Assembly (NCBI RefSeq): GCF_026210795.1
Contig: NC_089452.1
Span: 1,426,001-1,490,000 of the forward strand
Source of the DNA: Rhizophagus irregularis
Lineage: Eukaryota; Glomeromycota; Glomeromycetes; Glomerales; Glomeraceae
Length of the DNA stretch: 64,000 bases
Reading direction: 5' to 3'
Part shown: piece after piece, positions 1 through 64,000 of the stretch
How the letters are laid out: the number at the start of each line of letters is the position of its first letter
Numbering within the stretch: the first letter of the stretch is position 1
Notes under the pieces: generated by a model
Seen by the model: only the letters and a program-made list of their open reading frames with translations
Database searches by the model: none
What the model was told of the DNA's origin: nothing
Position numbers and translations under genes: made by a program

Positions 1-1042
1 AAAATAGAATCTATATTTAATTAAGAAAATGTCGAATAATTTATTACCCAACACTACAGCAATCAACATCGAAGCCGGTAAGAACTTCTGAAGGAGAATT
101 ATATAATCGAAGTATAATCTAATAAATTTAATTTAATAATATTATTATTAAATATAAAAAATTTTAATCTTTAAATTAAATATTCATCGATAAACATACT
201 TGAATATGCCGATAAGGATATTGACTAATAATAGTCACACAGTGTTTACTTCGAAAACACGTAACTTCCCAAGGAATAGCATTACAAATATTTTCGTAAA
301 TCTCTTCCATTTTTTTCTTAGCTGCTTCCTCGTCCAATCCATAAATGAAAAGATCGATATCAGAATTTTGATAGGCAATATTATGATACCAATTACGGAT
401 GTTACGTAGGTTATCATCGTATTCTTTGGGAATTGGAAGGAGACACGACAACACTGCGCCACCTGTTCATATTTTGGGATAAAAAAATTCTCAATTCTAA
501 TTTTTTTTTTTAAGTGATTTGAATAACCGACCTACCTGCTGCAAATACATTTGACCAATCTAGTTCAAGGAGGCTCGCTAAATTTTTTTTTAATAAAAAT
601 CAGAAATTTAATATTTTCTTTTTATTAAAAAAATAAATAAATAAATAAATAAATTTCTTATACATTCAGTGAATAATCTCCAATTCTTATAGAATTTTTC
701 ATTTCCACCGAGACAAATAGCAGGATCACCATGTTTTAGTCTTTTCTCTTCCGGTAAAGGCATAATGTACATTCCATCATCGTCATCATTTCCAGCTTCA
801 TTATTGAAAAATCTATTCTTAATTTTCCAGATATCTATATCTTCATATACGTTAATCAAATTCAAATATGGTTGACGTAATACTTTTGATTGGGAGGAGT
901 TAATATTTTCAGGTTTTAAAGCAAACATTTGACGATAAATTGATTCTTCTTTCAAAGAAGCTCGAATGCCATTAATATCATTATTTCGGAAAGAAGATAA
1001 ATATTTCGCTACAGTTTGGTCTTTTACATAAATTGAAGCCAT
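1..1042 (-). CDS. Spliced nucleotidyltransferase-like protein, 3' end beyond window
   Basis: Exons read on the minus strand: 1042-664, 577-536, 462-200 and 118-48. Each intron has GT...AG ends and the phases agree (exon lengths 379, 42, 263 and 71 keep one frame). The joined product has about 251 residues before the window edge. A Gly-Gly near residue 141 followed by NSDIDLFIYG (Asp near 175 and 177) resembles the hG[GS]...Dh[DE]h signature of polymerase-beta-type nucleotidyltransferases; this assignment is inference. I recall a fungal family, often annotated as ankyrin-type hypothetical proteins, with the same SDIDLF and YPYRHIQ blocks. The ATG at 1042 is preferred to an in-frame ATG at 1096, because a TATA box at 1107-1113 lies only 11 bases before the latter. 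The last donor (GTAATA at 47-42) is weak. The remaining exons lie left of the window. Confidence 0.75.
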
Positions 1043-1106
1043 CACTATTATTGAATAAAGAGAGAGACAAGGGACGATCATTTCAAGTCGGATCAATTTA
1101 CGCGTT

Positions 1107-1113
1107 ATTTATA
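1107..1113 (-). promoter_or_regulatory. TATA box of left-edge gene
   Basis: TATAAAT on the minus strand, 65 bases before the ATG at 1042. It helps decide the start codon. Confidence 0.45.
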
Positions 1114-4100
1114 AAAAAAGTTTATCAGCTCTATCAGCTGACGATCACGAAATAGTTTAATAACGTCTTAAGAGGTTAATTTATTTTTATTTTATTTTAT
1201 TTTTTATTTTATTTTTTATATATACCATAAAAAAGGTATTATTTAGCTAAATTATTTTCTCGTTGTAATACGAGCAATTCAATGAAAACCGGTTATGGAT
1301 TTATGAATTATTTTTTTCGCATAAATTCAGGCACCACTGCGCCTGATTACTCTCAGCCCTGAATTACTAATTCTAACTTATTAGATCATAATGTAAAAAT
1401 CTTTGATATTATTCACATCCAGGTCATACAAACTAGTGCAATACAAATTACCATTATTCTATCTTGGGAAGATAAAGTCTATATAATAAAATAATTTATA
1501 GAAGTATTCCAATAATGTAAAAAAGGAATGACACAGCAATAACAACTGATGAAAATTTATGAATCAGCTAAAATAAAAAATTAACATTGGATAATCTTTG
1601 TCTAAAAATATTAAGGAGATACGTTCCACATGATATGATAATACATTAGCAAATAATCGGATTGAGATTAATTAAATATTTTCCTTAAATTATTTGTCTT
1701 TTAATTAAACCAATTATAACCGAATAACCAAATAATGTTCATTTAGATTCAAATGAGAAATACGATTCTGATATTCTTCAATTATAATTGAATAACCAAA
1801 TAATATTTAGATTCAAATGAAAAATACGATTCTGATATTCGGATAGATTTTTGAATATAACTAATTTGACTGCAGGCGCATCTTGCAGCTAGGTTATTTA
1901 TTAGCCGTAGAATTTACTGTGCCTATGGTCAAATTTTGGGGTATTTTTACGCAGTTATTGTTTCTTGCTATTGTTGTAGTTATCATGAGACAAGGAGACT
2001 GGACGGGGGCAGGGGCAGGGACATGGACTGGGTACAGGACGGTCCGGGACATGACCAAACTCTATTTGGGACTATGAACATGTGATTATTTGACGGAGGC
2101 CGATTGATTTACTTTTTAAGGACTTTCGTCCGCAGCCAATTTCAGAAATACTGTGGTTATGCATGCAAGATGATAACATCAGAATATTTATAATTTCTTT
2201 TAAAAGATATATATTTTTTTATGTTAATAATAATAATATTATTATTTCTTCAAACTTTATTACGCAACGTAATATTAATATAGGGCGTAAAAAATACATC
2301 ATCTCAATGAAGTATCTATCTAAATACAAACTAAAAAATATATCAAACTAAATGCATAAAACTCGTCGACACTACCTGTCCCTACATCAAGCGACACTTT
2401 ATAACCCACAACTAACTGGTTACATTTCATATCACATGCTCCGCAGTTATGTAAAATTTGCGTGTCCTTTATGTTTTTGCGTAAAAAAAACCCAACCTAC
2501 TTACAAGATAGATACTCTAACTAACGAATTTCATTCCTCGATAACCTCCCACTCAACGCTCAAAAAAAAAAGGTTATTACAGTTTCACAACGAGACTAAC
2601 GAGATACCAGATCTAAACTTTTAATCATGTGATCACAGAAAACCTTTTCCAAAACATAAAACATAATCCACCCAATCCCAAACTGAAACCTTATACTTTT
2701 TTCTCGAAATCATTTTTACGTGAATCTTGAATTCTTGATAATAAATTGTTCCCAAACTACCAATCAAACTACCATTCCTTATCCAATCAAATCTTCCAAG
2801 AATTTCACGTGACTTTCTGCGGTCCAAGCTTTTTGCCAAAAATTTTGTACCACATCATCCAATCGCGTGCTAAAATTTGCTGCGCCGACTTTTATATTAT
2901 TATGAATATATCCTAACTCACATTTTTAGTAAATTATATCGTTTAGTTCTATTCTATAATTTGCAAGTGAATTTTTCAACTTAGATTCATGATTCATCCA
3001 TCCTGTATATAAATTACTGAAATTATGTATGTTTTTACCATTTTGAGTAAAGATAAATATTGGTAATGAAAAATTTGTAAACATATGATTATTTTTTATC
3101 AGATTTTGAATTACTTATATATATCTTAAATATCAAAACACTACTTTGATTGATATTTATACCATTTGTTAATCATTATAATAATTCGTTTAACTATACC
3201 TACATAAAATATAATATCACGCACATGACTTTTTTTGTCTTCGAGTTGTGATTTATATTGTTGTATTTTCCGCCATTAATGTTAATTTATTTTTCCACTG
3301 CATCATTTTCCCGTAAAACTATTTATTAGTTACTTTCCTATTCATATTAAATAGTCAGTTCATAAGTTTTCAACTGAAAGGACTTCATTACAAAAAAAAT
3401 TTGAAGGTTATTTTCCCACAACACTTGATTAAAAGTTTGACTTTTTTAACATTCTGATTAGGTTTCAACTTTCATTGTAGAAAAAACTTGGTTCTTCTAT
3501 AGTTTTTTATAAAAACTCTATTTTTTCCATATGAATATTGACATTGTATATTCCTATTTTTTGAAGTTATTTATTTATTATAAAGTAATTAGTTTTCATA
3601 AAATATGTTTGATAACTGTTTTCTTGTGTAATACTTACTACATTTTTAATATTTAAATTCTTTCCACTTATTTTGTCAATACTTATAAACTTTTTTAAAA
3701 ATTTTGGATCGGTAAGTGGAATTTCACAGGATAAGGGAATTATACATCAGGAACTTCTAATTTACATGGTGTTTTGATGACCTTGAAGACAATCATATTA
3801 CATTTAAATAATTGGCCATATCCATCTGTTAATAATTATTGTTTCATTCAAAGTTTTACATCATATATTTTCAGCTACAAATACATTAGCTTAACAATAA
3901 ATCAGAAGGATTATATCATGATAGAATATTTATTAAAATTAATTTTATTTACATTTAAAAAAATTATATTTATGATTGAAAAAATAATTAAATATAAAAT
4001 GATAAATACATATGAAATATACGCATAAATAAGAGTACCAAACTACCAATTATGAATAATTATTAATATTAAATTAATAAATACCGTAACATTACACAAA

Positions 4101-4146
4101 TAATTATTTAATTTCATTTCTCTGATGATAAATAAAATATATTAAA
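1114..4146. other. Intergenic AT-rich stretch
   Basis: No supportable gene. It holds a 68-base tandem duplication (1711-1840), a short G-rich island (about 1990-2060) and scattered short open frames with no family resemblance. On the minus strand, 3590-3740 stays open for about 50 codons with a protein-like composition (REIPLTDPKFLKKF). It may be a decayed exon, but I cannot assign it. Confidence 0.5.
1711..1840. repeat. Tandem duplication, two 62-68 bp units
   Basis: Units start at 1711 and 1779. Both contain AATAACCAAATAAT and TACGATTCTGATATTC. The second lacks a few internal bases. Confidence 0.8.
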
Positions 4147-5110
4147 ATGTTTGATAAACAACTTAGCATACTAGATACTGATAATAATTTATCAAATGAA
4201 TTTTGCAAAGTTATTCAAAATTTTAATAAAATAAATATACAAGAAATTAAACCTACAATCAAAAATATTAACAATTATATTTTTGAAGGGGATTTTAATA
4301 TTGTAATTGATGAATTGTCTAACCTTATTTTTAATAAACTAAATAAAGGAGAAGATACAAATACAATAAAGAAATTAGTTCTTGATTATATTAATAATCA
4401 AATGACAACCTTACAAGAAATTTATATTTGGCTTTTAAATAATCAAAACAATTCAAATTCTCTATGTCTACTTGGATATTTTAATTATCATGGACTTGAA
4501 ATTGAACTTGATAAACAAATAGCAATTGAATTATATCAAAAAGCTGCAGAATCAGAAAATAGATTAGCTCAATCAAATCTTGCTAATGAATACATTTATG
4601 GCAAAAAAAATTATAATTTAGCTTTTAAATTATCTAAAAAATTAGCAGGAAATTATGCATATGGAATGAATAACTTAGGGTTTTGTTATGAAAAGGGAAT
4701 TGGGACAAATTATGATGAAGAAAAAGCATTTGAATTATATCAAAAGGCAGCTAATTTAGGAAATTTTGATGCAATAAATAATTTAGGTTGGTGTAATTAT
4801 GAAGGAATTGGAACTGATATTAATGAAGAAAAAACATTTGAATTATATCAAAAGGCAGCTAATTTAGGAAATTTAAATGGAACATGCAACTTAGGTTGGT
4901 ATTATTGTGAAGGAATTGGAACTGAAGCATGTTAATAAGTAGAAGACATTTGAATTATACCGAGAAGCAGCAAATTTATAGAATGTTGTAGCTCAATATG
5001 GTATTGCTTTAATGTATGAAATTGGAGATAGAATCAAAAAAGGTATAGATCAAGCAGTATATTGGTATAAAAAATCTGCTGCGCAAGGGCACCAAAATTC
5101 TAATTTATAA
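4147..5110 (+). pseudogene. Sel1-repeat protein, dead paralog 1
   Basis: The first 262 codons are open and match the four intact Sel1 paralogs downstream: the shared N-terminal helical region, then Sel1-like repeats with LGFCYEKGIGT and EKAFELYQKAA. The frame then breaks at the fifth repeat. Relative to its paralogs there is a 4-base CATG insertion at 4928-4931, giving a stop at 4933. Behind it, a CAG-to-TAG change (4940-4942) and a further TAG at 4979-4981 lie in the original frame. Paralogous sequence continues to the family stop at 5108-5110. It also lacks the MSNKQ N-terminus and the upstream module found before the intact copies. A shortened product is possible, but three lesions plus a missing promoter module argue for a pseudogene. 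Confidence 0.88.
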
Positions 5111-5134
5111 TCTTTGTAACATAATCAGTATAAC

Positions 5135-5540
5135 AAATCATTAAATAAAAATTTCCTATTAAAGAGTATTAGGGTTATCGATTTGAATTTCATAAATTAA
5201 AATTTCCAATTTTTGCAAATATACAAAATGAAAAGAAAATGTGCATTTATAAACTTACTGGATTTTAGAAATAGTTATTTGCGAATATTTGATAATTTTT
5301 GTGATTGTACTATGGAAATTATGATGTTTTTGTAGTGGTCCTTGCTGTAAAGTAATTATTTCTGTTACAGTTTTGTCATAAAGCTTGTTTAATAAGTTTA
5401 ATTTTATTGATAGCTATAAAACTTAAATAATGTGTTAATTTGTTCAGTGAGATAGACAGATTCCAAAAGTTACAGTACTTTATAGTACATAATTAAATAA
5501 GTTCAAAAATATTAAAAATATTGTATTAAAGATATATATT
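5135..5540 (+). repeat. 3' flank shared by Sel1 paralogs 1-3
   Basis: It begins with CCTATTAAAGAGT and ATGAATT/ATAAATT blocks. It resembles 7475-7860 behind paralog 2 and 18690-19060 behind paralog 3 over about 350 bases, so the duplicated unit was larger than the coding region. Confidence 0.7.
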
Positions 5541-6263
5541 TTAAAAAGATTTAATTAAAGACTCCATTAAATATTTAAGACAGTAATATAATATAATCTC
5601 ATAAATTTATAATCCCCTGTCGCACTAAGTATCACTCATACTAATTTTTTAAAATTGCGAGTGATTAGCTGAGTTTATAAATGACCGGGAATCTTCGTTT
5701 ACTTATTCCCCGGCCTCATATATATAGCCGGGAAATTACTAATTTTAATTTAAAATAATATTTAATGATTGACATGCTCCAATTTATTTCATGGGAAGGG
5801 AACATTAGGGGTTTTTCCTTTCGGGAAAAAAACCCTATTATTTCCAACTCCCCATGAAATAAATAATACTAATACCTTTTTGACTAAGTTATGAACGGCT
5901 TAATTGATAATTGATTTGTAATTAGTAGATTTATAGATTGGTCATTACTGCGACCGATATTGGCCAGTCAAAGATACCTTCTGACCGACCAGATTGACAT
6001 ACTTCCTAACCATCCATTTGTCCAACCATTTCAACTGATTTTTTTAAGTGCATTACAATTTAATAAATGTGTAAAATACAATAGTTTATAAATGCTAAAA
6101 TCAAATTTTGTTAAATAAAAGGCTAGCAGGTCATTCAAACGACCAGTTAAACAGTCAGTCAGTCAAAAGTTCTCGGACCAGTTATGACAACCGTTGCTAA
6201 TCATATATAGTAAGCATCTAACCATAATAGTCAATTGGAATTTTTATTATTAGACTTCTCCGT
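5541..6263. other. Intergenic, with a hairpin repeat
   Basis: No gene seen. It contains the hairpin at 5782-5864, short GACC/GGTC-rich segments and a CCGGG-containing dyad around 5680-5735. Confidence 0.5.
5782..5864. repeat. Near-perfect hairpin, possible MITE
   Basis: Left arm 5782-5818 (ATTTATTTCATGGG ... AGGGGTTTTT) and right arm 5823-5864 are inverted copies with a loop of only a few bases. Mismatches are confined to the middle of the stem. Confidence 0.75.
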
Positions 6264-6356
6264 TTTGCCACAACTGATCGACAAATTGCACTAACTTTAA
6301 AAATTTGCTGCGGAAGCACAGAGTTTGATCAACAGGTATTACAAATACAAATTAAG
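6264..6356 (+). promoter_or_regulatory. Conserved Sel1 upstream module, copy A
   Basis: About 95 bases ending roughly 45 bases before the ATG at 6400. It contains CTGATCGACAAATTG, TTTGCTGCGGAAGCACA, TTGATCAACAG and a TATA-like TATTACAAATACAAA. The same order is found before the three other intact Sel1 genes, so it is probably the core promoter plus 5' leader. Confidence 0.75.
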
Positions 6357-6399
6357 TGAAAAAAAAAAATAAATTCAACTCTTTCTTCAACTTTTCACA

Positions 6400-7464
6400 A
6401 TGTCTAATAAACAAATTAATTTCAAAAAAATTAATTTTTCAAACACTAATAGTTTTTTGCAAAAATTTTCTCTCGTTATTCAAAATTTTAATAAAATAAA
6501 TATAAAAGAAATTGAGCCTACAATCAAAAATATTAACAAATATGTTTTTGATGGAGATTATAATATTGTGATTGATGAATTAGTTAATCTCATTTTTAAT
6601 GAACTAAATAAAGGTGAAGATGCAAATGTAGTAAAGCAACAAGTTCTTTCTCATATTAATAATCAAATGATAACCTTACAACAAATTTATATCTGGCTTT
6701 TAAATAGCCAAAACCATTCAAATTCCATTTGTCTACTTGGATATTTTAATTATCATGGAATTGGGACTGAGCTTAATGAACAAAAAGCAATTGAATTATA
6801 TCAAAATGCTGCAGAATTGGAAAATAGATTAGCTCAATTAAATCTTGTTAATGAATATCTTTATGGGCCTTGTCTTAACAAAAATTTTAATTTAGCTTTT
6901 GAATTATCTAAAAAATTAGCAGAAGAAGAATATGCAAGTGGAATGAATAATTTAGGGTTTTGTTATGATACTGGAACTGGAACTAATTTTAATGGAGAAA
7001 AAGCATTTGAATTCTATCAAAAGGCGGCAGAATTAGGAAATTTTAAAGGAATGAATAATTTGAGTTGGTGTTATTATGAAGGAATTGGAACTGATATTAA
7101 CGAAGAAAAAGCATTTGAATTATATCAGAAGGCAGCAGGTTTAGGAAATATAAATGGAATTATTAGCTTAGGTTGGTGTTATAATAAAGGAATTGGAACT
7201 GAAGTTAATAAACAGAAGGCATTCGAATTATACCAAAAAGCAGCAAATTTAGGAAGTGATTCAGCTCAATGCGAACTTGCCACAATGTATGAAATAGGAG
7301 AAGATATTAAGAAAGATATAGATCAAGCAATTCATTGGTACAAAAAATCTGCTGCACAAGGAAACCAATTTTCTAAAAATAAATTGAAAAAAATTGAAAG
7401 TGAACTAAGTAACATTGTAGAAATCGAAGATTTAAATGAATTTTATAGTATGATAATTAATTAG
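6400..7464 (+). CDS. Sel1-repeat protein, paralog 2 (354 aa)
   Basis: Single open frame. Residues 1-107 form a polar helical N-terminal region (VIQNFNKIN, IDELVNLIFNELNKG, IYIWLLN). Residues about 108-330 carry six Sel1-like repeats of roughly 36 residues, with the motif LG-x-CY-x-x-G-x-GT ... A-x-E-x-YQKAA-x-LG. Sel1 repeats are alpha-helical solenoids that act as protein-binding scaffolds; the partner here is unknown. No signal peptide or membrane segment is seen. In glomeromycotan fungi similar Sel1 blocks often follow a kinase domain. No kinase domain precedes this one, so it may be a detached C-terminal half (inference). The start is fixed by alignment with the MSNKQINSKNINFSN ends of its paralogs and by the upstream module. 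Confidence 0.92.
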   Translation: MSNKQINFKKINFSNTNSFLQKFSLVIQNFNKINIKEIEPTIKNINKYVFDGDYNIVIDELVNLIFNELNKGEDANVVKQQVLSHINNQMITLQQIYIWLLNSQNHSNSICLLGYFNYHGIGTELNEQKAIELYQNAAELENRLAQLNLVNEYLYGPCLNKNFNLAFELSKKLAEEEYASGMNNLGFCYDTGTGTNFNGEKAFEFYQKAAELGNFKGMNNLSWCYYEGIGTDINEEKAFELYQKAAGLGNINGIISLGWCYNKGIGTEVNKQKAFELYQKAANLGSDSAQCELATMYEIGEDIKKDIDQAIHWYKKSAAQGNQFSKNKLKKIESELSNIVEIEDLNEFYSMIIN

Positions 7465-9005
7465 CAAATAGAAAATTTCCTATTAAAGAGTTTTAGGGTG
7501 TTCAGATTTGATTTTCATGAATTAAAATTTCTAATTTTTGCAAGTACACAAAATGAAGAGAATGGAGGTAATTAGACTTGTTGAATTTAACAATAGTTAT
7601 TTTTGAATAATGATAATTTTGTGGCTGACTGCGTGCACCATGAAAATTATGATGTTTTAAAGTAATTATCTATATCATAATCTTGTCATGTAGTTAGTTT
7701 TAATAAGTTTAACTCCTTTAATTGCTATTTAAATATCAGCTTTATTAATGTATTAAATTATTCATTTTTTAGTACTTTAAATAAAAAGTGATGATAATTT
7801 GTAATAATTTCAATATCACTTCAAAAATATTGTATTGACACATGAATCTATATATAATAGATATATCTCATGGAGACCTTCATATTGACTTTTTGTCCTA
7901 AACATGTTCTTTGGAAAGGGTCTGAGCTTTTATTTCTTTCATTTTTTCATTCCATATACCTGTATTTTGCCACATTTTTAAATTTTTTATTATCCTGCTA
8001 TAAGATAAATACACCATAACTTACCATGAATCATTGATTACATTTAATTGAAGGATAGAGCAGAAAATAAAGTGGAAGTGTCGAAATTATCTTTAATTCT
8101 TCCTTGGTCATGGAGTTATTAAATGAGTACATATTTTCTTTTCTTTGTAATAGAAGAAAGTAAAATGCTTCGTTAAACAATTTTAGAGAATATTACATGA
8201 ACACTTATAGCAACCAAATACTGTACTTGCATGAATTGAATATTTATGTATAGTTGTTTTATTTCCTTTATTTGATAATCTTCACAGTTCTTACTAAAAT
8301 ATTCCTGAATATCACTCTCCGAAAATTCTTTACATCCACTCAGACTTTCCCGAGTTAGGTCTAAAGTCTAATATATCCCAGTATGCTGGTCTATAGTTAA
8401 TAAACATGATATATGCACAAAGACCTAATGTATTAAATCATAATGAAAACTTACATAGTAACTCGATGGCATTTTAGGATATTCATTTGATACCGTTTAA
8501 AAATGTTCAATAAATCACTATCATTTAACAGTTTATATTCGGATATATCGGATATATCAGATGGTTTTGAGATAGGTAGCTTTGTTTTATTATTTAGCCA
8601 GCTTTCATCAATGCTTTTTATCTGGACAGTTTTGTTTCTTCGTCAAACAACACACTACATTCTTCTTCATTCTCACAATCTTTCCTTCTCTTCAATTATT
8701 TGCTCTGAGTATATATCAAATAAATTCATAAAAAAACAAAGTAATTTTATATATCCTTAAAAGTGAAAATCTAAGCAATAGAATTTTTTTTTAAAAGCTT
8801 GCCTTTTTTGTACTATTTTATTAGTGGTGGTGACGGAATGAACCTCCAGATCTTCCTTATTTTCAGTTGATTCATCATTCAAAATCTGTTAATGGAAAGA
8901 TGAGTTAATGATAGTATTCATTAAGTGTTGATATTTCCATTGATATGACAAAGTGGAGTCTCTTCACATTAATAGGGAAGGTACATAGCTTACTACTTCT
9001 TGGGG
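7465..9005. other. Intergenic with decayed, unassigned coding traces
   Basis: 7475-7860 is the shared Sel1 3' flank. Beyond that there is no intact gene. The minus strand between about 8900 and 8330 has protein-like segments in changing frames (SDISDISEYKLLNDSDLLN, then a GTAAGT donor near 8455, then RPAYWDILDFRPNSG), interrupted by stops. This suggests a dead gene I cannot name. Confidence 0.35.
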
Positions 9006-9496
9006 TTGGATTAGTCTGGTCCAGTCCAGTCCGGTCCTAAATTATCTTATTTATAACACCGGTATTCTTGGGTTGGATCAACAAGATTATGAGATGCAGG
9101 TCGCACTAAAAATTATAACATTAATTTATTATTTATTACCTCTGTTTTCATTGTAAACTAAGTATATAAATCTCAAAGTTTAAAATACGAAAAAAAAAAT
9201 GTATCAATTGATGCTGATCACGAAATAATTGAGTATAAAAAAATTTTTTATTTCTCGTACTTTATCTAAATGATAAATTATATATTATTAATAAAGTTTT
9301 CATTTTGAAATATCAAAATTTCACATTTTGGTATTTTGTGATATTAATATCATTTGATTTCTTATTTACGCTTTAAAATATAAAGAATTTTATATAATCA
9401 GTTCCAGTCTGGACTGGTCCTCAAATCTTGGACCAAAGACCGTGAAAACTGGTCTCAAGACTGATACAAGACCGGTCTTTGCTGGGACTGATCCAA
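9006..9496. mobile_element. Non-autonomous element with GGTCC/GGACC-rich ends
   Basis: The left end TTGGATTAGTCTGGTCC and the inverted right end TTGGATCAGTCCCAGC are similar. The interior is AT-rich with no coding capacity. A second, partial copy lies at 16311-16399. It sits just beyond the splice donor of the dead kinase exon at 9535, so it was probably inserted in that gene's intron. Confidence 0.6.
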
Positions 9497-9534
9497 ATAT
9501 ATGGCAAAATAAATTAAATTTTTTATTTTATTAC

Positions 9535-9939
9535 CTCATTTAAAAAAACTATACTAATATCTAAAGAATTATCCAAACTTTTGAATGCAAATTTTGTCCT
9601 GTAAATCTGTACCATTTTTGATTTTCATTATTCCAATAACTAATAAATCCTTCAGACCATTCAGCTAAATTAATTTTACCGAAGCCTCCTCTGGTAATAT
9701 AAGTAACTGAACATTTTGAAATTTCTCAAAAGGTATCTATTCAAGACATTTTGTACGATATAGAGCATTAAGTTATTGTAGTATTAATTCATCAATATCT
9801 TTATTTCCACTAGTCCAATTTTAATATTTACTTTAAATCTTTTCTCATTACAAGGTTGATACCAATAACTTCTTGTGCCAGGTTCATTACATTCTTCACT
9901 TATGCCATATACTTTTTTTATTTTTTCCAAGTCTTCCAT
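9535..9939 (-). pseudogene. Dead TKL-like kinase, first exon
   Basis: On the minus strand from an ATG at 9939 the sequence follows the N-terminus of the fungal kinase family represented intact at 44580: a CNEPGT...W...CNEKRF cysteine block, a W-T/L-S-G-N-x-D-I-D segment, then the glycine loop TRGGFGKINLAEW and a lysine-strand equivalent FAFKSLDNS. The exon ends LNE|GTAATA, matching the donor position in the intact gene. At least two frameshifts and in-frame stops separate these blocks. No second exon or catalytic lobe was found to the left. Confidence 0.8.
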
Positions 9940-12900
9940 ATAGTAAGTAAATTACTTTATCATCAATTTCTTCTGATAGGGTAGTTGAATCAACAGAAGA
10001 AATTTTAACATGTACCTTTGAATAAAAGAACAAAAATATATTCTTTATTTATTAAATATTATTTGTAATAAATTATAAAGTGAAATTGCATTTACCTGAT
10101 ATTTATTAAAATTGGTATTTTTTACATAAATAAATTATCTAAAGAAAAATCAAGAAATTTAACACATCTGTACTAGTGTCTCTTGACCTAAATATTTTTT
10201 TTTAAACAATTCCATACTAAAAAATCTTGAAACAGATTGTTTAGTCAACTATTAATAACAATAATTTTAACAAAAGTTATTTTTATTCACAGAGCTAATT
10301 GAATAAATTATATTTATGCATGATAGAATGACAGATGTATTATGTAAATCCCATTTTACAATTCATGCCAACAATTTTGTCATATGATGGCTGAATAAAT
10401 ATTTTTTCTGTTTTAAAAAAAAAAATAATGAGGCGTGAAGAGACAGTGGAGTTGTATAAAAAAATAATTTACAAGATTTAAACTTAATATAATAAAATAT
10501 AAGATTTTCAGATTATTGCGCATATAATTTTTGCTATTTCATAAAAAAAAGAAAAATATTTTTAGGTGATTTCGTAATGCAAATGATTTAATTTATTATT
10601 AAGATCCGAATATCGATTATCTGATTTGAATAAATATAGAGAATCTGGATGATAGATGATCAAATCGTAACATTGATTTTTTTTTAAAAAAAAATAAACT
10701 TATAAACTATATGAGAAGTTTCTAAAAACATAAAGAAAATCCTTTCTATTAATCTATTATTGATATAACTTGAAAATGTGACTCTTCCGAAGGAAATTAT
10801 TGCCAAAAGACCTTCCCTAGATATATTTAAGTAATATAATAATACGGTACACAAAATATTTTGTATATCTAATACTATACAAGTTAGTAATAACGGTACA
10901 AAGGCATAATATAAAATAGATATCTATTGTATATACAACGATAATCAAATGATCAAATGATGTCGGAATTTCAAATTGCGATTATGATCAATAGATAGGC
11001 TTGTGTATTAATACTTTGTGCGCGTCACGACCATAACAATAACTCAACAAATTTTCCCATGAAATATTTTCTATAAAGGTATTAAAAAAATCATTTTTCC
11101 TACATAAAATTTCTTTCGCACGTATTTTTTTTAAATACTTGTAGGTTTTTGTCTTAATCTCTAACATTTATTAATAACTTGTAGCTTTTTTTTATTAACT
11201 CTCCATTTAGAAACATAAATATCTTATACTTTCAGTTACTTCTAGTCAAGCTATTTTTGCCTATTAATTATAAAAATTATTAAAAAAACGTATCCTAAGC
11301 AACTTCTAGTTAAAAGTGCTGTGAGTTGTGGATAGTTACGGACAACCGAAAAAAACGTCAAGCCTGAATAGTAATAGTAAATAATGATATTTTTATTATT
11401 CTGGTAAGTGGAAATGGCTAAGCTGGGATGTATAAGGGACAAGTGCACCTAGAGTGCTTTGGTTATCCTCCTCTTCTAGAAGTCTGGTTACCTTCAATGA
11501 GAATAAAAATATCTCAAGCTATGTCGCAGACTTCTGTATGTGGGGCCCGTCCTTTTGGTGGTGGGTCTCATGTCTTATTATCAATGTGACAGTACCTCTG
11601 CACGAGTTTGATCACTCACGATATTCGTTAATGTCAGTTGATAGTAGGTATGGGGGCTTGAATCTGTCTTTTCTGCAAAGCTTACTTAGAGTACTCGAGT
11701 CTTCTAACCTATTTTATTATATATTATATATTTAGATTTCATTCTCTCCTGTTAGATTCAACTTTTACTAGTAAGGATTGATATACAGTATTGTAAGGTT
11801 TTTTATTGGAAGAATAATACGAATAGTAGTATAGTATGGTGGACCAAATGATTATCGTATAGTCATGTGAAATGATATACAGAGTTGTATATTTTGTAAA
11901 CCTACTACTGCGTATATTAGTATTGCGTATATATGTACTACAATAATCAATGAGTAATACGAATATAAATAAAATTTCTATTTATTGGTTGTAGAGGGTA
12001 AAGATTAGATAAAGAAGATTTAGCGCCATTAAAATTCATAAAACATACAATATACCTGATAGAGGGCGAGACAAAAGACCCACAACTCGCAATGTTCAGT
12101 CTAACAAGTGTAAAAGTGTAAAGGTAATTAAAAATCATGAGTTTATTTAATTATGATTTATTTTATTAAATTTTTTTTTATATATTAGTTAATGCACAGG
12201 TTAAAAAATCGAACATTACAAAATCAACTGTGAAATGTAGACGCGCAAATTCTATCAAGAAAACCAAAACAATTAAATGTTACATACAACGGAGTATAGT
12301 AAATATACTCAACATCAGTTATTACGTCATACAATACTCAATAGACAACCCATACTATGCTACTATTCGTCTTACCTTTTTTGAAATGTTTGCTTAACTT
12401 AAATTAAAAGTATAATGTTGTTTGATTGAAATTATTATAATACTGAATTTTATAAATTTAATTCTCTAATGATTCAATTTATAATAATATTCTTTTTCTG
12501 AATAATTAAAGAAAAAAAAATGCAAGAAATTTGTCTCACTTTAACTTAATATTGCATTGTTAAATTGCTTGTTTAATTTATTCTAATTATTTTATTAATC
12601 AAAGATGAAGTAAATATTGTAATATAATTATTTAATAAAATTAATGCCATAAAAAATATGCTATTTTTAGAAAAACATTTTGAACTTTTTTCCTTACCCG
12701 TTTTTTTTTATAAATACTTTGTTTAAATAACATTTATTTTAACGCTATTTACATGTAGAAAGAAGTCTGTTTAATCAATTTACTTATTTAGACTTTGACA
12801 TTTTATCATTATATTTGAATTTTAATAATTTATTTATTAAATTGTGCTTTGACACCTTTAATTACTAAATTTAAACTCTAACACTTTATACTAAATTCAA

Positions 12901-13529
12901 ACACACCAGAATTAGGTTTAATATAAATTTATATATAATTTACGGTTTAATACATACTATATGGATATTTTATAAAAAATTATGTCATTTATTAAATATA
13001 AATTTAGTATAATTTATTTATACTATATAAATAAACATTATGCAAATATTTTATATACTAATTAAAATATATATAAAATTCTTTACTACATATTTTATCT
13101 AAAACTTTCATATTGTATTTTATTTAAATTTAAATAAATGTAAAAATGCTGGTTAGATATTTGTATATTAAATTGCATGATACATCAATTTCAATAACTT
13201 TGATCAAAAAAATCAAATGACTAAAGAAAGAACAAAAAGTCGTTAAAGTCGTTGTTAAAAAAATTCTCAATGATAAAGTATACGAATTTACTAAATTAAT
13301 TCAAATATTGAAGATATTAATTTGTTTATTGTTAATCAATTACCAAATACAGTAATTTTAAATAAAACTGCGCTTCATTATTAAACCCTGTTACACATAG
13401 TTAATCAACATTAATTGTGGACAGTATCGGAATCACCACTCCGAAAATTATACTCAATTTGGCCTTACAATAAAATGATACGCCACGGTCACCACGCCCC
13501 TATTTTTTTTCCTTCTTTTCGTTTACAAT
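9940..13529. other. Long intergenic stretch
   Basis: No intact gene. On the minus strand at 9945-10150, an exon pair split by an intron (KYQ | VHVKISSVDSTTLSEEIDD) has a counterpart at 42773-42940. An inverted pair of arms (11817-11840 and 12350-12373) may mark a ~560-base element. The open frame at 11454-11735 has no protein-like features. From 12400 to 13450 it is almost pure AT-rich sequence. Confidence 0.5.
11817..12373. repeat. Inverted repeat pair, possible MITE
   Basis: ACGAATAGTAGTATAGTATGG at the left recurs inverted at the right with one mismatch (12350-12373). Weaker similarity continues inward. No clear target duplication. Confidence 0.45.
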
Positions 13530-15077
13530 ATGTCATGTTCAAAAATATTTTCAGGAAATTTACCTGAATTAATATATGAAATCATCAAAAATTTTCAGAA
13601 TGATTTTTCAACCTTACATTCATGTGTTTTAGTTAATAGATTATGGTGTCGTTTAGCGATTCCATTATTATGGGAAAATCCATTTTCAATTACTACCGGA
13701 AGTTATAATTTTATTGAAGTTTACTTATATAATTTGAATGATTATTTAAAAACAAAAATAAATGATTATCAAATTATTAATTATTTATTACCTTCGAAAA
13801 CACTTTTCAATTATCCTAGTTTTATAAGATATTTGAACATATATAAAGTTACTCCTTCTATTGAGAGGTGGTTAGAAGCTAATGATAAAACTTATTTGGT
13901 ACATAATGTAACTTTGAAATCAGTATCTGAATTTAAAAGATTAATTAATATGTCACTAATTAAATTATTTATTGAAAATGAAGTAAATTTACATACTTTT
14001 AAAATTGAGTTAAACAACAAACATTATGATGATGATATCATTTTTGATGGCGTTTTTAGGATAATTTTACAAAATCCAAATTTCATTCATAATAGTAGAA
14101 ATTTAAGCCTTTCTATTGTAAATAATTGTGAAAATACGTTAATTAAAAATCGTATATCACAAATAATTAATTTACATCAAAATCTTCAAAGAATTTTATT
14201 TAGTTATAATAATTTATCTTTATATCAATCATTATTATTATCAAAAGAATTTAATTGTTCAAATACTTTAAATACAATCATTTTTTATTATGTCAATTTT
14301 AATGGTATAAATAATTTAGTTAAAGTATTTGAAAATTTATATGTTTTGGAATCTGTTCATATCATTCATTGTTCTTCTTTAGATAGGTTTATTCAACAAA
14401 TTATTAACTTAACCAAACCATTTAAACTAAAATCTTTATTTATAAGCTGGGGTATGCAAATCGATCCATTGAAATTATTATTACAAAAATATGGTAACTA
14501 TTTAGAAAATTTCAAATGCGGGAGTTACGGAATTCAACAACAGCTCTTAGAATTAATTATGAAATATTGCAGAAATATCAAATTTCTTGACTTATATGAA
14601 ATTACTTCTCTAGTATTTGGTTTAATTGAAAATATTAAACAAAATCTTAATCATCTTTCAATCAATGTAGTGAATTATCAAGAATATTCAATATTACGAA
14701 ATTTAGGACAAGTACTCCCTTCTAAACTTGAATATTTAAGTTTGGCCCTTTACATGATTAAAGCAAATGATTTTGAAGTATTCTTAAAAAACTCTCAAGA
14801 TACTTTCTTTAAGAAATTGTTAATTAATCATTTAATACGAGATCATGATCGTATTGATTTTATTGATATTTTACCTCATATAAAAGAATATATAATGAAG
14901 AAGAAAAGAGTCAAATATTTGGCTATTAAGAATACTTCATCCGCTTTTGATTTTAGAGAGATAGATTTGTCTAATTTGAAAGATGAAGTAAATGAATTTA
15001 AGTTATATAATATTAAAGTTCTAAAATATGTTAATTTATCTACTGATATTTATAGATTTATAAATGAAATTGATTAG
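13530..15077 (+). CDS. F-box / leucine-rich-repeat-like protein (515 aa)
   Basis: Single open frame. Residues about 9-52 (LPELIYEIIKNF...LHSCVLVNRLWCRLAIPLLWENPF) match the F-box pattern LPxELLxxIF...L...CxLVNRxWxxxxxPxLWxxP. The remainder is leucine- and asparagine-rich with irregular LRR-like spacing. F-box proteins recruit substrates to SCF ubiquitin ligases through Skp1; the substrate is unknown. It is clearly distinct from the two F-box paralogs at 27412 and 31400, which resemble each other. A pyrimidine-rich leader (TTTTTTTTCCTTCTTTTC) directly precedes the ATG. Confidence 0.88.
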   Translation: MSCSKIFSGNLPELIYEIIKNFQNDFSTLHSCVLVNRLWCRLAIPLLWENPFSITTGSYNFIEVYLYNLNDYLKTKINDYQIINYLLPSKTLFNYPSFIRYLNIYKVTPSIERWLEANDKTYLVHNVTLKSVSEFKRLINMSLIKLFIENEVNLHTFKIELNNKHYDDDIIFDGVFRIILQNPNFIHNSRNLSLSIVNNCENTLIKNRISQIINLHQNLQRILFSYNNLSLYQSLLLSKEFNCSNTLNTIIFYYVNFNGINNLVKVFENLYVLESVHIIHCSSLDRFIQQIINLTKPFKLKSLFISWGMQIDPLKLLLQKYGNYLENFKCGSYGIQQQLLELIMKYCRNIKFLDLYEITSLVFGLIENIKQNLNHLSINVVNYQEYSILRNLGQVLPSKLEYLSLALYMIKANDFEVFLKNSQDTFFKKLLINHLIRDHDRIDFIDILPHIKEYIMKKKRVKYLAIKNTSSAFDFREIDLSNLKDEVNEFKLYNIKVLKYVNLSTDIYRFINEID

Positions 15078-17484
15078 TTATTTAGTTGCTATTTAAAATA
15101 TCAGATAGAAATATTTTTTTCAATTTTATAAATGAAAGTTGTTTTATAAATTAGTATATATCCTAAAAATAAATATTCATTTATTAATAATTAATATTTT
15201 AATAATGGGCAATTTTATAAATTTTAAATCATTAATGTACTAGAATTAACTTGAGCTTTTGTATATCTCAAATTACCAATTAAACATCTCTTTTAAAAGG
15301 TAACCATTTGTATACTTCCCATTTATCATGTAAATGATATTTTCTTACCTTAAATTTTTCTAACCAGCAATTAGAAAACCTTAGCTAAATTTCTTGTATA
15401 TGTGTTGTGCGTCAAAGCGTCAGATGCAGCTGACGCACGTTAGATGTCTATCGACACTTGACGCCGCGTCAGTTAATAATTGACAACTGCTGTCTTTCAC
15501 ATTTTTTATTATTTTATACTCGCCAATTTCTTTTACATTCTATAGTTTGATTTTTTAATTTTTATAAATATACGTTAATTAAATTATTAACCATTCCTTA
15601 AGATTTTATATTTAAGAATCCCTTAGGATTTTATAATTTTTATAATTTTATAGTTTCCTTGAAGATATTTGAATGAGTTACAAGGATTTTTTAAAGAATT
15701 TATGGATCCTTAAGGATTCTAGACAAATTGAGTGAATCCTTATGGATACCAATGCCAAAAATTTTACTGATGGATGAAAAGGTTTAGTTAAAAAAAAATT
15801 ATTAAAGTTTTAGCAATTCACCTTCATCTTAAACCATAAACTCATCTTTCAGCATGAGTTAATCTTCGTCTTCAGCCACGAGTTCGTCCTTGGACATATA
15901 TTTATAGTTTCTTATTTGTCATCAAGTTCAATAGCATCGTTACATTCATCTTCTGAATAATTGTCTTTGCTTTTTCTTATTATAATTTATACATATATTG
16001 AGATGGTTGGAAGTTCGCGTATGTGTTTAAATAAGAAATAATGAAATATTTAATCAGCAAAACGTGGGATTTAAATAAGAAATTGGCAAAAAATTTAAAT
16101 TATAAATTGGAATTAGGAATTGTAATTGAAGTTACAATTATCCTAATAACAAAACATTTTGTAGAACTCTGAGTTCTGATTTTAAAAAAGTTTTATATAA
16201 CTTTATTATAAATAAATTCATTTCGATAATTTGGAATTAAAATCCAAAATAGAAATAGATGAGCACAAAAATTTGGGTTCAATTTATTGTATACAAAAAA
16301 ATCATATGATCAGTCCTGGTCCGGACCAGTCTTCAAATCTTGGACCATAGACCATGAAGACCGATGCAGGTCCGGTCTTTGTTGAGACCAATCTAACCCT
16401 ACTTCTTCTCCGGAATAAGCAGACCCTATTTAGAGAAACCTCATTTGACAAAGATTACCTTTGTGGAACAAACAAACCGCCTTGTCAAATAGGTATTTTT
16501 TCTAGTTAGGCCATCTCACAAGAGTAACCCAACATTGACTTATACGAAAAATATGCCTAACCTGAATTTGACTTCACTTACGGGACTGATACGGATGATT
16601 TTTAGGCTTTACTATAATTCATAACGAAGTTTGTTTCTTAGAAGAATACGTGCAATCACCCCTAGCTATTTATAAAAAAAGATCTATATATGCAGTGTAA
16701 CACATAACACATATGACAGAGTCACGTTTTCTTTAAATCATTTTAAAAGTCTAATGATGGAAATCAAAGGAATCAAAGCTTCGCCGTAAAAGTCACGTGT
16801 TGGTTAGGAATAACCAATCATATTATGGATCGCACTTATATGAAAATTATACAATGTAAATTTACTTGAAAAAAAACTTATAATTTATTAATGAATTTTA
16901 ATGAAGTGTTTTTCATAAGTTTGAGCCTGATATTTTAGAATTTTATATTTTTTAATGTTATAAATAAATATGTTTAATGATTAAAATTATTGACGTGATT
17001 TAAGTATCAATCTATATCTAACGAACGTTGGCACAACATACTTAATGGTATTAAAAATCTCATTTGATAAAAATATTTATTATTAATTCACATATTCTAA
17101 TTTATATAATTAAATTTGATGATGCTTCTAGTTTTAGTTTGTTTCAGAAAAGCTGAAAAGAGAAAATAGAAAGTATAGTTTTTTCACAACATACTTATTT
17201 GTATATGATGTGAAATTTTTGTGGCAAAATTTAAATCATCTTGTTAGTTTCAGTAAAAATGGCAATAAGTATTGTAATGATTATTTAATTTTAAATAAAG
17301 AAAAAATTTTATTTGCGTGCTATTCTGTCTTATTCCATCATATTATGCTTATTTATGTTTTATGCATGTACAAAATAAAAATTTAGTTTGCATAGTTTGC
17401 ATAAAAAAAAATTTTTTATACAATAATTATTTTTTACTGGTTATATAATAAGCTATGTAATTTTTATTATTTAGATTTCTCCGT
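15078..17484. other. Intergenic stretch
   Basis: No intact gene. It holds a cluster of five GCGTCA/TGACGC hexamers (15409-15471), repeated AAGGATTC-type blocks (15600-15730), a decayed element end (16311-16399), and from about 16845 a region homologous to the upstream flank of the next Sel1 gene (20665-21240). An acidic minus-strand fragment near 15920-15980 (KDNYSEDECNDAIELDDK) may be an exon relic. Confidence 0.5.
16311..16399. mobile_element. Partial copy of the 9006-9496 element
   Basis: It matches the right portion of the element at 9399-9496 (CTTCAAATCTTGGACCA and GTCCGGTCTTTG blocks). The left half is absent. Confidence 0.6.
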
Positions 17485-17577
17485 TTTGCAACAGCTGATC
17501 GACTAATTGTACTAACTTTAAAAATTTGCTGCGGAAGCACAAAGTTGATCAACAGGTATTACAAATACAAATTAAGT
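17485..17577 (+). promoter_or_regulatory. Conserved Sel1 upstream module, copy B
   Basis: Same order of blocks as at 6264-6356, including GCTGCGGAAGCACA and TTGATCAACAGGTATTACAA. The homology extends about 25 bases further upstream in copies A and B (TTTTTATTAT and CTCCGTTTTGC). Confidence 0.75.
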
Positions 17578-17638
17578 TGTAAAAAAAAAAAATAATATAT
17601 TCAAACTCTCTTTTCTCCTTATTTTTAAATATTTCACA

Positions 17639-18655
17639 ATGTCCAATAAACAAATTAATTCCAAAAATATTAATTTTTCAAACACTAATATTTTGTTGCA
17701 AAAATTTTCTCAAGCTATTCAAAATTTTAATAAAATGAATATAGAAGAAATTGAGCCTACAATCAAAAATATTAACAAATATGTTTTTGATGGAGATTTT
17801 AATATTGTGATTGATGAGTTGGTTAATCTCATTTTTAATGAACTAAATAAAGGTGAAGATACAAATGTAATAAAGCAACAAGTTCTTGATTATATTAATA
17901 ATCAAATGATAAATTTAAAACAAATTTATATTTGGCTTTTAAATAACCAAAACAATTCAAATTCTATTTGTCTTCTTGGATATTTTAATTATCATGGAAT
18001 TGAAACTGAACTTAATGAACTAAAAGCAATGGAATTATATCAAAATGCTGCAGAATTAGAAAATAGATTAGCACAGTTAAATCTTGTCAATGAACATCTT
18101 TATGGACAAAGTTCTAACAAAAATTATAATTTAGCTTTTGAATTATCTAAAAAATTAGCAGAAGAAGAATATGCAAGTGCAATGAATAATTTAGGATTTT
18201 GTTATGATACTGGAATTGGAACTTATTTTAATGGAGAAAAAGCATTTAAATTCTATCAAAAGGCAGCAGAATTAGGAAATCTTAAAGGAATGGTTAACTT
18301 AGGTTGTTGTTATTACGAAGGTATTGGAACTGATACTAATGAAGAAAAAGCATTTGAATTATATCAAAAGGCAGCAGATTTAGGAAGTATAGATGGGATT
18401 ATTAGTTTAGGTTGGTGTTATAATAAAGGAATTGGAACTGAAGTTAATAAGCAGAAGGTATTTGAATTCTATCAAAAAGCAGCAAATTTAGGAAGTGATA
18501 TAGCTCAATGTGATCTTGCCTCAATGTATGAAATAGGAGATGGAATTATGAAAGACATAGATCAAGCAATTTATTGGTACAAAAAATCTGCTGAACAAGG
18601 AAACCTATTTTCTAAAAATAAATTGAAAAAATTTGAAATTAAGTTAAATAAATGA
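17639..18655 (+). CDS. Sel1-repeat protein, paralog 3 (338 aa)
   Basis: Intact single frame. The same N-terminal helical region (FSQAIQNFNKMNIEEIEPT) is followed by six Sel1-like repeats from about residue 108, ending with DIDQAIYWYKKSAEQG and a lysine-rich tail. It is one of the closest relatives of paralog 2 in the window, slightly shorter at the C-terminus. Predicted cytoplasmic scaffold; no enzymatic motif. The start aligns with the other paralogs. The 3' flank to about 19060 resembles those of paralogs 1 and 2. Confidence 0.92.
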   Translation: MSNKQINSKNINFSNTNILLQKFSQAIQNFNKMNIEEIEPTIKNINKYVFDGDFNIVIDELVNLIFNELNKGEDTNVIKQQVLDYINNQMINLKQIYIWLLNNQNNSNSICLLGYFNYHGIETELNELKAMELYQNAAELENRLAQLNLVNEHLYGQSSNKNYNLAFELSKKLAEEEYASAMNNLGFCYDTGIGTYFNGEKAFKFYQKAAELGNLKGMVNLGCCYYEGIGTDTNEEKAFELYQKAADLGSIDGIISLGWCYNKGIGTEVNKQKVFEFYQKAANLGSDIAQCDLASMYEIGDGIMKDIDQAIYWYKKSAEQGNLFSKNKLKKFEIKLNK

Positions 18656-19403
18656 ACTTATAGTCTTCTTAAAATGTTTAGTATAACAACGATTAATAAA
18701 TAAAAGCATTCATTCCTATTAAAGAGTTTGAGTTATCAGATTTGAGTTTCATGAATTCAAATTCTAATTCTTGCAAATATAATGTAAAAAATTAAACTCA
18801 TTGTATTTAGTAATAGTTATTTTGTGAAATCATGACTTTAACATGAAAAGTATAATTTATTGGCTTTTAAGTTGACTATCTATATCATAGTCTTTTCATG
18901 TAATTTACTTTTTACTTTTTTAGTGGTTTTACCTTTTTTGATTTCTATTTAAATATCAATTTTATTAGTGTATTAATTTATTAATTTTTCAAGTTTTTTA
19001 AACGGGAAAATTTGTATTTCAATATGATCATTCTTCAAAAATATTGTACTGAACATATAAATTTTTTAAAAAGCTTACATTCATATAATTAATCATTTCA
19101 AGTAAATACATAAGGTTCCCGGTAATATTTTATTAAAATGTATATAAATGTAATTCAAATTAATTTGAAGATATTTCACTTATAAAATTGTTTAGCGTTT
19201 TCACTAATGTGCACTTAAACATTAGAATTACTAAAGATGTTTGTTAAGACACTAGATACTAACTTATTTAATAAATTTCCTTTAATAAATTCTATTTTTA
19301 ATTTAAGGCTTGGAAAATTTTTATTTATTTCGAATATAAATATATTTGTAAGGAGCGTGCCAGAAATCAGCTGATTTCGTTCAATTAGAAGACTACTGAA
19401 CTA

Positions 19404-19625
19404 GGGATTGGAATCGAAAATCGAATCTTTTCAAGATTTTTTCTTATAGACGACCAACTTGACTTTGGATCAGTTTCTAATTCAGCAAAAATAATCAGCA
19501 CTTGGCCGGCATGAAAAATTACTTTGGAGTCAGGTTAACTTATATGTAAAAAATTGCTGAGAATCGATTCTCGAGAATCGATTTTACTATGTTTTGTCGA
19601 TTTTCGATTAATCGATTCCAATCCC
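19404..19625. mobile_element. 222-bp MITE with TA target duplication
   Basis: The ends GGGATTGGAATCGA are perfect inverted repeats for 14 bases and continue imperfectly. TA flanks both sides (19402-19403 and 19626-19627), as expected of Tc1/mariner-mobilised elements. There is an internal palindrome around GAATCGATTCTCGAGAATCGA. No coding capacity. Confidence 0.85.
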
Positions 19626-19757
19626 TATACTGAACTCACCCACCTGATGATTGGCTAAAATATATATATATCAAATTTACTGATTAAAAAAATAAGAACT
19701 AAATTGAACTTGCCATGATTTGTTTGTATATATAAACAACCACAAAATAAATATCAA

Positions 19758-19862
19758 CCCTATAAAAAATGTTATCCATTATTTCTGTAAAAACTCCGTA
19801 AAAATGAGCCTTTTACGGAAATAAGATGGAATATAAAAAACGGATTGACTTTTTTTACAGGG
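19758..19862. mobile_element. Short CCCTATAAAAAA-family element
   Basis: Ends CCCTATAAAAAATG and inverted CCCTGTAAAAAAAG. An internal hairpin TCCGTAAAA/TTTTACGGA has a 7-base loop. Its interior resembles 60028-60214. Confidence 0.65.
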
Positions 19863-20179
19863 CAGGAGTTTTGCAACGTGTAAGCAAATTATTGCAGACA
19901 AGCAACACCCCAAGTTAAATCGCCAAAGCTTAGTAGAAGAATGTACATCTGCTTTTAATGAAGCTAAAAAAAATAACTTTTATTAAAAATAAAAACTATA
20001 AATACTATGAGACTATACCTTCTACAAAAAAGTTTTATGTCATGCAAAGTGACAACTCCAACTCAGAATACTCCTACTTTATCTACTCCAAAACAACTTC
20101 AAAGTTAGTTTACTATTAAAAAAATATTAGAACATAGTAATTGGGAATATAAAGCAATGCATATGAAACCAAAGTACAA

Positions 20180-20344
20180 CCCTATAAAAAATGTTTGTGC
20201 TAAATTTGTGCAAAATGTGTTAATCATACGATATTTGTTTAGAATTTGTTCGAACTTTATATTATTTTTTAGTACAAATTTCGAAATAAATGTTGTATGA
20301 TTAGCCCATTTGGCACAAATTTAGCATAAACCTTTTTTATAGGG
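20180..20344. mobile_element. 165-bp CCCTATAAAAAA-family MITE with CAA duplication
   Basis: Inverted ends of about 50 bases (CCCTATAAAAAATGTTTGTG versus CCCTATAAAAAAGGTTTATG, then GCTAAATTTGTGC in both). CAA flanks both sides directly, consistent with a 3-base target duplication. Confidence 0.8.
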
Positions 20345-21240
20345 CAACGATAGGCTTTGAAGGTTTACAGTAGATAAATTACATTAGCAAAGTGAAATTA
20401 AGTTAATAAGATTCTAAATAAACTTTTTTTTGTTTTTTATAAAGATAATACATTTATTATATAATTTTATTAATTCATAGTCTAATGTATATTTTAAATT
20501 AGTTTACATCGGTATGTTTTATATTTATATCACATTTTCAATGTATATGTATATGAAAAAATGTTCATGTTATACCTCAAGTATTGATATAAGTTGATAT
20601 CAGATATGTTAGGATGCATATCAATGTATTACAAAAAATAGTAATCACTTTTTTCTATACATATATTGAAATTATACACCGTAAATTTATTTGAAAACTT
20701 ACAATTTATTAATAAATTTGAATGAAGTGTTATTCTATAATTCTAATTAATCTAATATTTTAGGATTACATATATTTTAATGTAATAAATAAATAACAAA
20801 AAATTATTAAAGCTAGAAAATATAATACTTGATTATACATTGTTTGGAAATCTGACACATGTTAGATATCTCCTAGCGCAAACAACACCTAAAGCACAAC
20901 GTGCATATTAAAATCCTTGATAAAAAAATTTTTTATTGATTAATATCACATTTTCTACTTAAATGAATTGAATTTGAAATTAGTTTGCCTCAGAAAGCTG
21001 GAGAGAAAATAGTGAGTATAGTTTTTTCACTTTGTTAGTAGTTCAGCCAAAATGGTAACAAGTTATTAAATGATTAATATGAAAAGATTCGAAAATGCTT
21101 TTGTTGTTGTTCTATCTTATTTCTATTGTATGCTAATTTATGTTTCTTGCATATACTACTTTCTGCTTATTGGAAGTTTTTATGAGTGCATAAAAAATAA
21201 TTTTCTATTATACTGTAACAGTTGTCCAACTGGAATTTGA

Positions 21241-21336
21241 TTTGCCACAGCTGATCGACAAATTGCACTAACTTTAAAAATTTGCTGCGGAAGCACAGAA
21301 TTTGATCAACAGTATTATAAATACAAATAAGTTGTG
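21241..21336 (+). promoter_or_regulatory. Conserved Sel1 upstream module, copy C
   Basis: Same blocks as the other copies; here the TATA-like part reads TATTATAAATACAAAT. It ends about 50 bases before the ATG. Confidence 0.75.
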
Positions 21337-21388
21337 AAAAAAAATAAATTCAACCTTTTTCTTTTTCTTAATTTAAAATTATTTCACA

Positions 21389-22393
21389 ATGTCTAATAAG
21401 CAAATTAACTCCAAAAATATTAATTCTTCAAACACTAATAATTTATTACAAAAATTTTCTCAAGTTGTTCAAAATTTTAATAAAATAAATATAATAGAAA
21501 TTGAGCCTACAATCAAAAATATAAAAAATTATATTTTTGATGGAGACTTTAATATTGTGATTGATGAATTGGTTAATCTTATTTTTAATGAAATAAATAA
21601 AGGGGATGATACAAATGTAACAAAGCAACAAGCTCTTGATTATATTAATAACCAAATGATAACCTTACAAGAAATTTACATTTGGCTTTTAAATAATCAA
21701 AACAATTCAAATTCTATTTGTCTACTTGGATATTTTAATTATCATGGAATTGAAACTAAACTTAATAAACAAAAAGCAATTGAATTATACCAAAAATCTG
21801 CAGTATTAGAAAATAAATTAGCTCAATTAAATCTTGCTAATGAACATCTTTATGGAAAAAGTGTTATCAAAAATTATAATTTAGCTTTTGAATTATCTAA
21901 AAAATTAGCAGAGGATGAATATGCAAGTGGAATGAATAATTTAGGGTTTTGTTACGATACTGGAACTGGAACTGCTTTTGATGAAGAAAAAGCATTTGAA
22001 TTTTATCAAAAGGCAGCAGAATTAGGAAATTTTAAAGGAATGGTTAACTTAGGTTGGTGTTATTATGAAGGAATTGGAACCAATATTAATGAAGAAAAAA
22101 CGTTTGAATTATATCAAAAGGCAGTAGATTTAGGAAGCTTATATGGAATAAGTAACTTAGGTTGGTGCTATAATAAAGGAATTGGAACTGAAATTAATAA
22201 ACAGAAGGCATTTGAATTATATCAAAAAGCAGCAAATTTAGAAAATGATATAGCTCAATATTGTCTTGCTTTAATGTATGAAATAGGAGATGGAATTGAA
22301 AAAGATATAGATCAAGCAATTTATTGGTACAAAAAATCTGCTGCACAAGGACACCAATCTTCTAAAAATAAATTGAAAAAAATTTGTAAGTAA
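21389..22393 (+). CDS. Sel1-repeat protein, paralog 4 (334 aa)
   Basis: Intact single frame with the family N-terminal region and six Sel1-like repeats (LGYFNYHGIET, LGFCYDTGTGT, LGWCYYEGIGT, LGWCYNKGIGT, LALMYEIGDGI), ending in a short KNKLKKICK tail. Predicted protein-binding scaffold without catalytic residues. The start aligns with the other paralogs. Its 5' flank, back to about 20665, matches that of paralog 3, indicating duplication of a unit with its promoter region. Confidence 0.92.
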   Translation: MSNKQINSKNINSSNTNNLLQKFSQVVQNFNKINIIEIEPTIKNIKNYIFDGDFNIVIDELVNLIFNEINKGDDTNVTKQQALDYINNQMITLQEIYIWLLNNQNNSNSICLLGYFNYHGIETKLNKQKAIELYQKSAVLENKLAQLNLANEHLYGKSVIKNYNLAFELSKKLAEDEYASGMNNLGFCYDTGTGTAFDEEKAFEFYQKAAELGNFKGMVNLGWCYYEGIGTNINEEKTFELYQKAVDLGSLYGISNLGWCYNKGIGTEINKQKAFELYQKAANLENDIAQYCLALMYEIGDGIEKDIDQAIYWYKKSAAQGHQSSKNKLKKICK

Positions 22394-22805
22394 ATGAACT
22401 TTATAATCTTCTTAAAATATGCAGCATGATAATCAATTAGTAAATAAAATTTCTATTAAGGATTTTTGGTTTATTTTATGCGAAAGGGAATGTAAGTTAT
22501 ATAAAACAGTATTGGTTATTTTATAAATACATGTTAACTTTTATGATATTTAGTTTGTAAAAATTAATAATTATGTATATGGTTAATAATTTCATATTTT
22601 AAGTAGCAATCAAAAAAATTTTTATTATAGTCAAATAAATAGATATTGTACTTTAATACAATATTTTGAAGTATAAAATTTCTGTTAAATATCTATTGGT
22701 ACATTAATTAAAAGGGTAGATAGCTTAAATTTGGTTTACTTTCATTAATAATTAGTTCCATCATGAGTATGCTTTATACTAATAGCACATATTGCTACTG
22801 TTAGA
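22394..22805. other. Short intergenic stretch
   Basis: AT-rich, no gene seen. It separates paralog 4 from the transposase remnant. Confidence 0.5.
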
Positions 22806-23220
22806 GACCTACATCCATGCTGTTTTATTCCAATAATCATTAACAGCAGGTAAATCATCTTTTTTTTACCTTTTAGTGCTCATAGATTTTTAGAGGTATA
22901 AATAAAAAATGGCATTAATTTCTCTGTTCCAGTTGTGTTACATGTAAGAAGAATTGTAACTTTTTTTGATCTCTTTTTTCTGTAGAGCAAACCTCTTGAA
23001 TAGTCTTGATAGAGTTTTTAAAGGTAGATCTCAATATATACCTAAAATGACAAAAAAAAAAATATTCACAAATAAGTGCATATAAAATCTGAAAAATCCA
23101 GTATTCACCTATCTCATCACAATTAAAGACATCATTTAGATCATAATCCTTAGTTATTTCACGCAACTTTTTTCTTTCTACATCTAAAGTTTCAAGTGGT
23201 GCACTTGCTGCTTCGCCCAC
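22806..23220 (-). pseudogene. Dead Tigger/pogo-type DDE transposase fragment
   Basis: Read on the minus strand, the pieces are LREITKDYDLNDVFNCDE followed by a GIY block whose expected tryptophan is a TGA stop (the family pattern is NADETGLYW), then TCNTTGTEKLMPFFI (CNATGTEKLPP-like) and DDLPAVNDYWNKTAWM (family pattern ...YWNKTAWM). They lie in different frames with stops, plus a possible intron at the GTGAAT site near 23106. Upstream DNA-binding regions and the final catalytic Asp region are missing. It abuts the flank of Sel1 paralog 5 exactly where similarity to the other paralogs' flanks ends. Confidence 0.8.
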
Positions 23221-23365
23221 TATTTCTATTATATGCTTATTTATGTTTTATGTACAGTATATACTTTATGCTTACTAGCAACTTTTTATGCATAATGGTT
23301 CAATTTATATAGAAATAAATAAATAGTTTTCTATTATACAAAATTATTTTTTACTTAAAATTGTG

Positions 23366-23455
23366 TTTGCCGCAGCTGATCGACAAATTGCTACTAACTT
23401 TAAAAAATTGCTACAGAAGCACAAAATTGATCAACAGTATTACAAATACGAATAA
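23366..23455 (+). promoter_or_regulatory. Conserved Sel1 upstream module, copy D
   Basis: Most diverged copy: GCAGCTGATCGACAAATTG, then GCTACAGAAGCACA (GCTGCGGAAGCACA elsewhere), TTGATCAACAGTATTACAAA. Order and spacing are kept. Confidence 0.7.
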
Positions 23456-23515
23456 GGAGAAAAAAAATAAAATAAATTCAAACTCTCTCTTCTCCTTATT
23501 TTAAATTATTTCATG

Positions 23516-24565
23516 ATGTCTAATAATCAAATTAATTCCAAAAATATTAGTTTTTCAAACACTAATAATTTATTACAAGAATTTTCTCAAATTATTCAAA
23601 ATTTTAACGTTAATAAAATAAATATAAAAGAAATTGAACCTACAACAAAAAATATTAACGATTGTATTTTTGAAGGGGATTTAAATGTTGTAATTGATGA
23701 AATAATTAATCTCATTTTTAATGAACTAAATAAAGGAGAAGATGCAGATATAATAAAGAAATTAGTTCTTGATTATATTAATAATCAAATGACAACCTTA
23801 CAAGAAATTTATATTTGGCTTTTAAATAATCAAAACAATTCAAATTCTCTATGTCTACTTGGATATTTTAATTATCATGGACTTGAAATTGAACTTGACG
23901 AACAAAAAGCAATTGAATTATATCATAAAGCTTCAGAATTAGAAAATAGAGTAGCTCAAATAAATCTTGCTAATGAACATCTTTATGGGAAGGAGATTAA
24001 TAAAAATCATAATTTAGCTTTTAAATTATCTAATAAATTAGCAGAAGAAGAATATGCGTGTGGGTTTAATAACTTAGGTTTTTGTTATTTAAATGGAATT
24101 GGAACTGATTTTAATGATGAAAAAGCATTTGAATTATATCAAAAGGCAGCAGATTTAGGAAATTTTAAAGGAACCATTAACTTAGGGTGGTGTTATTATG
24201 AAGGAGTTGGTACTGATATTTGTGAAGAAAAAACATTTGAATTATATCAAAAGGCAGCAGAATTAGGAAGTCTAAATGGAATATTTTGCCTAGGTTGGTG
24301 TTATAATGAAGGAATTGGAACTGAAGTTAACGAGCAAAAGGCGCTTGAATTATATCAAAAAGCAGCAACTTTAGGAAGCGATATAGCTCAATATGATCTT
24401 GCCGCAATGTATGAAATTGGAGAAGGAATTAAACAAGACATAGATCAAGCAATTTATTGGTACAAAAAATCTGCCGCATCAGGAAACCAATCAGCGCAGG
24501 AAAAATTAGAAGAACTTTTGAAAGTTGGTATAGATGATACATTACATTCGAAAATTATTTTATAA
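23516..24565 (+). CDS. Sel1-repeat protein, paralog 5 (349 aa)
   Basis: Intact single frame. The ATG at 23516 aligns with the other MSN starts; an extra in-frame ATG directly before it (23513) arises from local change and would add one residue. The family N-terminal region has a small insertion (FNVNKIN). Six Sel1-like repeats follow (LGFCYLNGIGT, LGWCYYEGVGT, LGWCYNEGIGT). The C-terminus differs from the other paralogs (AQEKLEELLKVGIDD). Its repeats are closest to those of the dead paralog 1 (both have LEIELDEQ/LEIELDKQ), so these two may be sister copies. Confidence 0.92.
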   Translation: MSNNQINSKNISFSNTNNLLQEFSQIIQNFNVNKINIKEIEPTTKNINDCIFEGDLNVVIDEIINLIFNELNKGEDADIIKKLVLDYINNQMTTLQEIYIWLLNNQNNSNSLCLLGYFNYHGLEIELDEQKAIELYHKASELENRVAQINLANEHLYGKEINKNHNLAFKLSNKLAEEEYACGFNNLGFCYLNGIGTDFNDEKAFELYQKAADLGNFKGTINLGWCYYEGVGTDICEEKTFELYQKAAELGSLNGIFCLGWCYNEGIGTEVNEQKALELYQKAATLGSDIAQYDLAAMYEIGEGIKQDIDQAIYWYKKSAASGNQSAQEKLEELLKVGIDDTLHSKIIL

Positions 24566-25837
24566 ATATCCATTTGTATGCTTTAACATTTTTTAAAAAT
24601 AGTTTATTTACATTTATTTATCCATTATTATTAATAAAGATTTGAACAAATTTTTTTTAAAAAATTATTATAGTATAAATTTATATAAATTGATAAAGAA
24701 ATCTGCTTATTTACAGTAATTTATTATCGAAATAAAATCTTTCTGATAATAAGCTAACTGTGGAGCAGAATTGTTCACCACACCATTAATTTTTATTACA
24801 AAATATTTTATTACACAAGATCATAGCAAATTAAGGAATTTGTCAAATGGTAAAGTCTATTTGATTGAATAAGATGTTTTGTTGCTTACTTATTACTGTA
24901 TTAACATAAAGCTTTAAAAGTGATGCGGACGAGATATAGAAATTACCAATTAACCGATTTTTGAGGTACAACGAATACCTTAATCAAATTTGCTAATTTT
25001 TGTTTTAATCCAGATAATGGGCCAAATCAATCTTTTTTCTAGATAAGAAACCGTTATACTTTCTGTTATTAATAAGGCTACTATTTAAATTCATCAAATT
25101 CTCTCGTTATGAGAAATATATTATGAAAAATTGGGTATAGAAAAGTTACTTTAATTATAAGTTGAACTGATTGTATTTAAAAATACCACTGAACGAATAA
25201 TTTATTATGATAGAAATATAATTTAACACGGTACTGAAAAATTTACGGGAGGAAGTTATTATTAAGTCTAAGCAATATACTAAATTAGTTTCTCTTATTT
25301 TATTTACTATAATGATAGGATAATTTTCAAAAAGAAATATCACCATTGTAAATGATTATACTTTATTAATTGCACTTTTGGTTTAAACCTTATTAATGCG
25401 TAATATCGACAATCATAATTGATAGTCGTATCGAAGATTTAAAATACTATAAGAATAGTTATTTCGTCATGATGATCAATGATATCGCGGTGACTAATAT
25501 CCCGTATACAATTTAAACTACTAATGGACTTTTTTATTCTAACAATTTAAAAAGATGTAAAAATAATAAACCCATTCAAAATCTCATACTAATAATCAAA
25601 ATTTTTAATGATTTACGGTCGATTTTTAACTTATATTATTGGTCAGTCTATTAGGATCATGCTTTTGACGGACTGATATTTTTTGTTAATGGTTAAATAA
25701 TTGATATTTTTTTTTCGGTTAAATATGACTACAAATACAAATTTACCCTTTAATAAGTTTTGCAGTTTAGAGTTTAGTTATACTTTTTAATACTCTTAAA
25801 ATAATAATAGATCTTGCGTGACTGACGCATAACTATT
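24566..25837. other. Intergenic, nothing recognised
   Basis: AT-rich, only short open frames without family features. Confidence 0.5.
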
Positions 25838-25980
25838 ACTTTACAGATCGTATCGATGGCTTAATGCGCAGTAACTGCATATATGTAATTTCTTTACGAT
25901 TACATAATGTGGTCACTATGTATTTATAACGTAGTTACTGCGCATTAATCCATCGCTACGATCTTGAAGTTCTGTAAAGT
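25838..25980. mobile_element. 143-bp foldback element
   Basis: Inverted ends of about 40 bases: ACTTTACAGA ... GATCGTATCGATGG, then TTAATGCGCAGTAACT, with the right arm carrying a 6-base insertion. ATT flanks both sides as a possible 3-base duplication. Confidence 0.75.
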
Positions 25981-26084
25981 ATTTATTTGTAATAAGAAGT
26001 GATCTTAAGACTTTTTCCCTTCCGGTTGTCAAAAATAATTATAGGGTTTCTAATTTACTAGGTAGTAAACTAAATTAACAATTA

Positions 26085-26440
26085 TTAATGTTACTCTTTT
26101 TAAATATTAGTTTAAGGTACTTAAGATTAGACAAATAACTTGAATAAGATTTTTATTACTAATTTCATCGTGACTTATATGATCAGTAAGTGGTCCACTT
26201 GTATTTTTGATTAAACCTCCAATCGGAATACCATTAGATTTTAAATTTTGCAAAAAGGAAAGGACAAATTTGTACCCGATTCCGTGAAATGTTGGCTTGC
26301 TCACCACTATCAGTTCTAAATTTACAAAGGATGTAAGATTCGCTAAGGTTGTCTGATAGTAATCTTACAATATTGTATGGTACTTGCATGATGTTTAATT
26401 AACGAATTTTCAAGAAAAATTCAAAAGTAATTCTGTGTTA
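26085..26440 (-). pseudogene. Dead F-box-family fragment
   Basis: On the minus strand it matches the middle of the F-box gene at 27412: CTTGAAAATTCGTTAATTAA, TGTAAGATTACT, then IKNTSGPLTDHISHDEISNKNLIQ in frame (intact copy IIKNTNGLLSE...ISHDEISNRNLIQ). The F-box itself and the C-terminus are absent, and the pieces are out of frame. It is inverted relative to the intact gene 1 kb away. Confidence 0.85.
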
Positions 26441-26619
26441 TATGTATGAATCGAAGAGTTAAATCAATTTAACAATTCTATAATTTACATGAGTTTTGGT
26501 AGGCGGTTGTAACGCTCTAAATAAAATGTCAAATATTAAATTTTATTGGTTAAAAATTTTTTGATCATAAAAAATAAAAATCCGGGTACAAAGATATGAA
26601 ATTATTTTTATCACAATTA

Positions 26620-26815
26620 CCCTATGAGAAAAATTTTATTAAATATATTTAAATATATTTAAATTTTTAAAAAAATGTATTTAGATGTAATTAAAATACG
26701 TTAAAAATTTTTAAAAGTGTAAATTTTTTTTTTATATATTTAAAATGTACTAAAATTATATAGCATAATTTAAGCACATTTTAAAGTATATACAGTATAT
26801 TTTTTTATCATAGGG
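26620..26815. mobile_element. 196-bp CCCTATGA-family element
   Basis: Ends CCCTATGAGAAAAA and inverted CCCTATGATAAAAA; very AT-rich interior. Flanks TTA and CTA agree at two of three bases. Confidence 0.6.
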
Positions 26816-27411
26816 CTAGTTAGCAGATTTTGGTAGGCAGGAAATGATAAAATATTATCTTTTCTATTTCATATTGTTTATTAAAATATCGTAAAATATT
26901 TTACCTCAAGGCGTAACTACAATATAATAAATTGAGTCGTACTATAATGCGCTAGAGTTGATTTTAATTATATCTAGCAATTTAGCAGCAGCAGCTGATA
27001 AAATTTTAAATGCCAAATGTTTCGAGTTGTATACTTGTTATACTGTAAATAGTAACAGTGACAAGGAATAAAATTATTGATAATAGCAGGTGTAATAATA
27101 ATAATGATAATACTGTAATAACGAATCCGGAATAATTATTAGCATTTCAGATTTTAATTTTATTGACCTCCTATCGACCTATCGACCTATCGTCATATCT
27201 AATTATCTATTACCATTCAACTAATGATCATCTGATCAAAAAAAAAAAAAATAATAAATCACATGATTTCAAATTGAGTATCATTTTGTGGTACATTAGA
27301 TACCTTTGTTATGTATCTGTGTAACATAAACAACAAAGAACAATATTTAACGCTGTTTTGAGTAAAAAAAAAACAATTATTATTTTATTTTTTCTTTCTT
27401 GAAAAAAAAAA
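26816..27411. other. Upstream region of F-box gene
   Basis: No gene seen. It includes short CGACCTAT repeats (about 27170-27195) and A-rich tracts before the ATG. Confidence 0.4.
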
Positions 27412-28812
27412 ATGTCTAATTTAAATAGAGACGTTCTTTATTCAATATTCGAACAATTACATGATAAAAGGACTCTTAGTTCATGCCTTTTAGTTAATAA
27501 AGCTTGGTGCGTAACAGTTATTCCAAATTTATGGAGAAATCCCTGGAAATCCTTAAAAAAGGAGAATGAAAAATTATTATTAAATGTAATTTTTTCACAT
27601 TTATCGGAAGTATCAAAAAATAATGTGGGAGAACATAATTTATTAACAAATTCTTATCAAAGACCTTCATTTGATTATATGAGTTATTGTAGACATTTAA
27701 ATTTAGATGAAATTCAAAGAATAATTAATGAAAATATCGAAGATAAAGATAAAAGTTTAAAAATTCAAAATGAAATATTAAATCTTTTTATTAATGAAAA
27801 TATGAAATATACTCACTTTTATATGCACCAAAATTTTGATCATCAAATAAATCTTAATCATGGAGCTGAACGCTGCCTTTCTGGAGTTGAATTCCTTAGT
27901 TGCAGTACTAGCATAGATGATAATATTTTAACTAAATTAACGGAAGCATGTAAATCAATTAAAGAATTGAAACTTTTTATTGAATTAGAAAAAAATAATC
28001 ATGGATTTGTTAAATTAATCGAAGTTCAAAGAAGATTATTTAATATTGATATAGCTCGTCATTCATATGAAAATGAAACATTTTGTAAAATTCTTGAAAA
28101 TTCGTTGATTAAACATTCAAGTACAGTACAACATTGTAAGATTACTAGACGACCTTCAACAAAATTTCTTTCATCTTTTGTAAATTTAAAAAAATTAGAA
28201 TTGGGTTGTAATAAGCAAATCATTACTTCATGGAATTGTTTGGATAATTTAACTTTTCCTTCTTTAAAAATTTTGAAATCCAGTAGTGTTCCGATTGAAA
28301 CTTTAACGAGTATAATTAAGAATACAAACGGACTTCTTAGCGAAATAAAAATAGATTATATAAGTCATGACGAGATTAGTAATAGAAATCTTATTCAAGC
28401 TATTTACCAGAATTGTCAAAATATTAAGTATCTTAAATTATTGATTAGAAATCGTAATATCTTAGAATTAGAAACATTATTAATTAATTGTCAGCATTTA
28501 AATGGATTATTTATCATCGTTAATGATTATGACAAACGTGATTGGGATAAATTATTTGAAATATTAACTAAATCATCATCAACTAATTTGTTCAAGTTCA
28601 AATTTTATTCTCATGGGTTACCTAGATTAGAATCCTTAAAATACTTTTTTGATCGTTGGAGAGGAAGACAACCCATGTTATTGCAAATCATTTCTGATAA
28701 AATTATTGATCTTAAAATAATAGAAAGATATAAAGCAGAAGGAATAGTCGAAAGATACGACTATGCTTATTGGTGGCGCAAAAGAAATTTTGATGACTTT
28801 GAATGGTTTTAA
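27412..28812 (+). CDS. F-box protein, paralog B1 (466 aa)
   Basis: Intact single frame. An F-box lies at about residues 4-45 (LNRDVLYSIFEQL...LSSCLLVNKAWCVTVIPNLWRNPW). The rest is a leucine-rich solenoid-like region ending in an aromatic tail (YAYWWRKRNFDDFEWF). Predicted SCF substrate receptor, target unknown. It is very similar along its whole length to the gene at 31400 and to two dead fragments (26085-26440 and 63200-63940). The ATG lies directly after an A-rich tract, as in the paralog. Confidence 0.9.
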   Translation: MSNLNRDVLYSIFEQLHDKRTLSSCLLVNKAWCVTVIPNLWRNPWKSLKKENEKLLLNVIFSHLSEVSKNNVGEHNLLTNSYQRPSFDYMSYCRHLNLDEIQRIINENIEDKDKSLKIQNEILNLFINENMKYTHFYMHQNFDHQINLNHGAERCLSGVEFLSCSTSIDDNILTKLTEACKSIKELKLFIELEKNNHGFVKLIEVQRRLFNIDIARHSYENETFCKILENSLIKHSSTVQHCKITRRPSTKFLSSFVNLKKLELGCNKQIITSWNCLDNLTFPSLKILKSSSVPIETLTSIIKNTNGLLSEIKIDYISHDEISNRNLIQAIYQNCQNIKYLKLLIRNRNILELETLLINCQHLNGLFIIVNDYDKRDWDKLFEILTKSSSTNLFKFKFYSHGLPRLESLKYFFDRWRGRQPMLLQIISDKIIDLKIIERYKAEGIVERYDYAYWWRKRNFDDFEWF

Positions 28813-30744
28813 TTGGTTTATAGTATTTACATTTGACTGTAAAATGGTAATTTAGAGTAAATGTAAAAATTCGATATTAAATTTTTTAATAAAATGTTGT
28901 ATTTTATAATGGTGAAAATTTTCATTTCATTTATACTTAAATTTAATATGATTTTAAGTATCAAACTTACATATTTCTATAAATTTCTCATTTATTTGTT
29001 TATTGGTAATACTAATCTTTTAATTCTCTTTTCAGTACAGTCAGTTCGTCTTAATTACAGTCGGTTACGGTTAGTCCTAGCGAAGTAACTCGTTATATTC
29101 ATTGCGTTGTAGTAAGAGAATTTGAAAAATTTAAATAGATAGTAGTCTCATTATAACGAGAAAGCGATACTTTCGATCAATATTTTGAACTAACTAGATA
29201 ACTTTTTTTTTTCAGATATCCGGATAAAATTATCCGGTTTGACCCGTTATCCAGAGGAAAATTTTTTTGGCGCTTTTGAAATCATCTACGACGCACTGGT
29301 ATTTTTTAGGCTCCTGCAATTCAGATATATGTAGGGCGGTTAAGATTAACTTCCATTTTACGACGGTGATATTCAATCAATGAAAACTCGAGTGAATTAG
29401 TATTATTATTATTAGTAATGTCATCAAGTTAACAATAAAAATTTGAAAAATTTGATCGAAAACGATTATTTTCAGATAAAAATAATTTAATTTTGTTCTT
29501 TATTTATTCTAATAAGCTAATTATGTTATCTACATGATGATTTTTGAGAAAAATTTTAATTACATTTGTTAACCTATATAGGCATTATCATAAATAGATT
29601 ATATCTACATCCCGTCAGTCCACTACGACAGTACGACTCCGGTCACAAGTCCTTAATCCTAGTCACCCGATCGATTTATGTTATTTTCTTTGAAAGAACT
29701 TTTCTTATCGTTATACTAAATTTCTAATTAAAGAACGTCCAAAATCTAAAAATTGAGTTAAATTATTTAAATTGTCATTGAATGGATTTATACACAACGA
29801 CAAACTGAAATTACTGAATAGATTTGTAATCCAACACCTGAAATTAGCCTGCCAGATTTTTGCATAGCTTTAGGTGATTTTAATGATTTAATCGTTTTTC
29901 GGGCTGATTATAAATTCTTGCAACCGTGTCAATTTTGTCGCATTAATAATATAATAATTCATAACTAAATCATTCAGTTTTGTTATTCTGGATCGCTTAG
30001 GTAACCTTTGTGTCATAGATGATATCTACTAGAAATTTTGAACGAACTTACCGATTTTAAAAATTGATTTCTTTACTAATCTTTTATAGAGAAAACTTTA
30101 GACCTGGGGTCTAGACCTCTTATCCTACACGGCTTATAATTATCAGCCTCATTTGTTTATGTACCGTCATTTTTCTTTTCACACGAAATAAACGCTCACT
30201 CTCTTACACTACTCTTTCATTTGGTATGTTCTTTTTTACACAAATTATTTTCTTTTTTATATTAAATTTTTTTTTATTATCATTATTTTCATAATAGTGT
30301 ATATTAGAATAATTAAAAAAAAACTTTTTTATCGAAAATTTTAAATCTAATAAATACTTTCTCTAATAATTGCGCTTTAACATTTGCAATAAATAAGTTT
30401 ATTCTGATTTCTTTGAGTTTTGGATTATTATGTATTGTTTGAACTTCTTTCGACTAAAGTTTGTAATTTTACTAACATGTACGTGCTTTTTGTAGATATT
30501 CATGGTATAATTCTAGTACTTTAGTTATTTGGCTTTGGTTGGTGTGTTGAAAAATAAAATCGTTTGAATACTCATATTTACAAAATTTCAATGGAAATTT
30601 GTAAAGTATTTTCATTTTAATAATGGTATTTTTTAATACAAGGTTATTTTTGTAAGGAGAGAATATACTGTATAAAAAAATAATAAATAATTCTTTACCT
30701 AGTGTCAAATATTTGATAAATATTTCTAATATTTATTTTTTTGT

Positions 30745-31015
30745 CATAAAAAATTCCAAGAAAAATGTTCATACTTTGTATCTCATTGTAAAAAATATTT
30801 CTATAATAAAAAAATTAATTTAAAAATCTTGAAAAATTTCCAAGATAAATGTTACGCGCGTATTAGCGTATACTGTATTAATAAAAAAAATTTATAAAAA
30901 AAAAATTTTGAAAATTTTCTATGATAAAAATGTTACGCGCGCATTAATCATTAGTGTACATCACAAAAAAAAAATTATAAATGCTAGTATGTTACGCGAT
31001 AAATGTTAATGGATT
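30745..31015. repeat. Irregular ~80-bp tandem repeat with ATGTTACGCGCG cores
   Basis: Three to four degenerate units, each an A/T-rich AAATTTTC-type stretch, then ATAAATGTTACGCG, then long A runs. The first unit has lost the GC core. Confidence 0.65.
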
Positions 31016-31103
31016 TCGGTGACCGATTAAACCAATCATATTTAAGGAGGGTCTACGCTTTTTTTTATAGTAGTACAAATAAATATAATTTACTAATAAA
31101 AGT

Positions 31104-31198
31104 TAGGCAAAAGTATCATTCTTGATAGATATGAGGTATTATTCTTGATAGACTTTCTGTAAATATATTATGCATTATCAAGAATGATATTTTTGCAA
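31104..31198. repeat. Foldback, 21-bp arms
   Basis: GCAAAAGTATCATTCTTGATA at the left recurs inverted at 31177-31198 with one mismatch. A partial extra copy of the arm (TATTATTCTTGATAG) lies inside. Confidence 0.7.
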
Positions 31199-31353
31199 GG
31201 GTTAGCGATAATCTCGGTTAAACGATTATCTTCATAGTAGATCATCAAAATATATTCCGAATTTCCGATTAGTAATCAGTAATGAAGATTACATAAATGA
31301 CATGTAACCATGTGACATAATGACATAATAAATCAATAGATGTTTCTAGATGG

Positions 31354-31387
<34 letters not shown>

Positions 31388-31399
31388 TCTTTAAAAAAA

Positions 31400-32797
31400 A
31401 TGTCCAACCTAAATAAAGATATTCTTTACTTAATATTCGAACAATTACATGATGATAAAAAGTCACTTTTTTCATGCCTTTTAGTTAATAATACTTGGTG
31501 TGAAACAATTATTCCAATTTTATGGAGAAATCCTTGGAAATCGAATTTAAAAAAAGAGAATGAAACGTTATTATTAAACGTGATAATTTCACATTTATCA
31601 AATGTATCAAGAAATAAAATAGGAAGACATAAATTATTAACAAATTCTTATCAAGAACCTTTATTTGATTATATAAGTTATTGTAGACATTTAAATTTAG
31701 ATGAAATTCTTAGAATTATTAATAATAATATTCAAACTAAAATATTAAAAGTTCAAGAAGAAATATTAAATCGTTTCATTAATGAAAATACGAAATTTAC
31801 TCACCTTTATATAAATCGTAGATTTAATTATCCAATACAACTTGTTCATGGAGCTGAACATTGTCTTTCAAGAATTGAATTTCTTAGTTGTTGTACGAGC
31901 ATTAATGATAATATTTTATCTAAATTAATAGAAGCATGTAAATCAATTAAGGAATTGGAACTTAATATCGATAGTAACAATTATGGGATTATTAGATTGA
32001 TCGAAGCTCAAAGAAAATTACTTAATATTTATTTAGTTCGTTCTTCATATAATAATGAATCATATTATAAAAATATTGAAAATTCATTAATTAAACATGC
32101 AAATACCATACAATATTACAAAATTACTGAACGACCCTCAATAAAACTTCTTTCATCTTTTATAAATTTAAATATATTAGAATTGGATGGTAGTAACAAT
32201 ATTTTGGATTGGAATTGTTTGGAAAATATATCTTTTCCTTTTTTACAAATTTTAAAATCTAGTGGAGTTCCTGTTCAAGCTTTAACAAATTTAATTAAAA
32301 ATACAAATGGATTTCTTATTGAAATAAAAATAGATTATATAAGTCATAATCAGACTAATAATAAGAAAATTATTCAAGCTATTTATCAAAATTGTCCAAA
32401 TCTTAAATATCTTAAATTAGTATTTAGAAATTGTAACATCTCAGAATTAAAAATGTTATTAATTACTTGTCAATATTTAAATGGATTATATATACTTATT
32501 GATAGTTATCAAGATAATACATTTGATTGGGATGGGTTATTTGAAATATTAACTAAATCTTCATCAAATGGTTTGTTTAAATTTAAAATTTATTCTTATG
32601 CGGTACCAATATTAAAATCTTTAGAATTATTTTTTAATAGCTGGAAGGGAAGACGTCCTATGCTATTACAAATCATTTCAGTTAAAGATATAGATTTAGA
32701 AATGATAAAAAGATACAAAAAAGAAGGAATAATTAAAAAATACGACTTTTATTTGGTGTACACAAAACGCACTATTGAAGATTTTGAATGGAATTAA
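31400..32797 (+). CDS. F-box protein, paralog B2 (465 aa)
   Basis: Intact single frame. The ATG at 31400 gives MSNLNKDILYLIFEQL, aligning with paralog B1. A longer upstream extension would only translate the poly-T tract into phenylalanines. The F-box (residues 4-46) is followed by leucine-rich repeats similar throughout to B1, ending RTIEDFEWN. Predicted SCF ubiquitin ligase adaptor, substrate unknown. It diverges from B1 mainly at surface-type positions, compatible with recent duplication. Confidence 0.9.
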   Translation: MSNLNKDILYLIFEQLHDDKKSLFSCLLVNNTWCETIIPILWRNPWKSNLKKENETLLLNVIISHLSNVSRNKIGRHKLLTNSYQEPLFDYISYCRHLNLDEILRIINNNIQTKILKVQEEILNRFINENTKFTHLYINRRFNYPIQLVHGAEHCLSRIEFLSCCTSINDNILSKLIEACKSIKELELNIDSNNYGIIRLIEAQRKLLNIYLVRSSYNNESYYKNIENSLIKHANTIQYYKITERPSIKLLSSFINLNILELDGSNNILDWNCLENISFPFLQILKSSGVPVQALTNLIKNTNGFLIEIKIDYISHNQTNNKKIIQAIYQNCPNLKYLKLVFRNCNISELKMLLITCQYLNGLYILIDSYQDNTFDWDGLFEILTKSSSNGLFKFKIYSYAVPILKSLELFFNSWKGRRPMLLQIISVKDIDLEMIKRYKKEGIIKKYDFYLVYTKRTIEDFEWN

Positions 32798-33838
32798 TAT
32801 TATTGGTGGTATTTCTTTATTCAATGTATTGGAAAAGTTATGAAATTTATATTTATTAATAAAAGATTTTAAGAAACATTTTCCTCTTTAAGTTAGGGTA
32901 TCATACATGTTTCATTTATATGTTTTAGGTGCTTTCGGTTTCATTTCGGTTCGGGATAAGTTTCGGCAAATTTTTCTTAACGGACTGTATATTGAATAAT
33001 TTGCTTTTTGACATCATAACGTCATCTTTATGTAAAATAAATTAGATTTTATTTATAGTAAATAAATAAATAATTATGATTTATATAAATTGTTACTAAA
33101 ATAGGAACAAATATTATAAAATAAATTTCTACGCCTTTTATTTTCGTAAGATCGACAACGACTTTCGCATGAAAATTACTACTATTGAAGAAATGATGTA
33201 ACTAAATCAAGCTTAGTATGAGAAAAAAGTCAAACAATGATATTATACTTTCTCATGATGTATGATGATTTCCTTTTTTGCCGAATCAAATTTTTTAGCT
33301 GTTTTATTTTATTTTAGATAAATAAAATAAAAATAAATAGCTTATTAGAGTATAATTACGCTGAAGTACATAGAATTTGTACGGATTTATAAGCAATTAT
33401 GGCGTAAAAATTTTGCTTTTTTTCATTTTAAGGAAGAACTATAAACGCGAAGCATGAAAATTTAATTAGTAATTTGCATTTATGAATGAAAATTTTTTAG
33501 ATCTTTTACATATATATCATCAAGCATGTTTTTTTTAAAACAATTACAGTAATACAGAATTATATCTAGTCTCGCTGAATATTTATAAATCAGCACTCTT
33601 ATCTGCCCGGTCCCTCTTCTCAGCGTTCGTTCACCCTAAATTATTCAAAAAAAAAAATTATTAAAATAGAGATATCCTAAAAAAAAAAAATTTGTCCTTT
33701 AAAGGAATCTGTCGTATCACTTAATAATATACGTTAAAATATACAGTATCATTTAAATAAACGAGTCACTCCAAAAAAAAAAAAACTATCACTTCGTTCA
33801 TTTTGAAAAAAAATATCGTTGACGAAGAGATATTTAAG
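32798..33838. other. Intergenic / upstream region
   Basis: No gene seen. A TATTTATAAATCAG box near 33580 and a pyrimidine-rich CCCTCTTCTC stretch may belong to the promoter of the next gene. Confidence 0.4.
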
Positions 33839-34576
33839 ATGTCCTCAGAAAATTTCGAAAATACAGAATTTGAACCGTCAATTAATGATATTTTTCAATT
33901 ATTAAACCAAATTAAACAAATTCTTACGTATCTCAAAAATTGTGATGCCATTTCATCAGGATCAGGAGTACTTGATATTGATAAACATATAAATATAATT
34001 ATAGAACAAGAAAAAAAATTTCATGTTTGTTTACAAAAGTCGATTGTACAGAGTAATAATTTAAGAAATCACGCTAAAGATGCATTGGATAATTTAGAAA
34101 TTCTAAACGATCCAAACTTTGACCAAAATTATGTTTCGGATATATTACAAATCCATATCAATAATGTTGAAGAAAATAGGAAGGAAACTCAAGAAATAAT
34201 ACATAAATTGTGGGAATTATATGAATTATATAAAATTACAGAAATCTTTAATAAGAGAGAGCTTCAATCGTTAAAACATATAAAAGAAGATTTAGAGAAA
34301 GATTTGAAAAGTCTGAAGCAGTATACCATAATCCTTTTTATTGTTGTTGGTTTCAATTTGCTTATTTTTCAATCAATATCTGGTAGTGAATTTTTGGTTT
34401 CCGCTGTAATGGCAATTTCAGCATTAATAAAAAAAACTAATATTCGACAGGCCGAAAATGAAGTAAATAAATTACAAAAAATAGGAAATGAGTTGGAGAA
34501 ATTTTGTAACAAATTGGGTCCATTAATAGTTAATATATATTTTCAGCATATATTATATAACTTTGGAAAATTTTAG
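33839..34576 (+). CDS. Coiled-coil protein with central two-helix membrane hairpin (245 aa)
   Basis: The first ATG of the open frame is at 33839 (MSSENFENTEF). Residues about 14-160 are mostly charged, helix-forming sequence with heptad-like leucine spacing (LLNQIKQILTYLK, IKEDLEKDLKSLKQ). Two adjacent hydrophobic segments follow, about 162-180 (YTIILFIVVGFNLLIFQS) and 184-198 (EFLVSAVMAISALI), separated only by Ser-Gly-Ser. A second helical stretch then runs to the end (AENEVNKLQKIGNELEKF). No signal peptide. I do not recognise the family. A helical bundle flanking a hydrophobic hairpin is seen in several membrane-inserting proteins, but that is only architecture. No recognised neighbour of related function. 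Confidence 0.75.
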   Translation: MSSENFENTEFEPSINDIFQLLNQIKQILTYLKNCDAISSGSGVLDIDKHINIIIEQEKKFHVCLQKSIVQSNNLRNHAKDALDNLEILNDPNFDQNYVSDILQIHINNVEENRKETQEIIHKLWELYELYKITEIFNKRELQSLKHIKEDLEKDLKSLKQYTIILFIVVGFNLLIFQSISGSEFLVSAVMAISALIKKTNIRQAENEVNKLQKIGNELEKFCNKLGPLIVNIYFQHILYNFGKF

Positions 34577-35033
34577 CGAATATTCAGGACTTATAGGACA
34601 TAATAGTACTGATAATCATTACAATCGAATTCTAATAAAACCTACGAAGTCAAGATGGGAACAAGTATAAGAATTATGTGATAATTATATAAATGCGAAG
34701 GTGTAATATCATTTTTATTTATAACCGCAAGAAAAATGTCTATATTTCCAAAAGTACGAACACACATACAGTATGCTAAGCGTTAGGAAAATCGGACGGG
34801 AAATGCTAGTCGGAGTTGATAAAAACATTTTTATTATCTATAAAATTAAATATTTTGTTCATTTTTATCAAGTATCGTGAGTAATTGAATAAAAAAATAA
34901 AATATGCACGTTTTAGTCGTTCTATGTCTAAACATGGATCCCGAAAAATTTTTAGGGAGTCTGTTTATTTTATTTTTATCTTTATTTTTGCTTATGAAAG
35001 GCAGATACATCTCTTGAATTGTCCGCGCCTGAT
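34577..35033. other. Intergenic, nothing recognised
   Basis: No gene or repeat identified. Confidence 0.4.
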
Positions 35034-35077
35034 CTATTCCATGTAGTTTGATTGGCTATTGAGGTCACGTGCACGTC

Positions 35078-35221
35078 CTGACGTCCTGTCATCCTGTCAT
35101 CCTGACGTCCTGACGTCCTGACGTCCTGTCATCCTGTCATCCTGTCATCCTGACGTCCTGTCGTCCTGACGTCCTGTCATCCTGTCGTCCTGTAGTCCTG
35201 ACGTCCTGTCATCCTGACGTC
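35078..35221. repeat. 8-bp minisatellite, 18 units of CTGACGTC/CTGTCATC
   Basis: Eighteen complete units in a strict 8-base period: eight CTGACGTC, seven CTGTCATC, two CTGTCGTC and one CTGTAGTC. It lies inside the left terminal repeat of the transposon; the right terminal repeat has unrelated unique sequence at that point. Confidence 0.95.
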
Positions 35222-35608
35222 CTGATAGCGTTACTAACGCTAATCCAGTTTCAGTTGTGATAGGATATGGTTAAACCGAATTTATCTATTGTTTCTTATT
35301 AAACTGAAATTTTTTTTTTTTGGTTGTTTCTTTAACGGTTAAACCGAGAAATTTTTTTTTCTTTCCTTTTTACGGGTTTTGAAACCAGATTTATTATTTT
35401 TTTTCGTTCTTTCCAGTTTTTTAAAAACGGGATTTTTTTCTTTTATTTAAGCTCAGAACTTTTTAAAAAAAATTTTCCCCTTCCTTCCGGTTCTTTTTAA
35501 GACTGGATTTTTTTTAATAATATTTTTTTTCCTTTCACAGTTTTTTTAAACCGGATTTTTAATTTATTTTTTTTTTCTTTTTCATTTTTTCATTTTTTGT
35601 TCTTTTCC

Positions 35609-36067
35609 CCTTTAGGCGACACAAAGTGGTAAAAATGGTTTTCATAATATAAAAATTACATCAATAAGACAATAACCCGGCTTTTAATTTTTTTTTTTCA
35701 AAAATTTTATGTGAAATTTTTTTTCAATTTTTAAAAAAATTCTCACCCGGCATAGTAATAATATAAAAAATTTTTTTTTTTTGACTTACAGCAAAATTCA
35801 AAATATACGGGACACTTGAGAAATTTGATTGTCGGGTTGTCGGGTAGCCGGGTTACTCGGCAGTAGGTTATTTATTAGAAAAGTATAAATAACACGTGAC
35901 ATGAGTATAATAGTAGTATATCAGATTATATAATAACCTACTGCCGGCTGCCCGACAACCCGACAATCAAATTTCTCAAGTGTCCCGTATATTTTGAGTT
36001 TTGCTGTAACAAAAACTGACCCGGCCGGGATATGAAAACCATTTTTATCACTTTGTATCGCCTTAGG
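35609..36067. repeat. 459-bp palindromic element nested in transposon
   Basis: Outer arms CCTTTAGGCGACACAAAGTG and its inverted counterpart at 36028-36067. Inner arms of about 80 bases (ATATACGGGACACTTGAG, GATTGTCGGGTTGTCGGG) are nearly identical inverted copies at 35785-35870 and 35930-36007, around a short loop. Confidence 0.85.
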
Positions 36068-36801
36068 TTGATCGGACTAACGCTGCGGTGCTATGATGAG
36101 CGTCTTTATTTTTTTTTTTTCATTTGTACAGATATATATAGTCGAAAAATAAATTTTGGAGTCCACTTCCATAGTATTGCAAACAAATAGTTATTCCTTC
36201 TTTTTTATTTATTTTTTAATTAATTTAATGAATTTATTTAATTTAAAAAAAAAACAGTATATAGAGTGTATTTATGGATAATGATGTATTTATTTAATTA
36301 CTTTTTAAAAAAAATAGTTTATTTATTTTATTTATGAACAATTATGTATTTTATATTATCAATAAAAATTCGTATGTAAATTGGTAAATTAGAATATTTA
36401 TTGTATAGTGTATTCAAACTTTACTGCGAGTTTTAACTTGTTTATTACGTAATTAATTATCTATGAAAAATACATTTATCATTACCGGGCTGATCGTGGA
36501 TATCCTGTTTGAAAGGAAACTTTGTGTATTTCAATCAATTTTTTTGGCGATCAACAGTATCGACTCCAGAAATACAGGGTTAAGCGAAAAAAATTTACTG
36601 TTCGTGAAAAGAATCAAAGTGGTTTGTAAAGCCGTAAAATGGCTTATTCGGTATGTGAGTTGGTCACTTCCTTCATATATTATTGAGTAACTTTTGGGTA
36701 GATAAATGACCAGCGAAGTAGGTCGATAAAAAAAATTGTACCTAAAATTTCTCAAAAATACACGAAATAAAAATATGAAGAATAAGTGTGAAAATAAAAG
36801 T

Positions 36802-37379
36802 TTTTATATGGTGCCGGAAGTCTATACTCGACAATAAAAATGTAACACTTAAAAATCTTTCAACTCCTTAAAAAAAATACAATTTAAAAAAAATAAACTG
36901 ATAATTTTATTCTTTGAGGTAAGCTCTATCAAATTACCGGTCACATTTTTAAAAGAAGATCTACGTAAAAAGTTATAAGCATTTGAAATTGCATGATTTT
37001 CATATGATCAGCCCAAATTTGAAACAAAATATGTTGGCCAGAACTTACGATAATTTGGGCCGATTCCATGCATTGTGATAATGCCAGCCTGAATTATCAT
37101 AATATGAATCAAATGTAATTTTTTTAAAAAAAAAATTTTTTATCAATATATAACTTTTATGAAATGGTAGTTGCAATTTACTACTGAAATCTACTTTTTC
37201 TTATATTTTATCTTGTTTGTAATAAAAAAATTTTCAAAAACCGCATTTTATTAGTATTTTACACAAGAAATTCTGGTTTTTTATTGGCTGAATTCCGGAT
37301 CACATGATATAGAATCGGCTCAGAAAATTGAAACAAAATCACGTGATTGTCGAGTATAGACTTCCGGCACCATATAAAA
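36802..37379. mobile_element. 578-bp MITE with 34-bp perfect inverted ends
   Basis: TTTTATATGGTGCCGGAAGT at 36802 and the rest of the 34-base end recur exactly inverted at 37346-37379. The interior is non-coding. TATA forms part of both ends, so the target duplication (TA or TATA) cannot be separated from the ends. Confidence 0.85.
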
Positions 37380-37735
37380 GAAGTTATAAAAGTGTTCATA
37401 AAACTCTTAGAAATGCTTTTTGATACGAGAAAGAGTTTTTTTTTTTTAAAAAAGTGTTTTGCATTTCTTCATTAAATTCTGTACAAGTACTTATTAATTT
37501 CGAAATACCTAGAACCGCAGACCTCAAGGATCATACGACTCTATAGCAAAATTTAATCTAGTCTAATTACAGAGGGCTAATTAATCTAATATGTACTATC
37601 GTGATTTGATCTCAGGTCTCAATAAATAAATCTTCAACATCCTCTCATCCGTTGCAAAAATAAGAAAAAATAAAAAAACAAACAAAAACCTAACCAAAGA
37701 AGACTAAACCTAAAAAAGAAAAAATTTAATTATTA

Positions 37736-37993
37736 TTATAAGGAAATTTTATCCGTCTCCGGAGAGAATTCGATGATAAAATCCGAAGCTGAATGAGAAA
37801 CAAGCTTTGTATGAGAAACACTAATAGGAGTATCTTGTGCTATATGAGAAGCGTCTGAAGAAATTATGTTATCCGGTAAGGTGTCGGAAGAAGAGTATGA
37901 TAACTCTGGAGAAGGACTAGAAAAGACAAAGTTGTCCGAAGAAGGTTCGTATAAAGGAATGTAGCCTGCGTCAGCTCTGGGAAAATAACTCAT
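37736..37993 (-). CDS. Unidentified serine-rich 85-aa open frame
   Basis: ATG to stop on the minus strand: MSYFPRADAGYIPLYEPSSD..., rich in Ser, Asp and Pro, with higher GC than its surroundings. No hydrophobic segment and no recognised domain. It lies inside the composite transposon, so it may be a captured exon or an element-encoded accessory. I cannot tell whether it is expressed. Confidence 0.35.
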   Translation of the reverse strand: MSYFPRADAGYIPLYEPSSDNFVFSSPSPELSYSSSDTLPDNIISSDASHIAQDTPISVSHTKLVSHSASDFIIEFSPETDKISL

Positions 37994-38761
37994 TATTCGA
38001 GTAAAAGACTAACAAAAACCTCGTATTGCGACTGCTGAGGCGCCCGTATAAGGCTTCCTCCCCTTGGAGTTTCTTAAGAAACTGAAAGATGAGAAATGGA
38101 ACGGTAAAACTAGTGTTTACTGCGGAATACTAACAAAAAGGAGAAAAAGGGGAAAGAGTTTTTTTTTTTATTTCACAGTCACATTAGTGGAAATGGCTCG
38201 GACAATTCAATTTTAATCACATTATCGCGTGATTTGTCAAACAAATATTTTTTTTTTTTTTTTAACTGTAACGCATCTTTATTTAGTATTGAGTCATACA
38301 AAACTGCGAACTAAAATAAATGATACCTAGAGCCATCCGTGCAAATCACGTGATAACCCTATAACAGAGTTTAACTATCTAATAAACAAAAACTTCGTTA
38401 CAAAATATATAAAATAAATACTTACTACCCTTCCATCTGATGTACCGTGCAACTAGAAACTAAATGGAGATCTAAATAAAACTTTCTAAATTTACATAGG
38501 GAAAAGGATTGGAAATTTGTAATAAAGACTGAATCCTAAAGTTATAAAAAATAGATGAGTCCCAACGGTCCCACACCCAGTAAACAATTCATTATTCAAA
38601 CCTTCTCCCCTCCCTACAAAAATAAAGTTAGTATTCTACTCTAAAGACTTTAAAATAAAGGAAAAAGTTACAATGTTTGATTTTATTTAAAATTTGCTAT
38701 CGGGATATTTTATAACGTGAAATCACGTGACCTCGATTGACAAGTGTAACTTTCTCTTCCT

Positions 38762-38887
38762 TTATTTCTGCTTCCTCTTGTTCTTCCTTTTATTCTTCTT
38801 CTTTTTGCTCGAGCTTGGCGTCTTTTCCTTAGTCTCTTCGCCTTCCATCCCGTCTTTACCTTCTTCTTCTAATTTCTCTTCTCCCAT
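38762..38887 (-). CDS. Possible terminal exon with Glu/Lys-rich tail (41 aa)
   Basis: The minus strand reads MGEEKLEEEGKDGMEG followed by TPSSSKKKKNKRKNKRKQK and a stop. This is a typical acidic-then-basic C-terminal tail. A CATAG acceptor-like site lies directly before it. No upstream exon was found before the transposase relic. The plus-strand leucine-rich frame here is its shadow. Confidence 0.3.
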   Translation of the reverse strand: MGEEKLEEEGKDGMEGEETKEKTPSSSKKKKNKRKNKRKQK

Positions 38888-38991
38888 CTCGCTATGGTAT
38901 ACAGTATATAATATTAAAGAATTACACAACCCCATGTAATTTTTATTGTCAACAATTTATAATAACAAAAAAAATCGAAAAAACTAGTTTT

Positions 38992-39818
38992 TGGGGCATC
39001 CTAGAGGGAATGGAAGATCTAAAAAAAATTACTGCAAGTGCATTCCATAAACTCAGTCAATATGTAAGGCATGATACATCCTTTTCTACAAGAACTTTAG
39101 CAAGAAAATTGAAAAATACAGGTGAAAAGTATAATATAGAACAATTAAAAGTCATCCTTCAAGTGTTGGTTATGTAAAAAAAACTTCCCAAAGCAACTCC
39201 TATGTTAATCGAAGCACACAAGCAAAGACATGTAGAGTGGACACAAAATAATATTATGACCAATGGGAAAAAATTTATCTGCTGATAAATCAGCCTTACA
39301 ACTCTTTAGTAACACTTTTAAATATTAGTATAAAGAGGAAAGACCTGTTTGTTGTACGTCTGAAGATTATATAAGAAATTATGGCATGGGGCGGTTGTTT
39401 GTGAAGGGAAAAGCAAGTTTATTTTGTTTCAGACAAATTATGAATATCGAGATTTATGCAGAAATTTTTTGTACACGTGCTTCTGAGATCTCCTGGATGC
39501 TTTGTGGTCTTTCGTTGGTATTTCCAACAAGAGAATAATAGTCATTTTTCTAAGCTCAGTCTAAAAGAAAATTCATCAGAAGTTTCAGGGTAGTCATGAG
39601 ATAACCCCGACCAAAATCCTATTGAAATTTATAGAATATCACAAAAAATAAGGCGGAGAAGTGAATACCAAAAAAATTTTAATTATTTTGAAGAATTTAT
39701 GATGGAGAAATGCCAAAATACTCTAAAAATCGTTCTAATCGATATTTTAAAGTCAACTAGACGAGGTTGTAAGTTAATTATTGAAATAATGGCAAATGTG
39801 TATAAAAAATTTCATTAA
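38992..39818 (+). pseudogene. Dead Tc1/mariner (IS630-type) transposase
   Basis: The plus strand carries ordered but frame-broken blocks of a Tc1-like transposase: KKITASAFHKLSQYVRHDTS, TRTLARKLKNTG, KKLPKATPMLIEAHKQRHVEW, a decayed first Asp region, MAWGG-like and CFRQIMN blocks, a FQQ-DN remnant, DQNPIEIYRISQKI (family DLNPIENLW) and a final LIIEIMANVYKKFH before a stop. Many stops and frameshifts. Its position next to the right terminal repeat suggests it once mobilised the surrounding 5.1-kb element. Confidence 0.85.
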
Positions 39819-40146
39819 AAAATAAAAGAACCGAAAGGAAGGGGAAATTTTTAATAAAAGAAAAAAATCCGGTTGTTATAAAACTGGAGAGAAAAAAAAT
39901 AATAAATCTGGTTTTCAAAGCCCGTAAAAAAGAAAGACAAAAAATTTCTCGGTTTAACCGTTAAGGAAATAACCAAAAAAAAAATAATTTTCAGTTTAAT
40001 AAGAAACAATGGATAAATTCAGTTTAACCATGTCCTGAAATGATGGAAATGGCACCGTTAGCATTACTATCACAACTGAAACTGATTAGTGTTAGTCACA
40101 AGATTGGCCACATGACCTCAATAGCCAATCAAACTACATGGAATAG

Positions 40147-41149
40147 AGGGTAATCTAAATATCACAATTATTCAGTGGACGTTAATATTGTCTTCTTATC
40201 AAAATAATTATCGTTAGTCGTTACCATTAATATTTGACACGACAAAAACACATACTGGAGATGAACACTAGATGAACCAAGTTGATACACAACTCAAATC
40301 AAGAAAAAGAAGTATTCAGAATATATTTTTTTAAGAGTAATTCATAAATGAATTATAATTTAATATTTACAATTGTTGTAAAATTTATTTATTTATTATT
40401 TTATAATAGTGAAATTAATGTGACTAACCGTTACGAAGTCTGGAGCTTATCATATTGGAAATGATACAATAACGAACAAGCTAATATATTTAATTTAATT
40501 TATTTCGCATTTGTTGTAAAATTTGTACAAAAAATTTTACAAGAATAAAAATTCTACATCAAAAATTTTAAAAATATTTATCGATCGAAAAGCTAAAAAT
40601 TATAATATGAAAGAAGTAGACCAACACATACTAGATTAATAGCAGATCGAGATATTTGATATTTTCATAGTATATTTGTAATATATGAAAGAACCAATTA
40701 TATATTGACTCAAAGGACAAGCGGGCGGACAAACGGAACGATTTTGTACCACCTCATTTAAATCATATAGTCCTTCGTTACACTCCGGACTAATAAATTC
40801 TAATATATTACTATAATGTATTGATTTAAAAACATCATCCTAAGAACAAGTTCTAGTTGAGTTTCGGCATACTAAAAAGTAATTAATATGTTTCGCAATT
40901 TAAAATTTATTATTAACTTACTAAAAATTTACGTGAAGTAGTGAAGTAGAATTGAATTTATTTCAATTCATTTCGTGCGGTTACTTAGCTTAGTACAATG
41001 CCAATTTTTTCCCAATTAAGAACTATTTTATGGCGTACTTTTAAAAGACTCCCTTAAAATTTATGTAATTATAAGAGGAAGGAGGAAGTGGTTCGTTAAG
41101 AATATTTGTCACACGTTCATATGACTTCGTAGTGCAAGCATGTTCCATC
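40147..41149. other. Intergenic with an unassigned minus-strand coding trace
   Basis: 40690-40860 on the minus strand reads SNILEFISPECNEGLYDLNE without stops for about 50 codons. It may be the far 3' part of the dead hydrolase or another relic. Otherwise AT-rich. Confidence 0.35.
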
Positions 41150-42073
41150 ATCATCTAGAATATATCATTATAAGAATTGATTTTTTAATTTTAATAATTT
41201 TAGTATATTTACTTGGAACAAGTGATATATTTAAATTGTAGTATTTGGAATAAAGGTTTTTCGAATTTACCAGCATTATAAGATGAACTCTTATATTAAG
41301 TTGGTTAAGCAGAATAAATTGCATCATCTCGAAATCTTTCATCATCTCCCGCGCGTACTAACTGCAATATTATCATGTGAATAATTGACAATTCAACAAT
41401 ACAAAAAAGAACATAATACGTATTTATCAAACCGATATTACCAGCTGATGATGACAAACCAGCATCACGTATAGCAAGACTAAGAGCAAACTTAAACCGC
41501 CTCCAGCACTATTACAATATTTTTTTGGATTTAAAGGTTCAAATCTCATATCTTCAAGAGATATAAATAAGCATCTAAATGCATCTTGTAATGCGGTGGG
41601 AAATTGATTTTGAGATGTAAGCCGATAATTGATTGCTATAAAAGAAAATTTTAGTAGGTAAAATTTCATATTAATCTTACCTAAAACTTTTGCATTTGCT
41701 ATTTTTTAGCAAGAGAGCTTGTAATAGGACGATGAGATTCTTTACAAAGAAAATAATAACCTCCATCGTGTAAATACAAAATAGTTTCCTTTTCCTAACT
41801 TCTCTTTTTTTCCTATTCATAATTAGGAACTTGATCCCATTCGGCAATAATTCGATCATCTTTCAAATTTTTCCATTCGGGTCTAAATATGTGTATATGC
41901 TGGTTTCAAGTTTTATCAAGATGAACTTGGGCTTCATTTCTATATTTATTAGTTATCTTAAATTCATTCATCATTACGTCAGCTTGTACAGGATCAGGAA
42001 GAAAACCAGCTCTTTGAATTTTCTCAATTGTCTTGACACTACTTTCGGATAATAATGTAAACTTAAGTGACAT
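41150..42073 (-). pseudogene. Dead alpha/beta hydrolase (esterase/lipase, HGG type)
   Basis: The minus strand from 42073 reads MSLKFTLLSESSVKTIEKIQ, then ETILYLHDGGYYFL (oxyanion-hole HGG motif with an inserted Asp), AINYRLTSQNQFPTALQDAF, FEPLNPKK and NSAGGGLSL (equivalent of the GDSAGG nucleophile elbow), then pieces near RDDAIYSA and KPLFQIL in shifted frames. This order is that of alpha/beta hydrolase fold-3 enzymes. At least three nonsense codons upstream of HGG and several frameshifts make it non-functional. Confidence 0.85.
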
Positions 42074-43184
42074 TTTAAATCTCATGAAGATCTTGGCGGT
42101 CCATTAAGATAGTGTAGAAATTAATAATAAAGAATTTTTTAAATAGTCGGTCATTTTTCAAATAGTAAAACTATAAATTAAAAGATTCAGTGAAAATAAT
42201 GGTTCTATTTATATGAGAATGAATATATATATTATGAACTCTGGTTTTTATTTGTACCAGTACCACATGTTGATTCTATGAATCGATATGATAAAATAGA
42301 TTTCGAAATTTTTACTATTATTAGAATTTTTACAAGTTGAAAAAACAAATTAATGTCTATAACAAATTATATAATATTTTTCTTGGGGTAATATAAAATA
42401 TAAATACATATTTTTAAAAAAATTAAATTAAATTATTTTATAAGAATTTTTGATGTCTTGAGTCTAAACTCTCAACATCAATATATAAGCTCTAACTGAT
42501 GTAGATCAGTGAACTGGAAAAAATACGGCCCGAAAAAAAAACAAATTAAGTGATCATGCAGCTGTGAAGTGATGTAATTTAAAATTTAAAATATGTAAGA
42601 ATGATAACGATTTATAGATTGGGTTACAAGCAGTTTTAATTTCTCTCACTCCTCTCTTCCCCCTTGTTTTTACTTTAGTGTCTAATCCACTTTGTTCTTT
42701 CACCGCTATGGCGACTAGTTCTCCATTAGTCAGGTCGTTCCAACGAAGAGTGGGTCTTAAACTACTCTTTCATCTACATTTTCTGATTCAATAGTTGAAT
42801 CAATAATAGGAATTGTAACATGGTACTTTTAATAGACAAAAAATTATTAATATTTTTAACTACAAAAATTAAATTAAATAATTATAATTATTAAGAATAT
42901 TAAATTATCATTACCTGATATTTACTATCATACTTCCATAAATTTTTTGGGTTTCATCCATATTAATTGAGCTGTGGATTATAATTTTAATTTTAGTTAT
43001 TATAAGTAAATAACTACGTTACTCAAAAATAAATTTCAGAATTATTATGGGAAAAAGAAAAAAATTATGAATTTATTAGAATTTTTAAAGATGTATTTTA
43101 AGCAGATCAAATGAACCGGAAAAAATACGGCCCGGAAAAAAATTTAATTATCCTTTTTTAGTAACTCATTACTATAAATATATA
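42074..43184. other. Intergenic with coding relics and a direct repeat
   Basis: Minus-strand 42940-42773 holds KYDSKYQ, then a 100-base intron-like gap, then YHVTIPIIDSTIESENVDE and a stop, matching an exon pair at 10150-9945. Minus-strand 42745-42560 is open for 60 codons (DLTNGELVAIAVKEQ...), basic and unassigned. A 45-base direct repeat centred on GGAAAAAATACGGCCCG occurs at 42505-42550 and 43105-43150. Confidence 0.4.
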
Positions 43185-44497
43185 CAGTGCCTGGAAAAAA
43201 GTCAGTAAGCACGTGATGTCGATCAATTTTAATGCGAATTTTTAAAATTAAATAATTCATAAATTACTACGCCAAATTTAATATCTTTTTTTTTATTTGA
43301 AAGACAAAGCCTTCAACTTTTTATTAATACTTTGTTGGGTAACCTTTACTATTTATAACAGCAGAGATACGACGAGGCATGCTACTAATAAGATTTTGAT
43401 ATTTATCAGCTTCAATATTTGACCATTCCTCTTGAAGTATTTCCCATAAATTCTCCCTGTTTTTTGGTAATGGCTTATGTGCCCGCACCTGCCTTTCCAA
43501 TTCATCCCATAAATGCTCTATAGGATTCAAATCTGGGCTCTGTGCGGGCCAAGGAAGGCTGTTTACTTCATTTTCTTCTTCCCAACTCTTAACCACCCTT
43601 GCAGTATGTATAGGGGCATTATCATCCTGAAAAATAAAATTTTCCTGATCGTCTAGATTATTAATAAATGGTAATAAATAATTTTCCAGTACATTCATAT
43701 ATACTGTGGCTGTTATTTTACCTTCTAATTTAACTAATGGACCAAGATTGTTTTTTGAAAAACATCTCCAAACCATCACTCCTTGTTGACCTGACTTTAC
43801 TGTAGGTATTAAACACTCAATATCATATTTTTCATGTGGCCTTCTCCAAACCAATCTCCTACCATTTCCTCTGAATAATTCAAATTTGGATTCGTCGCTC
43901 CAAATAACACTGTCCCACTCATTTATCCATAATTTTCGTTCTTTGGCCCAGTTGAGTCTTTTAATTCTATTTGTTTCAGTAACAAGAGGTTTTCTTACTC
44001 CTACTCGACTATAAAAACCTTGTTCATGAAGATAATTAAGTAAAGTTTTTTTGCATACATGTGTGGAAGTAGAATCAACGAAATTCTCATGTAACTCCTG
44101 AAGGGTCATTTTCCTATCTTTTTTAAGAATTCTTATTAAATGTCGGCCATCCCTTTCTGTCATTTTAGGCGGTCTTCCAGTCCTAGGAGGGAGTGTTTCA
44201 TCACCACGTATCTTGTAAGTAGAAATAACCTTATGAATGGTACAACTGGGACAATTTAATGCTTCAGCTATCTTTCGTTCACTTACTCCACATTTTCCAA
44301 GCTCCAATGACTTCTCCACGTTCAAAAATTGTAAGTTCTCTTCGTTTGCAAGACATAGTAGTTAAAGAAGGTTCTAAACAACGCATGGGAAAAAATTGGA
44401 GACAAATTTATAATAAAATGATCGACAAAACTGGTTTTAAAGTTAAACAAATAAATGATCTACAGTCACGTGCTTACTGACTTATTTCCAGGCACTG
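43185..44497. mobile_element. 1.31-kb Tc1-type transposon with TA duplication
   Basis: Ends CAGTGCCTGGAAAAAAGTCA and, inverted at the right, CAGTGCCTGGAAATAAGTCA, continuing GTAAGCACGTGA in both. TA flanks both sides (43183-43184 and 44498-44499). It carries one transposase gene. The near-identical ends and almost intact gene suggest recent insertion. Confidence 0.95.
43324..44356 (-). pseudogene. Tc1 (DD34E) transposase with one frameshift
   Basis: The long open frame (333 codons from 44325) contains a helix-turn-helix (GVSERKIAEALNCPSCTIHK), a GRPPK hook, and the catalytic triad Asp144 (VIWSDESKFE), Asp235 (FQDDNAPIHTA) and Glu270 (LNPIEHLW), with 34 residues between the last two. The expected family N-terminus MSCKRRELTIFERGEVIGAW starts at 44356 but in another frame. 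One extra A in the run at 44293-44296 accounts for the shift. VMVWRCF replaces the usual VMVWGCF. It is either just inactivated or translated from the internal ATG without its first residues. Confidence 0.88.
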
Positions 44498-44579
44498 TAC
44501 ATATAAAAAAAAAATTTTTTTTTTTCGTTCCAAAAAAAAAGATAATTTTATTAATACTATATATTACGAAAATAACCTA

Positions 44580-46180
44580 ATGGAAACCGAATTTAGTAAA
44601 TTAAATATCTCAGGTAGAGATTCCAATTACAAAAATTGTTCTTATTGTAATAAACCCTTTACTAAAGAATTATGGTGTAAAGAATGTGACCCATTTAGAA
44701 TAATTGAAGGATGGACAAGTGAAAATCCTGATATTAATAAGTTTATAAAAGATACTATTTGTAAGCCAGGATGGGTCAATAAATATAGCTACAAGTTTCT
44801 TGAATGGGTACCATATGAGAGGTTTACAGATATAAAAGAAATTGGTGAAGGTGGATTTGCCAAAGTATATTCCGCAACTTGGATTGATGGTAAATCATCT
44901 TATGATAAACAAAGTGATGGAAGTTGGAAAAAACTAGAACCTAAATCTATGAATGTTGCCTTGAAAAGGCTAAATGGATCATATAGTATGTCAAATAAAT
45001 ATTTAAATGAAGTACGTTTTTATATTATGTTATTTTAATTTATTTATTTTTATTATTTAATATTAAGAATCATTATTAATACTCTTATATTATATAACAT
45101 AGCTTAAGATACATTGGAATATATCTAAAAATAACGGATTGAAGTTCTATGGATTAACTAAAGACCCAGAAACTAAAGAATTTATGATGATTATAGAATT
45201 TGCTGATAAAGGAAATTTGAGAAGTATTCTCTTAAATAATTTTAACGATTTTATGTGGAAAAATAAAATTCGTTTGTTATGGGTTATATTATATGACTTA
45301 AACAATTTACACAACTCTGGATATTTACATAAGGATTTTCATAGTGGAAATGTCTTAAAAACTAGGGATAACGAATATATTTCAGACTTTGGATTATCTG
45401 GACCAGTAAATGAACAAAAATCAGATGATAAAGTATATGGAGTAATGCCATATATTGCACCAGAAGTATTAAACGGAGAACCACATACATCATCATCCGA
45501 CATTTATAGTGTAGGTGTAATTATGGCTGAATTATCGTCTGGAAAACCACCTTTTTACAATAAGAAACATGATTTAAGCTTAGCATTAGCCATATGTAAT
45601 GGACTCAGACCAGAATTTGGAAAAGAAACTCCTGAATTTTATAAGAAATTAGCTTATAAATGCATGAATGCAAATCCAAATGAAAGACCAACAACCGAAA
45701 AATTAAAGAATATATTTTATTTTTGGTATAATACTATTATAGGTGAGAATGAAGAAGAAGAAGAATTCGGTTATAAAGGAAACGAAGTTAAAGCAGGATT
45801 TGAAGAAGCTGATAAAGAAATACCAAATATCTCAACTTCGTATAAAAAGAATTCAGATGCCGTATATACTAGTAGAGCGTTTACATTTAGTAATTTATTA
45901 CCAAAACCCGTTAATTCATCCATTATTACTTCATATGTTAATAATGAAGGTATTTTTATTTTTAAATTTTTATTTTTACTTAAATAATAATTAACCTATT
46001 GTTTAATAGTTTGTGACTCTCAATTAATCGACTTGGAAGTATCAAATTCAATACCATTAAGAGGTACTATAAATATAATTTACCACTTACTTTATAACAT
46101 TTTAAGTATACTAATAATATTTATATTTCTAATATTTAGACATTGACGATGAAAGTAAAGTTGAAGATTTAGTGAATTGA
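44580..46180 (+). CDS. TKL-like protein kinase, four exons (457 aa)
   Basis: Exons 44580-45011, 45103-45949, 46010-46063 and 46140-46180, all with GT...AG introns of 60-91 bases and consistent phase. N-terminus: CxxC (20, 23) and CxxC (33, 36), a probable small zinc-binding motif. Kinase domain about 84-330: glycine loop GEGGFAKVYSA (89-99), ATP lysine K129 (VALK), catalytic loop HKDFHSGN with D222 (HRD has become HKD), D239 in DFG, APE at 263-265. The acidic tail ends DIDDESKVEDLVN. This belongs to the large glomeromycotan family of Sel1-associated TKL-like kinases; here no Sel1 repeats follow. A Tc1 element ends 82 bases before the ATG and must have displaced the original upstream region, so expression may be altered. 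Confidence 0.9.
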
Positions 46181-48039
46181 ATATATTAATTGGTAGCTTA
46201 ATAATTACTTTATAATGTAAGCCTATGATTAAATAGTTTAAGAACTTTCCTATTTAAGATTATATATAATTATTATTTGTGTAAAATTCCGTTCCTAAAA
46301 ATTTTGACGTGTCAAAAATTTACCTTTAATATCAGCTCTGACATGTGATTGGAGTAAAATATGTATTTGAACGAAAGTTCAATAAATTGCGCAAATTTGT
46401 ATTACTATTGTATACAAAAATTACTATTTTTGTAACAAAGAAAATTCGTAAGGAGCAGCTGATAAAAAATAAATCTAACCCGAAATAGTTAAAATGAAAA
46501 ATGCGAAGTAAAATTATTTTTGTTCTGTATTTTCAAAAAAATAAATAGCAATAAAAAAATCATTGCCAAATTATATATCAAAAATAAATTAGTTTGGAAT
46601 AAAAATTTTAATTAATATATTTTTAATTAACGAAATCATTGGATACAGATTATAGTTCGCACATAAGCTTTTTTTGTCTTTACGCTAGGAAGATAAATAA
46701 TAATATTGTGTGATTGGTTAAATGAAATATGGAAAATGAAATAAATATAAGGTATTTCATACTATTATCCGTATGGAAAAGATCATATTATTATGAAGAT
46801 GATCCAACATTGAAGGATCAAAAATTTTATCGTATATACGTAAATCAATAATAATTTTGAAAAGTTTATTATGCAATTTTAAATTGAGTAAATTTTAAAA
46901 CAAAAAAGAAAATTTATTTATCTTTTATCTTAAACGATATTTATTTAATTATGTATCAAGAGATATATTTTTTGAATTGAGAACATATCTTCTATATTAC
47001 CTTTGCACTAATCTTACTAATCTTTGATGAGGCGTAAAAAAATTAAGAATGAATAAAGTGTGAAAATTGTGGTCAAGTAGTAAATAACTCTTGTATTAAC
47101 AAATCCATTACTACGATAAAGATATTAATAAGTGTTATTAAAAGGACGATCTAATGGACTACAGGTTTCATGAAGATAAATAAAAGCATTATAAAATAAT
47201 AATTAAATACTTCAAATCACAATGTAATATTTATGATGATGATTTGTACTCCCTTCACAAAATACCCTCATGATATAATATCCCCCTTTATAATATCCTA
47301 CCATCCACAATATCACAAAGTACCCGCGGGTATTATATAAATTTAAATCAGGTATTTTGTATAATACCCAGGGTATTATGTGTACTATGTGAAGTGCGGT
47401 ACGGTACATTCGGTACAAGGTCAACCCCGAAATTTATACCGGGTACTTACTATACAGTAAACTGTGAAATTTTAAATTTTTAAATTTTTCAAAAATTCAA
47501 CGAAATATTTGCATATCATAGCGAATAATCGGTAAATCATTAATCACTATAATGAATTTACTGAAGTGTTCGTTAAAAATTATAATTTTAATTTACATAA
47601 ATAAATTACGACGAATTTAAAAATTTTAACATGAAATTTTATTATATCACTATATGAATATTTTTGAAGATGGAATAGAACTTTTTTCAAACAAATTTCT
47701 TTCTTTTGTGCTGTTGTAGGTGGTTTATGTTTCCTAAGAAATTCATTAAGTTGCTTATTACTATTATTTATTATAGGTTTACAGGATGGGCTTTCAGCAT
47801 TTTTTAAAAATAGCCAGAGTAAAAAACAGTAGTAAGTTATGAGCGTATTCATTACTTATTAATTTTATGTGTTGTTTCAGTGAGAAAATGTTAGTTCTTT
47901 ATAGTAAGTTTATTTCGCAAAATTCTTTCATAAATTTTGAAAAAAATCGGTACAAACAATAATTCTTCATTATATTCGTAAAAAAAATCAGAAATTATTC
48001 GTTAATTTTTTTCATATATCAAAATCCGTATCACGCCCA
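46181..48039. other. Intergenic
   Basis: No intact gene. The plus strand at 47055-47190 reads KCENCGQVVNN ... WTTGFMKINKSII, a probable relic of a kinase N-terminus (CxxC block then WTSGN-x-x-I-D-K-F-I). Open frames at 47212 and 47580 on the minus strand have no recognised features. Confidence 0.4.
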
Positions 48040-49920
48040 AGTTTTGCTATATCATAAATTGCTATATGCAAAAGCTCTACTAGTATATATAGCGTCAGAA
48101 TTCTTTTCATATAAAGTTAAGATGCTTGATATTTTTTCTTCAGCTTCTTCAAATGCTGCTTTAATTTCTTTTCCTTTATGACCACAATATTCATATCTAG
48201 AGAATTTACAATCGAGCTATACCAAAATTGAAATATTTATTTTAATCCTTTAGCTACCCTATGAAAAAAGTCTGTGTGATTTTTGTTGAAAAATCATTCA
48301 ATTAAATTCACTACGATTTCTGTATATTTGACCATACAATAATTGTGCTAAAAATTGCAATAAATCACACAATTATTGCATGGTAATTCATTCAATAATT
48401 ATCCTATTTTTGACCTGAATTTATACAATTATTGTGTGATTTATGAGCCAAATTTTAGGCCATATTTTAGGAATTATAGGTTAAATTTTACAGTAATAAC
48501 AGGCAATTTATAAAGTGAAATTATGAATTTTTATTGACTTAAAATATAAAAAATATACACAATATTTCATAAATAAAATACTAAATTTGATATAATCATA
48601 AATATAAAAATTTGTAAGAAAATAAAATAAAATAAAGTATGTTAGTAACTTGAAAGTAAATTAGTAGTATCAAAGAAGAAAGTAAATTATTAGTGTAAGT
48701 AAATTATTAGTATTAAATAAAAAAGTATGAAGTTAGTGAAGAAAGCAAGTTAGTAACATTAAAATGTAAAAAGTTAGGAAAATAAATAGATAAAGAACAC
48801 AAGCACAAGTTTTTCTTACCTGATATTTTAAAAGAAAGTTGAAGAAAAGTTAAAAGGTTAAAAAAACATAAACAAAAACATTTCGCATCGTCATATTTAT
48901 TTTGACGATCAGATCACGTGATCAACATATATAATTTTAAGAGTTGATTTTTACCGCATAATTCTGGCCAAATTATAATTCCAGTCAGAACTAATTATGT
49001 AACCTAATAAAAAGTTTTTAACTTTTTTTTAGTTACTGTACAAGATGATACAAAAATTTCACCAATGGGTCTGGAAGATGCCCATTTATAAGCAATTATG
49101 CAGTTGAATTTTGTGTAACCTTACTGCATAAATCACTTAGAAAAATCTATTTGTAATTGTTAAAAGTGGTCTATTTGACCCTAAAAGTAGTCAAATGTAA
49201 CCATACAGGTAAGATGGAAAATAGTATAGTAGGATTACCCAAAAATTGCTTTCCGTATCCTAAATTTAAGTCTATTTTCAAGTTGTACAATAATCACAAT
49301 TTTTATTGTACAAAAATTGAATGTTTTCTGTATCCTAAATTTAAGTTGTACAAAAATTGCATACTTTTAATATGCTTTGAAAAACTTCATAGCTATTTTT
49401 ATCCAAAAATCTGCAATAATTGTACAATTTCCACACGGACTTGAACAAACATTGTACAAAAATTGGATGATTTTTTTTTCATAGGGCTAGTGGTCTTTCA
49501 ATTGAATTAGAATTCATACATTTATAAGCTTAACATTCAGGAGTTCCCTTTCCAAATTCTGGTCTTGCCCACTACATATGGCTAAGTTTTTTATTGTAAA
49601 AAGATAGTTTTCCTGATGATAATAATGCACCTAGACTTTAAATATCGGACGGTGATATATATGGTTCTCTATTTAAGACTTCTGGGGCAATATATGGATG
49701 GCATTACTCCATATACTTTATCATCTGATCTTTGTTCATTGCTAGTCTTGATAATTCAAAATCTGAAATATAAGATATACTGTATCCTCATCAGCTTGTA
49801 AGATATTTTCACTATGAAAATTTTTATGAAAGTATTCTAATTCATGTAATTGCATTAAGTTTATTGATATTTGACGCAGTCAAAACCATTTTAAAACATA
49901 ATCATCTTTACCATACATCT
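48040..49920 (-). pseudogene. Dead TKL-like kinase, split by a transposon
   Basis: Minus strand. 49920-49490 holds catalytic-lobe blocks: LMQLHELEYFHKNFHSENIL (HRD equivalent HKN), SDDKVYGVMP, YIAPEVLN remnants, SGKLSFYNKK, RPEFGKGTPE and SIERPL. After the inserted element, 48256-48040 resumes at the next residue: AKGLK, IFQFWYSSI, then GHKGKEIKAAFEEAEEKISS and NSDAIYTSRAFAYSNL, matching the C-terminal region of the intact kinase at 44580 (ERPTTEKLKNIFYFWYNTI...). Numerous stops and frameshifts. Whether the kinase was dead before the insertion is unknown. Confidence 0.88.
48257..49486. mobile_element. 1.23-kb CCCTATGAAAAAA element with CTA duplication
   Basis: Ends CCCTATGAAAAAAGT and inverted CCCTATGAAAAAAAAA. 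CTA flanks directly on both sides (48254-48256 and 49487-49489). Removing the element and one CTA restores a continuous kinase-like reading ERPLAKG. The interior shows no transposase; short ATTGTGTGATTTAT-type motifs recur. It is non-autonomous. Confidence 0.88.
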
Positions 49921-51265
49921 ATACACACGATTTTTTTTCAACAAAAAAAAAAATCTATTTCCACATTATTAATTCAAAGTGGCACTGTTCGTTCTGATTG
50001 TGGCACTTGTATTTATTTTTTTATCACTCACATGTATTAATAAAATACCGTTCATTCTTACTGTATCACCTGATATGTTAAAAATTACGAAATTCTGAGA
50101 CTGTAACATGAAATCACGACCTAAAAAAGTTTAGCATTTTTTTTATATGAAGTTTTGTAAAGCATGATTTTGGCGTAAATGATCAAACTGACGGTTCAGA
50201 TCAATTTGTGCGATAATCGATTTCTTATATATCCTCAAAATTTTTTTCTCAATTCATCCATTCGTGCTACTCTCTTTGTATTACTCTTTATATAAACCTA
50301 ATTTATTAGATATCGTCTCCAGTTCTACGGGTAACATTAAAACGGAAATTGTTCTCCTCGCTGAATCTCAAAAGGAAAAAGCTAGTTTACTTGCCTATTT
50401 CACTAAACATAAAGATCAACAATCGTTCTCAGACTTTGGCAATTTTGATGCGGATGAAGACAAACTTAAATATCTTAGGGCTTCTTGAATGGTATGCTTC
50501 ACAGAAATTATACAGAAGTATAAGAATAATGTGGCTTAAATTCTCGTCTTCTTTCATATTTTCCAATAATATCGAATACTTACTTACTTATTCTTGTGCT
50601 TTCTTTCCTCCTGCTTATCATCAAACCCGCCCAAAAACATTCGCGTTACCTTAGAGTAATCCGTTGCTGGTATCTCATTTCTTAACCAGTAATAAATTCT
50701 TTTGTAGGTAATTTCCTGATGTAGCTTCTCTCTAGAAAGGAATCAAGGAGCTTAGTCTTAGAGTTTTAGGAAGTGGAAGTATCGAGCCTTTCATAACAAA
50801 AAGAAATAACGAAAATTTTGTTTACTCAATCATAAAGATTTTCTGATAAGCGGTTAACTTTTTTTTAAACCTATGATGCATCCATTACAATATCAAATTT
50901 TAGGTAATAAATCCAATAAGAAAGAATTCCTTTTATCTTACAACAAATTAGGTTTGAACTTTTTTCGATCTGCTGTATACAATCCGTAAATCATAAACAC
51001 AAATCTGCTGCTGAATGTTTTCGTAATCGTACTGCGGCGATTAACAACACGTGTTAATGTAAACATCACGACATCACAGGAGCGGCAGATAATTGATTAC
51101 ACGTGACCAAGGTACGATGTACTACACACTTGACTGAAAGTTTTCATAGTGTACACGTCCTTCACTTCGCTCTGGACAATAAAATTTAGTTTATTTATGA
51201 CATATAAAAAGAAAGTAAATTAAATTAAATATAACTTAATTATTTATTTTTATCACTATCACATT
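49921..51265. other. Intergenic
   Basis: No supportable gene. An open frame around 50300-50488 (STGNIKTEIVLLAESQKEKASLL) looks protein-like but has no ATG and no recognised family; it may be an exon relic. Confidence 0.4.
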
Positions 51266-52970
51266 TTAGAATTTTCTTGGTTTAAATTTAACAATTAATT
51301 CTTTACAAATTGTAATGACACTAGAACTAGATTTAAGCGGTGCATTCATATCTGCCAATTCAAGATCATATTTTCTATAAATTGATGCTAATAAACATTT
51401 TAATTTTATCATCGCCAATTTTCTCCCAGGACAGATTCTAATTCCACCTCCAAACATAGTAAAAGAATTTTTAGCATATTTCTTTTCAAGTAAATATTTA
51501 TCACTTTCATCAATTTTGTAAAATCTATCAGGATCGAATTTTTCAGGATCAGTCCAATAATCTTTACGTCTCATTGTTGCATAATAAAATATTGAAAATG
51601 AAGTTCTTTCTGGCCAATTAAATCCTCCAACAATATCTTTTTCATTATTTACACGACCAATTGAAAAACTTAAAGGACAATTTCGATTCACTTCTTTAAT
51701 AATTGCATCACAATATTGTAATTTATCAAGATCACTATATGTTATGGATTTTGTTCCAAGAACTTCATCTAATTCTTTTTGAAAACGTTGTTTCACCTCA
51801 GGATAACGTCCGAGATAATACACGATGAAGCAAAAAAAATTTGCTGTCTAAAATTTTTTTTTTAAAAAAAAAAAGTTAAAATACGTAGAATTTTTTTTAA
51901 AAAAAAAAGATTTTTTTTTTACTTACAGTAATAGTTCCAGCGCCCATGGAATCGATTATACTTCCAAATATCTCTTCATCTGTCATCGGTCTTAATAAAT
52001 CATCATCAGCATGTTTTACTGGGTTGATATCACGTTTCGTATTTGCGGTTATGTGAGACGTTAACATATCATGACGAAGAGGTTGATCTAAAGGTGTATT
52101 CTCAATTTCAATCCTTCTTTTTTTAATAATTTCATATACTTTATTATATAAATAATCTCTATTTTTCAATAAACCCTTCACTTTTCCACGAATAAAAGGA
52201 ATATAATGACGCATGAACCTATTAAAAATCACAAAATAAACAATTCCTTTAAAAAAAGTATCTATTGATTGAATAAAATTTTCAGATTCTTCAACTTTTT
52301 CTCTTTCTTTTTCATTTAAAACAATAATATTATTTTCATGAGCAATATTTTTATAATAAGAAACTACAGTATCATTTTTCACACCAGTCGAAATCCTAAA
52401 AATTATTTCATTTGAGAATCTATGCATCCATTTAATAAGATCCAATTCATAATTTTCTCCAAGATTATTCCAACAAGATTCCATTTCATTCCATAATTCA
52501 TTAGTCCATTCAACAGCTTGATAATTAAAACTTGGAGTCATCATAGCTTGAGTATAAAATTGACGTTTGTATTTCCAAGATTTTGGATCATTATTACTGG
52601 CTAATCCTTGTAATCCATATTCAGCGGATCCTTCAAAATGGATATTTCTAAAAGGATATTTAGTTTTTGTTGAAGATATATTCATATTTTCAATTAAATC
52701 AATACTACATAATACGATCAAACGTTTCCCTGCCATATTTATTTCAAACATATCTCCATATTTTTTATGCATTAACATTAACCATTCATTAAATTCAAAT
52801 CCTCTTTTTTGATGAACGTTACCAAGAATTGGAAGTGGAAATGGACCGGGTAAAGGATTTGGACGAATGAAATAATTATAATAATATCTTGCTACATAGA
52901 AAATTATACAAACTAACAAAAAAGAAAATACATCAAAAAATCCGAATGAAAATGGAATTGTGATTATCAT
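51266..52970 (-). CDS. Cytochrome P450 monooxygenase, two exons (541 aa)
   Basis: Exons 52970-51927 and 51847-51266 on the minus strand; 79-base intron GTAAGT...TTTTAG, phase 0. A membrane anchor at about residues 13-36 (VFSFLLVCIIFYVARYYYNYF) is followed by the proline hinge PNPLPGPFPLPILGN. The I-helix AGTIT|TAN spans the splice junction. The ExxR motif is EVNR (400-403), the PERF-like motif DPDRF, and the heme loop FGGGIRICPG has Cys487 as axial ligand. Length is normal for a microsomal P450. It would act at the endoplasmic reticulum with an NADPH-P450 reductase; the substrate cannot be told from sequence. No lesions seen. Confidence 0.93.
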
Positions 52971-53025
52971 TTTTTCTTTTTATGTGAAAATAGGAATGTA
53001 AAAATTAAAAATTAGGACCTTTACA

Positions 53026-53040
53026 TATTTTATATATATA
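53026..53040 (-). promoter_or_regulatory. TATA box of P450 gene
   Basis: TATATATATAAAATA on the minus strand, ending 56 bases before the ATG at 52970. Confidence 0.5.
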
Positions 53041-53925
53041 CCGGAAATTTAAGTTACTTTTTTTTAAAAAAAAGCACTTAATAATAAACTTAAACTTTGT
53101 AGCACTGTAAAAAAACTCTAAAATAGCATGATTAAAGGACCACAACGAACTCTGGATAATAGTTTGACCGTTTTTTTTTAATATGAAAACCAAAAAAACC
53201 AGAAATTAATCGTCAATCTACATAAATTCGGATAAGTTTTGCAGATCTTAATTTTTATCCGGGTAAAATTTTTACCTTATCTAATTATGGGCAAAATTTC
53301 ATTAAAATTTCTTCACGGAGAACCATATTTGTATTCACTTTTTAAAATTAAGTTTTCCGGATAATTTGCAATATTTTGTTGGGCGTTTTTTGCATAAATT
53401 TAACTATCCAAAATTTTTTATTGATAATCATTTATAGATATTTTTATGTCAATCATTAAACTTTGGTTATTATTTTCTCCATTTGACGACCATTTCTTAA
53501 ATTATCATTGATCTACATGCAGAATTGCAAAAAAAAAAAATCCTAAAACGTCCATTTAATCTTTAAATATACCGTAACGTAAAAAGAAAATTGTGATAGA
53601 CATAGACAATTGACATGGAGATTTTTTGTGCTAAACTTATAAGAATGAATGTTAGTAAATCATGAATATTTAATTATGTTGATCAATTTTACCCGAACAA
53701 AAATTCAGGTCATATCAGATATCTGATATGTTGAGACTGGATAATTAAGACTCTACCCACGTGACCGGTGACATTTAAGGGGACGTGAAAAAAAATAATT
53801 TTGGGAGGTTAAATATAAACAGTGAAAACGCGGTGCCGGTGATGAATATTTTTAGGTCACGTGGGGAGTAGAAAATTTATTGGTGTTACTGGGAAAGTAG
53901 GATTTTTCAAGGTCTGGCTCATTTC

Positions 53926-54087
53926 ACCGACAATCATTTCACCGACAGTTTTGCTAGCCTAATCCCAACCCTGATTTTCTTGCCTACCCTAACTTTAATC
54001 CTAAATTCATTTGTCGGTGAGATGATGGTCGGCGAAACATTTGTCTGCGAAATGACCCTGTCAAATGATTGTCGGTGAAATGAATGC
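53926..54087. mobile_element. Foldback repeat, CATTTCACCGACAATCATTT arms
   Basis: CATTTCACCGACAATCATTT at the left recurs inverted at 54065-54087. Further CACCGACA/TGTCGGTGA copies lie within. A diverged relative lies at 55826-56020. Confidence 0.7.
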
Positions 54088-55825
54088 GACCCTTAAAGGG
54101 GTCTTAAAGGGTCTGGGGTATCATATTACATAAAATTATTTAATTATTACTCAATTTTGCAACGTATTAAGATAAAGATATTAGTTCTTGCGAAATATTT
54201 TAAAATTATTATCACACATATTAATAGAAATTTATTCATTACAAAGTATATCACGTCTAAAAAAATTAAAAAATAAGATAATAAGTATTAGGATAATGAG
54301 TGTCAGGATTTTGAACTTTTGGGATTATGGTTTGTTAGGATTGTGAGCGTCGAGCTTGTGTTATAACGGGATTCTGATCGTCGGATTTTGAACGGGTACC
54401 CTTTTGAACGGTCTACCTCTATCTAGTGATATGAAAGAGTCAAAATGAATTAATTGTACTTAGTTAAAAAAAAAATCCGATCTCAACGATTTATAAATTA
54501 TAAGCGTTAATATTGTAGTGAATTCTTTTAACTTAATTGATTTTATTAAAATATTAAACAGGTTATATTATATTATTTATGCTATTATATAAAAATATCT
54601 CAAAAAATCAATTTAACTAATTAAAACTTTCTTGTAACCCATTCAAAACACGTCCATACTAAGTATAACGATCGTATTTTCAATTATTTTTTTTCTGTTT
54701 TAGAATCAGAAATATATCTACTTAATGAATAGTTTGCAATAGTGTGGAACATTGACTTCATTTAGTTCATTATAGTGTCATCTAACCGATATTTGCTACC
54801 TATTCACTTTTATTTTTGCAAACACGGATTGACGAATGTACGTAAATCAATTAAAGTTGTTTATGTATGTTGAAATTTATAACATAACAAATATGAATTA
54901 GTCAGGTTAATTGAATTCAAATTCAAAACTATTTTGTCTACTTGGTACATGTAAAATAAGATTATTAATCAAACATACAACAATAGGACCCGTAAAAGCG
55001 AAAAGGTAACAATTTGAATCAAAATAACTGTAGATCATTTCTTTTAGATAATTCCGGCCAGAATTTATGCCACTTTGAATTCATCTACTGGCATTATACA
55101 TCTTTGGCCAGAATTAAGCGCGCGGATTTTTATGATGAAATGGAAGACGAAACGCATAAGGTTCTTAAAAATACTCCCATGTTTTGATAATCCTTTTTGT
55201 TAAACAGAGCAAGATAACGATTAAGATAGTAGTGAGGATAGTGATTAACGAAGGAAAGGGTGAAGGGAGCATAAAAGACCATACAAATATAATGCGTTAC
55301 TAGAGATACGCTCTTTTATATTGTTATCCAAAATGGAATAACTACTACTAATTAGCGCTTATTAACAAAGTAATAAAATCTTTATCTTTTCATTTTGTTT
55401 TGTTCTAAAATGTTTGAAAAATGTTATCAGGTGCTATTAACGTTGATTATTACGTAAGGTGCCGTCTGAATTCCCCAACTAGGAAAAAAAAAATTAAAAA
55501 GAGGGAAAAGATGGATGCAAGTCCGAAGCGGGAGTGAAAGACTTATATGTATCATAATCCCGAAAAATTTGCTATCAGGGCATCCAGGATGATCCTGTAT
55601 TATATTAAAAAACTCATTAACGTTAACCGTTCGGTTAAACTGGTAATAAATACGTAATATTTACTCGATGGTATCATTTTAAAAAAGACTGAATTCTTTT
55701 CAGCAAAAATACTTATTCATGTCGACTCGATTTTTAAAATTCCTAGATTCCTAGAAGATTTGCATGATAGCAAATTTATAATAAGATGATCGGCAAGTCA
55801 AACATTGGATTATCCTTGACGTCTG

Positions 55826-56020
55826 ATTCATTTCACGGACAAACTTTTCACCGGCAGTTCATTTCCCATTTTTTCTTTTTTCTCATCACGGATAAAAATA
55901 ATAAAAATGGTAAATGAAGTGCGATAATGATAAAAATTGTACATATTAATAATTACTAAAATTATAATATTTAAAAAATGTCCTGTCAGTGAGACGATCA
56001 TATCAGTGAAATGTTTTGAA
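55826..56020. mobile_element. Diverged foldback related to 53926-54087
   Basis: ATTCATTTCACGGACAAAC at the left, and GTGAGACGATCATATCAGTG followed by AAATG at the right; the same motif order with more substitutions. Confidence 0.5.
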
Positions 56021-57961
56021 GTAATTGTCGTAATTGTAATTGTTGATTAAGTTTCAAATTTTACATATACCATTTTATGTAGTTTTCAGTAACCAACATG
56101 AATTTCATGTGAATTTATTTTATGTATAAAATAAATTCATATAAAATTATAAAGATAAGTATTACATTTAATAATATAAATTTGTAAATTTGTAAATAAG
56201 ATTTTATTTTTAAAATATCACATAAATATATTTTATTAACTAATCATCCGATATATATACAATAGGTTGCCGGGCAAATCTATTTAAAATTCGCAAAATA
56301 TCTGAACCTTAATAATAAAGTTAAAATAATCAGGTGAATATTAGGAGAAACGTTGAGAGCGATTACATGCACCTTGGAAATCTATTGGTCCAATCTTCTC
56401 ATAATGTGATTGGAGTGAGAAAAATTTAGTAATATTTTCTTTTTTAAAAAGAAAATTATAAAGAAAAGTAAGTTTCGCGACAAAACTTACTTTCCTTATG
56501 GTTCCGATACCCAATTTGATCCTTAATTTCCAACTCAAGAAATGTTAATAAAGATCTTACTGACGTTCCTTAACTCCCGATTCTTTAACTCTACTCTGAA
56601 GTCCAAGACTGTCCAAGTAAGACCTATAAGAATAAAAAAGAAAGGAGCATTAATAAAGTCTTATTAATGATTTCCAAAGTCCAATAATTCAGGACAATCA
56701 AGATTCTAGATAGAAAAAATATAAAGAATAGGAATATTGGTAAATTTTCATAATCTTCTCCGACACCTAATTCGAACCTCACCTTACTCTAAACAAAATA
56801 AATTCCATATGTTCTTAGTCCATAATACCTAAAGTAATCTTTTTTAATTAAACAAGTAATGGGAGCTTCTGGCTAAATTTGATGGTCAAAAAAATATATA
56901 TTTATATAAATCACAAATAAAAAAAAATAAGAATATAAAAGGACTTAGTCCATTAATTCTATTTGAATCACATCATTGCTGACTAAATTACCAGTTGTTA
57001 ATTAGATAACATCGGTATTAACTAAATTAAATATAGAAATAAAAAAAGGTTGGACTGACTTAAAAAGGAAAAATAGAAAAAAAAGATTACCAATTTACCA
57101 TAACATGTCAACACCACCTTTTAATTCGAAAATATCAATAATATTGGAAAAAATTACCAATTTTGCCGTAGTATGTCAATCCTGCTGATCATTTCATTTG
57201 AGCGAGCCTAAAAGAATAAACCATTGTGATATCAGGGGCTAACAGAACAAATGGAAATACTCACGTGACAATGATCGTAAAAGTAGGACAAGTATTTACC
57301 TTGCTGATCGTTTTAAAATTTTCCCATTTGGCCCATTTGATCAAGCTTAAAAGAATTTTTTATTTCAAAATAATAATAATTTATAAACAATTATTTTATT
57401 TTATTTTTTATTTTATTTATTTCTTTAATTAAAAAATGACTAAGAAATGTAATTTACCGTAGCACACCGCCAGAATTTACCATCTTAATTTTCCTAAAAT
57501 AATTGTACTTTTTTTAGTATTGGTGAAATCATATTTATTAATAAAAAAAAAAAAGAATTGTTGAATATTCCTTTACCACCGAATCTAGCATAGATTAATA
57601 ATTTCTTAAAATGTCAGAAATGGCATTGGGCGGAATGTTAGGCTTTAATGAAATGAGCTGACTGACTGAATGAACTGAACTGAACAAACATAATGTTAAC
57701 GTTAACGTTAACGGCTATAAAATTTGTTTTCAAATTAATTCCTTTTTTAGAAAATCGACCAACCATTTTTAGTATTACACATTTTTGATAATATATAAAA
57801 AAATTCGTTATCAACATTGAATTACATATTAATTCTGAAAGATTCTTAAACAGACTTTTGCTCTAGAAAAGTAAAAAAATTTTAAAGTCATCATCATCAT
57901 ACTTTTTTAAATTATAAATAGACTTTTCAATGATGTTTACTTCACAAACATTTTTAGTATT

Positions 57962-59032
57962 TCATGTCCTATTAAATATGTTAAAATTTTTGACGATTAA
58001 AAAATCTTTTTTCAACACTATAATATAACTAGGAAAACGGAAATCGTTTAAGTCTTTCGCGTTGCAATAACTCGCAAGTGTTGCATGATCTACGTTCCAA
58101 TCGTTCTTTGGCATATTTTGAGGGGTCAAATAGATAGTGTTACACAAATCGTGATACATATTCAAAAAAAGGAAATAAAATTGTCGATTGTGACAGGGAC
58201 AAAAACAGGGGTTAAAACGGACAACAATTAGAAGAATTTTGCAGAACGATATATAATTTATATAATTAAAAGGGGGAACTTTTATTTGATCATACAATTA
58301 TTATTTCATCACCAAAATAAAGGAGGTAGGTTATTAGAGCATCAAGGAATTTAAAAATTAAAAATAATTATAAAAATTAACTTTAACATTACATATATTT
58401 ATATACTACAGATAAATTTGATTCAATAAACTTTAAAAATTTCTAAAAGAAAATAATTTCAAGAAAAAGCAAATATTATTGAGTAGTGGTTTTAAGTTCA
58501 TGTTTTAGTTTTTTGAAGTTCTAATATCTCATGCTCTATTTTTAATTCATGCTCTTCAATTTCTAGTTGACATTCTTTACATACACTATTTGTCGATAAT
58601 AAGCTGGATCATCCTGACAGAAAATTTTTCAGATGTGTAGGATCATCGACTAATATTTATCTTCCCCCTTTTAACGGTTCCGTTTCCCTAGTTAAGGAAT
58701 CCCGACGGAATCAACATAATAACCAACGTCAATAGTACATGATAACATTTTATAAACATTTCAGAATGAAAACAAAATGAAAAGATTTTATTATTTCGTT
58801 AATAAGCGCATTCAAAATCTGTGTAGACATTATTTAATCATCATTCTATTTTGAATAACAATTTTAAAAGAATGGAATTGATAAAATTTTCATATGGCTT
58901 CTGAAAAATTTTTCCACATATAGAAATCTTATAAAACTTTTAAATGTAGAGATTTTCTTAGGCGGAAAGTATAAATAAGTATACGATATAATGACATATA
59001 ACAATTATTATCATAACAATCATAATTTCATC
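57962..59032. other. Intergenic with a C-terminal coding relic
   Basis: The minus strand at 58640-58490 reads VCKECQLEIEEHELKIEHEI then LELQKTKT and a stop, preceded by DDPAYYRQI in another frame after an AG acceptor-like site: a coiled-coil C-terminus of unknown origin, frameshifted. A minus-strand open frame at 58297-57962 lacks a suitable ATG. A TATA box (GTATAAATAAG near 58967) precedes the next relic. Confidence 0.4.
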
Positions 59033-59615
59033 ATTAATCAGAGATTTTCTATTTTATTTACTTTACTTGTATTTTCCCTTATACATGTTGATAAAACTCT
59101 CGGTTGTTATCCTATTGGAACTACGAATTGTACTATACTACTGATTTAGGATTCGGTATGTCAATAAAAAAATTTTGACTTTATTTTTCTTTTGCTCAAC
59201 AATTTGGTGAAAAAAAAATAATTCATTTTTTTGTTTTACATAGATGATGTTAATATTATAGATACCAAATGGTTATTAAATGCGCCAATACTCAACATCA
59301 CGACTTATTTCCTGATGGTTATTATAGAAAAAATAATGCTGCACAAGCATATGGTCACTTTACTTTCGGCAATTATAAATTACATTATAGATTTTTAAAA
59401 AAAGCCTATATTTGTTAATAACTATCATTGCGATCATGAGAGAAGTGATAAAAAAAATCCATACGTTTCATACCGCCAATATGATGAAAGCCAAAGGCCT
59501 GAACAGTGAACAAGGAACATGAGTTGAAATTTGGCTTGCAATATATTGGAATTGTTATACTATAAATGCAGATGGAGCTGTCATAAAAATGTATTCTACA
59601 ATTCTCACGTAGTAT
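59033..59615 (+). pseudogene. Dead secreted-protein gene
   Basis: After a TATA box near 58967, a signal-peptide-like segment INQRFSILFTLLVFSLIHVD continues KTLGCYPIGTTNCT, but no ATG precedes it; the position expected for it reads ATC. A TAG follows. A GTATGT...ACATAG intron-like segment (about 59157-59243) then leads to KCANTQHHDLFPDGYYRKNN, AAQAYGHFTFGNYKLHYRF, and after a frameshift NYHCDHERSDKKNPYVSYRQ. The conserved Cys, Tyr and His content suggests a small extracellular protein, family unknown. Start loss, stops and a frameshift indicate a dead copy. Confidence 0.6.
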
Positions 59616-60027
59616 ACGAATCTAATGATCAAAATTAGCGATATATCTGGGGATCACGAAAGTTTGAAAAAATCATTTTTTATAAAACTCAGTTAATACA
59701 TAATTTAGTATTTGAAACAGTTTAAGAATCGGTTTATCCAATCAAAAAGCATATTATCTTAGTCTATTGATTATTTTATCTATTCTATATCATGTATTAA
59801 GAAATTTATTTTTTTATTTTTTTATTTTATAAATAAATTTGAGTTTTGGGATCAATTATCTTGGCCAAAATTAAACATAGTGCTGACCAAAAATCGGGAA
59901 TAATTCAGGCCAAAACCGTTCGATAATTTTCAGTTTGAACTAATTGGTTAGAGAACTGACATGATATAATGGAACTGAACTGGAACTACTGGAACTGATC
60001 TTTGTAGGATTCGATCGGAGTTTATTA

Positions 60028-60214
60028 TCATATAAAAAATTTTATCCTTTATTTTTGTAAAAACTCTGTAAAAATGAGCCTTTCACGGATCCATTCACGG
60101 AAAATGTAAATAATTCGATAAATTCCGTGATATAAGGTTATTAATTCCGGAAATATGAGTCTTTTGCGGAAAAAAGATGGAATATAAAAACACGGATCGA
60201 CTTTTTTTACAGTG
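60028..60214. mobile_element. Element related to 19758-19862
   Basis: It shares TTTTTGTAAAAACTC, GTAAAAATGAGCCTTT, AAGATGGAATATAAAAA and GACTTTTTTTACAG with the copy at 19758, with an extra central block containing two TTTCACGGA-type hairpin halves. The left end is degenerate. Confidence 0.65.
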
Positions 60215-61203
60215 TTCCTTGTTGGCTTTACTAATTTCACCTCAGTTTATTCGATATCTTAGGAACTGTGGGTATATAGAGATCGACATCGGGGTGTACC
60301 GCTGAGGTAAGGTCACATAATTACGCCAAATCAACGTTAAAACATTACACCAGTATTACACCCGTGAGTCGTGTAATACACCCCTTGCTCATAAAGAAAG
60401 AATGTACTACTCGAATACAGACAAAATTTAACATTACAGGCACGCCTAATTATATATGAATAATTATATATCGCTCGAGAAATTCGTCAAATTAATATTT
60501 ATTTTCAAATCGCTTGTTGCGAATAAACTTCTAAATTTATTGTTACGTAATTTAAAATCCTCTAAGAAGAAATAATAGGGAAAATGGTTAAAAAAAATTA
60601 TGAAATATCCCTCCAAAATGTTTAAAATTGGATTTTTTTGCGATGGTGCTACACTGGTGCCACGTTACGTAAATTTAAATGACAAGTAATGTATGACAAA
60701 AACTTTATGCGTCAATCTCCGGTACTCCGACAAGTGGCATTAATGAGCTCATATTATGTGTTAATTATCTCTGTTGTTTTAAAGTTTAATCGTCTTATTG
60801 TATCGGAATTATTTTTTGGATCATTCAAATTTCTGAAGCCGGAGTTCTAATTTTTTTTTAAAAAAAGGAATATTTTTTTTATTTTTAAACAAGGAACAAT
60901 TTTTTTTTCATCCTTTTAAAAAAGGAAGTATTTTTACTTATTTGACATTTTTGTCATATTATCGGAAAAATATAATAAAAATCGTTAATCCATATCAATT
61001 TGTATTGTCTTTAATAAGTTTTGTAACGCGCAAAAAAAAAAAATTAATTAAATCAATTGCCAAGATTACATGCATAATGTTTGTTGTACAATTTTTCTTT
61101 CTAATTCCATTAGATAATAAATATTAATATTAAATATTCACTTTTATACGAATAGGGAACTTCTCCTTTGCGCATATCTTTTACATAAAGATAAATGCCA
61201 AGA
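60215..61203. other. Intergenic, nothing recognised
   Basis: ACACC/GGTGT-containing segments around 60290-60400 and A/T runs; no gene. Confidence 0.4.
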
Positions 61204-61272
61204 AAACGCCAAGCGGTATAGTTACAGTACAAGTAAAATTTGTGCGTTGTTATTTGTTATACCGTGGCGTTC
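61204..61272. promoter_or_regulatory. Dyad upstream of ML-domain gene
   Basis: AACGCCAAGCGGTATA (61204-61219) and TTATACCGTGGCGTTC (61257-61272) are inverted counterparts with one bulge, about 70 bases upstream of the TATA box. Possible regulator-binding palindrome; inferred. Confidence 0.4.
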
Positions 61273-61340
61273 ACTTATGTACTGGAAATAGTTGATTCGC
61301 ATGTATAAAATTTCTCTTCGGTGATATATATATATTTTTT

Positions 61341-61349
61341 TATAAAAAG
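61341..61349 (+). promoter_or_regulatory. TATA box of ML-domain gene
   Basis: TATAAAAAG, about 120 bases before the ATG at 61464. Confidence 0.55.
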
Positions 61350-61463
61350 GCAAAGATTCCAACTCACTCTATCGCCAAGAAATTGTAATCAAAATACTTA
61401 GATCTCAATTTACTTGCAAAATATCTTTTAAATCATCAATTATTGATATTCATCAAAGAAATC

Positions 61464-61940
61464 ATGAAGCATAATCTTATTTTAGTAGTCGTCTTATTGG
61501 CCACGCTTTCAATAATCAACGCTATTCCACATCAACTTAATAAAAGAGCAACCAACTTTACAACATGTCCTTCAGGATTATCTCCAAACACTTTTACTGC
61601 AACACTTCAACCCGATCCTCCCACTGCTGGAGACTGCGCTATTACTGCTACCGGAACATTTGTGATTCCAGAAGGTTCTAAATTGCTCGTTCAAGTTTTC
61701 GATAGTACTGCTAACGCAGTAGGAGAACCCTTAACAGCCGATATTTGTACTAACGGTGTAGATACATGTCCAACCGATGGAACCGATGGAACCGATGGAA
61801 CCGATGGACCTACTCCCTTCAACATTATGGATACAGTTACAATACCTGCTGATGTACCCCAACCACCATTTGCTCTTGCAATTTCAATTGTTGATACAAC
61901 CGGCAATATTTTAGGCTGTACCTTTGGTACTACTGGTTAA
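61464..61940 (+). CDS. Secreted ML-domain (MD-2-related lipid-recognition) protein (158 aa)
   Basis: The first ATG is at 61464. A signal peptide at about residues 1-20 (MKHNLILVVVLLATLSIINA) is followed by a dibasic LNKR processing site, then a mature domain with CPSGLSP, LQPDPPTAGDCAITATGTF, DICTNGVDTC and a final LGCTFGTTG. The order of Cys blocks, the early x-PDPP-x-x-G and the C-terminal ALAISIVD...GC-x-F fit fungal ML-domain proteins (phosphatidylglycerol/phosphatidylinositol transfer type), which bind lipid in a beta-sandwich. In place of a short loop there is a Thr-Asp-Gly tandem repeat encoded by four ACCGATGGA units (about 61774-61809). Unspliced. An AATAAATAAA polyadenylation-type signal follows near 62017. 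Confidence 0.85.
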   Translation: MKHNLILVVVLLATLSIINAIPHQLNKRATNFTTCPSGLSPNTFTATLQPDPPTAGDCAITATGTFVIPEGSKLLVQVFDSTANAVGEPLTADICTNGVDTCPTDGTDGTDGTDGPTPFNIMDTVTIPADVPQPPFALAISIVDTTGNILGCTFGTTG

Positions 61941-63199
61941 TTAATTAGATGATTTTATACCTTATTAAATTTTTATTTATTAATTAATATGTAATAATTT
62001 GTAATCAGATAGAACAATAAATAAATTTCAATCAAACTTATAAATGAGTATTTTATTTTTTTAAGAAATTGTCGTGCACATGAAATTTTTTAATATAATG
62101 TCGTTATTATAATTTATCCTGTCATATTGGTTGAAAATTACAAGAAAATTATTTGTGAATCAATAATGTTTGTTTCAAGTTGATTAATGTTAAGAGACAT
62201 AATTAATCAATCACAAAGTTTTAAAATTTAAAATGGTGAAAAGGAATAAAATTCAACGAAAAATATATAAATTGTATTATTGTCGGTATTAACACAAAGT
62301 TTTTAGGATCATAATAAAGAATTTTGCTGTATTTTGCTCTAAATGAAGTATCATCATATAAAGATATGTAACCTTCTTTCAAAAATTGTACGAAAGTAAA
62401 AGAAATACAGAAGAAAGAGAAAACATTCTATCATTTCAAAATTCAAATTATGTTATGATATTTTCAAATCATTCATAAATTTAACCATATAGCTTTTTTG
62501 TTACATTTTTTAAAATTATTTCTATCGCACTATATATATATTTTTTTTATATCTATATTAGTAACATTCATATGAAAAAGTTTGTAACGAGGCGGCAGGG
62601 TCAACGCATCATTTTTACATCATGTCAAGAAAAACTCAGTAAGATTCGGTATAACTCAAAATAAAACAAAAACCGCACTCCGAATCTAACAATATAGTTT
62701 TTACCTTATTCTGAATTTTACCAAGTTTTACCGAATGTACCGAGTTGTCTTCTCGTATATTATGAAAGGGGTGTTACCTCTAAAATTATATCACGTGATA
62801 AACTAAACTTTATGGCACCCAGAAATTCTTCGAACTCGGCCGGTGTTATGCACTGACATGTGATCAAATCATCAAAGCCATTTAATGACGCGACATTTTA
62901 CGCATGAAATTTCTTGAAACATGATTGGATGATAAAAATTTTTGTTCTTAAAATAAAAACCCGTGCGAGAACCAATTTTTTTACTTTATGTCGCCTAACG
63001 CAAGACGGGACGTCAACCTTTCCAATTATTAAAAAACATCAATTTTAAAAATTCGAATTTAAGCCCAACGTAAATTTTAAATTTAAATTTAAATAAATGA
63101 TTTGGTTAATTTCTTAAACAAATTATCAAAAAACGTTAGTTTAAGATATTCAAGATTCAGGTAATTTTAATAAAATAGCTTGCATATTTCTTTTGTTAT
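61941..63199. other. Intergenic, nothing recognised
   Basis: After the polyadenylation signal near 62017, no gene or clear repeat; ACCGAATGTACCGAG-type short repeats around 62650-62750. Confidence 0.4.
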
Positions 63200-63940
63200 C
63201 AACCCCCATGATTTATGCGATTCGATGTTTATTTCGACAGACATCTGCTGTACTCTCAACTAAACTTGATTGGAATAAATGTAACTTTTAAATTTTGTAA
63301 GAAAGTAAAGATAAATTTCTAAATGATTTCATACATCCCATATACTATTATAATTATCCAATTCTAATATTGTATTGTATTTGCGTGCTTGATCAATGAA
63401 CTTTCAAGAGTTCATAGAATGAATTGATGATTTTCTGAATAATACAAAATTTCGATACGAATATTAAATAATTGGTTTTGGATTTCAATTAACTACAAAA
63501 TTGATACTTCTTGAATCAATAGCAAGTTCCATAGCTTTAACTGACGTACATATTTCTGTCAATTTAATTAAAATTCCATTATTTACGTTAACAGAACAAC
63601 TAAAAAATTCAATTTCTGAAGATAAAGTAGAGCTCCGGGAATGAGTTTTAGGCATATAAAAGTGGGTTAGTCTTGACTCTGAACAATTGACTTTTTAGTA
63701 TATTTGCAAATACTATTGATTATTTTTTCAATTGCATTTAAATTTATATAGTTATATAAAGGTTAATAGTATACTTGAAATGAATTTATCAAAAAATGAA
63801 TATTTAATTCTTTAAGTCAATTTTTTTTATTTGTCCGAGTTTCCAAGGATTTTTCCATAAAATAAGAATTATTATTTCATACCAGTTTTATTAACTGTAA
63901 GATAGGGATAAAGTGTTTTTATCTTTGCCAAAGGATATTC
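63200..63940 (-). pseudogene. Dead F-box protein, B1/B2 family
   Basis: The minus strand shows, in order: a decayed F-box end (VNKT...ILILWKNPWKLG), LNLNAIEKIINSICKYTKKS (intact LNLDEIQRIINENI), SSEIEFFSCSVNVNNGILIKL followed by TEICTSVKAMELAI (intact SGVEFLSCSTSIDDNILTKLTEACKSIKEL), LIEIQNQLFNIRIEI, LESSLIKHANT, and DNA-level matches beyond. Multiple frameshifts, stops and an internal deletion after ATACAATAT. It lies over 30 kb from the intact paralogs. Confidence 0.85.
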
Positions 63941-64000
63941 AGTTCAACATATTTTTTTTATGTGTATTAAAGTATTTATACTATGATCAGAATGACGTAA

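Follow-up and report, generated by a model that had tools for sequence, protein, structure and literature searches.

A conserved upstream block, probably a proximal promoter, shared by four tandem Sel1-repeat genes of Rhizophagus irregularis

The window, meaning the whole 64-kb stretch of R. irregularis DNA analysed here, has a G+C content of 22–31% per 2 kb and contains only 16 open frames of at least 120 aa. Pfam matches above cut-off were found for Sel1 repeats, a Tc1-type transposase and a P450, while F-box-like matches remained below cut-off; the window also holds repeats, and a frame at 45139 looks kinase-like by eye only. According to passages of published work on this fungus and its relatives, R. 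irregularis counts Sel1-like genes among its high-copy families, and its expanded families occasionally formed tandem arrays (PMC8647823); its gene number grew through lineage-specific family expansion (PMC6123716); and Sel1 motifs average 3400 per genome in Glomeromycotina other than P. occultum (PMC9453076). The first-pass annotation had described a five-member series of Sel1 paralogs on one strand. Five genes are indeed present, but one of them, at 4147, is broken, a pseudogene that lacks the upstream module preceding the others:

4147..5101, plus strand: Sel1 pseudogene A, no upstream module, frame interrupted at 4933-4935
6400..7464, plus strand: Sel1-repeat gene B, open frame, 354 aa, PF08238 E 6e-51
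17639..18655, plus strand: Sel1-repeat gene C, open frame, 338 aa, 84% identity to B
21389..22393, plus strand: Sel1-repeat gene D, open frame, 334 aa, 80% identity to B
23516..24565, plus strand: Sel1-repeat gene E, open frame, 349 aa from the homologous ATG, PF08238 E 1.6e-49, 73% identity to B

Genes B–E are single open frames, that of E itself starting one codon before the homologous ATG, at 23513. A tblastn search of the window with all five genes as queries revealed no sixth Sel1 copy at E up to 1e-3.

The B and E proteins (two of the four intact proteins were scanned) each carried five PF08238 stretches above the Pfam cut-off, the tandem arrangement that marks a Sel1 repeat protein. The predicted structure of B was consistent with the alpha-alpha solenoid of such proteins, being all helices with a block pLDDT of 83–98 over residues 131–330. 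Top Foldseek matches of this model were Sel1 proteins (E 1.5e-12 to 6ok3), and profile matches included 6ok3, 4bwr, 8sxq and SEL1L. The N-terminal region contained no Pfam family above cut-off in either scanned protein and was modelled with pLDDT under 50 at residues 1–59 and 62–73 of B. Thus, as modelled, the proteins of this family are Sel1 solenoids with a poorly modelled N-terminal region. They share their repeat with SEL1L/Hrd3 and bacterial Sel1 solenoid proteins, and differ from them in this N-terminal region. When viral contigs were searched for relatives of B residues 1–137, nine stretches fitted the peptide pattern and none encoded a relative.

Upstream of each intact gene lies a conserved module, delimited by alignment and profile:

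6265..6356, plus strand: module of B, 92 bp
17486..17576, plus strand: module of C, 91 bp
21242..21331, plus strand: module of D, 90 bp
23367..23457, plus strand: module of E, 91 bp

With the boundaries set here, the module ends 43 (B), 62 (C), 57 (D) and 58 bp (E) before the ATG, so that an earlier description of a block of about 95 bases lying 40–60 bases upstream of four intact genes holds with 90–92 bp and a gap of 43–62 bp. A whole-module profile retrieved these four copies with E values of 1.4e-25 to 2.1e-27, the next of the matches listed, best first, being at E=1.2. Within the window, the module is therefore not placed at random: all four copies precede Sel1 genes. It occupies the same place on the same strand in 4/4 intact genes, its position and internal order before the start codon being constant, as expected of a proximal promoter, and is present in 0/1 broken copies.

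Motif searches confirmed the internal order. CTGATCGACAAATTG occurred exactly at 6274, 21251 and 23376 and with one mismatch at 17495; the other two of its six matches (48898 and 58586) had three mismatches each, in line with the 2.1 expected by chance, and six matches were reached in 2 of 100 shuffles. TTTGCTGCGGAAGCACA was exact at 6304, 17525 and 21281 and had three mismatches at 23407, giving four matches in all against a chance expectation of 0.03, a count that no shuffle attained. TTGATCAA started at 6325, 17545, 21302 and 23427 in the modules and occurred eight times in all on the plus strand of the window. The parts invariant among the four modules were TTTGC..CA.CTGATCGAC.AATTG, ACTAACTTTAAAAA.TTGCT, GAAGCACA, TTGATCAACA and GTATTA.AAATAC. 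The last of these overlaps a TATA-like block, TATTA[CT]AAATAC, which was found nowhere else on either strand of the window and whose role is tentatively assigned:

6337..6348, plus strand: B, TATA-like block with putative role, 63 bp upstream of the ATG
17557..17568, plus strand: C, TATA-like block with putative role, 82 bp upstream of the ATG
21313..21324, plus strand: D, TATA-like block with putative role, 76 bp upstream of the ATG
23438..23449, plus strand: E, TATA-like block with putative role, 78 bp upstream of the homologous ATG

In the upstream alignment of B–E, this block was followed by a pyrimidine-rich stretch; B, C and D share a CACAATG start, from which E differs. Two further candidate features were set aside. 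A direct repeat, TGATCRAC, present in all four modules at a spacing of 50–51 bp, was within chance expectation: pairs of 9-mers differing at one position or none turned up in 100–116 of 300 shuffles per module and in 375 of 600 intergenic windows drawn at random. The module core also resembled Sel1-coding DNA at 5070, 22332 and 7343 (E 1.2, 3.6 and 17), but not significantly.

The alignments indicate that the Sel1 copies arose by tandem segmental duplication and that their flanks have since decayed. In local alignments, the upstream regions of C and D matched in patches from about -800 at 70–79% identity, D and E were 75% identical over the last 270–290 bp with the module counted in, and pieces of the 3′ flanks of the pairs A–B, A–C and B–C were 68–74% identical over 184–390 alignment columns. 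The surrounding DNA had been called highly diverged; it is far less conserved than the module, which argues against equal conservation of the flanks, but it is decayed duplicate sequence and not simply unrelated. The four genes have the module in common because their segments share ancestry, and because the sharing stems from duplication, it says nothing by itself of co-regulation; only slow decay is informative.

Rates of change were therefore compared among the four related copies B–E. The mean pairwise Jukes–Cantor distance was 0.082 in the module, 0.231 in the leader between module and ATG, and 0.64 further upstream, where the alignment is of partly doubtful homology; mean dS and dN were 0.264 and 0.114, respectively. 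The module thus diverged at 0.31 of the synonymous rate (bootstrap 95% 0.16–0.53; ratio of at least 1 in 0/2000 bootstraps) and at 0.35 of the leader rate (at least 1 in 0.5% of bootstraps), and it was not clearly slower than amino-acid-changing sites (module/dN 0.72; at least 1 in 10% of bootstraps). Variable columns were fewer in the module (13/89) than in the leader (15/43, p 0.008), further upstream (37/55, p 1e-10) or at fourfold sites (18/57, p 0.013), although the module boundaries were set after the alignment was viewed, so that these p-values are optimistic and the effect size is the argument. Gapped columns followed the same trend (4/93 in the module, 20/63 in the leader and 45/100 upstream), and of 914 89-column windows along the coding alignment just two reached the conservation of the module. 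By these measures the module has changed more slowly than the neutral DNA of the same copies, as expected of a proximal promoter, with the exception that the third positions in codons conserved throughout B–E (43/193 variable), a cruder set of mostly twofold sites that understates neutral change, did not differ significantly from it (p=0.088).

These comparisons bear on the possibility that the module is a residue of duplication without selection, that is, the part of recent tandem duplicates that has not yet drifted, perhaps with the help of gene conversion. The segmental duplication is real in the upstream regions of C–D and D–E and in the 3′ flanks of A–B–C, and the third-position comparison is in keeping with such a residue. 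Against it, B–E differ at 17–27% of synonymous sites and at 3–12% of module positions, the leader is 2.8 times more diverged than the module, and conversion confined to the module, between a diverged leader and diverged upstream DNA, would be contrived. We consider this explanation improbable, and shared ancestry does not explain why the module alone has changed so little. Nor do tandem duplicates here automatically keep an upstream block, as a neighbouring tandem F-box-like pair (27412 and 31400) lacks one. This single control pair, which is more diverged than the Sel1 copies (dS 0.39, coding DNA 79% identical), showed no upstream homology past about -35, its 50-bp bins to -400 being 34–60% identical, like unrelated AT-rich DNA.

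The broken copy offers a comparison within the family. In A, a small insertion at 4933-4935 shifts the frame relative to the paralogs; the old frame contains additional stops beyond this point, and the likeness to the other copies runs on to 5101. No module was found upstream of A, where the DNA aligned to the other copies at background level only. In the unrooted coding tree, A and E were separated from D and (B,C) with 100% support for both internal splits (200 bootstraps). Since the module occurs on both sides of this tree, the simplest reading is a loss in A, provided that the tree is not rooted on the A branch. The branch of A was the longest (0.10 versus 0.04–0.07 for the other copies), and dN/dS was 0.51–0.70 in pairs with A (261 codons) versus 0.37–0.46 in the other pairs (334–347 codons), values that appear as expected for a decaying copy. 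Loss of the module may have preceded A's death, followed it or been unrelated to it.

We also considered whether the module acts as a transcribed element, either a regulatory sequence of the 5′-UTR or the 3′ end of a 5′-UTR intron. Its ACTAAC resembles a branch point; each of the four copies has CTAAC, between -127 and -109, with an AG after it in the alignment. However, in the 600 nt upstream C has no donor-like GTA[AT]G site, and the sites of B (-190), D (-261) and E (-572) do not correspond in position, so that the intron is a weak candidate with no shared donor site, and a TATA-like block lies downstream. RNA structure predictions were not significant (z-scores of -0.67 to 0.05 versus shuffles), no ATG was found inside the module, and neither Rfam at gathering scores nor a tRNA scan gave a match. 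A role at the RNA level is thus disfavoured, and we rate a transcribed element marginally below a duplication residue. The first-pass annotation had proposed selection on a common promoter or 5′ leader; the rates favour the promoter, and a structured leader is less likely. Least probable is the remnant of a dispersed or mobile element that happened to lie upstream of these genes: repeats and a Tc1-type transposase are present in the window, but among the matches listed the module has only four copies there, on one strand and at a like distance from the ATG, and the core pattern had no exact match in viral and prokaryote collections, which hold no fungal genomes.

Proximal and core promoters of tandemly duplicated fungal genes typically form a short conserved block with a TATA-like element, and their flanks decay after duplication. 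The module resembles them in lying at most about 150 bp from the ATG, in its TATA-like block and pyrimidine-rich stretch and in its decayed flanks, and together with the CACAATG start of B–D these features fit an ordinary fungal proximal promoter; it differs in that its sequence was matched to no named element. Together, the sequence comparisons suggest, with a probability of about three in four, that the module is the proximal or core promoter of a small tandem Sel1-repeat family, inherited by each duplicate and held by purifying selection. On this proposal, an ancestral gene would have been copied several times as a segment comprising coding region, promoter and flanks, after which the flanks would have decayed while purifying selection kept the promoter of about 90 bp in each working copy. 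CTGATCGAC.AATTG, ACTAACTTTAAAAA.TTGCT, GAAGCACA and TTGATCAACA would be putative activator-binding positions and TATTAYAAATAC the TATA-like element; we infer promoter activity, with transcription probably starting in the pyrimidine-rich stretch a little upstream of the ATG. As the elements recur with one order and spacing before all four genes, these should answer to the same factors, making their co-regulation plausible.

Glomeromycotina Sel1-like expansions, as described in passages of two studies, resemble this locus in copy number, high in R. irregularis and on average in Glomeromycotina other than P. occultum, and in the occasional tandem arrays of expanded R. irregularis families; those passages deal with copy number and methylation and describe no shared upstream module (PMC8647823, PMC9453076). 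Likewise, none of the matches listed in the open-licence literature, considered by title and abstract start, concerned the module or a shared Sel1 promoter. According to part of another report, the 6mA of R. irregularis maps to ApT motifs, both within genes and upstream of them (PMC8298701). The GATC and AATT of the module contain ApT and could carry 6mA too; this is only an idea, such sites being common in AT-rich DNA.

A conserved promoter-like block is of a familiar kind; this one is real and comes with a natural negative control. A bolder and rather doubtful extension is that the module is the signature of a genome-wide Sel1 subfamily, in which the promoter would have accompanied the coding region as the family expanded in arbuscular mycorrhizal fungi, a regulon of scaffold proteins would answer together to one factor, and copies without the module would become pseudogenes. 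To our knowledge, few promoter elements have been described in arbuscular mycorrhizal fungi, which have very large Sel1-like families. A 90-bp block that appears to be under selection and is absent from the dead copy would provide a searchable handle on the expressed members of the family, and would also allow their joint response in symbiosis to be asked.

The core of the module, the conserved block upstream of the four intact Sel1-repeat genes, bears a weak likeness to Sel1-coding DNA at three places near gene ends in the window, none of them significant.

5070-5091, E 1.2
7343-7362, E 17
22332-22353, E 3.6

Sel1-coding DNA near the gene end is a possible source of the module element.

Two inverted repeats were detected, the first of which lies between the Sel1-repeat genes C and D (ATG at 17639 and 21389) and resembles a short hairpin or an element of the MITE type.

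20180-20344, arms of 68 nt, 85% complementary, spacing 29 nt
25845-25964, arms of 32 nt, 94% complementary, spacing 56 nt

The following genes and open frames were also identified.

27412-28812 and 31340-32797, two F-box-like genes in tandem with a Pfam score under the cut-off
43324-44325 (-), open frame of a Tc1/mariner-type transposase (PF01498 and PF13358)
51266-52970 (-), cytochrome P450

The F-box-like genes differed by a dS of 0.39 and had no common upstream block past about -35. Three pieces of 26133-26426 were complementary (86-88%) to 28081-28405 within the first of these genes, and this stretch may be a piece of a related gene in antisense orientation. The Pfam scan behind the P450 call covered frame 51897-52970, where it matched PF00067; the P450 probably continues in a second frame (51266-51823), beyond an intron that begins with GTAAGT.
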